Source: a virus. Taken from it: a DNA stretch of 47,112 nt. The notes under the pieces are model-generated. The model saw nothing but the letters and a program-made list of their open reading frames with translations, was not told where the DNA came from and did not search any database. The translations under genes and the position numbers were made by a program. Numbering within the stretch: the stretch's first letter is position 1; each line of letters begins with the position of its first letter. This document shows positions 1-47,112 of the stretch, piece after piece. Where the stretch lies: IMG/VR virus record IMGVR_UViG_3300025151_000063, positions 1 through 47,112 of that record. One strand, 5' to 3'.

Positions 1-75
1 AATTGGGCAAACATGGTGTGCGATATGCTCAACCGCCTTACGCTCGCCCAACAGGTCATGGGGGAGCCGGAGTGA
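1..75 (+). CDS. C-terminal end of an unidentified gene (partial)
   Basis: An open frame enters from the left edge in frame 1 and stops with TGA at 73-75. Only the last 24 residues are visible, ending ...QQVMGEPE. The stop overlaps a GTG start of the next gene as GTGA, the same coupled-junction style seen all through the window, which supports this being a real gene end. The piece is too short to assign a family. From its position ahead of a nuclease and an ATPase it may belong to the replication cluster, but that is inference. Confidence 0.55.
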   Translation, partial: NWANMVCDMLNRLTLAQQVMGEPE

Positions 76-233
76 CCTACATTCTCCTTGAGGACGAAGA
101 AGTCCCCTTGTGCATCAAGGAGGATTGCGATGAGCCTTGGGAGGGCAATATGCACGGTTGGTGCGAGAAGTGCTACATGGCGTGGTCGCGGTCATATTTT
201 GAAGCCTACGCGAAGAGGAGAGAGGAGGAATGA
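72..233 (+). CDS. Small zinc-ribbon protein, 53 aa
   Basis: Start chosen at GTG 72, which forms a GTGA overlap with the preceding stop; a longer in-frame reading from TTG 3 would run through that gene. The protein has C14-x4-C19 and C31-x2-C34, a plausible four-cysteine zinc site, followed by an aromatic, charged helix ending in a run of Glu. It ends in an ATGA overlap with the next gene. No family is recognised. Small treble-clef or ribbon proteins of this sort in viruses are often DNA-binding regulators or partners of replication enzymes; that role is a guess from its neighbours. Confidence 0.6.
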   Translation: MTYILLEDEEVPLCIKEDCDEPWEGNMHGWCEKCYMAWSRSYFEAYAKRREEE

Positions 234-409
234 AGTCGCTGCTCCGAAGGTGGCGGAGGCGCAAGGAGGAGCCTCCACAGAAAATCGTGATCCGAAGAAA
301 CGACAAGTGGTGCGACGAATGCTCGCGCTTTGTCCAAACGCTTCACCCGGATGAGCGAATCTGCGTTGCCTGTTCAATCGAAAGGAGGAGAACCCGTGGC
401 CTCCGATGA
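230..409 (+). CDS. Small basic zinc-ribbon protein, 59 aa
   Basis: ATG at 230 overlaps the preceding stop as ATGA and the frame runs to TGA at 407-409. The N-terminus is very basic (RRWRRRK) and is followed by two CxxC knuckles, C28-x2-C31 and C45-x2-C48, a classic zinc-ribbon spacing, then another basic tail. A DNA- or RNA-binding role is likely from the charge and the zinc site, but the family is not recognised. Its last 14 nt overlap the GTG start of the nuclease gene, and the strong Shine-Dalgarno of that nuclease lies within it, so the two are probably translated in a coupled way. Confidence 0.6.
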   Translation: MKSLLRRWRRRKEEPPQKIVIRRNDKWCDECSRFVQTLHPDERICVACSIERRRTRGLR

Positions 410-1109
410 GCGCATCCTCTTCATCGACAACCGCGAGCGGTCGGGGCTTGAGGCTCTCGTCATCAAATACTGCGAGAAAAACCGTCTGAAATACCAAGTC
501 AGACAGACTATGCTCACCGACTATTCATTCGGTGCTGTTGGGATCGAAGCCAAGTCCATTCAGGACTACATGGGGAGCCTGTATTCCGGCCATCTTGAGC
601 GACAATTGCAGAACCTCGATGAGAACTACGCGCAGCCCATCCTGCTCGTGCATGGGACATTGGACGATTACGTCGGCAAAGCAAAGCGTAGCGGCAGGAA
701 GGTCCCCTTCGCCCGTGCTTTTGCCTCTTACACGGGTTCTCTCGCCCGCTTCTGCAACGACTTCGACATTTCCATCCTCACGTTCCCGAACAAGTCCACA
801 GCGGCTCGTTTTATCTGCAAGCGTTTCGAGAAACACGGAACTCTTGGGAAGGCATCGACGCTCAGGGTGATGCGGAGGACTCAGACCGAAGACATGAGGC
901 TTGACGTCTTGATCGCGGCAGGATGCTCCGAGCAGATCGCCAAGCGGCTGCTTGACGCGCACGGTTCCGTGGCTGAAATCGGAGGGCTTGACCTGAAGAC
1001 TCTCATGGAGACAGAAGGCGTCGGAAAGGTCCGGGCAAAACGCATCATGGACGCTTTCAACAGCGAGGAAGCGCAAGTGCGCGAGAAGGTCAAGATGACC
1101 CGCGCATGA
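396..1109 (+). CDS. XPF/ERCC4-family structure-specific endonuclease with HhH domain
   Basis: Predicted nuclease for branched or flap DNA in replication or recombination. Start GTG 396 is chosen because an excellent Shine-Dalgarno (aaaggaggag, 381-390) sits just upstream. Residues 5-150 match the ERCC4 nuclease domain: D11 and E14 in IDNRERSG, D42-Y43 in TDYSFG, then E51-A52-K53 and D57 in GIEAKSIQDY. The family signature is ERKxxxD, so the Arg is replaced by Ala here while the metal-binding acids and Lys remain. Residues about 165-235 form a tandem helix-hairpin-helix (ETEGVGKVRAKRIMDAF). The size and lack of a helicase resemble the short XPF of Thermoproteota rather than euryarchaeal Hef. 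Confidence 0.88.
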   Translation: MASDERILFIDNRERSGLEALVIKYCEKNRLKYQVRQTMLTDYSFGAVGIEAKSIQDYMGSLYSGHLERQLQNLDENYAQPILLVHGTLDDYVGKAKRSGRKVPFARAFASYTGSLARFCNDFDISILTFPNKSTAARFICKRFEKHGTLGKASTLRVMRRTQTEDMRLDVLIAAGCSEQIAKRLLDAHGSVAEIGGLDLKTLMETEGVGKVRAKRIMDAFNSEEAQVREKVKMTRA

Positions 1110-1131
1110 GCGTTTATACCGAGAACCCCCT

Positions 1132-2610
1132 GTGGAGCAGAAGGCGAGCATTATGGTTCTAAGCGGTCCATCGGTCAATTTCCAATCCGGCCGAAAGTGG
1201 AGCGACTACGGCATCGTCAATCTTGGTTCCGAGGGGTCAAAATACATCAGGAACTACATTGAGCGATTCAACACCGTTTCGTTCTTCAACGAATACGCAG
1301 GCATCTTGTCTTTCTTTTTCGTTGCCGGGCAGGTCCTCGCCCCATACATGAGAATCCCGATCCACGGCGCACACATTGACTGTCGCGTCCACGTCTTTTG
1401 GATTCAACAGTCGAGGACAGGTAAGTCGATTGCATACGAGTTCACAGCGAAATTGCTTGAGGCCTGCGGCATCCCCCGTGAGGACTTCACCGCCGGTTCT
1501 GACGCGAAATTGATTGGAACCGTGGACGAGCGGCCCGTGTATGACGACGAGGGGAAGCCAACAGGGGAGAAGGAATACATCACCATCCCCGGCATTCTGA
1601 ACGGCTACAAGACGCTGACCTTTGACGAGGGGTCGGTTCTGCTCAACGACTCCAAGGCGTATTTCTCGGACAAAATCCTGTATTTGCAGCAATCGATGGC
1701 TCCGCTCGGTTCTGCGTCGAACGTGATGGTGAAGCACCTCGTCGGCGGCACGGTCAGAACGCCCTCAGGCGTCTCGCTATGGATGACCACGTTCCCACCA
1801 AAGGACATCATGGCCCACGTCCTTGAGAAAGGGTTCTTTCAGCGTGTTTTCCTGTATCAGAACGACGTCGGGATCGAGCAACGTCAGACCACGAGCGAAC
1901 ACCGTCTATCAGGAGCCTATGTCCCTGTGCCGGACAACGTGTGGGGCTATGATGAACTCGCAGAATACCTCATCGAGGTCCGCGATGAAGTCCGTGACCG
2001 ACTCCTGAACATTACGGGGCTCGGCATTGCTGAATACGAGGCTCTCAGCGAGGGTGAGCGTGAGGATTTGGCGGTGAACAACGCCCTGCTCCTGTTCAAC
2101 GTGGGTCCAAACTACCACGCTGCGCTTCTCAACGCCTGTGACGACTATTACACCTTGATCCGTGGCGTGAAGAACGAGAACGTCAGGGAGACGGCCATGT
2201 CCTTCCTTCCGAACGTGGAGAACTACACCATGATTTTCGCCAACATCATTTGTGCCTTCAACCGCACAAACGTCATCACGGCCGAACACGTCCAATTGGC
2301 GTCTGAAATCATTTACGACAACCTGCACAACCTCACCATTTGGCTTGAGCAGAAGCAGGACTACCGAGAGACGAAGAAGCGCGACTCCGAGATTGAGGCA
2401 TGGAAGAAGGCCCACGCGAAGGTGCAACGCCACCTGCACAAGCAGTCAGGACGCGAGGTCGTCAAGAAGCCCGACATCGAGAAGGCTTACGCGAAGCAGG
2501 AGGCGGTCGCTCTCCGCACCGCACAGCGCCGTATGGACAAGATGGTGGAAGGGCAAGTGTTCAAGCGATTCACCGAAGGAAGGAATGCGTATGTGGCTCT
2601 TGAAGTCTGA
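1132..2610 (+). CDS. P-loop ATPase, probable replicative helicase-like protein
   Basis: A 492-aa protein with a Walker A (SRTGKS, K98-S99), Walker B (TLTFDEGS, D165-E166), a sensor-like WMTT near 217-220 and an arginine in GFFQRVFLY that could act as a finger. This order fits AAA+/DUF3987-type or MCM-like helicase ATPases. The helical region after it and the basic C-terminus (about 420-492) look like a lid and winged helix for DNA binding. The start is uncertain: GTG 1132 is used; ATG 1153 is an alternative, and a TTTATA box lies at 1113-1118. It is followed, with a 20-nt overlap, by the exonuclease-like gene. The exact family is not certain. Confidence 0.7.
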   Translation: MEQKASIMVLSGPSVNFQSGRKWSDYGIVNLGSEGSKYIRNYIERFNTVSFFNEYAGILSFFFVAGQVLAPYMRIPIHGAHIDCRVHVFWIQQSRTGKSIAYEFTAKLLEACGIPREDFTAGSDAKLIGTVDERPVYDDEGKPTGEKEYITIPGILNGYKTLTFDEGSVLLNDSKAYFSDKILYLQQSMAPLGSASNVMVKHLVGGTVRTPSGVSLWMTTFPPKDIMAHVLEKGFFQRVFLYQNDVGIEQRQTTSEHRLSGAYVPVPDNVWGYDELAEYLIEVRDEVRDRLLNITGLGIAEYEALSEGEREDLAVNNALLLFNVGPNYHAALLNACDDYYTLIRGVKNENVRETAMSFLPNVENYTMIFANIICAFNRTNVITAEHVQLASEIIYDNLHNLTIWLEQKQDYRETKKRDSEIEAWKKAHAKVQRHLHKQSGREVVKKPDIEKAYAKQEAVALRTAQRRMDKMVEGQVFKRFTEGRNAYVALEV

Positions 2611-3295
2611 TGAGAAGCCGTTCTCAGCCCGCGTCTGTGAATGGCGGGATGCCGAAAAGGTCGTTTTCATGTCCCCGTTCTCCTCCAAGGTTCACGAGGG
2701 CGTGCCGGGAGGTTGGCCTCAGATCATCGATGAAGGAGCCCTCGACATTGTGGCTTTGTGGAAAGGTGGCCGTTTCAGGGTCGTGAAGGTGTCTGAGAAA
2801 GTGCCGACGCTGTTCCATAGGAAATACGCCTCCGAAGGAAAACCCGAGGAACTGACGGCCCTCCTGACGGACCCTGAGCAAAAAGTCGTGATGTTCGACG
2901 CCGAGAGGTTCGGTGTTCCGTTGATGGAGAACGCCCTCGGCATCAAGGTCGAGGCTGAGGTCATCGACCTGCTTCGGATGGTCAAGGAGGCTGACGCCGC
3001 TCTCCACGAGGACGCAGGACGCCGCATCCCGCTGCACAAGATCGCAAACGTGAACAGGAAGTCGGCTTCCGTGCCGCTGTTCCAATACCTGCCGATGTGG
3101 AATCTTGAGAGAGCCCGCAATTGGACCATTGGAGGGACGAGGACCGTGGTGTCTTCGCTGACCACCGATCTTGCGCTGATGGTTCAGGCGCTACATGGGA
3201 TGCACATGAGGGGCGGCATTATGGTGCCCTCCCGTGAGAGGAGCGGAGCCATTTTCAAGGCTTTTTCTGATAACGCGCAGGAATCCTGTCCTTGA
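2591..3295 (+). CDS. Possible degenerate DEDD/RNase H-fold exonuclease-like protein
   Basis: ATG 2591 is preceded by gaaggaagga and overlaps the ATPase end by 20 nt; 234 aa. The layout vaguely follows DEDD exonucleases: a strand-rich part with GALDIVALWKGG (motif I position), VVMFDAERFGVPLMEN (motif II position), then VIDLLRMVK and SSLTTDLALMVQAL, resembling the final Asp-bearing helix. The usual DxE of motif I is not clear, so it may be inactive or a different RNase H-like fold. The neighbours (nuclease, ATPase) fit a replication or repair role. Its tail overlaps the convergent methyltransferase gene by 41 nt. Low certainty on function, good certainty that it is coding. Confidence 0.5.
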   Translation: MWLLKSDEKPFSARVCEWRDAEKVVFMSPFSSKVHEGVPGGWPQIIDEGALDIVALWKGGRFRVVKVSEKVPTLFHRKYASEGKPEELTALLTDPEQKVVMFDAERFGVPLMENALGIKVEAEVIDLLRMVKEADAALHEDAGRRIPLHKIANVNRKSASVPLFQYLPMWNLERARNWTIGGTRTVVSSLTTDLALMVQALHGMHMRGGIMVPSRERSGAIFKAFSDNAQESCP

Positions 3296-4724
3296 TCCCT
3301 TCCATTCTCGCGGCAGCGATAGCCGCGTTCAGGATTTCGGCTTGCCTGTTCGGATTGACCGAATGCTGCAAACCGGGAACGTCCATTCTCGATGTCGGCA
3401 TACCGTGGTGACGTTCAAGGGCCGTGATGAAATCGAGTCCGAGGCTGTAAGGGATGACCGAACGGACGTGCTTTCCGCTCAATTTAGGAGAGCCGGGGTA
3501 AATCTGACCTGCCGGAACGGGCTTCATTGCTTGAACGCCCTTCTTTGACCCTCCGGGGGCTGGGATGTATAGCACGTCTCTTGCACCAACGATGGGGTTA
3601 TCCTTTGTGGGTTCCAATTTTGGCCGTGGAACAAAGGTTTCGGGCATAACGCCGAACAGGTCGGTGGGTTTCAAACCGGGTAATCCTTCCAATTGTTTGA
3701 AATCAGGATTTTTGGGAAGGCCGAACAAAGCGCGGTTTGCAGGTTCGCGGTATGAAGCCATGTCGATTTCCAACCGGGGGTAAGGCTGAATCTCAGATTG
3801 GAAGCGCATTTTTGCACGAGGATTCTCAATCAGGAAGTGAGGCATTCCCATCGCTACGAGATCGTCAATCATCCCCGTCGTGTGAGAGAGTAAGGCCTTA
3901 TTGTTGAGGACCGCCGCTCGTTGTTTTCTCGCGTTCTTTTCTGAAACAGGCCTGTTTCTGCTGATTTTCGGCAAACCTTCACGGGCACCTGATTGGTAAT
4001 ACATCATCTCCTCAACGGTTTTTGGGATGTGAACGTCAATGCCGAGATACGGGTCATCTTCCTCACTTTGTCGCCTCAACCACTCAGGTTTCAAGGACTG
4101 CCATGCTAACTGATTCTTGAACTCAATGTCGTCCATATTTCGCGCATACCACCTCGGCGGTGTTCCGGGTTTTCCAGCCTCTATCCAAGCGTCCCTTCGC
4201 CTCTCCTCATTCAACCGTTTTTCCTCAATTTCAGCGGAGGTGATAGCGCCGATTTCAGACACCCTTTCCGGGTTGATTTGATCAAGCAATTCAAGGACCG
4301 CATCGTTTGTTTTCCATCCCATGCCGCCACCAAGCATGGAGTATTTCGTGCATGGGACTGAGGCAACCATCGCGTCAGGAACTCGGCCGTCGAACGCATC
4401 CACCACATCGTCCGCAGTCATGCCGAGGACGTCTCGGGTGTGATAGTTCCCGCCGGGGTTGATGTTCAACGTGGGCTCCAATTCCCACATTTGGACGTTA
4501 TGTCCCCGCTCCTTTGCAGCGCCGCCCCAACCGCCGATTCCCAAGCGGTCGAAAATCACCCCTTCGGGTGTTGTGCCTTGACCTTGGCCCATGAAGTCGC
4601 TTCCGCCGAGCCCCGCGAACAGTTCAGCGATGTCGAGTCGGTCCTGCTTGGACAGGGAGTCCCATTCGACCTCTTCAGATAGCAGGGCCTTCATCAGGCT
4701 CCACGCTTGATCGAAGGCCGTCAT
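3255..4724 (-). CDS. C5-type DNA cytosine methyltransferase with N-terminal AFxxAWxxLK tag
   Basis: Start ATG 4724 follows gaggtgagagg. Motif I is LFAGLGG (residues 35-41, SAM binding), the catalytic Cys is in VPCTKYSMLG near 123, and an ENP motif (FLIENPRAKMR) lies near 300, followed by a KPTDLFG segment typical of phage ENP-type cytosine methylases. Cys and ENP are about 175 residues apart, far more than the roughly 40-50 usual in M.HhaI-like enzymes, so there is a large charged insert. Residues 1-12 (MTAFDQAWSLMK) precede the enzyme domain and match the helix shared by neighbouring small proteins. It probably protects viral DNA against host restriction. No partner restriction enzyme is present. 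Confidence 0.8.
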   Translation of the reverse strand: MTAFDQAWSLMKALLSEEVEWDSLSKQDRLDIAELFAGLGGSDFMGQGQGTTPEGVIFDRLGIGGWGGAAKERGHNVQMWELEPTLNINPGGNYHTRDVLGMTADDVVDAFDGRVPDAMVASVPCTKYSMLGGGMGWKTNDAVLELLDQINPERVSEIGAITSAEIEEKRLNEERRRDAWIEAGKPGTPPRWYARNMDDIEFKNQLAWQSLKPEWLRRQSEEDDPYLGIDVHIPKTVEEMMYYQSGAREGLPKISRNRPVSEKNARKQRAAVLNNKALLSHTTGMIDDLVAMGMPHFLIENPRAKMRFQSEIQPYPRLEIDMASYREPANRALFGLPKNPDFKQLEGLPGLKPTDLFGVMPETFVPRPKLEPTKDNPIVGARDVLYIPAPGGSKKGVQAMKPVPAGQIYPGSPKLSGKHVRSVIPYSLGLDFITALERHHGMPTSRMDVPGLQHSVNPNRQAEILNAAIAAARMEGIKDRIPARYQKKP

Positions 4725-4728
4725 CCTC

Positions 4729-5193
4729 TCACCTCTTCGTTGAGAACCTCGAACCACCCGCGCCCAATTGACGGCGCATGGCGGGCCTGACGGTGCCCCT
4801 GCTCTTGTTTCGCGCATATCGCTTTCGCGTCCTGCCGCGCTTGACCTTCCGTGACTGTGCCCACGCCTTGTTCGCCGCCTGACGGTAGGGCCGTGTGCTG
4901 ATCGTGGATTGCGTGTATCCGTGGAACTTGCCTTTGACGAGAGCGTCCCACGCCATCTCGAAAGCATCCTCAGACTTCAGATGACCATAACCGTGCTGTG
5001 ACCATTCGACGCCGAAATTGGAGGCTTCGTCCTCCTCCTTCAGCCTTTTCTGCTTCTCTCTCAAGCGTCTTTCAGTCTCGTCGTTCCGCTCTCGCATCTC
5101 ACGCGCTTCTCGGTCGGCACGGGACTCAGGAGGCTTCTCGACGGGGAGGGGCGAATTGATGCCGACCTCTTGGAGGTATTTCCTCAGGTCCAT
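4729..5193 (-). CDS. Basic coiled-coil protein with internal AFxxAWxxLK tag, 154 aa
   Basis: Start ATG 5193 shares one base with the stop of the upstream zinc-ribbon gene (TGATG); an apparent longer reading from 5253 would run through that gene. Residues 20-57 are a highly charged coiled coil, 73-88 are the tag (KSEDAFEMAWDALVKG) and 89-154 are strongly basic (RKVKRGRTRKRYARNK). If cut at the Lys-Ser and Lys-Gly flanking the tag, the product would release a free basic DNA-binding peptide of about 66 residues. The family is not recognised. A DNA-condensing internal head protein is the working idea, from charge and context only. Confidence 0.65.
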   Translation of the reverse strand: MDLRKYLQEVGINSPLPVEKPPESRADREAREMRERNDETERRLREKQKRLKEEDEASNFGVEWSQHGYGHLKSEDAFEMAWDALVKGKFHGYTQSTISTRPYRQAANKAWAQSRKVKRGRTRKRYARNKSRGTVRPAMRRQLGAGGSRFSTKR

Positions 5194-5369
5194 CACATCA
5201 CCAACCTCGGGCGCACGCCCTTCCACAATGAATCGCACACGGGGCATTCCCATAAGAATACACGGTCGCGGGAGCCTGCATAGAAACCATTGATCCGAAC
5301 GGCCAAAACGGGCTTATCACAGCCGGGGCAGTTCTGCTCAACCTTGTCTCTATACCTGCGGTCCATCAT
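5193..5369 (-). CDS. Zinc-ribbon protein, 58 aa
   Basis: Short gene bounded by an ATGA overlap with the structural gene upstream (start 5369) and a TGATG overlap with the basic protein downstream. C14-x2-C17 (CPGCDKPV) and C42-x2-C45 (WECPVCDSLW) with about 25 residues between them make a standard zinc ribbon of rubredoxin-like type. The two knuckles, the coupled junctions on both sides and the absence of any other good reading here support it as a real gene. Function unknown; it is similar in design to the other zinc-ribbon mini-proteins of this genome. Confidence 0.7.
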   Translation of the reverse strand: MMDRRYRDKVEQNCPGCDKPVLAVRINGFYAGSRDRVFLWECPVCDSLWKGVRPRLVM

Positions 5370-6529
5370 TGATGCCCCGCGTGGGTGTAGGTGATTTCCA
5401 AGAAGTTCACATGAGGTCCTGCGCTCCCACCGTATGTCGTTGCGATGTCCGTCACGGAAATGTTTGAACCTCCGACGGTGTAGTCTGTTCCTTGGATCAA
5501 CCTGATGTGATGTGTCGTTCCCGCCACGTTCTGATACGCATGAATGTCGATCAGGAACTTGCTAACGTCATCTTCAGACTCCAATGGCTTGAACATGATG
5601 CCGCCGGGTGGAGGGGACCCGTAATTGATGGTTGCCGGACCTGCGGAATAGGCAATCACCGCTTTGCTGACTCGATGAATCGGAGTCACCTGATAGACGC
5701 CGCCGCCGCCCGTGGTTCGGTCAAGCCCTGTATCCGATTGGAAGAAGAGGTGAGTTTGATTTGCTCCTTGAACGTGGCCTCCGTGGAAACCATTGGGGTC
5801 ACGGGCGAACAGGAAACCAACGTCGGTGATGGGCAAGTTTCCGGCGTTGAAACCGGCGATGTGGTCATTACGGGGGTTGGAATGGCTACCGTCTGAGTGA
5901 ATGAGCGAAGTCAGGGGCATTGGCCCGGCACGGACGAAAGCCCGCTTATCTTCGACTCCCTCGACGGTGGAAGTGCTTGCTCCTTTGCCCATGCGAAGAG
6001 CAGCGAGAACAACAGACTGTTGGTTGAGATGAGCCGAGGGGGCTGAGGGATACAGGCCGGAGCCGGTGTCCACGAATGAACCGTAAATCAAGCCAATGTT
6101 GTTCGGCTTGGACGGGTCGATATAGACGAGCATGATGGCTTCTTCATTCGCACCTGAAGGGTTCGAGATCGCCGTTGATGAGTGGGTGCTGTCGAGGTTG
6201 GCCGTGTTGGTTCCGACGTTGTAGGTCGTTTGGGCCACGGTGTAAAACATCCCATCCAACACCACGGTCCCTCCTTGCACCGTGATTGACGAGGTGGAAC
6301 CGAGTGTTCCGCTCGGCGCAACCGCACAGTTTCCTGCCGTGGGGTCATTGCGTGCGGTGTCGCTGTATTTGTTCAGCGTGATCGGCAGAACGCCGTTGAA
6401 GAGACTGCGTTCCACGAAGTTCGTAAGAGTGGGGGATGTGAGGACATCGGTGTCTCGGAGCCCATCCGATTGATAGGTGACTCCTGTGGCCGTTTTGAGG
6501 TGGCCTTCTGCAAGGTTGGTATTCGCCAT
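5366..6529 (-). CDS. Virion structural protein, probably baseplate or tail-fibre related
   Basis: A 387-aa Ser/Thr/Gly/Asn-rich, low-charge protein with a probable mainly beta structure. The first about 190 residues (FVERSLFNGVLP, TVQGGTVVLDGMFYTV, VYIDPSKPNN) resemble the N-terminal part of baseplate or fibre proteins that organise a repeated beta unit; the C-terminal half ends with a beta-rich domain (FLIDIHAYQNVAG, NFLEITYTHAG). ATG 6529 lies 4 nt after the stop of the preceding Cys-rich gene. It is separated from the other tail-tip genes by the accessory cassette, so it may be an exchangeable receptor-binding part. The family is not named with confidence. Confidence 0.6.
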   Translation of the reverse strand: MANTNLAEGHLKTATGVTYQSDGLRDTDVLTSPTLTNFVERSLFNGVLPITLNKYSDTARNDPTAGNCAVAPSGTLGSTSSITVQGGTVVLDGMFYTVAQTTYNVGTNTANLDSTHSSTAISNPSGANEEAIMLVYIDPSKPNNIGLIYGSFVDTGSGLYPSAPSAHLNQQSVVLAALRMGKGASTSTVEGVEDKRAFVRAGPMPLTSLIHSDGSHSNPRNDHIAGFNAGNLPITDVGFLFARDPNGFHGGHVQGANQTHLFFQSDTGLDRTTGGGGVYQVTPIHRVSKAVIAYSAGPATINYGSPPPGGIMFKPLESEDDVSKFLIDIHAYQNVAGTTHHIRLIQGTDYTVGGSNISVTDIATTYGGSAGPHVNFLEITYTHAGHQ

Positions 6530-6533
6530 TTAA

Positions 6534-6722
6534 TCACCGACTTTTCAAGACGTTCCAAGCGACCTGAAAAGCCTCGGGTTCTGACTTCTTGACCTTCTTC
6601 TTCCTCTCGATTTCTGCATAACAAGGACATAGAGGGGGTTTAGCCGAACACTTCGTAATGCCCTTTTTCATGCAAATGCAGGGGTTCTTCTTTGTCGCTC
6701 CGCAACAACAGCCATCTTTCAT
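6534..6722 (-). CDS. Cys/Lys-rich mini-protein with C-terminal AFxxAWxxLK tag, 62 aa
   Basis: Start ATG 6722 overlaps the preceding stop by one base (TGATG); the longer apparent reading from 6788 runs back through that gene. The first 37 residues hold eight Cys (GCCCGATKKNPCICMKK, KCSAKPPLCPCY), then a basic linker (ERKKKVKK) and the tag SEPEAFQVAWNVLKSR at the very C-terminus. Metal binding is likely. The tag at the C-terminus, preceded by Lys-Lys-Ser, mirrors the arrangement inside the 154-aa and 233-aa proteins. Family not recognised. Confidence 0.65.
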   Translation of the reverse strand: MKDGCCCGATKKNPCICMKKGITKCSAKPPLCPCYAEIERKKKVKKSEPEAFQVAWNVLKSR

Positions 6723-6865
6723 CAGGAAGACCTCCCGTGGCCCTCCCAATCGGGACAGCAATCTGAACAGCGGCCACACTTGGCGCAATGCTGTTCCTTA
6801 GCCTGATCACAGCGCGAGCATGGCTCCTGCTTCAAAACATCCCATGCGTGTTCAAACGGGTTCAA
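6722..6865 (-). CDS. Cys-rich mini-protein with N-terminal AFxxAWxxLK-like tag, 47 aa
   Basis: TTG 6865 overlaps the stop of the DUF5872-type gene as TTGA and follows gaggtgg; TTG 6868 and GTG 6874 are in-frame alternatives. The protein starts LNPFEHAWDVLKQEP, a variant of the shared tag, and continues with CSRCDQAKEQHCAKCGRCSD and CC, that is seven Cys in about 25 residues, enough for one zinc site and possibly a second. It is a very short gene, but the coupled junctions on both sides, the tag and the Cys spacing make it credible. Confidence 0.6.
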   Translation of the reverse strand: MNPFEHAWDVLKQEPCSRCDQAKEQHCAKCGRCSDCCPDWEGHGRSS

Positions 6866-7482
6866 CAATTCCACCTCTTCAATGCAGCACCTTTCGGCGT
6901 AAGTTTTCCACCCTTGCTCGTCGGCCCCTTGACGCCGCTCATGCGGGCGCAGAACGACTTGCGGCGCTTTGCCTTTTTCGATCCGGGCTTCAGCGAGGAT
7001 GGTTTCTCGGTGACGGGGGGCTTGAGGTTTGCACCTTCCTTGCGCTTTGCAGCGGCACGACCCTTAGCGTTCAGGCCGCCTTTGCGGCTGTGCTTGTTTG
7101 GGTTATAGCCGTGGAATGGCTTGTCCTTTCCCTTGGTGAGCATGGCCTTTGCGAGAAGCCCGCAAGTATCACAATCACAGGCGAATGACGTGCTTTTGAC
7201 CATCGTTGGCTTCCCTCCGACTCCCTGCGCTTTTGACCTCTTCCGGCGGGTTGCCGCCTTCTTGTCCTTTTGACTCATGCCCCTGCTCGTTTTAGGGGTG
7301 TCGGAGGACACCTTCTTCGATGGACGGCACTTTGGATAGCCCCGAGAGGACGTGTCGGCCTCAGAACGGCCACAGGGCGGGTGCTTGCCGTCCTTGTCTT
7401 TGCGGCTGACGTCCACCCACTTCTCCTTGAACCACCGACGCAGATCCTTCGTCAGAAGGGGTTGAATCTGCACGTCGCTCAT
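6862..7482 (-). CDS. DUF5872-type basic Cys-containing protein
   Basis: A 206-aa protein rich in Lys, Arg and Gly. Residues about 19-50 (EKWVDVSRKDKDGKHPPCGR and GYPKCRPS) match the DUF5872-type module known from large DNA viruses and some phages; a CDCDTC knuckle lies near residue 100; and the C-terminus (RRKSFCARMSGVKGPTSKGG...LKRWNC) is a second conserved module often seen with it. A virion-associated DNA-binding role is likely from charge and family distribution. The start, ATG 7482, lies 122 nt inside the end of the HMG-CoA lyase-like gene. It is followed by a TTGA-coupled Cys-rich mini-gene. Confidence 0.78.
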   Translation of the reverse strand: MSDVQIQPLLTKDLRRWFKEKWVDVSRKDKDGKHPPCGRSEADTSSRGYPKCRPSKKVSSDTPKTSRGMSQKDKKAATRRKRSKAQGVGGKPTMVKSTSFACDCDTCGLLAKAMLTKGKDKPFHGYNPNKHSRKGGLNAKGRAAAKRKEGANLKPPVTEKPSSLKPGSKKAKRRKSFCARMSGVKGPTSKGGKLTPKGAALKRWNC

Positions 7483-8302
7483 TTGAGAGGCCCCGGATTG
7501 ATTTAGCGATGTCGCTTGCTCGCTTAAGGTGTTCTAAATCGATGCCGGTTTCAAAGCCCCACGCATGGAGGTGCCGCACGAGGGTTTCGGTTGAGAGGTT
7601 CGCGCCGCTCCCAATCGCAAATGGACAGCCACCGAGGCCTCCAATGCTTGAGTCGAACTCCTTGATTCCGTGGAGCAGACCTGCTCGGACGAGGGACAAT
7701 GCCCTGCTTTCATCGCCCCTGTGGTGAAGGTGCAGCGCAGGCTTGATTCCCGCATCGAGGGCCATTTCTGCCCACTTCCTGACCTCTCCTGCGGTCCCTA
7801 CGCCGACGGTATCTGCAAAGACCACCGTATCCCCAAGCATCTTCGCATCTCGGATCAGGGACTTCATGTTCCTGTCCTCCACCTGTCCCGAATACGGGGA
7901 ACCGAAGGACATGGAGACATAGACGCGCACGTTCTCTCTCGGATAGCCGTTCAACACTTGGAACAACGAATGCACGACCTCGCTGTTCGTTCGCCTCAGG
8001 TTCTTCAGCGAGAACTGTTCACAGGCCGAGAGAACCACATTGACCTTGCTCACACCCGCAGCCATAGCCCGGTCGAAACCTCGTTGATTCATCACCAAGG
8101 CAGACCCACGCCCGGAGAAAACATCCTCAGCGTCCTTCATCTGCGGCATGATACGGGGGTGAGCGAAGGACACCTCCTCGATTTGCTCGACACCTGCCGA
8201 ATACAGCGCGTCGATCAGGTCACGCTTTGTGCCCGTGTCCACGAATGGCTCAATGGCTTGAATGCCGTCGCGGGGTCCGACTTCAAAGACTTGGACCCTC
8301 AC
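7361..8302 (-). CDS. HMG-CoA lyase-like enzyme (auxiliary metabolic gene)
   Basis: Predicted TIM-barrel lyase of the HMGL/DRE-TIM family, which splits 3-hydroxy-3-methylglutaryl-CoA into acetyl-CoA and acetoacetate. Visible signatures: VGPRDGIQ at 8-15 (catalytic Arg-Asp), SFAHPRIMPQM, VYVSMSFGSPYSG, FADTVGVG, the HxH metal ligands in ALHLHHRG, and the catalytic-loop Cys in GLGGCPFAIGSGAN followed by TETLVRHL and TGIDLEHL. In human HMGL the second His is followed by Asp; here it is His. The core ends near residue 275; the last about 40 residues are low-complexity and overlap the next gene out of frame. Start is GTG 8302 with weak Shine-Dalgarno but a TATA-like box 24-28 nt upstream. Confidence 0.85.
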   Translation of the reverse strand: MRVQVFEVGPRDGIQAIEPFVDTGTKRDLIDALYSAGVEQIEEVSFAHPRIMPQMKDAEDVFSGRGSALVMNQRGFDRAMAAGVSKVNVVLSACEQFSLKNLRRTNSEVVHSLFQVLNGYPRENVRVYVSMSFGSPYSGQVEDRNMKSLIRDAKMLGDTVVFADTVGVGTAGEVRKWAEMALDAGIKPALHLHHRGDESRALSLVRAGLLHGIKEFDSSIGGLGGCPFAIGSGANLSTETLVRHLHAWGFETGIDLEHLKRASDIAKSIRGLSNERRADSTPSDEGSASVVQGEVGGRQPQRQGRQAPALWPF

Positions 8303-8324
8303 AGTCCGAAGAGGCGTGGTGTGG

Positions 8325-8330
8325 ATTTAA
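8325..8330 (-). promoter_or_regulatory. TATA-like box upstream of the HMG-CoA lyase-like gene
   Basis: Minus strand TTAAAT in the 40-nt gap between the 233-aa gene and the lyase start; the centre is about 25 nt before GTG 8302, which itself has weak Shine-Dalgarno. This could give a leaderless transcript for the lyase. Tentative. Confidence 0.3.
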
Positions 8331-8342
8331 CACCTGCGGCAT

Positions 8343-9044
8343 TCAAGCGTTCTCTTCGAGGTATTGGTCGTAGTAGTCCATGAAGCCGTCAGCGACTTCT
8401 TCGTAATCAATGTCGTTCATGGAATCAACCGAACCGTCGTAGTCAGGCCTCGAAAGTTCTTCAGCCAATCCCTCGTTTCGCATAAGAGCGTAAGGAATGA
8501 TGTCCTGAGCGAGCATGGCGTGGACCTCCTCTCGGCTCATCCCACTTTGAACGGCACTTTCGATGCCTCCAATGACTTGACGATAAAGCCCCTCGTCGTT
8601 GTGAGCCCACAGTTCAGCACTCCGAGTCGCGGTGGCGACGTCCTTCAAAATGCCCCATGCTTTTTCCACGGGGTCGGACTTCTTCACCTTCTTGCTCTTC
8701 TTTTTCCATCCGCCGCCCTTCGATTTATACCACTTCGCGGCCCAACCGTTTGCGTAGGCTGATGGATAGACCTTGAACTTGGATCGGGCTTTGGACTTGG
8801 CCTGTGACCACAGGCCGGGGTTGGTCGGGACGTTGTCGCCCTTCTCAACCGATTTTGAAAGTCCGAACTCGTCTTTGAAACGCTTCACCGCTTCTTCCTT
8901 CGTGTAGCCTGAGTATCTTCGACGCTTCCTGTCGTTTCCAATAATGGCTGAAACTTCAATCGTTTCGTTTCCAACGGACACGCTTACGTCGTCGTCGCTT
9001 TTCATCAGTTCCCAAGCAGCGTGAAAAGCGTCGTCTGTCCTCAA
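8343..9044 (-). CDS. Basic protein with two AFxxAWxxLK tags, 233 aa
   Basis: Start TTG 9044 overlaps the preceding stop as TTGA. Domains in order: tag 1 at 1-16 (RTDDAFHAAWELMKS), a beta-rich part at 18-60, a basic module at 75-115 (KFKVYPSAYANGWAAKWYKS) also seen in other marine viral proteins, a Lys run, tag 2 at 121-136 (KKSDPVEKAWGILKD), and an acidic helical C-terminus. Having one tag at the N-terminus and one exactly between the basic and acidic parts suggests a two-part precursor. Family function unknown; DNA binding by the central basic module is likely. Confidence 0.7.
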   Translation of the reverse strand: MRTDDAFHAAWELMKSDDDVSVSVGNETIEVSAIIGNDRKRRRYSGYTKEEAVKRFKDEFGLSKSVEKGDNVPTNPGLWSQAKSKARSKFKVYPSAYANGWAAKWYKSKGGGWKKKSKKVKKSDPVEKAWGILKDVATATRSAELWAHNDEGLYRQVIGGIESAVQSGMSREEVHAMLAQDIIPYALMRNEGLAEELSRPDYDGSVDSMNDIDYEEVADGFMDYYDQYLEENA

Positions 9045-9277
9045 ATGTAATCCCTCATTTTGTCTTTCTCGTAATCTGAAAATCCGTAAGGGTCGTGAAC
9101 CACTCTTCCGCTCCCGTCCACAAGTGCTGATTCAACGTGTTCCATCGGGTCGTAGCAATCATCACAAATGATCATGTTTCCGTCCAAATCGATGAAATCG
9201 TCGGTTTCCTTACCGCAGATTTCGCAGTAGTAAGGGTCGCTTTTGAGAAGCGCCCAAGCGATGTCGAAAGCGGTCAA
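9041..9277 (-). CDS. Zinc-ribbon protein with N-terminal AFxxAWxxLK tag, 78 aa
   Basis: Start TTG 9277 overlaps the stop upstream as TTGA; the stop at 9041 overlaps the next TTG the same way. Residues 1-14 are the tag (TAFDIAWALLKSD), and 17-42 hold a zinc ribbon (YCEICGKE ... IICDDCYD, C-x2-C twice). The rest is acidic. Compared with the methyltransferase N-terminus (TAFDQAWSLMKA) the tag differs at few positions although the attached domains are unrelated, which is what marks it as a movable module. No family recognised. Confidence 0.7.
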   Translation of the reverse strand: MTAFDIAWALLKSDPYYCEICGKETDDFIDLDGNMIICDDCYDPMEHVESALVDGSGRVVHDPYGFSDYEKDKMRDYI

Positions 9278-9873
9278 TCAATCACCCGGAAGTAGTTCAT
9301 ATAATCGTCAATATCGATTTCACCCGATGCGACACGTTCGATGAAGCCCGGAAACTGCCTCTCCAAGGCGTAAATGACCATCTGCTTCGCATCTTCAATC
9401 GTGCTTTCGTCTCCAATCGACGTATCCTGCATCACTTGGGAAGGACTGTTAGGTGGGTAGTCGGGGACCGTTCGACTTTGCACGGAGTAGTGGCCGATAG
9501 GCGCTCCTCCATAGAACTCCATTTCATCTTCGATGAGCGCCCTATCCTCCTTTGGCGAAATCCCGAGAAAATTCACTTCAAACTCCCCCATTTCACCCCC
9601 TTCTGCGAAGTCCGGTGATGCCCCTGCGGCGAAGGGAACGGTTTCGTGGGTCCCCCCGCGAATACCAAAGATTCCACCGCCGATTAGGTCGTGTGGCCCC
9701 TTGACCTGATATGGGACGCGAATCGTCCTTTGACCGTGGATTTTGGGAAAGAGGGCGTCTCCGAAAGCCCTGATTCGCTCGTGTTGCCAAGTCGGATACC
9801 CTGTTCCGTCCCGTCCTGACGCATCTTCCGAGGCCTTTAGGACGGCCCACCCTGAATCGAAAGCGGACATCAT
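9274..9873 (-). CDS. Uncharacterised protein with N-terminal AFxxAWxxLK tag, 199 aa
   Basis: Start ATG 9873 lies in an ATGATG with an ATGA overlap onto the previous gene. Residues 1-16 are the tag (MMSAFDSGWAVLKASE). The body (about 20-199) is a mixed alpha/beta protein with GTGYPTWQHERIRAFGD, a Gly-rich stretch (DLIGGGIFGIRGG) and an acidic C-terminal helix. No known family is recognised and no catalytic motif is obvious. It is the first gene after the tail-tip block and the first of the tagged series. Confidence 0.62.
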   Translation of the reverse strand: MMSAFDSGWAVLKASEDASGRDGTGYPTWQHERIRAFGDALFPKIHGQRTIRVPYQVKGPHDLIGGGIFGIRGGTHETVPFAAGASPDFAEGGEMGEFEVNFLGISPKEDRALIEDEMEFYGGAPIGHYSVQSRTVPDYPPNSPSQVMQDTSIGDESTIEDAKQMVIYALERQFPGFIERVASGEIDIDDYMNYFRVID

Positions 9874-10214
9874 CGCACCTCCAAGACGACGTCCACCCGC
9901 ATTTCTGTGGTGGACCCTTTCGCAATTGGAATGAATGTGGACCTGAAGGCGGGTGCGTCAAATGAAGTGTCTCCGTGCAACACCACCTCCTTGATGTCCT
10001 GCTCGCTCGTGAGGCCTGTGCCGAATACGCCGCTTACCGAGATCGTGCGGTCATCGAGACGAGTCACCTCAGGCGTGACGCTTAATTGAGCATTGCCGAC
10101 TCCGCCGTCACGGGTGCTTGCCTGTCCACCGCTTGACCCCAAAGTCATGCTCTTGACGAGCGTGACCATGTGGTCCGTCAAGGCCGCCTTGAATGCGTCG
10201 AGAACAGGCATCAT
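9870..10214 (-). CDS. Small tail-associated protein, 114 aa
   Basis: ATG 10214 overlaps the stop of the giant tail-tip gene as ATGA. The protein has an N-terminal helix (VLDAFKAALTDHMVTLV), a Gly/Ser spacer, and a beta-rich remainder ending TFIPIAKGSTTEMRVDVVLEV; an IP(L/I)xK(T/G)...(E)(I/M)RV(D) strand of this kind occurs in small phage proteins next to baseplate genes. A small wedge or tail-tip accessory protein is the likely role, by position. No tag helix is present. Confidence 0.55.
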   Translation of the reverse strand: MMPVLDAFKAALTDHMVTLVKSMTLGSSGGQASTRDGGVGNAQLSVTPEVTRLDDRTISVSGVFGTGLTSEQDIKEVVLHGDTSFDAPAFRSTFIPIAKGSTTEMRVDVVLEVR

Positions 10215-13200
10215 TTCACCTCGTAGGTCTTGCTCTTGGATAGTCCGATGGCGCGACCCCTCTTAGAACCATCCCGAACGCCAATCTTGCCGATGCCTCC
10301 ATGTCCTCGCTCACCGATGACGAAGGCCTGTTGGTTGGCGTTGCGGACCGTGACGCGCATAATCGAGGCAACGCGCACAGCACCCGTCACCGTCGTCTCG
10401 TCCACCACAATGTCGCGGTCAGATGGCTGTTCTGTCGTGGAGGCGTTGCCGATGCGTGCTTGAATCTCAGAAATCAAACCCTCAACGCCCTTCTCATATT
10501 GGGCGACGATGATGTCGCTGCGGAGGTTGATGTAGTCGTGCTTTGCCTCAAAGACGGCGAAACGTCCTACAAAGCCAAAGGTCGGGAGATTGACGTTCAC
10601 GACGTCACCGGGCATCAAGGAGGTGGCGTTGAGAAGCCCCTGAAGCGTGATCAGCGGCGCACCATTCTCCGCACGCGAAAGTAGCGACTTCGCCACCCGT
10701 AGGGCTTCCTGACTGTTCTTCAAGCCGGGGATAGCGCGGCGGAGCGTGCGAACGAGGTTGCGTTCTGCGTCTGCCCCTGCCGCCTTCTTCATTTTCTCCG
10801 TGTCGCGCACGACCGCAAAGACCACTTCGTTATCCGCCACGCTGTCGCCTTCAATGATGACTTCGTTGGGGCTGTCGAACATTCGACTGACTGAAACGCT
10901 GAGGGCTCCCGATTCCATGCCGACGCGAGCGCCTTCGTCCCTGAACACGTTCGCTGAATACACGAGCAGGCCATTGCCCTCATAGACGACTTGGCGGCCG
11001 TCAATGCTCGACAGGGTGCGGAAGAGGTCGAGGACGTTCAAGCCTCGTGCTTCAAGGGACGTGAAAGTGGGACTGTGTTCAGCCATTTGACGCAGAACGG
11101 GGTGGGCGTTCACAGCGGCGTTTGCCTTGTGGTCGAAATTGGTCAGCGCCCTTGTTCCGGCGATGTTGAAACCGGCGATCTCACCTGCGGCATCATTGAG
11201 TAGGTGCATTGCGGCATCAGAAGTGCGAACTCCAACGAAACCGTGCTGACCCGCAATTGCTTGTTCTGCGACCCCATCGGCGTTGCGGAGGACAAGGCGC
11301 GTGGTCCCCTGAATGACCTCGGTATCAGCCACACGCCATCGTCCACCTTCGCTGTCGAAGAGGTATGGTGGGTGGAAGGTGCTGCTGATGCTTCGTCCAT
11401 CAATTTGAATGGTTGAGCGGGAGATTGGCCGAACCACGGCGCTGTCGTCGCTGTAATTCACGAATAATGGACGCTGACTCGCCATGATGAAATCCGTCGG
11501 GTCATAGGGCCGCAGGCCACGGTAGGACAGGGATGTCTTCGACACCGTTCCTTTGGCGGGGTCATAGCGCCACCATGCTCCGTTTTCGACACGGTTCACA
11601 ATAACGGCGTTGTCGATGAATGTCGGAGCAGCGGGGACGGGAGAAGCAAATACAGCATTGGAGGCAAGAACCAAACGGTCGCCAACCGAGAACGATGGAG
11701 TGCTTGAGCCGGTCAGCACGTTTCGTTGAATAGAGGTGTAAGCCCATGTCGAAGCCCCGCCAATACCGAGAGTCCCTGCCGTGGGCAATCCGGGGACCTG
11801 ATCCAAGACCAAGCCATTCGTGATGACCTGACGGACTACGAAGTAGGGCCGAAGCAGGCCATGTGAGTCGTTCTGAATGACGTGCGGGTCGAATGTGTGT
11901 TTCATGTAGTCGCCCGCGGTCCCATTCCCGTCCGCGTCATAACGTGATTCAGACTCGTGGACTCGTTCACCACCGCCGGGGTGAGACGACTGTGAATACC
12001 GCGCCTCGATGTCCGGACGAATCACGCTACCCACCTTTCGCTGTGCATCCGACTTGAAGTGTTGAAGCATGGCTGTTGAGGGAATCAAGTGGAAGACCAC
12101 ATCATGCTCGTTTGCGTCAGGCCATTCAATCTCCAATGCTCCATCTGACGAGGCGATTAGGTCAATGGCTCCGAGGTTTCGGTCGGTGTTGAACTCAAAC
12201 ACGCCGTATCGCTTGTCGCGGTGCATGACCTGTGAAGAGCGGTCATTGGTGTCGGCGCTTGAAATGCGGGCACCGTGAAGCCACCCGTCTTGGAGCAGAT
12301 CGGAGGCGTAGCCGAACATCTTCAGGGGCCGCACCAAACGGACGATGTAGTCCACCGTCTTCCTGACCGGCTGCCCTGCATGGCCGACCGTGCCCTCAAG
12401 GCTAACCCGTTTTGAGTCGGTGTCGTCCCTGTTGAGGTAGGTCTTTCTCAGGATATAGACGCCGCCCCACGCGGGGAGGTCAGCACTACCTCGGACAGTC
12501 CAAGCGTCTTTGGCGTGCGTCTTTGGCGTGAAGCGAACGGAGTCCCCTGAAGCCACGATTGCGCCTTTAGCAGCGTTGCTGTCGGGCGACCACGTCGGCT
12601 TAACGTCGAGGTCTGCAATGGCGTGGGCAGAACTGCCTCCGCTCGTGGTCATGCCGCGGTTTGCGAACTGAGCATTCACGGTCCAAGAGGGAAGGACGGG
12701 GAAGTGACGACCGATGTTCAGGTCTGAATGAAGCGAAGCGGCAACAGTCCCAACCACGCCGTAGGTTCGTGGCTTGTTTGTCTCGCGTTGATTCTCCGTC
12801 TCAATGACGAGTCCAAGGCGCGGTTCAGCGCGAGACTGAACCTGACGACTCTCCGAGACTTCAGAAAGCGGGATCGGTGCAGCCTTGGTCACGGAACCCG
12901 CGGACGTAGTGGCGAGTCCCCACCCATTGACCGGGTAGTGCTTCTGCGATGTCGCATAATGCACAGGGGTTGCGTTGGTGTGTAAGATGTGGCCGCCGTG
13001 GGCAAAGAACGAGGAAGATGCGCCAAAGGTTGAGGATGCGTATTCGACGCTTCCTGCCGAACGGCCCTGACTGTATGTCGATGCCCCCGTGAACTGCACG
13101 AGGTCAAGTGCAGGGTCCAACCCCTTGTTTCGGGTGGTGTAGTCGAGGTCATCAGCGGTGTATCCCGAGTGGGCAGACGCCGTGATGCTGATTGCGTATT

Positions 13201-16200
13201 TGCGACTCAGGTAGGACTCGACTGACTCTCGCTCCGTGGTGGTCAAGGCGCGGTCATACATGATGACCTCAGCGATTTTGCCGTTCAAGAAAAGTGAAGA
13301 GGGGACCACGCCAAGATTGAGAGGACCTGCTGTGGATTTCCAAAATGCCCCGGTATCGGTGTCCAATTGAGTTCCGTCCTTACGGAGGTCAAGTGTAGCA
13401 GTTCCTCCGGAACCGTTGCCTCCGGTCACGGCAAAAGACACGAGCGCCGCTTCGCCGGGGACAACGGAGTTCGCTCCACCCAAAGACTGAGTCCAACCCG
13501 TGTTTGACCCAACCCAAAACTCCCATTGGTTGTCTGTCGCCATGTCCGCATACAGATTGAAACCCGCCCGAGTGACGGGGGTGCTTGACCGACTCTCAAT
13601 GATGCCGTGGAAATTGCCGTCGTCCACGTCCACTTCGCAGATCATAAAAACCGTCATTTCTGTGGGGTTGAGGACGCTGCTGAATGCAGTCTCCAAAGAA
13701 TCGTTCCCGTCGCAGTCCACAGCGGGCCGGTTGTTCATGCTTGCCTGATGCTTGATCAGGGAAGGCTGTGCAGAAGCGGACGATTGCGTGAACTCGAACG
13801 CATTGTCTGACCTGTCTGTCCAAGAAGTGACCGCCGCGCCGTTGGCTAAATCGAGGTCGCCCGCATCAAGCCACAGAACCGGCGAGGTCACGGGCAAAGC
13901 GGTGGGCCGTGTATCGACGTATTCGACGTCCCACGCTCCGGAAGCAAGTGCTGTCGGAGAGGTCAGACCATTCTCCATGACCTTCAGACGGCGACCAATA
14001 CCGATGCGGTCGAACTCGGACGGGGGGTCGTTGGACAGGCGTAGCGTCGAGTGATAGGGCGTTGCCTCCGCCGTGTGGCCGGACATGACGAAACCGACAG
14101 GGTGACTTCGCTCGATCCCCTCGTAGGCGTTCGGCATCATCCAATCTGCGCCAAAGTCGGTAGCGTCGGGCATCAGCGCCATAGAATCGTGAATGCCGCC
14201 ATCGAATCGTCCGCTCTTCAACACCTTTTGCTGATTGGTGGTGTTTTCCGTAGGGTCGCCTGCGAGCATATCGAGGGCGCTCGACGTGGACCGCGCCCCC
14301 CAACCACGAACAGGAAGCCGACGAGATACGTTGGTGGCGACCATTGGGCTCTCCACATAGAAAAATCGGGTGAATGGGGAACTGTCTGTGGCGTCTGTGT
14401 CCACAGTCACGCGAGCCCCGTCATGCTCGGGGTCGATGGCGTCACCGATTCCTTCTGCTCGTGAATACCGAACGGGTCCGCTCGTGGCTCGGATCAGTCG
14501 AGCGGTGCCCTGAGCCTCACGGACGGTGGAATGACCCATGAGGACTGCTCCCGCTGCCCTGAGCCCCTCGGCGCTCCCATGACCTCCTGCATTCAGCCCG
14601 TTGTATCCGTAGTTCTGCAACCATTGGATTGCGAGCAATCGCTCGAACACGTCACTTGAGAGGTTCTCCAAAAGCAACGCACGGACTGAACGTGCGGTCG
14701 ATGCTTTGGGCATTCCCATCTGACGATAGCGGAAGGTCAGGTAATGCTCACGGGATGTGCCGAACAAAGCGGGGTGACTGTATTCCGCAAGCCATGTGCA
14801 TAGGAAAGCATCGGGATAGGCTCCGGTGTTTGTATCCCTGTTGTCGAAAGCGCCGAGGTTTCGATTTGACGTCGTGGATTGAGTCCAAGCGGAGGACGAA
14901 GCAAGAAAAAGACGCGCATCCATCATGTTCATCGCTTCAGGGTCATGATGAGCAAGTGGCGGAACCGTTGCGAGTTCAGTCCCCGGCTTGGGGACAAAGA
15001 CTCCTTCTTCGAGCCCACGGACGAAGTAGTTCTCACTACCTGATTTTGTGATCGTTGGGGGTTCAGGTCGGCCACCAAACATCACCGGCTGATCGAGGAA
15101 GAAGCCATTCACCATGAACTCGGACCCTACATCGTCCCGGTTGCTGAATGAGAGTGCCGTGCTGAGGGTCAAATGAGTGGAGGTGGCGGTCCCGCTGATT
15201 GTGGTTGTCGAGACGCTCGCTTTGGAAACTGATTGGGAAGCGCCCTCAACAGCGGTATGAACCTGTCCGGGGGCGATGACGTATTCAGCGTCTTGATTGG
15301 CCGCACCGCTACCTGAACGCCGTTGGTCATTCTGTCTCGCTCCTGTGATTTCCTCCGCTGCGAGGTTGTCCGCAGCAAAGGCTCCCGTTGCTTCATCATA
15401 GCCCGACTCACCTTTGACGTCCAACGTATCGAGATAGAGCGCCGTCGTGGTGTTTGAGGGGTCGGGGGACGAGAAACCAAAGTGACGGTGTTCGCTTTCT
15501 GCCTCCATCATCAGGGAATATGACGAACCAAATGAGCGGTGCAATTGACGGCGCAGGTGCATTGGAGTCCCACGATGCCCAACGGGCGTCACAAACGAGT
15601 GACCCTGACGACCAAAACGGATGCGGTGGTGTGGGTATGGGTGCCCTGTCGCTGTGCCGTTGTTTGTCTGCGTCAGAACAGACCCGCGTTCAGCGTGGTC
15701 GCTGATCCTATGAGCCGTGAAGAAGCGAGTCGTTCCGCTCGGCACCGCACCTGCGGTAATATCGCTTGACGTCTTCACGAGGGAAAGGCTTGGGTGCAGC
15801 ATTCGCGTGCAATGAAACACCAACATTCGGTCATGCGTATCGAAGTCTTTGCTCGTATCATCATGGATGCTAAGACCGCCCATTCCCCACGACTTGTCCG
15901 CCCAAGCCTGAACCCGGTCGTGTGCCGAACGGACGAAGATGTCGCCGGGGATTTCCTCGGGCGCAGGCAATTGGATGGAAAGGTTCGGAGTTTGATTCCC
16001 GAAGGTATCTGACGGGCCGATAACCTCCTCGCCCGTCGATTCATCGGTTCGAGCATTCTCAATGACGAAATCCTTGATCACAGTCCCGAAGGGAGAGCCC
16101 CCTTCAAGAATGAGTTCGTTTCCTTGGTCATCGACAACCGGAAGAGGGTCGAACACGCGATGCTCATTGGAGATGGTTAAGCCTCGGACCCGTTCGGAAT

Positions 16201-17512
16201 TGACGGTTCGGGTCATCCGATATGGACGCGCATAAGCGTGGGCATTGTCGTCTTGGATGCCGTGCAACACCGCCCCGTTATCGAATGAAATATCGGTAAG
16301 AGTCCCCCCGCTTGCGAAGTGCGTTTCTCCGATGTTCACCGGAGAACCCGTGTATCCGCTTTCAAGTGCAATGCTATAACCCCGGTCCTTTCCATAAAAG
16401 TCCGACCCGTATTCAGGCGTGGTCACATGGAAATTGTTGAAGGTTGTTGAGGTAAGGCCGCTTGTGTCTTCATTGTCCTCATGGGCGAGGGTGGCTCCGT
16501 GGATCGTTGGCTTCTGATACGTTGAATCCGGGGGGGGCATATCGGCAAGATAGCACGAGTTCAAACCCTCAAGAGAAAAACGGGAATATCCATAACCGCT
16601 AAGGTTCGCCACATTACGTCCATTGCTCGTCTGCTTGTTCACCGCAGGAATGCCCATGTTGCCGCCATCCATTGGTTTCGCAATGAACTTCCACAACGGA
16701 ACGGTAGTGCCCACGCCTTGAACGATTGGGCCAAGGGTTGCTTCAGCCGAATGCGTGTTGCTCAAACTCACCGCCGGAATCGTGCGCCCTCGCCATGAAA
16801 CAATGACGCTGTGCTTGGCTGTGTCTCCTGCAACAGAAACCGCTGCTGATGAGGCGGAACCCGGCGTGAATGGCGTGGTGGAAATGGTGAAACGGGCCTT
16901 TGCTGTGCCTGACGTTTGACTGAACGTCTCAACCTTGGTGTAGGAATAGTCCGTGCTTGCGACCGTGATGGTTCCCGTGGGGGGGAGGTCTGTTGGGTAT
17001 CCGAATGGGTGGTCGCCGCTGAACTCCACAGTCACAGCGTTGTTTGCTGTGTATCGGTCTGCTGTGCCTGAATACGTTTCACGCCCCGACATCTTGACGT
17101 ATCGGGCTTGGAAACCTTGGTAGTTCGCGTCTCCACGTTCTGTTGTCTGAAGCCGCCGGTCATTGATTTTGGCCGCGATGAGGCGTGTTGCTTCTTCGGT
17201 CCCAAGGTCAAAGGTCAGGGACGAACCCGCTGCGGCGGCATCCGTCTTGGCTTGTTTCAAATCGACCACAATGACGTTCGTTGTCTCAGACGGCGCTGAG
17301 TCGTATGCAATGTTCGTTCGCACGATCACCGTCAGCCCTTGCTTCCACACATCTCCCGGGTTGGACGCATAAACCCAATCCGAGGCATCGTCATCATATT
17401 TGGTGTCCGGATAGGTGAAGTGCATGGCGAAGAACCCGCTCTTAGGGTATCCCGAAGATGTGCCGAACGGCTGAACGGCGGCGGGATACAGGGTTTTCCT
17501 GAAGGTCGCCAT
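10211..17512 (-). CDS. Giant tail-tip protein with LamG-like domain and hub-like C-terminus, 2433 aa
   Basis: Start ATG 17512 (TGATG with the upstream stop); GTG 17515 and 17518 are in-frame alternatives. The N-terminal about 1200 residues are Ser/Thr/Gly/His-rich beta protein. Residues about 1210-1440 form a LamG/jelly-roll module (PVLWLDAGD ... AEVIMYDRALTTTERES). The last about 300 residues (from LEARGLNVLDLFRTLSSIDG, then SPNEVIIEGDSV, GLKNSQEALRVAKSLL, LMPGDVVNVNLP) resemble the phage hub or tail-associated domain family (late control gene D/XkdQ-like). It therefore appears to join the ring-forming hub with a long receptor-reading region. It is the longest gene in the window and is internally unbroken. 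Confidence 0.7.
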   Translation of the reverse strand: MATFRKTLYPAAVQPFGTSSGYPKSGFFAMHFTYPDTKYDDDASDWVYASNPGDVWKQGLTVIVRTNIAYDSAPSETTNVIVVDLKQAKTDAAAAGSSLTFDLGTEEATRLIAAKINDRRLQTTERGDANYQGFQARYVKMSGRETYSGTADRYTANNAVTVEFSGDHPFGYPTDLPPTGTITVASTDYSYTKVETFSQTSGTAKARFTISTTPFTPGSASSAAVSVAGDTAKHSVIVSWRGRTIPAVSLSNTHSAEATLGPIVQGVGTTVPLWKFIAKPMDGGNMGIPAVNKQTSNGRNVANLSGYGYSRFSLEGLNSCYLADMPPPDSTYQKPTIHGATLAHEDNEDTSGLTSTTFNNFHVTTPEYGSDFYGKDRGYSIALESGYTGSPVNIGETHFASGGTLTDISFDNGAVLHGIQDDNAHAYARPYRMTRTVNSERVRGLTISNEHRVFDPLPVVDDQGNELILEGGSPFGTVIKDFVIENARTDESTGEEVIGPSDTFGNQTPNLSIQLPAPEEIPGDIFVRSAHDRVQAWADKSWGMGGLSIHDDTSKDFDTHDRMLVFHCTRMLHPSLSLVKTSSDITAGAVPSGTTRFFTAHRISDHAERGSVLTQTNNGTATGHPYPHHRIRFGRQGHSFVTPVGHRGTPMHLRRQLHRSFGSSYSLMMEAESEHRHFGFSSPDPSNTTTALYLDTLDVKGESGYDEATGAFAADNLAAEEITGARQNDQRRSGSGAANQDAEYVIAPGQVHTAVEGASQSVSKASVSTTTISGTATSTHLTLSTALSFSNRDDVGSEFMVNGFFLDQPVMFGGRPEPPTITKSGSENYFVRGLEEGVFVPKPGTELATVPPLAHHDPEAMNMMDARLFLASSSAWTQSTTSNRNLGAFDNRDTNTGAYPDAFLCTWLAEYSHPALFGTSREHYLTFRYRQMGMPKASTARSVRALLLENLSSDVFERLLAIQWLQNYGYNGLNAGGHGSAEGLRAAGAVLMGHSTVREAQGTARLIRATSGPVRYSRAEGIGDAIDPEHDGARVTVDTDATDSSPFTRFFYVESPMVATNVSRRLPVRGWGARSTSSALDMLAGDPTENTTNQQKVLKSGRFDGGIHDSMALMPDATDFGADWMMPNAYEGIERSHPVGFVMSGHTAEATPYHSTLRLSNDPPSEFDRIGIGRRLKVMENGLTSPTALASGAWDVEYVDTRPTALPVTSPVLWLDAGDLDLANGAAVTSWTDRSDNAFEFTQSSASAQPSLIKHQASMNNRPAVDCDGNDSLETAFSSVLNPTEMTVFMICEVDVDDGNFHGIIESRSSTPVTRAGFNLYADMATDNQWEFWVGSNTGWTQSLGGANSVVPGEAALVSFAVTGGNGSGGTATLDLRKDGTQLDTDTGAFWKSTAGPLNLGVVPSSLFLNGKIAEVIMYDRALTTTERESVESYLSRKYAISITASAHSGYTADDLDYTTRNKGLDPALDLVQFTGASTYSQGRSAGSVEYASSTFGASSSFFAHGGHILHTNATPVHYATSQKHYPVNGWGLATTSAGSVTKAAPIPLSEVSESRQVQSRAEPRLGLVIETENQRETNKPRTYGVVGTVAASLHSDLNIGRHFPVLPSWTVNAQFANRGMTTSGGSSAHAIADLDVKPTWSPDSNAAKGAIVASGDSVRFTPKTHAKDAWTVRGSADLPAWGGVYILRKTYLNRDDTDSKRVSLEGTVGHAGQPVRKTVDYIVRLVRPLKMFGYASDLLQDGWLHGARISSADTNDRSSQVMHRDKRYGVFEFNTDRNLGAIDLIASSDGALEIEWPDANEHDVVFHLIPSTAMLQHFKSDAQRKVGSVIRPDIEARYSQSSHPGGGERVHESESRYDADGNGTAGDYMKHTFDPHVIQNDSHGLLRPYFVVRQVITNGLVLDQVPGLPTAGTLGIGGASTWAYTSIQRNVLTGSSTPSFSVGDRLVLASNAVFASPVPAAPTFIDNAVIVNRVENGAWWRYDPAKGTVSKTSLSYRGLRPYDPTDFIMASQRPLFVNYSDDSAVVRPISRSTIQIDGRSISSTFHPPYLFDSEGGRWRVADTEVIQGTTRLVLRNADGVAEQAIAGQHGFVGVRTSDAAMHLLNDAAGEIAGFNIAGTRALTNFDHKANAAVNAHPVLRQMAEHSPTFTSLEARGLNVLDLFRTLSSIDGRQVVYEGNGLLVYSANVFRDEGARVGMESGALSVSVSRMFDSPNEVIIEGDSVADNEVVFAVVRDTEKMKKAAGADAERNLVRTLRRAIPGLKNSQEALRVAKSLLSRAENGAPLITLQGLLNATSLMPGDVVNVNLPTFGFVGRFAVFEAKHDYINLRSDIIVAQYEKGVEGLISEIQARIGNASTTEQPSDRDIVVDETTVTGAVRVASIMRVTVRNANQQAFVIGERGHGGIGKIGVRDGSKRGRAIGLSKSKTYEVK

Positions 17513-20500
17513 CACCACACATCCCGAGCAGCGAACAACTCCTGCGCTTCAGCGAAGGTGAGCGCACGCTTAAACACCGCGAACTCAGACGAATACCCGG
17601 TTCCGTTGTATTGGGCAGATGAAGACCCGACTCCTGCACCTCCGTAATATCGGGTTCCTGAGATAGACGCGGAAAAGGCGTTGAAGTATCCGGATTTGGT
17701 CGAACCATTGCCGAAGTCCGCAACAGCGGCCCCCCCATTGGTTGTGATTGGGGCTCCGGGGGGTGTCGTTGTGGGATCGAGATTGATGTAGGGAGGACCA
17801 ATTAAGCCGTGATGAATCATGGTCATTCCTCTCGCTCGAACCCCACCTGAAAATCCGGCCGAACTGTCGGTGTCGTTGTGGTCAGCGGTTCCCGCTGCAA
17901 GAGGTGGTGTGGTATCGACAGTCCTGAACCCAAGCGGGTCATTGTTTGGAGCAATACCCGCGCCCGTTGGGCCATAGTTCACATCGGAGGCCGTAGCCAT
18001 GTGGTTCGTGAGATCGACTATGGTGTTGCTTTGAGGGGAACCCGCTACCGTGAATGAGCCTTCAGAACCGAAGTAAAAGAAGAAGCGGCTGTTGGCGTTG
18101 TCGTATCCCGCCACCACATAGCACCACGTTGAAGGGGTGTATTGGAGAGAGCCGTGGGTTGTGGTCTGACCCACAAAGACCCCTGCTTGCACGTTCAATG
18201 GGTCAGATGCCCGAGTCACGGCCAATTGGAGGTGGTAATTTGAACCGTCATCAAGCGACCCGAGGTGAACCCCCCAAGGCACATCCGTTGAACCGTCGAT
18301 CCCGTGAATCATTGGGCCATCAAAACGTGCTGACGAGTAGGTTTTATACCACCCCGCTACCGTCCAAGAACCTGAACCGTTGAATGTGTTAAGAGGGTGC
18401 CGCTTGACGACCGCGCCCGAATCATATTTGTGAATCGCTGTGTGGCTTGTCGCATAATTCAGGGCAGCCCCATCGGGGTCGCGGGGCTCCGTCGGTCCTG
18501 AAACGGTCGTTCTCGCACTTGATGAACGGTTCCGTGTGTGGTTGGTGAGGCCGTAAATCTCGTCTTTGAACGTCTCGACGGTCGTGTTCCCTGCGATTCC
18601 CGCATTGAAACGGGTGTAAAGCGCAGCGTAGTCCTCGGGCTCACCCGCTGTATCCAAAACGGTCTTGTGGTGCAGGCCTCGGAATGAGTCCACGTTGATT
18701 GTGTCGTCGTTGGTCAGATCGGTGAAATCCAAGATGGCTGAAGCACCTGAAACATCGCCTACGTTGGCGAACCCGGAGAACCCTTGGGCGTCTGCATAGT
18801 GGTGCCTGTATTGACCGGAGTAGTCCTTATCTGACCCGTCGCTCATGTCGAACACAACGCCCGTGTGTCCTCCTCCGAAGAACAGGATGCCGTCGGCGTC
18901 CAAAGTCGGAGAGAGGATGCGGACCTTGACTCCGGGCAGGGCTGTTTTGGTGCCTCCGTTTGGCGTCGTGTGAAAGAGGTCATAGAAACTTGCGAGGTCA
19001 TCGACGGGCGTGACGCCTGTGAGAAAGACACAGTTCTCACCGGAGTTGCTGCTCGCATCATTCATCGCAATGCCCGTGAACTCGGCCAATTTTCCATCGA
19101 CTTCGATGATTCCCTTATTGGTGGCCGTGACCTCATAGGAACCCCGAACCAACAGGTCAAGCGCCTTTGTTTCGACTGCGATGTGGTTAATCGCCGTGGG
19201 CACCGACCCTGATGGAGCGGGGTCCAAAAGAGCGGGGGTGGCCGCCGCTCCTGTATTGGTATGGGCGGTTGGAGTGACCGTATCAACCTCCAAAATGCCG
19301 CCGATTCCGTCATATGAACGGAAGGTGATGTCGTCGGGGTCGGTGAAATCGTCACGGGTTTGAGCAGCACCGTGAGGGGCTCCGGTGAAAGTGGTGATCG
19401 GAACGAACGTCTCACCGTCCGGGCCAAGGGGCAGGGGGGCGGGGAACGAGTTCGCTTGATACAGGCGACTGTTGGTCGCCAACGGGCCACCGTATCCAAT
19501 GGCTTGAGTGGGGCGATATGCGTATGGTGTCCGGTTCTTCAACCACACCGCAAAGTTCCGTCCTGCTGCTCCGGGGACTGTGCTATGAATGACGATGCTG
19601 ATGCCTCGCTCACCGCTACGGCTCTCGACTTCTGAACCCATGAAAGCACGGACATACCCCATGTGGCTTCCGGTGTCCGTGGAGGCCGCATCAGCGGGTG
19701 GGTCGAAAGCAGATGAACCGACGGAGTTCTTCGCCTGTGGATGAGCCGCTGTGTTGATTTTGCGAATGACCTCCTCGACAGCGGTTGTGAATGAACGGTT
19801 GGTGTTGGCGACGTCGCTGAAATCAATGCGCTGAGGTTGAACGAACACGAGCGAGTTCCCGTCAGCCTTTTTCCCCTTCAAAGCCAAGGCATATGGGTAG
19901 CAGTCAATGGGCTGCTCAAGCCTTCGGTCATTGTTTGGGAACACCGTCTCGTCAGGGTCGAACTCGAAACCGCCCATGTTCGGGCCCTTGCCCTCCAAAT
20001 AGACTCGGGTTGAATCATTCGGGTCCACGGTCTTCGTCAAAGCGTCATCAAATAGCGCGTTGATGTCGTCTGCGATCTCACTTGCGTTCGTTGCGAGGTC
20101 TGCTGTGCTTCGTGAACGAACGAAGCCACCGTGAACAATGGGCATTCCTGCAAAGATTGGCCCTGCTGTGACCGCGGCTCCGGTCACAGGGTCCTTGATT
20201 GAACCAATCGTAAGCGAGGATGCTGCCCGTGTGGTGATTTCACCTTGAACTCCGAAGGGGTGAGATGCTCCCAAGAACCCCTCTCCGATGGTCACGAAGT
20301 CGCCTTGAGCGGGTAGGAACTCCAAACCCGAAATGCTTGGAATTGAGATTGTGACTGTGCTTGACCCGGAAATGTTTGTCGCGGCGGTTGCGACTGTCTG
20401 TTCAGACAACCGCTGTGCGCGAATCAAATACCCCGTTCCTGCCTTGTTCACTTTGACGGCGATGGCGTGAGCAGCCATCCCCCAATCAACAGCCCAACGG

Positions 20501-22305
20501 TTCTCATATTGGGCCATATGGGGTCGATTCATTGCCGTCATTGTGCAATCAACGGTCAGTTCAAACGCATTCGTTGAAGGCAATGGGTCGCCCTTCTCGG
20601 TTGTGCTTGGGAGCCTACGGTCCACGTCAAAGAACATAGAGGGAAACAGGGGTAGTTCCACGAGAGCCCGCGTGGAGGCATAAAGCGTGGAGGCGGACCT
20701 GTCGTTTCGCACGGACACGTTGCCCGTCTGAAGAATGCGGTCTTTCCAACCGGGCAGGTTGGGGTTCTGCTTGTATTCGGCCTTGAGGTCAGCGCCGCCC
20801 TGCCCAACGCCTCCGAGCGTCATGGTGACGGTGGGTGTTCCAAGGTCCCCAATCTCCTTCACAGGTGTCCCTTCGGCCAAGTCAAAGTCACGTTCTGCTC
20901 GCCGGTCGGCAATGTCCATCACCTTAGAGCGCCCCCGAATGGTCATTGTTTGGTGGCCGTCTGCGGAAGTCTTCGGTGTGATTTCCTCCACGCGGCCTTG
21001 GATCAGGGAAAGTTCGACCTCCACGTTTCCGGGGTCGTTCGGATTCGTTCCGCTTGTGACTGTATCGAGCAGGGCGCTGTGCTTGCTCCGCTTCGATGGG
21101 TGGACCAAGAGTAGGTTCTCGCTGTCCATGACGGCATTATCGATGATGTCGAAAGACGTCAGGTTGGAACGTGAAAAGGCGGATGGCGTGACTTTGGTTG
21201 AGGTGTGTTGCCGTTGGTCATTGCCGCCACCGGACACGACGGATAGGACGTGATAGTCCGCATTGGTTGATTCGTCCGGCGTGAGTGTTGAAGCAACAGC
21301 ACGAGGCCTTCCGTAGCCTTCTTTCGACGTCTTCCTCGTGACCATACACGTCTCGATGTTGATATGAGAAGATGGGGAGATTCCGCCGAACGGTGCAGAA
21401 GCCAATACGCCATCGCGCAGCGGCCGCTTGAAATCCTTAGTGGGCAAGGAAATGAGGCCGCCGGGAGCGATGATGTCGAACAGAACGTCGTCATTGTCTG
21501 AAGGAGGTGAAGCATAAGGCTTCAGAAGCAATTCGGACAGGGTGTGAGCCGTCCCGCTGATCGTGAGCGTCGTGGATACCGACGGCACCGTCTTGGTCAC
21601 GACGAGGTATCCTTGGTTGCCCGTCGCGTGATACCCGGAGAAGTGCGAGTTCACTTGGTCAGGACGAAGCCCTGTGCCCGCCACAACCTCGCCTGTGAGG
21701 TCCACCGCGTTGTAGTGGACGAGGATTTTCTCAGGGCCGCCGTTGTCTGTGATGCGGGCGGGACACACGATTGCGGCGACACGACTCTCCTTTTCGGGGC
21801 TAAGGTGACGGATGTAGGCATCATTCGTTGGCTTATCCGAAACGAGTTCAGCGGTGTGTTGGTAGTCCAATGACTTGAGAAGGAAAGGGCGGACGTCTTC
21901 GACAGCAATGGCGACCATCTCATAGTGGCCGCTTGCGGACAGATTCTCAGAACGTGTGGAGACATAGCCCCCTTCTCCTGCCTCAATCACGATCCGGTTA
22001 AACGGATGGGTGTTGCTGTCGGTTGCATAGACTGAACGGGAACGGTCCACCACCCCCGCGACCTCTCCTTGGAACACAGCCTCCGTCACCCGAACGGGGT
22101 CGTTCTCTTCAACCAAAGAACCGACGCCGAGGTCATCAGCAACATAGGTGAAAGAGTCGGTAATTCCCTGCACGGTTCGTTTGACCTCTTGTTCATCCGG
22201 GGAAGGCAGGCGTCGAAGAAAGAACTCGCCATCCACGACGTTGAATGAGGTCACGCCGGACATCCCGGCGTATCCCTCATCGGAAGCGTCGTTCAGGTTG
22301 CCCAT
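17512..22305 (-). CDS. Large tail-tip protein with C-terminal LamG-like domain, 1597 aa
   Basis: Start ATG 22305 sits in TGATG with the upstream stop; TTG 22308 is an alternative. The N-terminal about 470 residues have repeated beta segments (FLLKSLDYQHTAEL, EVELSLIQGRVEEITP, TMTIRGRSKVMDIADR) like tail hub or baseplate proteins. The middle is Thr/Asn/Gly-rich. The C-terminal about 250 residues (SWTVAGWYKTYSS, TWCYVVAGYDN, SSEFAVFKRALTFAEAQELF) match LamG/concanavalin-like lectin folds, which bind sugars or protein receptors. Neighbours on both sides carry the same type of domain. Likely part of the tail tip or a fibre used for host recognition; the exact position is unknown. Confidence 0.65.
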   Translation of the reverse strand: MGNLNDASDEGYAGMSGVTSFNVVDGEFFLRRLPSPDEQEVKRTVQGITDSFTYVADDLGVGSLVEENDPVRVTEAVFQGEVAGVVDRSRSVYATDSNTHPFNRIVIEAGEGGYVSTRSENLSASGHYEMVAIAVEDVRPFLLKSLDYQHTAELVSDKPTNDAYIRHLSPEKESRVAAIVCPARITDNGGPEKILVHYNAVDLTGEVVAGTGLRPDQVNSHFSGYHATGNQGYLVVTKTVPSVSTTLTISGTAHTLSELLLKPYASPPSDNDDVLFDIIAPGGLISLPTKDFKRPLRDGVLASAPFGGISPSSHINIETCMVTRKTSKEGYGRPRAVASTLTPDESTNADYHVLSVVSGGGNDQRQHTSTKVTPSAFSRSNLTSFDIIDNAVMDSENLLLVHPSKRSKHSALLDTVTSGTNPNDPGNVEVELSLIQGRVEEITPKTSADGHQTMTIRGRSKVMDIADRRAERDFDLAEGTPVKEIGDLGTPTVTMTLGGVGQGGADLKAEYKQNPNLPGWKDRILQTGNVSVRNDRSASTLYASTRALVELPLFPSMFFDVDRRLPSTTEKGDPLPSTNAFELTVDCTMTAMNRPHMAQYENRWAVDWGMAAHAIAVKVNKAGTGYLIRAQRLSEQTVATAATNISGSSTVTISIPSISGLEFLPAQGDFVTIGEGFLGASHPFGVQGEITTRAASSLTIGSIKDPVTGAAVTAGPIFAGMPIVHGGFVRSRSTADLATNASEIADDINALFDDALTKTVDPNDSTRVYLEGKGPNMGGFEFDPDETVFPNNDRRLEQPIDCYPYALALKGKKADGNSLVFVQPQRIDFSDVANTNRSFTTAVEEVIRKINTAAHPQAKNSVGSSAFDPPADAASTDTGSHMGYVRAFMGSEVESRSGERGISIVIHSTVPGAAGRNFAVWLKNRTPYAYRPTQAIGYGGPLATNSRLYQANSFPAPLPLGPDGETFVPITTFTGAPHGAAQTRDDFTDPDDITFRSYDGIGGILEVDTVTPTAHTNTGAAATPALLDPAPSGSVPTAINHIAVETKALDLLVRGSYEVTATNKGIIEVDGKLAEFTGIAMNDASSNSGENCVFLTGVTPVDDLASFYDLFHTTPNGGTKTALPGVKVRILSPTLDADGILFFGGGHTGVVFDMSDGSDKDYSGQYRHHYADAQGFSGFANVGDVSGASAILDFTDLTNDDTINVDSFRGLHHKTVLDTAGEPEDYAALYTRFNAGIAGNTTVETFKDEIYGLTNHTRNRSSSARTTVSGPTEPRDPDGAALNYATSHTAIHKYDSGAVVKRHPLNTFNGSGSWTVAGWYKTYSSARFDGPMIHGIDGSTDVPWGVHLGSLDDGSNYHLQLAVTRASDPLNVQAGVFVGQTTTHGSLQYTPSTWCYVVAGYDNANSRFFFYFGSEGSFTVAGSPQSNTIVDLTNHMATASDVNYGPTGAGIAPNNDPLGFRTVDTTPPLAAGTADHNDTDSSAGFSGGVRARGMTMIHHGLIGPPYINLDPTTTPPGAPITTNGGAAVADFGNGSTKSGYFNAFSASISGTRYYGGAGVGSSSAQYNGTGYSSEFAVFKRALTFAEAQELFAARDVW

Positions 22306-24644
22306 CAAATCACACCGTATTTATCGAGGAAATATCCATTCACAACCGACCGTTCAGTCTCAGTCATTGCTTTCTCATAGAGCAAAACCTCAGCCACGCG
22401 GAAGTCCACGGGCGCAAGGTTGCTTCCCGTTGATGACGTGGGGGTGCCCGCGTTAAAAGAGGCTGCCTGTCCAAATAGGCCAAACAGGCCACCGCTCAAC
22501 GTAAATGCAGAAGTCACCGAGGCGCTGAAGGTCACGGCGAGTTCGCCGTGGTGATAAACGAAAGTGTTGGTTGAAGTCCGATCAACGACAACCGCAATCA
22601 AGACAGTTTTGCTCGCTGTGGCTACGGGGGTCAGCGTCGTGGTGCTGCTTCCCTTGAACGTGTATGACCCTCCTGTCGCATTGCCGTGCAAATAGACGCT
22701 ACTGCTCCGACCAAACAGGGGAACCCCATGCGACGAATCCCACACCGGATTGACGAGCATGAAGATGGTGAAAGAGGGGTCCGCGCTGTGAGTCAGTTCC
22801 GCAGATACGGACCCTGTGTCGTTGCCGTTGATGAGCATAGAGCCGCCCACCTTTGCTTGCTTGATGCAGCGATGATTGTTGAAAAGCGCACTTGACTCTT
22901 CGACCACCCACGAGGATGCGCCTACCGGATAGACGCCGAAATCGTTCGTTGTGTTGTCTCGCCATTGCGTCAGGAATCCGCCGCTCACGTCGGTCCCTGT
23001 GTTGATGGCGTCCGCAGACAACCACATGAGCAGGCTTGTTTTCGGAGGGTCGGGGTCAGGGACGCTTGTGGTTGGTGCAGCCGTTCCTGTGGTGATGCGG
23101 CTACGGGAGGACACGAAATAGGCTGTATTGTGGTGAGGCCCTGAGTCCATGAAACGCTGACCTTGTGTGAAGAGGGCTCGGGTGAAAGCATCCTTCTGAC
23201 GCGAAACCCCCGAAGCGGTTGATTCCTTCTCGCCCGGATCGATGATGAGGTCTGAGTTCCCATAGGTCAGCCATACAGGTGTCCCATCCGCGTGAGCAAA
23301 AAGCATCCCTTGGTCCTCAGGGTGGTTGTGGTTGGTCAAAGCCGACGGGGATTTGACGTGGACGGAGAGACACACCACCTCATCGTTTGCGAAGTCAAGT
23401 TTGGTGATGCGGACGCGCTCAATGGGGTTCTCCATAGGGTCGAGGTCATCCGATGAGCCAAGCCCGATAATGGACCCTGATGAGGGGTCGAACACCTTGC
23501 TGTCGGGTGTGCTGCTAAGGCCCGTGATTGGATGAGTTCCTGACTGATTGATGACTGCATTCAGGGTGGTCATTGGAAGGACCGTGTCTGTGATGTAGCC
23601 CTCGGAGGATTGTGTGAACCCCTTTGACGTTCCCACGGTCAATGTCGATCCCGCCCACTTCTTCCTGACCTCAAAGGGATGAAGCCCGGTGATGTAGCCG
23701 CCCAACATCTCCAAACCCGTGAAGTGGTCATCGACACCCACGGGCTGTGGCGGGTCACGGATACGGAACCGTCCCTCAGAACTGCTGTTCCTGAAGTCAT
23801 ATCCAATGATGACTCCGGGGTCAAGTCGGCCGTCCGAGTCGCCGGGTCCGTCCCTTCCCTGTGAGGGCGAGGCCTCATGCGCGTTCCCGAAGAAACGTAG
23901 GTCCATTGAAGGGATTTCATCATTGAAGTCCCACAAGCCAACGGTGGCGTCCTGAAGCGTAAATGGTTCAAGCACAGGAGTCACAAGCCCACGACTGACC
24001 CTGACGCTCTCAATCATGCCTCGGAACTCCCCCCCGCGTCCACCAATAAACAGGTCTGAGGAACGGTTCTGAGCCGCTGTGCCCTCCACGAGGTTCACAG
24101 AAGCAGCGAGTTCGCCATTGAGGAATAGAAGCAGTTCGGTGCCTGTAAATTGACCTGAGACGTGCATGAGTCCTTGGGCTCCAATCGTCAAATCCTGAGG
24201 CTTGTGTTCTCCTCCTGAGTATGTCCCTGAATGGTCCTCCATGAGAACGGGTAGGTCAAAGGACGTCTCGGCCGCAAGGAAGCCAATGTCTGTCTCCAAA
24301 CCAAACATGACCTTGCCCGATGAAAACGGTTGCCCCGCACGCAAAATGAACGCACCCGGTTTCTCCAAGAGAACGCCCCCATAATCGGGAACAAAGAACG
24401 CCTCAACCGTAAATTGACCTCCAAGGTTGTTCAACACGTTTCCGTTTGAAGGGTAGTGCAACCTCCCGATCTTGGTCGCATTGCTGTGAAGCGAGTTTGC
24501 GATTGTGGTTCCTCCAAGTGCGCCCGTATATGCGGGGCCGAGAAGATCGACGCCTCTCTCCCTGTATTGGCCCGTGGGGACGACGATACCGTCAGTAAAG
24601 CCGTTGAACCGAATGGCCCTGCTCCTGAACTTGTGTAGCCCCAT
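22305..24644 (-). CDS. Tail protein with two LamG-like domains, 779 aa
   Basis: Start ATG 24644, TGATG with the upstream stop; a longer in-frame reading would run into that gene. Residues about 5-260 form one LamG-like unit (GGQFTVEAFFVPDYGG, LLLFLNGELAASVN, FRGMIESVRVSRG). Residues about 550-779 form another (LLMWLSADAIN, FTIFMLVNPVWDS, VAEVLLYEKAMTETERSV). The closing signature of the second, VAEVxxYxxAMTxTER, closely parallels IAEVIMYDRALTTTER in the 2433-aa protein, so these domains share ancestry. A role in binding the cell surface is likely. Confidence 0.65.
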   Translation of the reverse strand: MGLHKFRSRAIRFNGFTDGIVVPTGQYRERGVDLLGPAYTGALGGTTIANSLHSNATKIGRLHYPSNGNVLNNLGGQFTVEAFFVPDYGGVLLEKPGAFILRAGQPFSSGKVMFGLETDIGFLAAETSFDLPVLMEDHSGTYSGGEHKPQDLTIGAQGLMHVSGQFTGTELLLFLNGELAASVNLVEGTAAQNRSSDLFIGGRGGEFRGMIESVRVSRGLVTPVLEPFTLQDATVGLWDFNDEIPSMDLRFFGNAHEASPSQGRDGPGDSDGRLDPGVIIGYDFRNSSSEGRFRIRDPPQPVGVDDHFTGLEMLGGYITGLHPFEVRKKWAGSTLTVGTSKGFTQSSEGYITDTVLPMTTLNAVINQSGTHPITGLSSTPDSKVFDPSSGSIIGLGSSDDLDPMENPIERVRITKLDFANDEVVCLSVHVKSPSALTNHNHPEDQGMLFAHADGTPVWLTYGNSDLIIDPGEKESTASGVSRQKDAFTRALFTQGQRFMDSGPHHNTAYFVSSRSRITTGTAAPTTSVPDPDPPKTSLLMWLSADAINTGTDVSGGFLTQWRDNTTNDFGVYPVGASSWVVEESSALFNNHRCIKQAKVGGSMLINGNDTGSVSAELTHSADPSFTIFMLVNPVWDSSHGVPLFGRSSSVYLHGNATGGSYTFKGSSTTTLTPVATASKTVLIAVVVDRTSTNTFVYHHGELAVTFSASVTSAFTLSGGLFGLFGQAASFNAGTPTSSTGSNLAPVDFRVAEVLLYEKAMTETERSVVNGYFLDKYGVI

Positions 24645-25873
24645 CAAATCCCCACCAAGACTTCGACAGGCTCCAAGATGATGCTGTATCGCCACACCGA
24701 GTCTCCTGCCTCGTATGAGGGGTCAAATCGAGTCACGACGGCCGGGATAGCCACGCCTTGACGTAGGAAGGGGTTTGGACGAGACTTGACCCCGTTCACT
24801 TCGTCCACCGGGTCAAACGAGGCGGTGTTGCTTTCTGCGGAGAAGTCTGTGCCCGGACCGGCGGGAATGAGGAATTGTCGCAGTTCAGGCGTTCCGGAGG
24901 ATGCGCTCATCAGGGATTCATAGGGGATGCGAATGCCCACGATGTATTTTCCGACTGCTTTCGTGGATTCAATGTTCAGGAACTTGGAAGCATCAAATGA
25001 AGAAATAGAGTCGGGTAGGTCGATGAGGCTACCCGCAAGAGTCTGTGGGCTGATCAGGGCACCGCCCGCGCTTGGGTTCGTCACCGAATTGATGATGTCT
25101 TGCAGTTTGTCTCCTTTGGTCATCTTGATAGCGGCGGAGCCACCGACAACATTCGTGACGAAGAATTGCTTTGACCACCGCCCAACTGTTTTCGACCGGC
25201 GAACTTTGGCATTGCCTGTTGAACCTAACGTGGTGTTGGTGAAGGTGATTCTCTCGACGGTTTGAGTCGATCCTTGAAGGTCAGATGAAATCGTAGCCTG
25301 TTGGCCTGTCGTTCGACTAACCGTCATTGCTGTGGTGAAGGCCGTGGTTGCGGTGTTGATTTTGATGTTTGCAGAACTCAACGCTGTGTTGATTGCATCC
25401 GAAATCGCGTCGGTGTCCGCCGCGGAAGAGATGTTGATGTTGATTTGACTGTTCGTTGCGACTGTGTTTGAAGGCGCGGTTCCATTGAACAGTTTGATTT
25501 TGACGTCTTCGCCCAACCCTGCGCTCACCTGACCCGCCGTTTGGAACGTCAAATTGACTTGGTGAAGTTCGGTTTTTAGGGCTGCAAGGGTGGCGAATTG
25601 TCCAAAGAATGAGGAAGAGGGGCTCGATTGAGAGACGCCCATTGAGAGGTCTAAGGTCCATGATGCTCCCAAAGCAGGGGTTGAGTCATCGTCGTCCGTC
25701 AAGACGCCATCGACGTTGATCGTGATTTTTGTTTGATTCAGGTCCACGGCGGTCCTCACGGCAAGGACGGGAAGAGGTTGGGAGGCAATGAACCGCTGAA
25801 AACCAAACGCCACGCTCTCGGCGTCGAGGTTGATGACGTTTCCATCACGTCGAATCAGTTGGATGTGCGGCAA
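24644..25873 (-). CDS. Tail protein after the tape measure, 409 aa (distal tail candidate)
   Basis: Start TTG 25873 lies 3 nt after the tape measure stop and follows a GGGGG-containing leader. The N-terminus (HIQLIRRDGNVINLDAES) and C-terminus (DSVWRYSIILEPVEVLV) are beta-rich and flank a long Thr/Ser/Ala-rich insert with many Asn (about 100-230). Directly downstream of the tape measure, siphoviruses usually encode the distal tail protein, and the terminal strand pairs fit that, but the large insert makes it unusual. I recognise the position rather than the sequence. Confidence 0.55.
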   Translation of the reverse strand: MPHIQLIRRDGNVINLDAESVAFGFQRFIASQPLPVLAVRTAVDLNQTKITINVDGVLTDDDDSTPALGASWTLDLSMGVSQSSPSSSFFGQFATLAALKTELHQVNLTFQTAGQVSAGLGEDVKIKLFNGTAPSNTVATNSQININISSAADTDAISDAINTALSSANIKINTATTAFTTAMTVSRTTGQQATISSDLQGSTQTVERITFTNTTLGSTGNAKVRRSKTVGRWSKQFFVTNVVGGSAAIKMTKGDKLQDIINSVTNPSAGGALISPQTLAGSLIDLPDSISSFDASKFLNIESTKAVGKYIVGIRIPYESLMSASSGTPELRQFLIPAGPGTDFSAESNTASFDPVDEVNGVKSRPNPFLRQGVAIPAVVTRFDPSYEAGDSVWRYSIILEPVEVLVGI

Positions 25874-25876
25874 ACG

Positions 25877-27361
25877 TCACAGCCCCCTCGTGAAACCTGA
25901 GGAGCGCGAGCGGTTCTTGAAGACACGGGCGACCTCTTCGCTGACTTGTTTTGCGACCTCGCGTGGGTTTCCGCCACCGCCGCTCACATTGATGCTGAGG
26001 TTGATGGTGTCGCCGCCCGCTCCACGAACAGCGCCGCTCAGTTCGACGGGGATGCTGCGACCGTTGGGCAAGGGAACCACGGCCTCGGTGCCGTGCAGAT
26101 TGACCGGGTAGCCTGAGGACGGCCCTGAGGCAATACCGCCTTCGCTGAAGCCAAGGAGCCCCGCGGCCTTATCAGCAGCACCTCCGATTGCTCCGGCGGG
26201 GTCAAATCCTGTGACTTTCTCGATTGCATCAAGAAGCGGTTCAATCATCGTCAAACCTTTGTCTGCAACATTGGTAAGAGCGTCCAAGATGTTGTCGAAG
26301 GTTTCTGTGAACAGATCGCCAAGCGAGAGAATGCCCTCGGCAAAGCCGTCCACGTCTCCTGTAATCAGTTTGAACACGGAGGACCAAAAGCGGAAAAAGA
26401 TGCGTAGGGCCCCTCCCATCACGGTAAATCCAACCATCACGATTGAGATGAGGTATTCCCACAGGGGGGCAGTTTCTTGGAAAAAGGCGATGACTGCCCT
26501 CACAAGGAAACCCACAATGACGATCCCCGCAGCGAGTCCTTGGAAAAAGAACTCGAAATACTCGTTAAGAAGTTCGAGAATGCCGCTGCTTTCCATGAAG
26601 CCAATAATGGAGGCAATGAAGCCACGCACGTTTTCAACGAGCCCTTGTCCTCCGTCCGAGACAATTCCGAGTTGCTCCATGACGCCACCGACTGTCTCCT
26701 TGATTGTTCCAAAGAGCATCATTGCCCCTTCAATGATGGTTGAGAAAATCCCCGCATCCGCGAGCATTTGGAACACCTGAAGATAGCCTGTGGCGATAGC
26801 GGCATAAATCGAAATGATGACTCCAAGGAAGGTCATTGCTTGCCCTGCGATGTTTGCGAGCGCCTCCTTGACCGTTTCCCCTGAGACTCCGACGCCATCA
26901 AACGCGGCAATCAATTGCTGCATTTGTTCCCATAGCAACGCTCCCGCCTCTTTGACCATCTCGAAAGCATCACCACTTCCCGGCACCACCGAGTTCATGT
27001 TCGCAAATGACCCTGCAAGAATGGCGACTACGCCAACCGCCGCCATGAAAATGCCGATCAGGATGAGAACGTCCTTGACGATGCCTCCGAAAATGGTCAT
27101 CGTCGTTTCGATTGTCTCATTGAATGTGGTCATGGTCTTGTTCGTTTCCTCGACCGACTCCGAAGTGACTCCCATCACCTCCCCGAACAAATCAGCGGCC
27201 TGCTTTCCCTTGACGAAGAAGTCTTGGAACGGCCCAAAAGCAGCGCCCGCGGCTTTCATTTTCAGGTTAAACACCTGTAAGCCTTTGGCGGTGTTCGGAA
27301 GAACGGCACCCACTTGGGCCAATTGTTTCGCCAATTCAGGAAAGGGGGGGGTTTGGACCAC
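25877..27361 (-). CDS. Tail tape measure protein
   Basis: A 494-aa hydrophobic protein that would run through the tail lumen and set its length. Start GTG 27361, 1 nt past the upstream stop. Four hydrophobic stretches are visible (ILIGIFMAAVGVVAILAG, FLGVIISIYAAIATGYL, IVIVGFLVRAVIAFF, YLISIVMVGFTVMGGAL). The C-terminus has FSEGGIASGPSSGYPVNLHG and EAVVPLPNGRSIPV, a hallmark ending of tape measures, then an amphipathic helix. At about 1.5 angstrom per residue the tail would be near 75 nm. It follows the tail chaperone pair, the normal order. Confidence 0.88.
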   Translation of the reverse strand: MVQTPPFPELAKQLAQVGAVLPNTAKGLQVFNLKMKAAGAAFGPFQDFFVKGKQAADLFGEVMGVTSESVEETNKTMTTFNETIETTMTIFGGIVKDVLILIGIFMAAVGVVAILAGSFANMNSVVPGSGDAFEMVKEAGALLWEQMQQLIAAFDGVGVSGETVKEALANIAGQAMTFLGVIISIYAAIATGYLQVFQMLADAGIFSTIIEGAMMLFGTIKETVGGVMEQLGIVSDGGQGLVENVRGFIASIIGFMESSGILELLNEYFEFFFQGLAAGIVIVGFLVRAVIAFFQETAPLWEYLISIVMVGFTVMGGALRIFFRFWSSVFKLITGDVDGFAEGILSLGDLFTETFDNILDALTNVADKGLTMIEPLLDAIEKVTGFDPAGAIGGAADKAAGLLGFSEGGIASGPSSGYPVNLHGTEAVVPLPNGRSIPVELSGAVRGAGGDTINLSINVSGGGGNPREVAKQVSEEVARVFKNRSRSSGFTRGL

Positions 27362-27362
27362 G

Positions 27363-27701
27363 TCACTCCCTCATGTTTGCGTTCATCCGGTCGAAAAAGT
27401 CCGCATCGCTTGTAGTGCGTAGGGGCCTGCCGCTTTTAGCCCCGCCGCCTTGATTCCGCTTCGCCTGCTTCATCGCCTTATCGATTGCTTCCTGCTTGAT
27501 TTCTCCGGCCACGGAGAGGAAGAGGTAGTCGAACATCACCCGGTCAAATGGTTGGTCATCCCAAGAATGAGGCGGGCAATTGAAATGCGATCCTAACGCG
27601 AAGGTGATGGTCTGATAGGTCAGCATCAACGACTGCTGATGCGTCATATGATCAGGTGGTTCGCCTTCGGCAAAGCCCCTCAGGTCTTCAAGGGTCAGCC
27701 C
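27363..27701 (-). CDS. Tail assembly chaperone, frameshift-extension part (T-like)
   Basis: An open frame in the -1 phase relative to the upstream chaperone. From the slippery site it reads GLTLEDLRGFAEGEPPDH and continues without a stop into MTHQQSLMLTYQTITFALG and on to NANMRE. The first ATG is at 27647 with no Shine-Dalgarno, so independent translation is unlikely; a -1 shift at 27701-27707 would make a fusion of about 228 aa with the 117-aa protein, like lambda gpGT. The C-terminal part is basic (KQAKRNQGGG), as in T domains that bind the tape measure, which is the next gene. Confidence 0.75.
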   Translation of the reverse strand, partial: GLTLEDLRGFAEGEPPDHMTHQQSLMLTYQTITFALGSHFNCPPHSWDDQPFDRVMFDYLFLSVAGEIKQEAIDKAMKQAKRNQGGGAKSGRPLRTTSDADFFDRMNANMRE

Positions 27702-28048
27702 AAAGGGCCTGCACCGGAGGCGAATGAGGTGACGATGTCGAAGATGCTTGGAAGAACCTTCTGAACCTCAGCGCCGACCTCGGGACTCAGTTCCATGAGT
27801 TCATCCGACGTGAGTTCAGGCTCGGTCTTCTCAATGCACCGGCCGAAGACGTATCGCCAATATCCACCGAAGTCAATTTGCGGGTTGCCGTCCTCGGTTG
27901 CTGCGCCGAAGTCCACGAAGCGCGAGAGGGCCTCCTGCTGCTGAATCCACGAGAGGGGGCGAACAAAGGCCACGAGCGTCCCTGCGGGCGTCTCGATTTC
28001 ATGGCGCACCGGGGCGGTTGAGACGAGAAAGTCACTCTTCTGCGGCAT
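27695..28048 (-). CDS. Tail assembly chaperone (G-like), 117 aa
   Basis: Start ATG 28048 (MPQKSDFLVS) with GGAGG upstream, overlapping the previous stop by 17 nt; the frame is open upstream but that is inside the SAP-like gene. The body reads TPAGTLVAFVRPLSWIQQQEALSRF then GYWRYVFGRCIEKTEP and LSPEVGAEVQKVLPSIFDIVTSF, a helical pattern similar to tail assembly chaperones of siphoviruses. It sits between tail tube and tape measure and its stop TGA lies just 3 nt past a slippery heptamer, so a minor -1 product is expected. The family name is from pattern and position. Confidence 0.72.
   Translation of the reverse strand: MPQKSDFLVSTAPVRHEIETPAGTLVAFVRPLSWIQQQEALSRFVDFGAATEDGNPQIDFGGYWRYVFGRCIEKTEPELTSDELMELSPEVGAEVQKVLPSIFDIVTSFASGAGPLG
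27701..27707 (-). promoter_or_regulatory. Probable -1 programmed ribosomal frameshift site
   Basis: Reading the minus strand, the zero-frame codons are GCA GGC CCT TTG GGC TGA. This contains C CCT TTG, the canonical X XXY YYZ slippery form CCCTTTG (27707-27701), immediately followed by an overlapping T TTG GGC. The zero-frame stop comes 3 nt after the first heptamer, and the -1 frame stays open to 27363. Position, phase and neighbouring tape measure all fit the frameshift of tail assembly chaperone genes. Confidence 0.72.
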
Positions 28049-28403
28049 CCTCGACGTCCTCCTCCACAGCGGTTTCACCCGCGTCGTCGTCCATGAGTCG
28101 CTGAATCATCTCAGCCTTCTTGCCGGAGACGGGCAGGCCCCGGCGCTCAAGGATGATTCGCAGATCGGTCACGGTCATTTCCTCATAGGTCTGAGGGACC
28201 ACCTCTTCAACAGGCGTCTCCTCGACCTCGGCTTCCGTGATGATGGAAGTCCCTGAGGTGTTGTTTTGAAGGTCAGGCAAAGGCACGAGGAGTTTCACGT
28301 CGGACGCGCTCAGTCCGGGTCCGGCTTCGATTGACGTTCCACGGATGCGCCAATCAACGGCCACCCTAACTCCATTGACGGTCACGGTTCCAATGATTCG
28401 CAT
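28032..28403 (-). CDS. SAP-motif protein, 123 aa
   Basis: Start ATG 28403 (MRIIGTVTV) is preferred because GAGGAG lies 8 to 13 nt upstream; GTG 28439, which overlaps the tail tube stop as GTGA, is the in-frame alternative. Residues 1-50 are beta-rich, then an acidic linker (EAEVEETPVEEVV), then a SAP motif at about 78-108 (VTDLRIILERRGLPVSGKKA, helix-turn-helix that binds nucleic acid), then an acidic tail. It lies between tail tube and tail chaperone. SAP and HeH motifs occur in several phage structural proteins, where they probably mediate protein contacts rather than DNA binding. Confidence 0.65.
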   Translation of the reverse strand: MRIIGTVTVNGVRVAVDWRIRGTSIEAGPGLSASDVKLLVPLPDLQNNTSGTSIITEAEVEETPVEEVVPQTYEEMTVTDLRIILERRGLPVSGKKAEMIQRLMDDDAGETAVEEDVEDAAEE

Positions 28404-28435
28404 GATTTTCACTCCTCGTTCTTCGGCATAAAGGC

Positions 28436-30589
28436 TCACAGCGTCAAATACGGAGAAGTCTCCGTAATCTTGACGTGGCGAGCAATGAGTTCAACGTCCA
28501 CGGTGACGGCTCCCTTGTCGTCGGGAATCTGATGGTCAGCGCGGACGATGGTGTAGTCCTCGATGGTGATGACCGCTTCGTGGCGGGTCGCATTGCTTCC
28601 GCGCTTCTTGAGGCGGAGGACAATGTCGTTCGTGTTCTTGTGGTGTCGGCGGGTGCGAACCTCTTCCCACAGGCGGTCGTCTTCAATGATGGCGGAAAGG
28701 CGCACAGCGTATTCGCGGCGAGCCTCGGTGATGTCCGTTGCGAACTGCGTTCCACCGTTCTGCACATGGTCCGTGTCTGCGGATTGTCCCTCATATCCAC
28801 GGATATACCAACGGGCGGTGTTGCTGTTCTGCACTTGCAGGCTGAAAGCAGTTCCACGGAGGACCGGGCGGCCAAAGGCTTCAATGCTCAGGTCTTGGAA
28901 GAGGAACGGCTTCTCGTCGTCCACAGCAATGCCCGACACCTTTCGGTTGGCGGCGGTGTTGGCCGTGTTCTCAAACATTCGGTGCGGCGTGAAGACGCCG
29001 CCTGTGTCGGTATAGTGGCGGCTTGCCTCATAGTCGAGTTTGACCTTGACTTCACCCTCGGTGTCTGCCTCCATTGTGGCTGACCCGACCTTGCACCCCG
29101 AATACAGACGGAGCAATTGCTCGGTTCCCGGCGACTCATCGGTCTGACGGAAAGATTGCTCGATGCAGAACGTTGGAAGGAGGGTGTGGCCGAAGATGGT
29201 GTGTTCGACGCCGAAGTGCAATTGTCCACCCGTGCCGATGTGAGGGCTTCCGCGCTTCTCATCGCTGAGGTATTGGACGCGCTCAATGCCGCACGAGGCG
29301 ACTGCGTGAGCAAAGGTGAATGGCTGTTCGACGTAAAGGTAGTCGCCATCAACCGCGATCACGCGGCGGATTTCATGCTTGAAAACGGTGGGGGCGGTGG
29401 CGTCTTGGCCGGGGATCGAATGCGTGTCTTTGTCGATGATTTGGACGTAGTCCCCCGCTGCGAACAATGCTCGAACGGTGGCCCCGACGTCGAGCCGAAC
29501 GTCGCCAACAGAAACAGCCGCCTCAATCCCTGCGAGCAAATACAGCACGTTGTTTGCCGATTGAACACGGGCCAAAGCCCCTGTGTCGATGTCCACGACT
29601 CCTCCAAGAACCGTGTTTCCTGACGTCAATCCGGTGTATGAAGCATACAGCGGGTTGCCTGAAGAATCCAATGTCTTGAAGACACCGGCAGCGGGCACAT
29701 CGACGTGAATGGTTGTGAGGGCTTGTGTGACGGTAGCGTCAGTTCCCGAATCCGACGAGGTTTTCGCTCCAACCAACGCATTGCCGGTGACTCCTGAAGT
29801 GCCCGTCAAGGTAAGGCTGCTCAATTGTGATGCTTCGGTTTGGGTTCCCGCGCCGTAGGCTTGAACTCGATAAACGCCCGAGGCATCCTTGATGTTCAAT
29901 GGGTTCTCGGTGAGAATGCTCGTTGCGGTTGCGAGGTTGGCGAACTCGCCTTCGCTTTTCGCGGTGTGTCCGCCGAGCGCGTATTTCATCCAACGCAGGT
30001 TGTGAGCATTCATTTCCATTGAGCCGCCCGCGAGAGTCTCACGGCCGCTCGTGAGGACGTTCACGTCCCGTCCGAGTCCAACGACGTGCTGTCGGCGGAC
30101 GTCGATCTCAGGTTCAGGCAGGCTGAACGAATTGAGCAGACCGACGAATTGGTCAGTCTGAACCTTCTGCGCCGCATCGGTCATCGCCGGGTCGAACGTC
30201 GCGGACTTGATGGAGTCAATGACGAGGAGGTCGCCTGTGTGCCCATTACCTGCCGATGAGGCAAGAGCAGGCTGAACGGTCAATGTGGCGTTGGTAGTGT
30301 CGCAGGCCGTGATGTAAAACACACGGCGCGTCGTTGCGTAGTCGTCGTCTGTGACGTTGGAGGACCCTGCCTTGGTGAAGCGAAGCAGGCAGCCGACGAG
30401 CGAATTATCGGGGACAAGAAGGTCGCCGCCCGAGGCCCAAACCTGATTGTTTCCAATGGTGATGGTGCTGCTGTTCGCAGCGTTTGTCCAAGAGAACCCG
30501 GTGGATGCGTTGTCTCCAACAGCGACGAGTCCTGTTTCCATACCCCACGACACCTCAGCGATGTCGCCCTTGAAGACCGTGTTCACCAT
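28436..30589 (-). CDS. Probable major tail tube protein, 717 aa
   Basis: Start ATG 30589 has an AGGTGAAG leader. Beta-rich and larger than a usual tube protein. The C-terminal part (EYAVRLSAIIEDDRLWEEVR, HEAVITIEDYTIVRADHQIP, GAVTVDVELIARHVKI) follows the strand pattern of tail tube proteins, where a p-x-D-x-G-x-V-x-x-D-V-E strand pair is common. The N-terminal part (KVQTDQFVGLLNSFSLPEPE, GREtLAGGSMEM-like segments) adds extra domains. Position between neck proteins and the tail chaperone/tape measure pair is the classical place for the tube. No separate sheath gene is found. Confidence 0.68.
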   Translation of the reverse strand: MVNTVFKGDIAEVSWGMETGLVAVGDNASTGFSWTNAANSSTITIGNNQVWASGGDLLVPDNSLVGCLLRFTKAGSSNVTDDDYATTRRVFYITACDTTNATLTVQPALASSAGNGHTGDLLVIDSIKSATFDPAMTDAAQKVQTDQFVGLLNSFSLPEPEIDVRRQHVVGLGRDVNVLTSGRETLAGGSMEMNAHNLRWMKYALGGHTAKSEGEFANLATATSILTENPLNIKDASGVYRVQAYGAGTQTEASQLSSLTLTGTSGVTGNALVGAKTSSDSGTDATVTQALTTIHVDVPAAGVFKTLDSSGNPLYASYTGLTSGNTVLGGVVDIDTGALARVQSANNVLYLLAGIEAAVSVGDVRLDVGATVRALFAAGDYVQIIDKDTHSIPGQDATAPTVFKHEIRRVIAVDGDYLYVEQPFTFAHAVASCGIERVQYLSDEKRGSPHIGTGGQLHFGVEHTIFGHTLLPTFCIEQSFRQTDESPGTEQLLRLYSGCKVGSATMEADTEGEVKVKLDYEASRHYTDTGGVFTPHRMFENTANTAANRKVSGIAVDDEKPFLFQDLSIEAFGRPVLRGTAFSLQVQNSNTARWYIRGYEGQSADTDHVQNGGTQFATDITEARREYAVRLSAIIEDDRLWEEVRTRRHHKNTNDIVLRLKKRGSNATRHEAVITIEDYTIVRADHQIPDDKGAVTVDVELIARHVKITETSPYLTL

Positions 30590-30600
30590 TTTGCTTCACC

Positions 30601-31035
30601 TCACAAGTCGGGCAGGGGGACGCTGAATGTGATGACCTCCGCTTGAACCGTGTATCGGAACAGTCGTTTTGCTCGGTCAGAAAGGTCAGTCCTCGTTTTG
30701 AAGATCAGCCTGTCGAAGTTCGCGCCGTCCCCCTTTCTGTTTTTGTGGATGATGCGCCTGACCTCATCCCTCAGTTGGGACAGGCGGGTCCTGCTCTTAA
30801 CCGTTCGGATGTCGATGGTCAAATTGACGTGAACATTGGCGAAGTCAAACAGCAGTTCGGGCTGTGCTTCATTGTGTGCTGTCTCAAAGATGCGGATGAC
30901 GTCTTGGTCCTGCATACGCACGCGCTTTCCTTCGCCGTGGTCAAGGACCGCGATGTCCTCAATGGACGGTTTTGGGCTGACGTTCCATTGACTGTTCAGC
31001 AAGTCGCGGATTGCCTCGATGGCGTCCTTAGGCAT
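30601..31035 (-). CDS. Neck/tail terminator-like protein, 144 aa
   Basis: ATG 31035 overlaps the previous gene by 8 nt. An alpha/beta protein with IEDIAVLDHGEGKRVRMQ, DVIRIFETAHNE, FDFANVHVNLTIDIRTVKSR and a helix (RLSQLRDEVRRIIHKN), then two strands (DRLIFKTRTDLSD, YTVQAEVITFSV). This arrangement is like tail terminator or minor tail proteins that cap the tube and connect it to the head, and the gene lies just ahead of the tail tube gene. The role is inferred from fold pattern and order. Confidence 0.6.
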   Translation of the reverse strand: MPKDAIEAIRDLLNSQWNVSPKPSIEDIAVLDHGEGKRVRMQDQDVIRIFETAHNEAQPELLFDFANVHVNLTIDIRTVKSRTRLSQLRDEVRRIIHKNRKGDGANFDRLIFKTRTDLSDRAKRLFRYTVQAEVITFSVPLPDL

Positions 31036-31273
31036 AGCGACCGAACTCCTTGTTCAATTTCTCGAACTCAGCATTGATGCGACTTGTGTAGTCCATGCTT
31101 TTCATCTGAAGAGCCACACGCTCTTCAATCTCTTCGTCCGTGTATTCGAGCCCATCTTCCTCAGCCATTTGCCTCTCTCGCTCGCGGGTGACTTCCTCAA
31201 TCTGTCGCGCCTGATCCAAGAGCCGGTTCACCTCTCGTGTGAAATTGCGAAGCACCTTGGGCAGTTCCTCCAT
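31028..31273 (-). CDS. Small helical neck-region protein, 81 aa
   Basis: ATG 31273 follows directly on the upstream stop (TGA ATG). The protein is nearly all helical and highly charged (LPKVLRNFTREVNRLLDQAR, EEVTRERERQMAEEDG, FEKLNKEFGRYA). No family recognised. Between the adaptor-like and terminator-like genes, it may be a head-tail joining accessory. Confidence 0.55.
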   Translation of the reverse strand: MEELPKVLRNFTREVNRLLDQARQIEEVTRERERQMAEEDGLEYTDEEIEERVALQMKSMDYTSRINAEFEKLNKEFGRYA

Positions 31274-32854
31274 TCAACCACCCATTCCGGCGACGATGAT
31301 GGACTCTTGGAATGGAATGAGCAGACGCTTGACCTCTTCCTCTAACCGTTGAATCTTGGCGTTGAGGTCCACGTTCTGCGTCCCTTCGGGGAAAAGCACC
31401 GAATAATCGTCACTTAGCATGATGTCGATTGCGACGAGTTTCGTGCAGGCATCCTCCACCGTCTTGTCCACATAACGCTCCCCATAGATGTAGGACACCT
31501 TGAGGCTGTGATTCTCAAAGAAGGGGTATTCGTTGTTGAACATGATGGCCCCGTTGTCCTCCATAGACCACCAATCCTTCTGTCGCTGCTCTTCCGTAAT
31601 GTCGTTGTTCAGGCGCATTTGGTTGATGGTTTCGTCCACGGTGAGGTTGCTCGTGAACCCGGAGACGAGTTCTGCAACCTTGGTGAACGTGTTTCCGGAT
31701 CGAGAGCAGCGAGCAACATACGTCGTCCCGCTCTTTGTGTAATAGATCAGCCCATGTGTGGGCGTAAAGGCCGAGGCATCAGCAATGGTGAACGTGTTCC
31801 CATCAACCGCCGTGACCTTCGCATTGAGGCCGGTTCCGTGAGCAAAGGTGAATGAGTCAGGGTTGGTGGTGGCGATGGTCGCCGTTTCCCCCTCCTCGGT
31901 CGAGCGCATCGAACTGATGACCACGTTGCCGTCGCCCTCGTCGCTGTTGGCGGTGGCGAGGAACTCGTCATTGACGTTGAGGGCCGTTCCTCTTTCCGTG
32001 AGAGAACCAATGGCGACCGCACTACGCGCCGTTGCCTTGTCCAAATTGATGAGGTCGGCAATGTTCTGCGCCACCGTCTTTGCACCAAAGTTCCCTTCCC
32101 ATGTGGTTGCGGTGGAGCCCTGAGCCAATGTGGCGACATGAGGGGCACCGGGGCACAGGAAGACGGATTCGCTCGACAGGTTGTGGGTGTCCTTCACAGT
32201 CACTTGAACACGAGCCGAGCCGAGTTCTCGATAGTAGTCGCCACGCCAAACACCAAGGCGCAAAATACGCTGAATCTTGGCGTGCTTCAGATAGACCGCA
32301 CCGACGTAGTCCGTGTAGTAGCGGCGACGGTATGGCTTGAACGTGGTGAAGTTCTGATATTCGTCCACCACAATGCGAGGACGCCACGCCATTCGGCAAA
32401 TGCTGTCGATGTAGTCCTGCCTGATCTTGATAAGGTGTTCAACGTGGGACTTGGTGAGGCCGCGCTCCTTGCTGTTGGTGACGGCCGATTGAATCTGAAC
32501 GTATGCGTTGGCTGCCGTGGTGTAGGCTTCAGAACCCACCGCGGTAGCCTCAAGGTTCACCCGGCCACTTCCCGCTGAGGAAACGCCCGTCAAGGTGTAT
32601 TCCTTGCCGATGGCGTCGGCGTCGTCATAGACCAACACCTTGTCGTCGGCGGCATATCCCCACCTGCGGTATTCGGCAGCAGATACGGGGATGCTGATTG
32701 TTCCCGTGCTAATTGAGGTATCCGCCGCCAAGAGGACAGGGTCGGGGAGCGGCAATTGAAGGAAGTCCGCTACCTTCTCAACCGTGGTGTAGGCGAGGGT
32801 GTCGGGAAAGAGGGGCTGATTTGGTCTATGCCCCGGATTGAATGACTTGGGCAT
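31274..32854 (-). CDS. Head-tail adaptor/neck candidate, 526 aa
   Basis: ATG 32854 (MPKSFNPGHRPN). The N-terminal region carries YTTVEKVADFLQLPLPDP and a helix rich in positive charge (KSHVEHLIKIRQDYIDSICR) as in head-tail connectors, then a strongly basic stretch (FKPYRRRYYTDYVG) and AKIQRILRLGVWRGDYYREL. The middle is beta-rich and Thr/Ala-rich (two or three domains), and the C-terminus is a coiled coil (AKIQRLEEEVKRLLIPFQES). Much larger than usual adaptors, so it may combine adaptor and decoration parts. Assignment is by order (between head decoration and tail terminator genes) and the connector-like helix pair. Confidence 0.55.
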   Translation of the reverse strand: MPKSFNPGHRPNQPLFPDTLAYTTVEKVADFLQLPLPDPVLLAADTSISTGTISIPVSAAEYRRWGYAADDKVLVYDDADAIGKEYTLTGVSSAGSGRVNLEATAVGSEAYTTAANAYVQIQSAVTNSKERGLTKSHVEHLIKIRQDYIDSICRMAWRPRIVVDEYQNFTTFKPYRRRYYTDYVGAVYLKHAKIQRILRLGVWRGDYYRELGSARVQVTVKDTHNLSSESVFLCPGAPHVATLAQGSTATTWEGNFGAKTVAQNIADLINLDKATARSAVAIGSLTERGTALNVNDEFLATANSDEGDGNVVISSMRSTEEGETATIATTNPDSFTFAHGTGLNAKVTAVDGNTFTIADASAFTPTHGLIYYTKSGTTYVARCSRSGNTFTKVAELVSGFTSNLTVDETINQMRLNNDITEEQRQKDWWSMEDNGAIMFNNEYPFFENHSLKVSYIYGERYVDKTVEDACTKLVAIDIMLSDDYSVLFPEGTQNVDLNAKIQRLEEEVKRLLIPFQESIIVAGMGG

Positions 32855-32857
32855 TCA

Positions 32858-33103
32858 TCATTCCTCCCCCGGAGACGTGACGTATGCGTCTCGCATCTCA
32901 TCAAGAGACATAGGGCGGTTGTGCGTGACGTCGAGACGCTTTGCAGGCTTCTTGACGGCCATGCGCCGAATAGGGCAAACCGCCGCCATATGGGGTTGCG
33001 TTGGGTTTGAGCGGGGACAGGGTTCAGCCCCAATGGCTCCGCACAGGGGGCAGGGTTGAGCCTTCAGGAGGTCAAAACCGACTTCAGCGGCAATGTCCGT
33101 CAT
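32858..33103 (-). CDS. Zinc-binding protein, 81 aa
   Basis: Start ATG 33103 forms an ATGA overlap with the preceding stop. The N-terminus TDIAAEVGFDLLKAQPCPLCG contains a helix ending in LLKAQ followed by CPLCG and then EPCPRSN and AVCPIRR, so four or more Cys for zinc. The helix-then-knuckle order echoes the tagged 47-aa and 78-aa proteins, though the AW pair is missing. The tail is basic then acidic. Family not recognised. Confidence 0.62.
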   Translation of the reverse strand: MTDIAAEVGFDLLKAQPCPLCGAIGAEPCPRSNPTQPHMAAVCPIRRMAVKKPAKRLDVTHNRPMSLDEMRDAYVTSPGEE

Positions 33104-33411
33104 TGATGATGTCCTCCGAGGTTGAAATCCATTCGGTATCCGCAGACCGCACACTTTGGAGTCCAACAGAAGTGGAGCATTCCACAGTTCGCACAGCGGG
33201 TGCCGGACCCAATGTTCTGAAGGTTGAAGCGGTCACGGGCTTTGACCTCGACGCGGTGCTTAGAAGCAGCACGGAGGTTCTCTTTGCTGAATGGCGAATC
33301 GCTTTCGTGGATCGAACCTTCTGAGGTTGCGACCTCAAGCATTCGCGTGTTGCGGCGCTTTTGAATCTCAAGCGCAGTCTCAAGGTCAATCTCGCTGACC
33401 GAGAGCCCCAT
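33100..33411 (-). CDS. Zinc-ribbon protein, 103 aa
   Basis: ATG 33411 lies after AGGTGG. Residues 1-60 are helical and charged (DLETALEIQKRRNTRMLE); residues about 70-95 form a zinc ribbon (GTRCANCGMLHFCWTPKCAVCGYRM) with CxxC twice and one extra Cys. Ends FNLGGHHQ. It is coupled to the next zinc protein by ATGA. No family recognised. Two zinc proteins in a row between head and neck genes suggest a virion or assembly role. Confidence 0.62.
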   Translation of the reverse strand: MGLSVSEIDLETALEIQKRRNTRMLEVATSEGSIHESDSPFSKENLRAASKHRVEVKARDRFNLQNIGSGTRCANCGMLHFCWTPKCAVCGYRMDFNLGGHHQ

Positions 33412-33422
33412 GTTGAACCACC

Positions 33423-33767
33423 TCAGCGGCGGCTCGTGATGGTCACATAAAACACCGCAGCCGAGGCGTCACGGGTGTTTCCTGCTTGCTGAAGGGCTCC
33501 GGCGGCAGGGAGGGCAGGGTTGCCCGCATCTCCGGGCCTGCCTTCAAACAGCATCATCTTCTTGTTCGCAGCATCATAGGACGCAACGAATCCGTTGGCG
33601 GCCTTGTTCGCAATGGAGATCGACACCATGCGGCCGAAACCGTAATCGTCTGCATCGAAGGCTTCGCCTCCGGTTGGGTAAGATGAATCAAAGGTCACGG
33701 TCAAATGCACTTTGGAAGTGCTACCGCTCACTTCTGCTCGTCCGTCTTGCACAATGGTCAGTCCCAT
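33423..33767 (-). CDS. Head decoration/structural candidate, 114 aa
   Basis: ATG 33767 with an AGGA-containing leader. A small beta-rich protein with KVHLTVTFDSSYPTGGEAF and later GRMVSISIANKAANGFVASY and AVFYVTITSRR. A TFDSSYPTGGE segment of this type recurs in small structural proteins close to phage capsid genes, which suggests a capsid cement or decoration subunit. A TATA-like AT-rich patch lies 23-32 nt upstream, so it may be transcribed separately. Confidence 0.58.
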   Translation of the reverse strand: MGLTIVQDGRAEVSGSTSKVHLTVTFDSSYPTGGEAFDADDYGFGRMVSISIANKAANGFVASYDAANKKMMLFEGRPGDAGNPALPAAGALQQAGNTRDASAAVFYVTITSRR

Positions 33768-33789
33768 GTTTGTTCACTCTCGCTTCCTG

Positions 33790-33799
33790 TATTTAATTT
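33790..33799 (-). promoter_or_regulatory. TATA-like box upstream of the decoration candidate
   Basis: Minus strand AAATTAAATA, centre about 27 nt upstream of ATG 33767, in a 31-nt intergenic gap. The gene also has its own Shine-Dalgarno, so a short-leader or processed transcript is possible. Tentative. Confidence 0.3.
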
Positions 33800-34347
33800 C
33801 ATTCATACACGATGATGACTCGAAGTTCTCCCGTGTCTGCGTCGAATGTCCCTGAACCGTCTGCGACGGTGATTGTCGTCGTGCCGCAAAGCAGCCCGTT
33901 CCAAGGGGTAGGTTGGCCGATGGTATCTCCACCGGCTGTTGAACTTGCAGGCGCATTGACGGCGAATGGATTGCCGAAATGCGAGGCGGAGGTGCCTTGG
34001 TTTGCACCCGGAGACACCTCAAAGCGGAGGGGTGTGTTGCTCGCAGTCCGGTAGTCAAGAGCGGCGATTTGGTCAAAGCACAGGTAGCCATTGCCCCCGG
34101 AGTCTTCAATGTCCATACGGAACTCAATGGAGCCGCTCGTGGCGGTAGTGGACGTGGACTTGACGCGGCTTGGATCGATGATCATAGAAGTCACCTTTCC
34201 ATTGACCGTAATGGTCTTGGAAGCCGTGTTGTTTGAGGCGTCCGAACGAAGGTCAGCGGTGGTGAAGACCACGACTTCGCGGTTCGCACGGGTCCGAGAA
34301 GCATAACGGCCTTCGCCGTCAAAGATGCTCGTCGGATTGTCCACCAC
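33799..34347 (-). CDS. Virion structural protein, beta-rich, about 182 aa
   Basis: Start is ambiguous: GTG 34347 (1 nt after the upstream stop, GGTGAG just before) is chosen; GTG 34356 or 34359 are in-frame alternatives. The protein is Ser/Thr/Asn-rich and beta (REVVVFTTADLRSD, SIEFRMDIEDSGGNGYLCFD, TTITVADGSGTFDADTGELR). No family is recognised. Position among capsid-proximal genes suggests a head-surface or completion role. Confidence 0.55.
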   Translation of the reverse strand: MVDNPTSIFDGEGRYASRTRANREVVVFTTADLRSDASNNTASKTITVNGKVTSMIIDPSRVKSTSTTATSGSIEFRMDIEDSGGNGYLCFDQIAALDYRTASNTPLRFEVSPGANQGTSASHFGNPFAVNAPASSTAGGDTIGQPTPWNGLLCGTTTITVADGSGTFDADTGELRVIIVYE

Positions 34348-34348
34348 G

Positions 34349-34741
34349 TCACTCACCACTCAGAAGTTCGAGCAGGTCGGCCTTCTTCATGGTGGTCTTG
34401 ACTTCGTGGCCTTCTTCCTTGGCCGTCTTCATCAAGGTCGCACGAGTCATGGAGGCGTAATCGACTGCTTCTGCTTCTTCGACCACGGCTTCGACGGCGA
34501 TGGACTCTTCGACCACGGCTTTCATTGCCGTGACCTTCTCTTCAGCGACCTGCTCCTCTTCGGTCAGGCCGCCGACGCTCCAAATCGTCATTCCGTTCTC
34601 AATGCCGGGCATGATCTTCATGCGGATGAACTCCTCGGGAACGTCGTCACGGGTTTGACCACGAGCGAAGCCGTAGCCAACACCGTCCCAACGGACCTCG
34701 GTGTAGGGTCGCCATCCATTGAAGGTGAGAGTCAGTCCCAA
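34349..34741 (-). CDS. Head-associated protein with C-terminal HeH/SAP-like motif, 130 aa
   Basis: Start TTG 34741 with GAGGTGGT upstream. Residues 1-45 are beta-rich (LTLTFNGWRPYTEVRWDG). Residues 60-95 are an acidic helix (EEEQVAEEKVTAMKAVVEES). The final about 32 residues (ASMTRATLMKTAKEEGHEVK, then MKKADLLELL) form a HeH/SAP-like helix-extended-helix, the same class of motif seen in the 123-aa protein by the tail tube. Such motifs are frequent in head completion proteins. The identity beyond that is not known. Confidence 0.58.
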   Translation of the reverse strand: MGLTLTFNGWRPYTEVRWDGVGYGFARGQTRDDVPEEFIRMKIMPGIENGMTIWSVGGLTEEEQVAEEKVTAMKAVVEESIAVEAVVEEAEAVDYASMTRATLMKTAKEEGHEVKTTMKKADLLELLSGE

Positions 34742-34752
34742 GGGGGACCACC

Positions 34753-35124
34753 TCAGCGGTAAAGGACCGAAAGGCGCATGATGTCCGTGTTCGTGCCCGA
34801 GGGGGACGTGAAGAGGACGGTTGCGCCCGTGGTTCGGATGTCCGCGGGGATTTCAAAGGCACCCGAGTTGTTGTGGAGGCCAAGGACCGAGACGATCTCG
34901 GCCCCATCGACGCCCGCAATGCCGGTGTCGGTCAGGTCGAAGGTGGTCGCGGCACTTGCCGAGGTGATCTTGATGTCCACAACGAGCAGGTTCAGGGCAC
35001 CCGCAGCGGCGTTGGAGCCGATGGGGGACTGAAGCCATGCGGTTGATTCGGGGTCAGCCCCGGCCCACATCCGTAGGTCGAGGACAACGCTGCTGTCTGC
35101 TTCTGTGATGTTCACGTTTGTCAT
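34753..35124 (-). CDS. Small virion protein downstream of the capsid gene, 123 aa
   Basis: ATG 35124 after a GGAGTGA Shine-Dalgarno. Uncharged, Ala/Thr/Ser-rich and beta (SSVVLDLRMWAGADPE, LNLLVVDIKITSASA, GATVLFTSPSGTNTDIMRLS). It directly follows the major capsid gene, the usual location of a decoration (head-stabilising) protein. Not recognised as a family; role from position and composition. Confidence 0.58.
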   Translation of the reverse strand: MTNVNITEADSSVVLDLRMWAGADPESTAWLQSPIGSNAAAGALNLLVVDIKITSASAATTFDLTDTGIAGVDGAEIVSVLGLHNNSGAFEIPADIRTTGATVLFTSPSGTNTDIMRLSVLYR

Positions 35125-35161
35125 GTTTGGTCACTCCTGTTTCTCAGTTCTCCTTGGGACC

Positions 35162-36319
35162 TCAGGCGGTGATGTCGCGCACCTTGCCGTGTGCCCCATA
35201 GAAGAGTTGCCAAAGGTCGCCCATCGTGTGGAACAGACCCATCTGACCCAAGCGGTTGATGCCGAAGGGGTCGCCCGTCTCAATGCCCGACTCGTGGTAA
35301 AGCGTTGGCTTGGCGGTGCAGAAGTAAATGTAGTCCGTGTCCACGAAATACATTCGGCTCATTGCGCCACCGGACTCGTCATCGACGTCCTTGGACGGGA
35401 TGATCGGAATGCCGTTGTAGGTCGCCACGATGAACCCGGCTTCAACACCGGGGACACCCTTGACGCCGTTCACGCCGGGGACAACGCGCTTCATCTCGGT
35501 GAAACGCTGTTGTGGTTGGAGGAGGGCCTGCATCTTTTCGAGCGTGTCGTAGCCCGTCAGAATGACCTTGGGCTGACCACCGCGCTCCCAAATGGAGCGG
35601 AACATTCCGTCAATGATGTTCAGCGTCAGCGAGCGGTTGGCGGCGGAGGCCCCGGCATCGACGTTGGAGTCATACCATTGGCGCGTGCTGCCCGTGGACC
35701 GGGTGATGCTGTATTGGTTGTGGTCAGCGATGCTGTCCACGAAGGAAGAGGCAGTCTCCACGAAGGCCGAGGAGGTCGCACGGTCGATGGACTCGAATCC
35801 GTTGCCTGCAACGGTGTCCACGTCTTCGAGGAGCATTCGGTTGATGTGTTCCGCGTGGTGCTTCGCCATTTCCATCTTGATCACAGCGCGAGCGTCACCG
35901 AGGCCGTCGTCCTTGTCCGCAAGGAACATGGCCGTCTCGGAGAGGTCGAAGGTGTGAGCCACAGTCTTCGGCTTGGTGCTGACCTGCTCGAAGGAGGGCT
36001 TGGTCGTCTCGGGGAGGGTGCCGTTCTCAGGCAAGCCGCCGCCCTTGGTGAACGAGGGCTTGTCCGTGACGACACGCCATCCGCTCTTCTCCCAAGGCTT
36101 CTTGGGGAGGATTGAGAAGGCGTTGAACTCTTGGTTGAGTTGGCTCCACACCTTTCGGCCAAAGATGGCCTGATAGGTGCCTGCCGTGCTGCTGACGAGG
36201 GGCGAATCAGCCTTCAGCAGATCGGTTCCGCTGTAAGCCCATGCGTTCGCTCCCGCGCCTGCGCCGTAAAAGAGGCGCTCCATGTCTTCGATTGTCCTGA
36301 TGTATCCGGTGCTTCCCAT
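35162..36319 (-). CDS. Major capsid protein, HK97 fold
   Basis: A 385-aa protein with HK97-fold features: an N-terminal leader region, then FGRKVWSQLNQEFNAFSILP and KKPWEKSGWRVVTDKPSFTK (N-arm and E-loop region), a long spine-like helix (GDARAVIKMEMAKHHAEHIN), the P- and A-domain strands (PKVILTGYDTLEKMQALL, YNGIPIIPSKDV, RMYFVDTDYIYFCTAKPTLY) and a C-terminal helix. Located right after the protease/scaffold gene, as in HK97. Residues 33-38 (DLLKAD) hold a Lys36-Ala37 pair that could be the maturation cut. Start ATG 36319 has AGGACGTGAAG upstream. Confidence 0.85.
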   Translation of the reverse strand: MGSTGYIRTIEDMERLFYGAGAGANAWAYSGTDLLKADSPLVSSTAGTYQAIFGRKVWSQLNQEFNAFSILPKKPWEKSGWRVVTDKPSFTKGGGLPENGTLPETTKPSFEQVSTKPKTVAHTFDLSETAMFLADKDDGLGDARAVIKMEMAKHHAEHINRMLLEDVDTVAGNGFESIDRATSSAFVETASSFVDSIADHNQYSITRSTGSTRQWYDSNVDAGASAANRSLTLNIIDGMFRSIWERGGQPKVILTGYDTLEKMQALLQPQQRFTEMKRVVPGVNGVKGVPGVEAGFIVATYNGIPIIPSKDVDDESGGAMSRMYFVDTDYIYFCTAKPTLYHESGIETGDPFGINRLGQMGLFHTMGDLWQLFYGAHGKVRDITA

Positions 36320-36342
36320 GTCTTCACGTCCTGTGTTTCAGT

Positions 36343-37155
36343 TCACTCTCCACGCAGCGCACGACGCGCGAGGGCTTCAGTAGCCTTCCATGCGTCGAGG
36401 CCGGTGCCCATGTCCGCGAACTCCTCGTTCGATGGGACGCGCACGCTCGACTGCGTAGGGGAGGGGGTGGCGGACTTTTGGAGGTCCGAGTTTTCCATGC
36501 GGAGGGAGGCGATCTCGCTGCGGAGGGCCTCAATCTGACCGCCGAAGTCGTTCTGCTTGCGGAGGGCGAGCGCCTGCTCCGTCTCAGCGGAGTAGCGAGA
36601 CTCCCATTCCTTCTGAACCATGCCCTTGAGGGCCTGCTCGTCACGGATGGCCGCGTAGGCGCGGTAGCCGCGCTCCATCGACTCGGGGGTGAGGTCGTCG
36701 GCCTTCACGACATTTTGGTTGCCGGAGGGGCCCTTCATCCGCATCGGGGCCACGCCGGGTCCCTTGATGACGTTTTGATTGCCGCTTGGGGCGGGGAGGG
36801 CGGGGTAGGTGGGCTCAGTCGCGCCTTCACCGGAGCCGATCTCATCGCCTTGGCCGCGGTGGCTGTATCCACCGGAGCCCTCTTGGAGGTAGGCCTTCTC
36901 AAGGCCGAAGTGACCACGGAGGGCGTCAAGGTTGACTCCCGCTTCGTGAGCGAACTTCTCCAAGGTGTCGATGTAAGCGAGAGCGGAGTCTTCGGACTTC
37001 TTCGCCATTTCCTCTTCTTCCGCGTCTTCCATGTAAGCACCCTTTTCGTCCTTCATGGCCTTGTCGTCGGCCTTGGAGATGTCCGCGGAGCCGAGATGGC
37101 TCAGGACACGGGTAAGGCCCTCTTTGATTTCAGTCAGCGTTTCTGCGTTGCTCAT
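36343..37155 (-). CDS. Nested scaffolding protein from an internal start, about 270 aa
   Basis: Within the protease/scaffold gene an in-frame ATG at 37155 (MSNAETLTEIKEGLTRVLSH) is preceded by GAGGG with 7 nt spacing, a good Shine-Dalgarno. This is exactly where the protease domain ends. The product would be the acidic scaffold alone, like lambda Nu3 within C. The internal start is visible in the sequence; use in the cell is inferred by analogy. Confidence 0.5.
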   Translation of the reverse strand: MSNAETLTEIKEGLTRVLSHLGSADISKADDKAMKDEKGAYMEDAEEEEMAKKSEDSALAYIDTLEKFAHEAGVNLDALRGHFGLEKAYLQEGSGGYSHRGQGDEIGSGEGATEPTYPALPAPSGNQNVIKGPGVAPMRMKGPSGNQNVVKADDLTPESMERGYRAYAAIRDEQALKGMVQKEWESRYSAETEQALALRKQNDFGGQIEALRSEIASLRMENSDLQKSATPSPTQSSVRVPSNEEFADMGTGLDAWKATEALARRALRGE

Positions 37156-37710
37156 GTTCAGTCCCTCATTGTCTGTTGGGTTCTCCATCTTCAAGATCGT
37201 GTAGCCTGCTTCAGGGTTAATGCCCTTCTTGCACAGCGTAATCTCGTGGAGTTCAAGGTCGGTGATTTCCCGGTGGGTGCCCCACTCGGGGGTGGTCTTG
37301 GTGACGCGGAAGAGCGCCTGACCACCAATGGAGAAGGCCCGCAGGTCGCCATCACGAATCTGCTTCTGCACCTCACGGGCCTTTTGGATGTCGTCGCGGA
37401 TACGGCAGACGACGAAGAGGCCGTGGTTGTCCACTTCGGACTTCCAAACTCGCCCCTGCGAATCGGCGTAGGTGTCCACCACTTCGCCCACTTGAATGCC
37501 GCTGTGGGCGAGTTGGACGTTGCGGAAGGCCTTGTTCGCCATGAACTTCCCGAAGGCCTTCTTCAGGGCACTCGCAGGGATGCGGTCGCCTTGCTTGTCC
37601 ACCATGTCCACGGACGCATAGCCCGCAACGAAAAGGTCCCCGGAGTCGGCAGCCTTTAGGATGAAATCAGACCCGACAGCGGAGAATCCCGCCATTGCCG
37701 CGTCCGTCAT
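36343..37710 (-). CDS. Prohead protease fused to scaffold, 455 aa
   Basis: Start ATG 37710. Residues about 16-175 form a prohead protease of the S78/HK97 type: H69 (LAHSG), S127 (FSIGG) and an acidic residue in the LELHEITL strand (E153/E156), which together match the His-Ser-acid arrangement. After residue 186 comes a long acidic, helical scaffold (MSNAETLTEI ... LRSEIASLRMENSDLQK), including a short repeat PSGNQNVxK twice. Lys-Ala/Ser sites occur at K19, within ISKADD, VVKADD and LQKSAT, so self-processing is plausible. A TATA-like box lies about 28 nt upstream of the start. The capsid gene follows. Confidence 0.82.
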   Translation of the reverse strand: MTDAAMAGFSAVGSDFILKAADSGDLFVAGYASVDMVDKQGDRIPASALKKAFGKFMANKAFRNVQLAHSGIQVGEVVDTYADSQGRVWKSEVDNHGLFVVCRIRDDIQKAREVQKQIRDGDLRAFSIGGQALFRVTKTTPEWGTHREITDLELHEITLCKKGINPEAGYTILKMENPTDNEGLNMSNAETLTEIKEGLTRVLSHLGSADISKADDKAMKDEKGAYMEDAEEEEMAKKSEDSALAYIDTLEKFAHEAGVNLDALRGHFGLEKAYLQEGSGGYSHRGQGDEIGSGEGATEPTYPALPAPSGNQNVIKGPGVAPMRMKGPSGNQNVVKADDLTPESMERGYRAYAAIRDEQALKGMVQKEWESRYSAETEQALALRKQNDFGGQIEALRSEIASLRMENSDLQKSATPSPTQSSVRVPSNEEFADMGTGLDAWKATEALARRALRGE

Positions 37711-37734
37711 GTTTTGGATGATTCCGTGTAATGG

Positions 37735-37751
37735 TATATGAAGAGTTTCGG
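37735..37751 (-). promoter_or_regulatory. Archaeal-type promoter candidate (BRE plus TATA) before the protease gene
   Basis: In the roughly 50-nt gap upstream of the protease gene the minus strand reads CCGAAACTCTTCATATACC. The CGAAA resembles a BRE and CATATA a TATA box. The TATA centre is about 28 nt before ATG 37710, which would place the transcription start at or near the start codon, as in leaderless archaeal mRNAs. Single-site evidence, so tentative. Confidence 0.4.
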
Positions 37752-37759
37752 TTCGCCAA

Positions 37760-38005
37760 TTAGCACGAACACAGCGGTTCCTCGGGCATAACACCGCCGC
37801 AGTCTTCGCATTCTTCGAGCAATTGCTGTCTCGCCATGTCCATGATGCCCGAATAGCACCATACGCATAGGTTCAATTCAATGATGCCGATGAAACCAAT
37901 GGTCCCGCCTTCAGCATCAACGTCCACTTCAGAACCGCAAACCGAGCATTCAGGCAACGCGCTGCTCGGCTTCGCTTCGGTTTGCTTGCTCGACTTCTTG
38001 CTCAT
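37760..38005 (-). CDS. Cys-rich zinc protein, 81 aa
   Basis: Start ATG 38005 (MSKKSSKQTEAK) with GAGG upstream; a longer in-frame reading would lie inside the preceding gene, with which it already overlaps by 56 nt. CSVCG, LCVWCYSG, CEDCG and a terminal CSC give at least eight Cys for two zinc sites. It lies between the 1119-aa protein and the protease. Family unknown. Confidence 0.6.
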   Translation of the reverse strand: MSKKSSKQTEAKPSSALPECSVCGSEVDVDAEGGTIGFIGIIELNLCVWCYSGIMDMARQQLLEECEDCGGVMPEEPLCSC

Positions 38006-41000
38006 CAGCCTCGTCCTCCGCTGTTCGGGCAGGGAAACGCAGGATCGCCCTGCTCCCTTCAACCTCAAGCGTGGCCTCATCACCCATTAAGCCTCTATCA
38101 ACACGAACATTCAGGGAAGGAGCATCCATTGGCTCATCCTCATCATCAACGTCTCGACCATCTGCAAACGTCGTGCCGGACTCTTCGGTTAATTCAGTTG
38201 GCCCACGGGGGGCGGTCAGGTCGGCCTGCATACCTGACCACGCGCCACCATCAGGAGACGCTCCGTTCATGCGCGGATAGATGAAACGCTCCACGATGTC
38301 GTCATCAATGGCTTCGTTCACGGTCCACTTGCCGTCCTTTGATTCGACGCCGTATTCAGGACCATACATCTCCAACATCTTCGGCGTGAGGTCATCGAAC
38401 TCCTCACACAATTCCTCAGCGGTCTTCGACTCGTCTTGGTTGATGATGTATCGACGGACGTGAGACATGATTTGCTCAACCTCTTGCGGCTTGCCGTCAT
38501 CTCCGGAAATCGCAGGAGCCCGCAATACAGCAGACTTTCGAGTCAAGTGCTTGCGTGGACGACGACGACGACGTGCAGAATGCAATGGAGAATGCGTCCC
38601 CGGAGTCGAAGACGTCACCGTTCCGCCCCCTGACGCTGCTGCACCACCGCCGCCCCCCGCTCCCCCTTCCTTGAGGAGAGAGACTGCAAGCGGCCCCCAA
38701 AGTTCCTGCTGACGACGAGCGTGCTTGACGAGCGTGACCGGGCCCTCATAGGCAGAAAGGACGAATCCTTCGGGTTGCATTTCTCCCTTAACGACCACGG
38801 GGTCCACGATCTCGGGGTAATGCAATTCGAGACGTCCACCACGAACCACCACTTGAGGAAGCGTGGGCACGAACTTCTTCAGGGAGTCTTTCTCCACAAG
38901 CCGAATCCACTTTGGGTGAACCTCGCGCCCTTTCATAAACGTCGATTTTGCATCCCTGATCAAGAGTTCACCATCACGCATTGTGTTGGCCGTCTTGACC
39001 AAACCGTCCATATCAGACGAATTGCAGTTCGCCGGGCTCGGGAAGTGGACGTGTTCGGTGCTGTCGTAAAGTGTCCGCAACGCATTGATGCGGTCTTCCA
39101 ATGGCTCCATGTGAAGGTCGGTGCCTTTGTGGACGAGGAGGTCAATGGCCTTCAACGTCTTTCCGTCCACATAGGAGTCAAACGTGCAATCGCCGCTCAA
39201 TTTCTTCAAGTCATCCTTGACCTTTTCATGCAGATTTGCGGGCGTGATGCGGTTTCCCTTCTTGACCACGAGCATTCGCTTTCCGGGCGGAACCTGTTGA
39301 ACGACCCAATCTCCGCTAAACCCCTTCAGCGTGTCGAGGTCATCAAGGTCATACAGGGTATGAGCAGGCTCAATCATGGTCTTGAAGACGCCTGTTGGCT
39401 CATAGTCCGACTTCTGAAGATCGCCTGAAACGAGATGAGAAAGACCCTGCGGATTGACCGCGCTCATCGCATAGACGTCACGGGTCTTTGGAGGTAGTTC
39501 GACGTCGAGCATCGACGGAAGAGGGATGTGGCCCTTGTGCATCGTTCGCTGCAAGGTGGTGAACGGCGTGTCCTTGACGTCGAAGCGAAGTCCTTCGTTC
39601 GGGTCAAAACGCCATGCGAGCGTTGCGGGCATATCATGACCCCAAACGTCGTTGTTTCCTGCAACGTAAATCGGAGGCATGGTTGCGTGTGAAGCAGGGT
39701 TCACCGGCCCAAGGTCGCCCATCCGCATACCGCCCATGACCTTGTATTTCGGGCCCATAGGCGTCCGCATCGCTGCGTGATTGACGGCCGCTGCGATCTG
39801 TTGCAGGTTTCCGCGAGCAACGAGGTTCGACTGCGGGTCCGTGCCGGTGAGGACTTCAGGGCCGAACTTTTCCAAGACCTGTTGTGTGGTGTTGGAAATC
39901 ATGTCCCCGAGGTGACGGTCCACGGTCTGAAAGTGTGGGTTGTGAGTCATCCAATAGCCCGCCGTCGAGGTGGGGTGGTCTTCACGGAAGATTCCCTGTC
40001 GTGGTCGGCCAACGTCGGTATGTCCCATCATGGCGGTCCCAAGGGAGGTCATCAGCAACGCATCGGATGGAACCTCCATTCGACCATGTGCAATGCCTTT
40101 CACTTCGTTTGCATACAGATGAGCATGATTGGAAACCGCGCTCCAATTGCCCCTTCGACGGGTGAAGTCGTCAGGCATTCCGCCGTGAACGGCTTGAGCC
40201 GTCATCGGATCGACACTTTCCATGTTTGAGTTTGCGAGCGCGGGGAAGTGAGAGGAATGGGACGACGTAGCGGCGAGCCCCTCAATCACAGGAGAGATGA
40301 GACTGTTCTGAGCCCATCCCATCTCAGGAAATAGTTCAGGGTAGGACTGTTGGAGGATTCCCGCCAATGAGTCAGCGTTGCGACCGACCCCACCCCAATG
40401 TAGGAACGGCTCCCACCAATGATGGTTCATCGACGGTTCGCCGCCCTGCGTCCACGGGCCGTGGTAATGGTCATCATGGTCGCTGAGTCCCGCGTGCGAA
40501 ACAACACCGTGACGGTCAGCAGGCCTCATCCACCATTCCGCCATCGGGGTGAAACGGGCCATCCATGAACGCTTGGCGCGACCCCACGAGATGCCCGCCT
40601 TCTCCTGCATCTTGTTCAGCACAACCTTTCGTGCGGAGTCATCTGTTGCTGCGTTTGCTTGGGCCAACAGGTCCACGAAAGCCTCACGTTGCTCAGGCCG
40701 GTTCCACTCAAGTCCGAACAGGTAAGGCACCATACCGAAGGAGTTCATCAATTCCGAACGCTTTCGTTCGGTCCATTCTCCTTCATCCATAAAGGCGTCC
40801 TCGGCACGGTTGCGTTGGAACAGGTCGTGCATATGTTCGATAGGATGACCATACCTCTCCTTATCGAGGGACTGAGAAATGCCGACTTCATCGTTCTTCA
40901 TTTGCTTGAGCATCGGAATTGTGGAGATGATGTGATGAGCGTATTCGGGCTCTCCGTGTTGTCCGCCGTGCAACAGGGGGCAGCAGCCTGACTTCATCGA

Positions 41001-41309
41001 AAGAGGGTGATGCTCACCATACGGGTTTTCTTCATCGGCCATCGGCCAATCTTCAGCCGGTGAAGTGGACACCTTCGGGTGCCCCGCCAAAAGATTGCTA
41101 CTGATGACGGTCATTGGAAGCGGCGAGTTCAGGTCGCGCATTCGATATGGCTGATCGACAGGTGCCTGCATCAAAGCAGGGAGCGCCGCGTCGATGGCGA
41201 GTTCCGAGGATTTAGCGAGGTCGAGGTATGGACCAAAATCATAGTCAGAATCATTGAGAAGGGCGATGACCGCGTCTGTCCGCAGCCGGTTGAGTTCGCC
41301 CTCAGTCAT
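37950..41309 (-). CDS. Large structural protein with ligase-like domain lacking the catalytic lysine, 1119 aa
   Basis: ATG 41309 after GGTGGGAG. The N-terminal about 630 residues are His/Gly/Pro/Met-rich (HDDHYHGPWTQGGEP) and unlike known families. At about 632 a Lys-Ser (LQKSDYEP) precedes a domain (635-800) resembling the adenylation domain of ATP-dependent ligases: WVVQQVPPGKRMLVVKKGN (motif I, where KxDGxR would be), AIDLLVHKGTDLHMEPLEDR (motif III region), DMDGLVKTAN (motif IV) and FMKGREVHPKWIRLV (motif V). The nucleophilic Lys is replaced by Gln/Val, so it is unlikely to be active. A Gly/Ala-rich linker, an Arg-rich patch and an acidic C-terminus follow. It lies between portal-side and protease genes, so it is probably a virion or assembly protein. 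Confidence 0.62.
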   Translation of the reverse strand: MTEGELNRLRTDAVIALLNDSDYDFGPYLDLAKSSELAIDAALPALMQAPVDQPYRMRDLNSPLPMTVISSNLLAGHPKVSTSPAEDWPMADEENPYGEHHPLSMKSGCCPLLHGGQHGEPEYAHHIISTIPMLKQMKNDEVGISQSLDKERYGHPIEHMHDLFQRNRAEDAFMDEGEWTERKRSELMNSFGMVPYLFGLEWNRPEQREAFVDLLAQANAATDDSARKVVLNKMQEKAGISWGRAKRSWMARFTPMAEWWMRPADRHGVVSHAGLSDHDDHYHGPWTQGGEPSMNHHWWEPFLHWGGVGRNADSLAGILQQSYPELFPEMGWAQNSLISPVIEGLAATSSHSSHFPALANSNMESVDPMTAQAVHGGMPDDFTRRRGNWSAVSNHAHLYANEVKGIAHGRMEVPSDALLMTSLGTAMMGHTDVGRPRQGIFREDHPTSTAGYWMTHNPHFQTVDRHLGDMISNTTQQVLEKFGPEVLTGTDPQSNLVARGNLQQIAAAVNHAAMRTPMGPKYKVMGGMRMGDLGPVNPASHATMPPIYVAGNNDVWGHDMPATLAWRFDPNEGLRFDVKDTPFTTLQRTMHKGHIPLPSMLDVELPPKTRDVYAMSAVNPQGLSHLVSGDLQKSDYEPTGVFKTMIEPAHTLYDLDDLDTLKGFSGDWVVQQVPPGKRMLVVKKGNRITPANLHEKVKDDLKKLSGDCTFDSYVDGKTLKAIDLLVHKGTDLHMEPLEDRINALRTLYDSTEHVHFPSPANCNSSDMDGLVKTANTMRDGELLIRDAKSTFMKGREVHPKWIRLVEKDSLKKFVPTLPQVVVRGGRLELHYPEIVDPVVVKGEMQPEGFVLSAYEGPVTLVKHARRQQELWGPLAVSLLKEGGAGGGGGAAASGGGTVTSSTPGTHSPLHSARRRRRPRKHLTRKSAVLRAPAISGDDGKPQEVEQIMSHVRRYIINQDESKTAEELCEEFDDLTPKMLEMYGPEYGVESKDGKWTVNEAIDDDIVERFIYPRMNGASPDGGAWSGMQADLTAPRGPTELTEESGTTFADGRDVDDEDEPMDAPSLNVRVDRGLMGDEATLEVEGSRAILRFPARTAEDEADEQEVEQANRSEAEQRVA

Positions 41310-41318
41310 ACTCCCACC

Positions 41319-42341
41319 TCACAGGCGGGAATACACCTGCTCAAGCAGGTCCACGATCTCCGCCACGACTCCTTCCTGACCGTAAGTCAGGCCCTTCTTC
41401 AGGTCGGCAAGCGATTCCTCGATGGGAGCGCGGTTCGGCAGGTTGCCGCTGTTGCCTCCATCGTTGATGTGCATATGCAGGGTGGAGCCGGTCGGGCCGT
41501 ATCCCGTCTGAGAAACGGAAGGCATCTTGAACACCTCGGAAATCGAGGTGGCCTTTGGTCCGTCTTCAACAGCAATGTAGCGTTGATTGGTGGTGTAGGA
41601 CGTCGCGCGTGCAGGCTCTCCACCGGCAATGTCGAGGTATTGTGGGACGCCGTTCTGCATTGCAGACTCGACTTCAGACTTCTTCACCCCTTTCCCCGCC
41701 ATGCCTTCGCGGGCACACTCGGAACAATAGCCGTGCTTCCCAACACCGCTTGGGTCTGTCTTTCCACAACGGTCGCAATTGAACTGCTCCTTCTCACCGC
41801 GCAGGATCATCGGCATCGGTTGGTCGGGGTCCCTCCTCATGCCGTGTCCTTCATCGATGTGTTCTGCAAGGTTTTCTTCGCGCCTATCGTCAAAGCGACT
41901 GTCGTAGGAAACAGGGTTGAGTTTGCAGTTGATGGCCTGATGATCGACACCGGGCATTCGGCATTCCTCGTGGGGGTTGGCTCCACAGGTCACGCAATTG
42001 TCGGAAGCATCGAACTTCTTGAGTTGCTTCTTGGGGTTGCAGGTGGGGCAATCGCGCCCCTTCATGCACATTCCCTTCATGCAGCCGCCCGCCTTGTCGC
42101 CGGAAGTGCCCTTCCCCTCGTTCTTTTTTGCGGCGGCGATAACGTCACCGCGAGTCACCTTGTCGCGGGGCTCAGTCATTGCAGCGAGGCCTCTCTTTTC
42201 ATCGTCCAATGAGGACTTGATTCTGCGCGACCGCGCAGGGTCAAGTCCTTTCTCAATACCGAGAGACTCCATCAGGCCACGGACCTGCTTCAACAGACGG
42301 CCTTCAGGTGTCTCTTTCAGCGGGTCAAACCATTGCGGCAT
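41319..42341 (-). CDS. Multi-zinc-knuckle protein, 340 aa
   Basis: ATG 42341 shares a base with the upstream stop (TAATG) and has an excellent AGGAGGTG. Residues about 85-215 carry three Cys clusters: CMKGMCMKGRDCPTC, CVTCGANPHEEC and CDRCGKTDPSGVGKHGYCSEC. After a KKSEVES site near 225 the C-terminal part is structured (VPQYLDIAGGE, STLHMHINDG) and ends in a helix (GVVAEIVDLLEQVYSRL). No known family. Located between portal and the 1119-aa protein. Confidence 0.62.
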   Translation of the reverse strand: MPQWFDPLKETPEGRLLKQVRGLMESLGIEKGLDPARSRRIKSSLDDEKRGLAAMTEPRDKVTRGDVIAAAKKNEGKGTSGDKAGGCMKGMCMKGRDCPTCNPKKQLKKFDASDNCVTCGANPHEECRMPGVDHQAINCKLNPVSYDSRFDDRREENLAEHIDEGHGMRRDPDQPMPMILRGEKEQFNCDRCGKTDPSGVGKHGYCSECAREGMAGKGVKKSEVESAMQNGVPQYLDIAGGEPARATSYTTNQRYIAVEDGPKATSISEVFKMPSVSQTGYGPTGSTLHMHINDGGNSGNLPNRAPIEESLADLKKGLTYGQEGVVAEIVDLLEQVYSRL

Positions 42342-42661
42342 TATGAACGCACCTCCTTTTCAGCCGCTTCCCACTCAGCGAGTTGGTCATATCGGCTCTT
42401 AAGGAATACATCTCCGCTGCCGGAGAACGGGCTGTCGATCTGAGAATCAGAAGGAGGGCTTCGGTTTAGCGGGTCGAATGTTTCGGCGGCATGAGGCGTG
42501 GTGAATTTTTGGAATCCTGCCTTTCGCATCAACGCCTCGGGGTTGAGCATTGCCTTCTGAAGGTCGCTGTTCTCCTGCTCCAAGGAATTGATGCGCTCGC
42601 GCAAGGTTCGCATTTCAGCGACGACTTCCTTCAGGAGTTCAATGTGTCCTTCTTCGGTCAA
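42341..42661 (-). CDS. Coiled-coil protein, 106 aa
   Basis: Start TTG 42661 with GGAGGT 7 nt upstream. Residues 6-38 are a leucine-rich coiled coil (LLKEVVAEMRTLRERINSLE) ending QENSDLQKAMLNPEALM. The SLxxENSDLQK segment also occurs at the end of the scaffold (SLRMENSDLQKS), so the two may share an ancestral or functional unit. The remainder is Pro/Ser-rich. Likely scaffold-related, by that resemblance. Confidence 0.55.
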   Translation of the reverse strand: MTEEGHIELLKEVVAEMRTLRERINSLEQENSDLQKAMLNPEALMRKAGFQKFTTPHAAETFDPLNRSPPSDSQIDSPFSGSGDVFLKSRYDQLAEWEAAEKEVRS

Positions 42662-42662
42662 T

Positions 42663-43118
42663 TCACATACCTCCGGGTGCGGGCCCCGAGGGCATATTCA
42701 TGGGAGCCTGCTGTGCGCTTGCCGCCATCATGGGGTCAGGCCCCATCCCCATCATAGCATCAGGACCCCCGACGGGAGCCATTGGCTGCATCTGCACAAC
42801 AGATGCGTGCTTTGCCTTGATCATGGCGAGAGGTTGCTTGAGGGCGAGAACAGCCATCTCAAGTTGCTTCATGTCCATTTGAAGCATAGCCAAAACCTGT
42901 GCTTCGATTCCGGCAGCACGTTGGTCATCGAGAAGGTGGGTGAGGCTGTTCATTGAAGTCATCAGGTCTGAAATGCCCCGGTCCACATCATTGAACAGTT
43001 GAGCAACCGGCGCGGTGCTGACTGCGGTGGTCGGGTCCTGCTTGGAAATCATGGTGTCCCGAAGTTCAAGGGCTCGCAGACGGTCTGCGAGAGTCCCGCG
43101 TTCGGACACCCAAGCCAT
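42663..43118 (-). CDS. Helical Met-rich protein, 151 aa
   Basis: ATG 43118 two nt after the upstream stop. Helices at 7-30, 40-75 (ISDLMTSMNSLTHLLDD) and 75-105 (AQVLAMLQMDMKQLEMAVLA), then a Met/Pro/Gly-rich tail (GGPDAMMGMGPDPMMA). Looks like an assembly chaperone or scaffold accessory, but no family is recognised. Confidence 0.5.
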   Translation of the reverse strand: MAWVSERGTLADRLRALELRDTMISKQDPTTAVSTAPVAQLFNDVDRGISDLMTSMNSLTHLLDDQRAAGIEAQVLAMLQMDMKQLEMAVLALKQPLAMIKAKHASVVQMQPMAPVGGPDAMMGMGPDPMMAASAQQAPMNMPSGPAPGGM

Positions 43119-43120
43119 CC

Positions 43121-43465
43121 TCAGACCACCCGATGCGGCGTGAAGTATCCGGAGTCGCGGCCAACACGGCTGACTCCGAGGGCGACAGCACCTTCAGTCC
43201 CCTTGTAATCGGAGGCGGTGTTGTCGTATTGAGGGATTACGCCGACGAAGCGGTCAGCGGCGCTGTTAGAGGCGACAGCCTTCGTCAGCGAGTCGTGGAG
43301 TTCGAGATCGCTCTTGAGGTGCCCAATTGCATTTTCAGCAGCCTCAAGGTGCTTCCCAATCATGGCGGGGTCGTTCGTTTTGATCGCGGCTTGCATTGCC
43401 TCAAGGGAGGCCAAAGCACGTCGCGCCATCGGGTCCATCTTCTGAAGGATGTCGAAATCGGGCAT
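43121..43465 (-). CDS. Small structural protein, 114 aa
   Basis: Start ATG 43465 (MPDFDILQK) is preferred since AGGTGAG lies just upstream; GTG 43474 is an in-frame alternative. N-terminal helices (MARRALASLEAMQAAI, HLEAAENAIGHLKSDLELHD) are followed by a Ser/Gly-rich C-terminal part (VGVIPQYDNTASDYKG). Role unknown; directly downstream of the portal gene, so head assembly is likely. Confidence 0.52.
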   Translation of the reverse strand: MPDFDILQKMDPMARRALASLEAMQAAIKTNDPAMIGKHLEAAENAIGHLKSDLELHDSLTKAVASNSAADRFVGVIPQYDNTASDYKGTEGAVALGVSRVGRDSGYFTPHRVV

Positions 43466-43495
43466 CTGACTCACCTATTCCCATGTCTGATTCGG

Positions 43496-45268
43496 TTAAG
43501 AACTCTCCCCCTCGGATAGTCCGAGACGCCGAAGAGTCGCGTCCACCTTGCGGTTTGCCGCTTCAACAGCGGGAGAGTCCATGCTACGCTTGTCTGTTTT
43601 CTTGCCGCCGGTAGGGTCGCCCTCATTGCGACGGACCATCTGTGGAGACTGACCGGCGCTGCGCTTTCCGTCTGTGTTGTCGCTTACGGTCCGGAGAGGA
43701 GGCAAGTCAGTTCCGCTTACAGCGGCGAGAGAATCAGGAAGCGGCATGGACCCTCGACTTTGGCGGAGGTCCCGCTCGCTCTTTTGCATTGGAGCGCCCC
43801 CGCCTCCCTGTGCCTGCTGTTGGGCGGCTGCGGCTTGCTGCTGTTGAGCCATAATCTCCTCCTCCGAGGGCTGTCGGTAGTCGAAGTGCAACACCGTGTC
43901 GTCCACACGGTCGCGCAGGTTCGCCTCAAAGCCCGCCTGCTTCATCTGAATCATGTTGCGAATCGCCATCTCATCACGCCTCATGTGCATGATTTCGTCT
44001 TCCTCCTCGTGCGGGGTCAAGGTGAGTTCCCATTCATCAACATCGAAAGCACCCAACAGTTGCGGGAAGCACACGCGGTTGAACACAGATTGAGCCATAG
44101 CGATAGAACGATTGCTGACGACGATCTGCATTCCCTCGTTGTTCAAGCCACCACCGCTGACGTCATTCATGAACACGTTCGACACACCGTAAAACGCGCT
44201 GATACGTTGCCGGATATCGTCCTTCATGGGGATGTATTGGAGTTCTTCCAAAGTGTCCATCATGCGAACGTATTCGATACCGCCACGCCCGGACTCCGTT
44301 TCAACGCCAATGGTGGGAATGTAGTTCGGGTCACGCTCAAGGTGTTCCTGAATGTTGCGGGCCGTGCGCTCGACCGTCTCCATGTTTGACGACTTGATGA
44401 CCATGACGCCACGCGGCATACGCTTCTTTTGGTAGGCCGAATAGACGTAATTGTCCATTGCGATCAGGGTATTGACCTGACGCCACATGGTCGCTACGGG
44501 AGAACGGCCATACAGTTTGGAAGGCGACCACTTGCTGAGATGAATGACTTCACCGTCGGTATAGACCTGACCCTTGCCGACACCTGCGAGGTTCATGTAG
44601 TGAATCGGGACAACAGCCATGCCGGTTTTCGGGCACTTTGCATCTTTGTCCGAAGTTCGGAACGAGCGGTCCACGAGGCTCGTGTATTGCGAACCGCCGC
44701 GCACACCGCGCTTGTCCGCGAGGATTCGCATGAAGATAGGGTCCGCACGGCTAATCTCCTTGATTCGGAAGAACGCGGGCTTCTGAGTCTTGGGGTCGAT
44801 GTAGTATTCCTTGGTCAGGACAATGTAGGCGTCGTCCACAATGTCGAGGTCCATTTCGATTTCACGGAGGATTTCGATGAAGTCTTGCCCCATCCCGTTG
44901 CGAGCATTGAGGAGTTCGTCGGCATATTCAATTTGTCCGCGGTCGGCCTTCCTCGTTTCTCCTCCACAGGATAAGCATTGGTCCACCTGTTGCTGATATT
45001 CGTCGTCACACTCAATGCACTTCGACACGAACTTAGGCTTCCACCCCCATCCCTTTCGGAACGTCTCGACGTTTAGGTGGTTCAGGATCGAACGAAGCAC
45101 GAGGCACTCATACGCCGCCGCATAAAGGGCGGGGATGGTGATTCCCTGAAGAAGGGCGGGCTCTTGAATACCCGACTGAAACAGGGGCATGGTGGGCATA
45201 GGCGTCGAATGACGCTCCATGTCCATTCCAAGAGAGGAAAAGAGACGCTCAATTCGACGCTTCGCCAT
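43496..45268 (-). CDS. Portal protein with zinc-knuckle insertion
   Basis: A 590-aa protein matching portal patterns: wing/stem segments such as EVIHLSKWSPSKLYGRSPVA, LIAMDNYVYSAYQKKRMPRG, DDIRQRISAFYGVSNVFMND and SNRSIAMAQSVFNRVCFPQL. ATG 45268 follows GGAGGCG and overlaps the upstream stop by 20 nt. Residues 84-101 contain C84-x2-C87 and C98-x2-C101 (SKCIECDDE, QCLSCGGE), an inserted zinc site that most portals lack. The C-terminal about 100 residues are Gln/Ala/Gly-rich with an MQKSERD site near 495. It would form the 12-subunit DNA gate of the head. Confidence 0.85.
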   Translation of the reverse strand: MAKRRIERLFSSLGMDMERHSTPMPTMPLFQSGIQEPALLQGITIPALYAAAYECLVLRSILNHLNVETFRKGWGWKPKFVSKCIECDDEYQQQVDQCLSCGGETRKADRGQIEYADELLNARNGMGQDFIEILREIEMDLDIVDDAYIVLTKEYYIDPKTQKPAFFRIKEISRADPIFMRILADKRGVRGGSQYTSLVDRSFRTSDKDAKCPKTGMAVVPIHYMNLAGVGKGQVYTDGEVIHLSKWSPSKLYGRSPVATMWRQVNTLIAMDNYVYSAYQKKRMPRGVMVIKSSNMETVERTARNIQEHLERDPNYIPTIGVETESGRGGIEYVRMMDTLEELQYIPMKDDIRQRISAFYGVSNVFMNDVSGGGLNNEGMQIVVSNRSIAMAQSVFNRVCFPQLLGAFDVDEWELTLTPHEEEDEIMHMRRDEMAIRNMIQMKQAGFEANLRDRVDDTVLHFDYRQPSEEEIMAQQQQAAAAQQQAQGGGGAPMQKSERDLRQSRGSMPLPDSLAAVSGTDLPPLRTVSDNTDGKRSAGQSPQMVRRNEGDPTGGKKTDKRSMDSPAVEAANRKVDATLRRLGLSEGESS

Positions 45269-46526
45269 TCTTCAACGCCTCCTCAAATCCCGCACGAAGG
45301 CCGTCCTCATCAATTTTCCACCGCTTAAGCAATTTCACTCTCTTTTCCGGCGAACACGTTTCGTAGGAGAACAACCGAATGGCTCGGTCATCACCCTCGA
45401 TAGCGGCCTTCGTGACGAGGGCCAAGAATCGGTTTTGCTGCGAGAGCCACGGCACAGCCTCCTCCGCTGCCTTTGAGACAGCCGTTTCCCCCTCAATGAC
45501 CAATGCAGCACCCTCAGCCCTAACACCCCTCACACCCATTTCAGCCTTAAGACACTCGGCGTATGTTGCTGCATTGTCTGATGAGAAAGGAAGAACGAGC
45601 CGGGGCGTGCCGCGGCTGTCTGTTTCGACCTTGCCGCCAACCTCCCATAGGCCTGCAAGCAGTTCGCCCGCATTCTTGATGACGGCATCGCCGCGGTCCG
45701 CGAGGTCATAGTAGGAAGCACGGTCGGTTGATTTGGACCCACGACCCACGACCTCGATCCCGAACAGGAACCCGTGTGATTTGAACAATGAGGAAATTTC
45801 ACTTGAGGAAGCGGGGATGCCGCGAGAAACGATTGCTCGTGCATCCATCATCCCCTGTGCTTTGAGCAGGGCGTGAGACTGCTCCATGATGTTGCGCTCT
45901 CGGACAGAAAGCCGCTCGGACTTGCTGACTCGTGCCCGCCAATCGTCATATGCGTCGTTTTTTCCTTCATCATCGGATGAGGTCCAAGCCTTGACGAAGC
46001 GGCGGAATGAAATGTCGAATCGCTCCTTATGTTGATTCAATGCGCGGTAGTCCTCATCCGTCAGGGGCAACGACTTCACGAGAGCAGGGTCCACGCCGAC
46101 GAAAGATGATAGAACAGCCATACGTTCCGCGTGAATCAATGGCGTGATCGTCTCGATAAGGTCCTGACGCTCGGCCTTGACGAAAATGTCCACGACCTCA
46201 TCAGAAGTCATTCCGAAGTTCTCGGAAAACCACGAGCGAGTGATGGGCACCGAAGGCAATTCAGAACCGGGTTGGTCTGCGGGGTTGGTGTCGCTTTCCG
46301 GACTATCCATCCCCCGTGTGTTTGCCCCTTCACGGGGAGAGCCGGGCTTCTGCCGTTCCACCTGCTGTTGCTCCGCTTCTTGCTCCGCTTCTTTTCCTGC
46401 TCGCTGTTGGAGGTCAAGGAGTTCCTTTTGCTTCCGCTCAATCTCCTGTTCGACTTGCGGCATGACCTTGAGAAGAACGTCGCCCCACGAGTTCACGCCG
46501 GGAATAGCCACGAGAACATCACGCAT
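45249..46526 (-). CDS. Protein with decayed LAGLIDADG-like domain, 425 aa
   Basis: ATG 46526 overlaps the terminase stop by 8 nt. Residues about 27-62 form a Glu/Gln-rich coiled coil; 95-215 are helical (WFSENFGMTSDEVVDIFVKA). Residues about 280-395 (NAGELLAGLWEVGGKVE, RLVLPFSSDNAATYAECL, GAALVIEGETAVSKAAEEAV, WLSQQNRFLALVTKA) follow the LAGLIDADG homing endonuclease fold. The motif reads LAGLWEVGG, so the catalytic Asp is Gly and nuclease activity is unlikely. No intein or intron borders are visible. It sits where some viruses carry a packaging or portal accessory gene. Confidence 0.58.
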   Translation of the reverse strand: MRDVLVAIPGVNSWGDVLLKVMPQVEQEIERKQKELLDLQQRAGKEAEQEAEQQQVERQKPGSPREGANTRGMDSPESDTNPADQPGSELPSVPITRSWFSENFGMTSDEVVDIFVKAERQDLIETITPLIHAERMAVLSSFVGVDPALVKSLPLTDEDYRALNQHKERFDISFRRFVKAWTSSDDEGKNDAYDDWRARVSKSERLSVRERNIMEQSHALLKAQGMMDARAIVSRGIPASSSEISSLFKSHGFLFGIEVVGRGSKSTDRASYYDLADRGDAVIKNAGELLAGLWEVGGKVETDSRGTPRLVLPFSSDNAATYAECLKAEMGVRGVRAEGAALVIEGETAVSKAAEEAVPWLSQQNRFLALVTKAAIEGDDRAIRLFSYETCSPEKRVKLLKRWKIDEDGLRAGFEEALKNGEASN

Positions 46527-47112
46527 CTGCCCACCCCAACCTCTTCTGCCATGTTGATGCGTCGAGAATCACAATGCTGTCTCGGAACTCCTTGGTAGCC
46601 TGAACTGAGAGCGCAAGGGCCATAACCATATCGTCATGGCCTCCGAGAGACTCCATTCTTCCATTGTCGAGCATTGTGAACGTCGAGAGTTCGCTGATCA
46701 AACCGTTCATGTGACGGTGTGTAGCCCCCTCGTCCTTGTAGGGGATGACGAGGTGCCCCTGCTCAAAGTGCAATTGCAGGGTGTGGATGAGCGCCTCCTT
46801 CTTCATGCGACTCATGTTGAATGGCTTGATAGGCAGGTCGCTGATTTCGCTGAGAACCTGATTGAAGGCCATTGCGAAATTGTTCGTCTCAAGTTCGATG
46901 ATGGTTGGGTTGAAGCGGGCATTGAGTTCAATGACCTTATCGATCTGAGCGTTGAAGTCCATTCCCTTCTCGTGGTGGACGTGGACAATGTGCTTATGCC
47001 GGTGTTCATCCATCGCAATGACCATCATACAGGTGTAGTCCGCTTTGCGGTTGGCGCTGATTGCAGGGTCCCACCCGATGTAGTAGGAGTATTCCTCGCC
47101 GTCACGCGGGTA
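46519..47112 (-). CDS. terL: Terminase large subunit, C-terminal nuclease part (partial)
   Basis: The frame runs to the right edge, so only the last 197 residues are present. It contains the RNase H-like nuclease: first Asp in YYIGWDPAISANRKADYTC, the ELETNN strand (second acid), and the closing HDDMVMALAL, whose Asp pair is the usual third acid. The ATPase half lies outside the window. It cuts concatemeric DNA during headful or cos packaging; which type cannot be told here. It leads the head operon by coupling to the next gene. Confidence 0.88.
   Translation of the reverse strand, partial: YPRDGEEYSYYIGWDPAISANRKADYTCMMVIAMDEHRHKHIVHVHHEKGMDFNAQIDKVIELNARFNPTIIELETNNFAMAFNQVLSEISDLPIKPFNMSRMKKEALIHTLQLHFEQGHLVIPYKDEGATHRHMNGLISELSTFTMLDNGRMESLGGHDDMVMALALSVQATKEFRDSIVILDASTWQKRLGWADA

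Follow-up and report, generated by a model that had tools for sequence, protein, structure and literature searches.

Why should a group of neighbouring viral genes, whose products are otherwise unrelated, encode the same short peptide? The question is raised by a 47 kb viral record (IMG/VR IMGVR_UViG_3300025151_000063), which we analysed over its whole length of 47,112 nucleotides and refer to as the window. Its minus strand carries the terminase end, the portal, an S78-type prohead protease, the major capsid protein and genes for the tail, arranged in the order expected of a head-tailed virus. A sequence-only reading had pointed to a short helix shared by seven adjacent accessory genes on this strand and had likened it to the capsid targeting sequence (CTS) of phage T4. 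We built a profile solely from the tags of other viruses and ran it on all open reading frames (ORFs) of the window. The seven named genes were the seven best matches, scoring 25.5 to 8.4 bits, with six genes at 12 bits or above and the seventh at 8.4. By comparison, 100 shuffles of all window ORFs gave, summed, 8 hits of at least 8 bits, 3 of at least 10 bits and 1 of at least 12 bits. Because shuffled proteins so rarely score as high, the seven matches lie far above chance.

All seven tags are encoded on the minus strand, at the places where the helix had been reported. The DNA methyltransferase gene (3255-4724; PHROG 363, E 2e-7) has MTAFDQAWSLMK at 4689..4724 (22.5 bits), which is N-terminal if translation starts at the internal ATG at 4724 and not at the start of the 570-aa ORF; no close relatives of this methyltransferase were found in viral contigs. 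The 174/154-aa protein (gene 4729-5253) bears an internal copy, DAFEMAWDALVK at 4933..4968 (8.4 bits), with one extra residue before the Lys compared with the consensus. Two cysteine-rich proteins follow: one of 84 aa (gene 6534-6788) with a C-terminal AFQVAWNVLK at 6543..6572 (12.2 bits), whose relative in another virus (G024, cluster C22) has the tag internally, and one of 47/50 aa (gene 6722-6874) with an N-terminal NPFEHAWDVLK at 6830..6862 (16.1 bits). The 233-aa protein (gene 8343-9044), with a DUF5872-like tail, carries DAFHAAWELMK near its N terminus at 9000..9032 (12.2 bits); the second, internal copy that had been proposed for it, DPVEKAWGILK at 8643..8675, has no Phe, reaches 6.6 bits and is doubtful. 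A 78-aa zinc-ribbon-like protein (gene 9041-9277) begins at a TTG, the start codon of several tagged genes of the window, with MTAFDIAWALLK at 9242..9277 (25.5 bits), and the 199-aa protein (gene 9274-9873) has an N-terminal MSAFDSGWAVLK at 9835..9870 (17.3 bits).

The tagged genes lie in one region but are not strictly adjacent, as four untagged genes are interspersed: a 58-aa ORF (5193-5369), a 387-aa ORF (5366-6529), a 206-aa DUF6321 protein (6862-7482) and an HMGL-like gene (7361-8302). The HMGL-like enzyme (minus strand; Pfam PF00682, E 8e-24) is possibly a metabolic gene carried by the virus. The protein at 6862-7482 (minus strand), which combines DUF5872 with DUF6321, lacks the tag here, whereas it bears the tag in relatives such as G024 (cluster C11); basic segments of the KPFHGYNPNKHS type, which it contains, are found in many relatives.

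The observation is larger than first reported. In 16 related records plus the window, a profile containing some of the sequences on which it was run gave 171 hits of at least 10 bits, whereas reversed proteins yielded 2 and shuffled proteins 0. The tag has the 12-residue consensus M-T-A-F-[DE]-x-A-W-x-[LIV]-[VLM]-K. Among 109 representatives with unrelated tails, F4 and W8 are invariant and M1 and K12 are conserved in more than 90%; Ala directly precedes the Trp in 88% and K12 reaches 95% conservation. The peptide is predicted to fold as a short helix presenting F4, A7/W8, the hydrophobic pair and K12. Of the 179 tagged ORFs in this set of 16 relatives and the window, 171 have the tag at the N terminus and the remaining 8 have it internally or at the C terminus; a few proteins have two copies. 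The description of the tag as movable thus applies only to a minority of the proteins.

In a search of 38 related records at a threshold of E 1, at which the weakest matches are unsure, the tag was present in 37 of them, with up to 19 matches per record. It is retained in a deeply branching lineage, with about 61% identity in the capsid protein and about 36% in the protease, so that the helix is conserved in deeply diverged relatives and passes the conservation check set with the sequence-only reading; a still more distant record (G066) has it as well. When MTAFDxAW..K was turned into a DNA pattern, it matched 87 viral stretches, with recognisable relatives of these viruses in nearly all cases, and gave zero matches in bacterial and archaeal genomes totalling 257 Gb. 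The tag was absent from the 47 kb of HVTV-1 that were searched. From these distributions the tag is, as judged by its sequence, a trait of the whole virus group. A literature search that covered the magrovirus papers in part found no description of such a tag.

To which viruses does this trait belong? The major capsid protein of the window (35162..36319, minus strand; PHROG 24667, E 3e-51) has 33% identity to gp120 of the haloarchaeal virus HVTV-1; a comparison of the capsid protein with solved structures, aimed at locating its mature N terminus, gave no match. Relatives of the window virus are 93-108 kb long, and replication-type genes lie on the strand opposite to the head and tail genes. 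An XPF/ERCC4-type nuclease with a helix-hairpin-helix is encoded near the switch of transcription direction in the window (330-1109, plus strand). Magrovirales, viruses of the marine archaea Poseidoniales, have a Druskaviridae-related capsid protein, a 90-110 kb genome and morphogenetic and replication genes running in opposite directions (PMC12999244). Compared with this published description rather than with a named magrovirus genome, the group of the window virus would match Magrovirales, and the hosts of the tag-bearing viruses are probably ocean archaea.

The tagged genes keep company with the head genes. They share the strand of the capsid gene in 176 of 179 cases. In seven background records, the head/tail strand holds 87 of the 90 tagged ORFs, compared with 68% of the ORFs of 100 aa or more overall (binomial p about 2e-11, with neighbours treated as independent though they are not). 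From the strand, we infer that the tagged genes are transcribed late. They occupy three regions: they form a cluster that lies upstream of the terminase at a distance of about 15-26 kb, they are found at sites inside the head block between the portal and a conserved 1119-aa protein, and, as in the window, they stand at the end of the tail block. The 1119-aa protein (37950-41309 in the window, minus strand) has no PHROG or Pfam match and sits between the portal and the protease in all relatives examined; it is a candidate internal scaffold or docking partner. In the head block of HVTV-1 (L242), a repeated segment, RVYVDSPDEAPEGVQVQQG...GGxWY, occurs in both gp115 (13623-17564, annotated as a zeta toxin) and gp116 (17557-18018); it may be a further shared domain that connects an enzyme with the head.

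What the tag is attached to varies widely, as the sequence-only reading had noticed within the window. Grouping the tagged ORFs, about 179 in number, by their remaining sequence gives about 95 clusters, a figure that overcounts the truly unrelated families because distant relatives are split into separate clusters. Recognisable tails, part of them assigned by weak matches, include D12-type and other DNA methyltransferases, ParB-like, GNAT, ASCH and HNH domains, zinc ribbons, DUF6321 and DUF5872, and HExxH motifs were seen by eye in several clusters. The profile of one cluster of 12 members (C1) matches Tpt1/KptA (E 4e-5) and, more weakly, DarT (E 0.007), and KptA was also the first of its fold hits (E 0.002, with low TM-scores), which suggests an ADP-ribosyltransferase-like protein. 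A kinase-like fold considered for cluster C4 was dropped, as the PDB sequence match was not meaningful and the model had a pLDDT of 46; cluster C0 had no match in the PDB. The tag behaves as a module, because some tails have homologues without it, for example the DUF6321 protein of the window. By analogy, such cargo types as methyltransferases and ADP-ribosyltransferase-like proteins resemble known injected phage proteins.

The most informative of the tag-bearing families is homologous to the end of the portal protein. Portals of 575-615 aa in these viruses end in a Q/G/A/P-rich linker followed by a basic tail of about 90 aa. The window portal is of this long type (590 aa; 43496..45268, minus strand; PHROG 18178, E 4e-58) and retains the basic C-terminal tail (about 43499-43768) that is elsewhere a separate tagged gene. 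Short portals of 493-559 aa were found in 13 viruses. In 13 of 13, the missing tail is encoded by a tagged gene that lies downstream at a distance of up to about 1 kb (E 1e-9 to 1e-19 with a profile and BLAST identities of 30-51%). A tagged gene at that site was found in none of the 45 long-portal records, the window among them; some records in this comparison are near-copies of one another. A tree of the portal core requires at least two independent changes, since one short-portal virus (L036) groups among viruses with intact portals and away from the other 12, which form the main group. The C-termini of known portals face the capsid interior. As the tail is normally tethered covalently, a head-bound segment bears the tag each time it becomes a separate protein. 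Resting on only two independent events, this evidence is strong without being conclusive, and the coincidence is the less decisive because many late genes are tagged anyway. In two viruses the tether has other contents: in L029 a zinc-ribbon-like stretch, of a type otherwise found on tagged proteins, is fused instead of the usual tail, and in L044 another unrelated stretch replaces it, as if the portal tether were itself a swappable cargo site.

Taken together, the detached portal tail that carries the tag, the late and head context of the tagged genes, the unrelated cargoes and the conserved peptide lead us to propose that the tag is probably a cargo-loading signal for the procapsid interior, working like the capsid targeting sequences of T4 and P1. 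Late in infection, the tag would dock newly made accessory proteins on an inner component of the assembling head, for which the portal, an internal scaffold or the capsid shell are candidates. The tagged proteins would then be packaged in the head and would presumably enter the next archaeal host along with the DNA, where their domains, among them methyltransferases, ADP-ribosyltransferase-like proteins and zinc ribbons, could serve to protect the genome or to reprogram the cell. In this scheme we deduce docking, packaging and ejection as well as the roles as effectors. For the wider statement, that throughout an order of archaeal head-tailed viruses one peptide code loads 10-18 effector-like proteins per genome into each head and has replaced a covalent portal tether at least twice, we see the balance as only slightly favourable.

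Unrelated cargoes, a late strand and effector-like domains would be accounted for equally well if the tag served to dock proteins onto a hub of the host or the virus in the producing cell, such as an assembly site, the transcription or proteolysis machinery or the envelope, and the proteins were not packaged. We consider this quite unlikely, as it gives no account of tagged genes inside the head block, nor of a head component, the portal tail, being tagged when detached in at least two independent splits. A still simpler explanation would need no function of the peptide at all: the shared 5' ends could reflect recombination or a gene-start cassette spreading among neighbours. Tags are indeed mostly N-terminal, and in some genomes, such as G026, the tag DNA is nearly identical between copies. 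Synonymous codons of the shared residues, however, agree within genomes at 49%, near the 42% expected from codon usage, which indicates some local copying of tag DNA with constraint mostly at the protein level. Together with the existence of internal and C-terminal tags and the retention of the peptide across deep divergence, this makes the cassette explanation highly improbable, and selection appears to act mostly on the peptide rather than on the DNA.

The T4 parallel drawn by the sequence-only reading also implied proteolysis, and here its two parts fared differently. Its core, a cargo tag, gains indirect support from the conservation, the head context and the split portal; for cutting by the prohead protease, no common site was found after K12 or in the portal tether. 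That the tag is additionally cut after K12 inside the head, as in T4, is a proposal to which we give little credence. The window encodes the S78 protease (36343..37794, minus strand; Pfam PF04586, E 1e-8), which is also present in relatives, K12 is 95% conserved as given above, and an invariant LLK-ADSP lies near the N terminus of the capsid protein, of which KAD also occurs in HVTV-1. The residues after K12 nevertheless vary, with M-P and A-P frequent among them, and no fixed site is seen in the portal tether, which has QK-SD in some viruses and QT-SD in others. The segment FILK-A at the N terminus of the protease presumably corresponds to the first strand of other S78 proteases. For these last two reasons we set aside the idea that the tag is a cut site shared with the protease N terminus (FILK-A) and the capsid protein (LLK-ADSP).

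If loading of cargo into the procapsid is indeed its function, the tag would name, by sequence alone, most of the proteins injected by these ocean viruses into uncultured hosts, and dozens of unannotated genes would become a testable set of candidates for acting against the host or against restriction. The tag would also provide a short peptide for loading foreign proteins into the head of an archaeal virus, and the comparison of split and intact portals would be a rare natural experiment on the tethering of cargo inside a capsid.

Among known systems, the internal head proteins of T4 offer a close parallel in that a short N-terminal peptide directs different proteins in a virus with a prohead protease. 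T4 cargo includes an ADP-ribosyltransferase, Alt. The tag described here differs by its virus lineage and sequence, by many more cargo families and by being sometimes internal or C-terminal; moreover, the T4 peptide is cut by the prohead protease, whereas the present tag is known from sequences, and its likeness to the T4 and P1 signals is one of analogy. Cargo-loading peptides of encapsulins likewise recruit unrelated enzymes into a shell of the HK97 fold and are usually C-terminal. Encapsulins are cellular compartments with mostly C-terminal peptides, whereas here the container would be a virion and the peptides are mostly N-terminal; this likeness, too, is drawn as an analogy. The targeting sequence of P1 DarB is not known to be cut. 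The P1 Dar anti-restriction system shares with the tagged proteins an N-terminal signal, which in DarB, with about 30 residues or fewer, is sufficient to direct a reporter into the head, and the character of a multi-protein injected system, but the Dar proteins have no common consensus (PMC9024508), whereas one consensus is found here on 10-18 proteins per genome. A further comparison is provided by these viruses themselves, in which the same type of tail is either fused to the portal by a covalent tether or made separately with what would be a docking peptide.

Follow-up and report, generated by a model that had tools for sequence, protein, structure and literature searches.

In enzymes of the HMG-CoA lyase family, a metal orients the substrate, the hydroxyl group at C3 is deprotonated, and the bond between C2 and C3 is broken. 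Among viruses, HMGCL has been listed as an auxiliary metabolic gene of magroviruses, with a label for leucine degradation (Xu et al. 2023, PMC10160649), and the initial annotation of the DNA described here, to which such a lyase was unfamiliar as a viral accessory gene, has to be corrected in this respect. Magroviruses have replication and virion modules that are transcribed in opposite directions (PMC12999244). Their hosts, the Poseidoniales, rank with the most abundant archaea in surface seawater, and nearly all knowledge of them comes from sequence. This lineage is reported to have archaeal isoprenoid-lipid genes alongside bacterial-like fatty-acid genes; the archaeal lipid genes come without a G1P dehydrogenase, and the membrane type itself is debated (PMC7852524).

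The stretch analysed here (the window) is the linear IMG/VR virus record IMGVR_UViG_3300025151_000063 of 47,112 nt, which is probably a fragment of a magrovirus-like genome. Its minus strand, read from high to low coordinates, encodes the C-terminal part of the large terminase subunit (46519-47028), the portal protein (43496-45268), a prohead serine protease (36343-37794), the major capsid protein (35162-36319; phrog_24667), a tape-measure-like protein (25877-27361), and large tail or lectin proteins, among them a tail-type protein of very large size that contains a Laminin_G_3 domain (10211-17518). Small late genes follow on the same strand at 9870-10214, 9274-9873, 9041-9277 and 8343-9044, the last with a weak DUF5872 match below the cut-off, and then the lyase (7361-8302), which the initial annotation had rightly placed among virion-type genes and which lies at the end of this block. 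Directly downstream of it is the gene of a magrovirus protein with DUF5872 and DUF6321 (6862-7482; 86% identical in locus L063), then a late gene (5366-6529), and the block ends with a DNA-methyltransferase-like gene (3255-4967; phrog_363, 2e-07). The gene at 9870-10214 is homologous to a family (F8) that directly precedes the lyase in other magroviruses, and the one at 5366-6529 to a family (F9) that adjoins it there. The plus strand carries, from base 330, a gene with the domain match of an ERCC4-type nuclease (330-1109) and one further gene (1132-2610) without a Pfam match, which by eye resembles a family (F3) found past the lyase in other magroviruses. These two genes form the start of a replication module convergent with the virion block, so that the opposed modules of magroviruses are found also in the window. 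The nearest annotated relatives of the portal and the capsid protein are those of tailed haloviruses, both being of the tailed-halovirus/magrovirus type, and a lyase-bearing 105-kb genome (G006), which has a family B DNA polymerase and a chaperonin, encodes a capsid protein with 65% identity to the one of the window. The 47-kb window does not cover the genome part in which this polymerase is found. By its virus group, the virus presumably infects a Poseidoniales archaeon.

Several proteins of the window share the motif FDxAWxL[LM]K, which occurs six times, in comparison to a mean of 0.085 and a maximum of 2 in shuffled proteins. The genes concerned are 3255-4967, 6534-6788, 8343-9044 with two motifs of this type, 9041-9277 with FDIAWALLK at the N-terminus, and 9274-9873 with FDSGWAVLK at the N-terminus. 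In lyase-bearing loci, the motif is found 127 times near an N-terminus and 96 times inside proteins (for example at 3416-9052 of L282), and YSGSELLKAD is found near the start of capsid proteins. The FDxAWxL[LM]K motif might serve in capsid targeting or as a signal for the prohead protease, comparable to what is found in T4 internal proteins. The G006 genome (loci L277-L282) has in addition matches to an ArdA antirestriction protein and an SNF2 helicase.

The lyase gene has a GTG start and encodes 313 residues. Its assignment to the HMG-CoA lyase family by the initial annotation is borne out by the PF00682 HMGL-like domain (E 7.7e-24, residues 2-264, 84.9 bits in comparison to a gathering score of 29), by the NCBIfam HMG-CoA lyase model NF004283 as best model (227 bits, E 2.8e-67), and by solved structures, of which HMG-CoA lyases are the only close ones (2ftp, 1.6e-44; human 2cw6, 1.3e-40). 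The curated cut-off of NF004283 is 246 bits, and the window protein as well as all other copies of the main viral clade (52 of 52) stay below it, the window protein being the best of the 52. Structure prediction, which had been proposed as a check, points to the same family: an AlphaFold model computed from 52 viral sequences (pLDDT 87.8, pTM 0.84) is predicted to resemble eight human and bacterial HMG-CoA lyase entries with Z scores of 35.5-37.1, in comparison to at most 28.1 for other DRE-TIM enzymes. Among the latter, 2-isopropylmalate synthase and homocitrate synthase can be excluded, with 28.9 of 484.75 bits (LEU1_arch) and 28.6 of 462.9 bits, and the structure scores agree with this. The last ca. 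33 residues (281-313) have a pLDDT below 50, they are encoded where the frame overlaps the 6862-7482 gene by 122 nt (7361-7482), and most relatives stop at 275-285 residues, which is why this disordered tail is regarded as lying outside the enzyme core (residues 1 to about 275). In locus L001, for comparison, the lyase and its downstream gene overlap by 4 nt. The extension of the frame in the window may be a natural overlap or due to an indel near the end; the core is unaffected.

The RD, HxH and GGCP signatures that had been recognised initially are indeed intact (R11 and D12, H191 and H193, G224-P227), with the refinement that the second signature is HxHH where cellular enzymes have HxHD. 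All 11 catalytic or active-site positions are present in the window protein (E7, R11, D12, E42, S45, R126, D164, H191, H193, C226, N235), and the equivalents of human E37, R41, D42, E72, S75, R165, D204, H233, H235, C266 and N275 are invariant in the 52 viral copies. R165 and H235 were read from the profile alignment and the viral alignment, since gaps shift the columns around them in an automatic alignment of 113 rows. D12, H191, H193 and N235 are presumably the metal ligands, R11 presumably stabilises the acetyl-CoA enolate, and C226, located on the mobile GGCP loop, is taken to protonate the enolate as an acid, so that no residue required for the mechanism is missing; the equivalent of C266 is absent from several cellular paralogues and always kept in the viruses. 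The residue that follows HxH is invariably a histidine in the main clade (52 of 52 copies), and the divergent viral copies have H, E or K there, whereas in the sampled cellular sequences it is mostly D, or N, and rarely E or Q; the cellular HxHD/N feature is thus not found in the viral copies. C170, C174 and S201 are also altered in most viral copies (C174 to S, S201 to V), and together with the change beside HxH this suggests that the substrate preference may have shifted. In the main clade, the loop before the LVxN strand is 8-10 residues shorter, while divergent copies retain a longer, cell-like loop.

A search of related viral genomes, which had likewise been proposed, revealed the lyase in about 78 other IMG/VR contigs by pattern and profile scans. 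The pattern scans gave 62 viral loci at 50-64% identity and one partial locus, 15 further loci are of a more divergent type, and one more was found by profile, with some of the loci likely representing the same virus in several samples. The divergent type (L262-L276) shows 47-68% identity to the seed within each subgroup and about 38% to the window protein, and in one of its subgroups HLHEN or HLHKN replaces HLHH. When capsid proteins were used as seeds, contigs of at least 80 kb contained the lyase in 8 of 10 cases with the capsid type of the window and in 2 of 11 with a second capsid type, fractions that are no estimates of prevalence, as most seeds had been taken from viruses with the lyase. 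A chaperonin of the TCP-1/cpn60 family is present in all 21 long lyase-bearing records that were tested. The late block of several groups ends with the lyase, which stands head-on with the chaperonin gene, and in other groups, as well as in the window, it is followed by additional small genes; the recurrent position is the distal late block, close to replication or chaperonin genes of convergent orientation. Records of Acinetobacter phage MD-2021a (CAKLQH020000001.1, CAKLQF020000001.1; 328-379 kb) contain an HMGL homologue labelled leuA_2; these are possibly bacterial sequences deposited under a phage name, and their matches were left out of the analysis.

The presence in about 80 contigs of related viruses is accompanied by strong purifying selection (dN/dS of 0.04-0.11 in 11 viral pairs), and both together argue for a real metabolic gene of these viruses. 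With the invariant catalytic residues and this dN/dS, an inactive remnant is unlikely. In two trees, with 61 and 63 cellular or solved sequences, the viral copies form one clade with a support of 100/100 and a long stem of 1.3-2.2 changes per site. The cellular set consisted of bacteria from one GTDB pattern scan, solved sequences, and a haloarchaeal plasmid copy as the sole archaeal cell sequence, and the placement in a DRE-TIM tree that had been suggested gives a clear viral clade, whereas the deep cellular branching is poorly settled and establishes no grouping with characterised HMG-CoA lyases. When 399 genomes of two bacterial phyla were searched with a viral profile, no cellular protein exceeded 208 bits, in comparison to 269-510 bits for the viruses, and the nearest cellular identity to the viral lyase is 38%, which does not support a recent capture from bacteria. 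In the Poseidoniales genome literature searched, no mention of a host HMGL copy was found. Distances between lyases hardly correlate with those between capsid proteins in 25 genomes (Mantel r 0.03, p 0.36 for all; 0.27-0.30, p 0.01-0.04 in subsets), which suggests an exchange of the lyase or of the capsid between magrovirus lineages. The lyases of L028 and L027 are 87% identical, yet the capsid nearest to that of L028 is the one of L035, a disagreement that may be a sign of module exchange.

In light of these data, the favoured interpretation is that the gene encodes a virus-adapted, active acyl-CoA lyase that late in infection would convert HMG-CoA of the host to acetyl-CoA and acetoacetate, with substrate and benefit being the inferred parts, and the chances that this is correct appear about balanced. 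The identity as an HMG-CoA lyase is strongly inferred from the sequence rather than a demonstrated membership, as the copies form a separate clade, carry a changed residue next to the histidines that bind the metal, and in none of 52 cases reach the NCBI cut-off. With respect to this curated cut-off and to the HxHD/N feature, the protein is best filed as HMGL-like, as one that would work like an HMG-CoA lyase without being proven to be one. Judging from the gene order, it would be translated from the distal portion of a late magrovirus transcript, and with a divalent metal it would carry out a retro-Claisen cleavage of HMG-CoA that yields the two products. More tentatively, growth of the host membrane would be useless to the virus at this stage, and HMG-CoA might be pulled from the archaeal mevalonate route; its carbon might be returned as acetyl-CoA that supplies energy and precursors while virions are produced, and the same cleavage could also complete leucine breakdown. 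A wider proposal is that a virus-specific lyase subfamily, swapped among marine archaeal viruses, shuts down or redirects the isoprenoid lipid supply of the host late in infection and thereby controls the mevalonate route, but this must be regarded as rather doubtful. If it is true that a selected viral enzyme acts at HMG-CoA, it would offer a handle on the virus-driven flow of carbon and lipids in Poseidoniales.

The same reaction might serve leucine catabolism, in which case an infected host that uses peptides would yield more acetyl-CoA and acetoacetate, and lipid synthesis would not be the target. The HMGCL of magroviruses has been assigned to leucine degradation (PMC10160649), and MGII archaea are described as degraders of proteins and fatty acids that have amino-acid transporters in some clades (PMC6336850). 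However, the former assignment is a KEGG label without analysis, and in 52 proteins from one of the lyase-bearing genomes (25 of 31 families listed) no other HMG-CoA or leucine-pathway genes were recognised, so that a pathway context is absent there, and a role in leucine breakdown is possible without being probable. Also the substrate could be another one, either a different 3-hydroxy acyl-CoA such as citramalyl-CoA or a CoA ester specific for virus or host, with the same chemistry. The virus-wide change after HxH, the shortened loop of the main clade, the replacement of C174 by S and of S201 by V, the long stem branch and the score under the NCBI cut-off would all fit, and one HMG-CoA lyase (6nds) has been solved with CoA and 3-methylmalate. 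But the catalytic set and the GGCP loop are unchanged, HMG-CoA lyase is the top match in every library that gave matches, and the models of other DRE-TIM enzymes such as LEU1_arch are far under their cut-offs; a different substrate is conceivable, though not probable either.

It is very improbable that the protein is no longer an enzyme but a structural or regulatory protein derived from an old lyase. It is encoded among virion genes, and its neighbours share the FDxAWxLLK motif that is maybe a virion-targeting tag, but the lyase copies themselves lack this motif (with one weak C-terminal match in L020), and a structural role would not need catalytic residues that are invariant in 52 of 52 copies. 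An artefact by which host or bacterial DNA was joined into a viral contig, the caveat that had been raised initially, could be considered for a single linear record of 47 kb, but as the gene recurs in about 78 further contigs, in a virus-only clade and in similar neighbourhoods, and as the copy of the window is flanked on both sides by magrovirus-type genes, such an assembly join can practically be dismissed.

In comparison to other viruses, the closest annotated relatives of the window portal (29-33% identity) and capsid (32-34%) are those of the tailed haloviruses HVTV-1, HCTV-1 and HCTV-5, in which a search for the lyase gave no match. A viral HMGL-like protein of the same fold is found in a Klosneuvirus (A0A1V0SKU2 in BFVD; TM 0.80-0.88, 28% identity), which is a giant virus of eukaryotes. 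With the HMG-CoA lyases of human (2cw6, 3mp3, 3mp5) and bacteria (2ftp, 1ydn, 1ydo, 6nds), the magrovirus enzyme has 32-35% identity at the Z scores given above, and they have in common the TIM barrel, the metal ligands, the catalytic Arg and Asp, Asp204, Cys266 on the GGCP loop, and Asn275. They differ in HxHH, HxHE or HxHK in place of HxHD/N, in the mostly changed positions C170, C174 and S201, in the main-clade loop that is shorter by 8-10 residues, in the viral end near residues 275-285, in the separate clade, and in the score under the NCBIfam cut-off. The survey of Xu et al. (2023, PMC10160649) concerns the same virus group and the same family label, but it gave a KEGG label only and called the auxiliary metabolic genes sporadic, and beyond that listing no further analysis of magrovirus HMGCL was found in a literature search that was incomplete for magroviruses. 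What appears to be new in comparison are the virus-specific subfamily, its selection, its recurrent position and breadth, the exchange between lineages, the change adjacent to the metal site, and the divergent second type.
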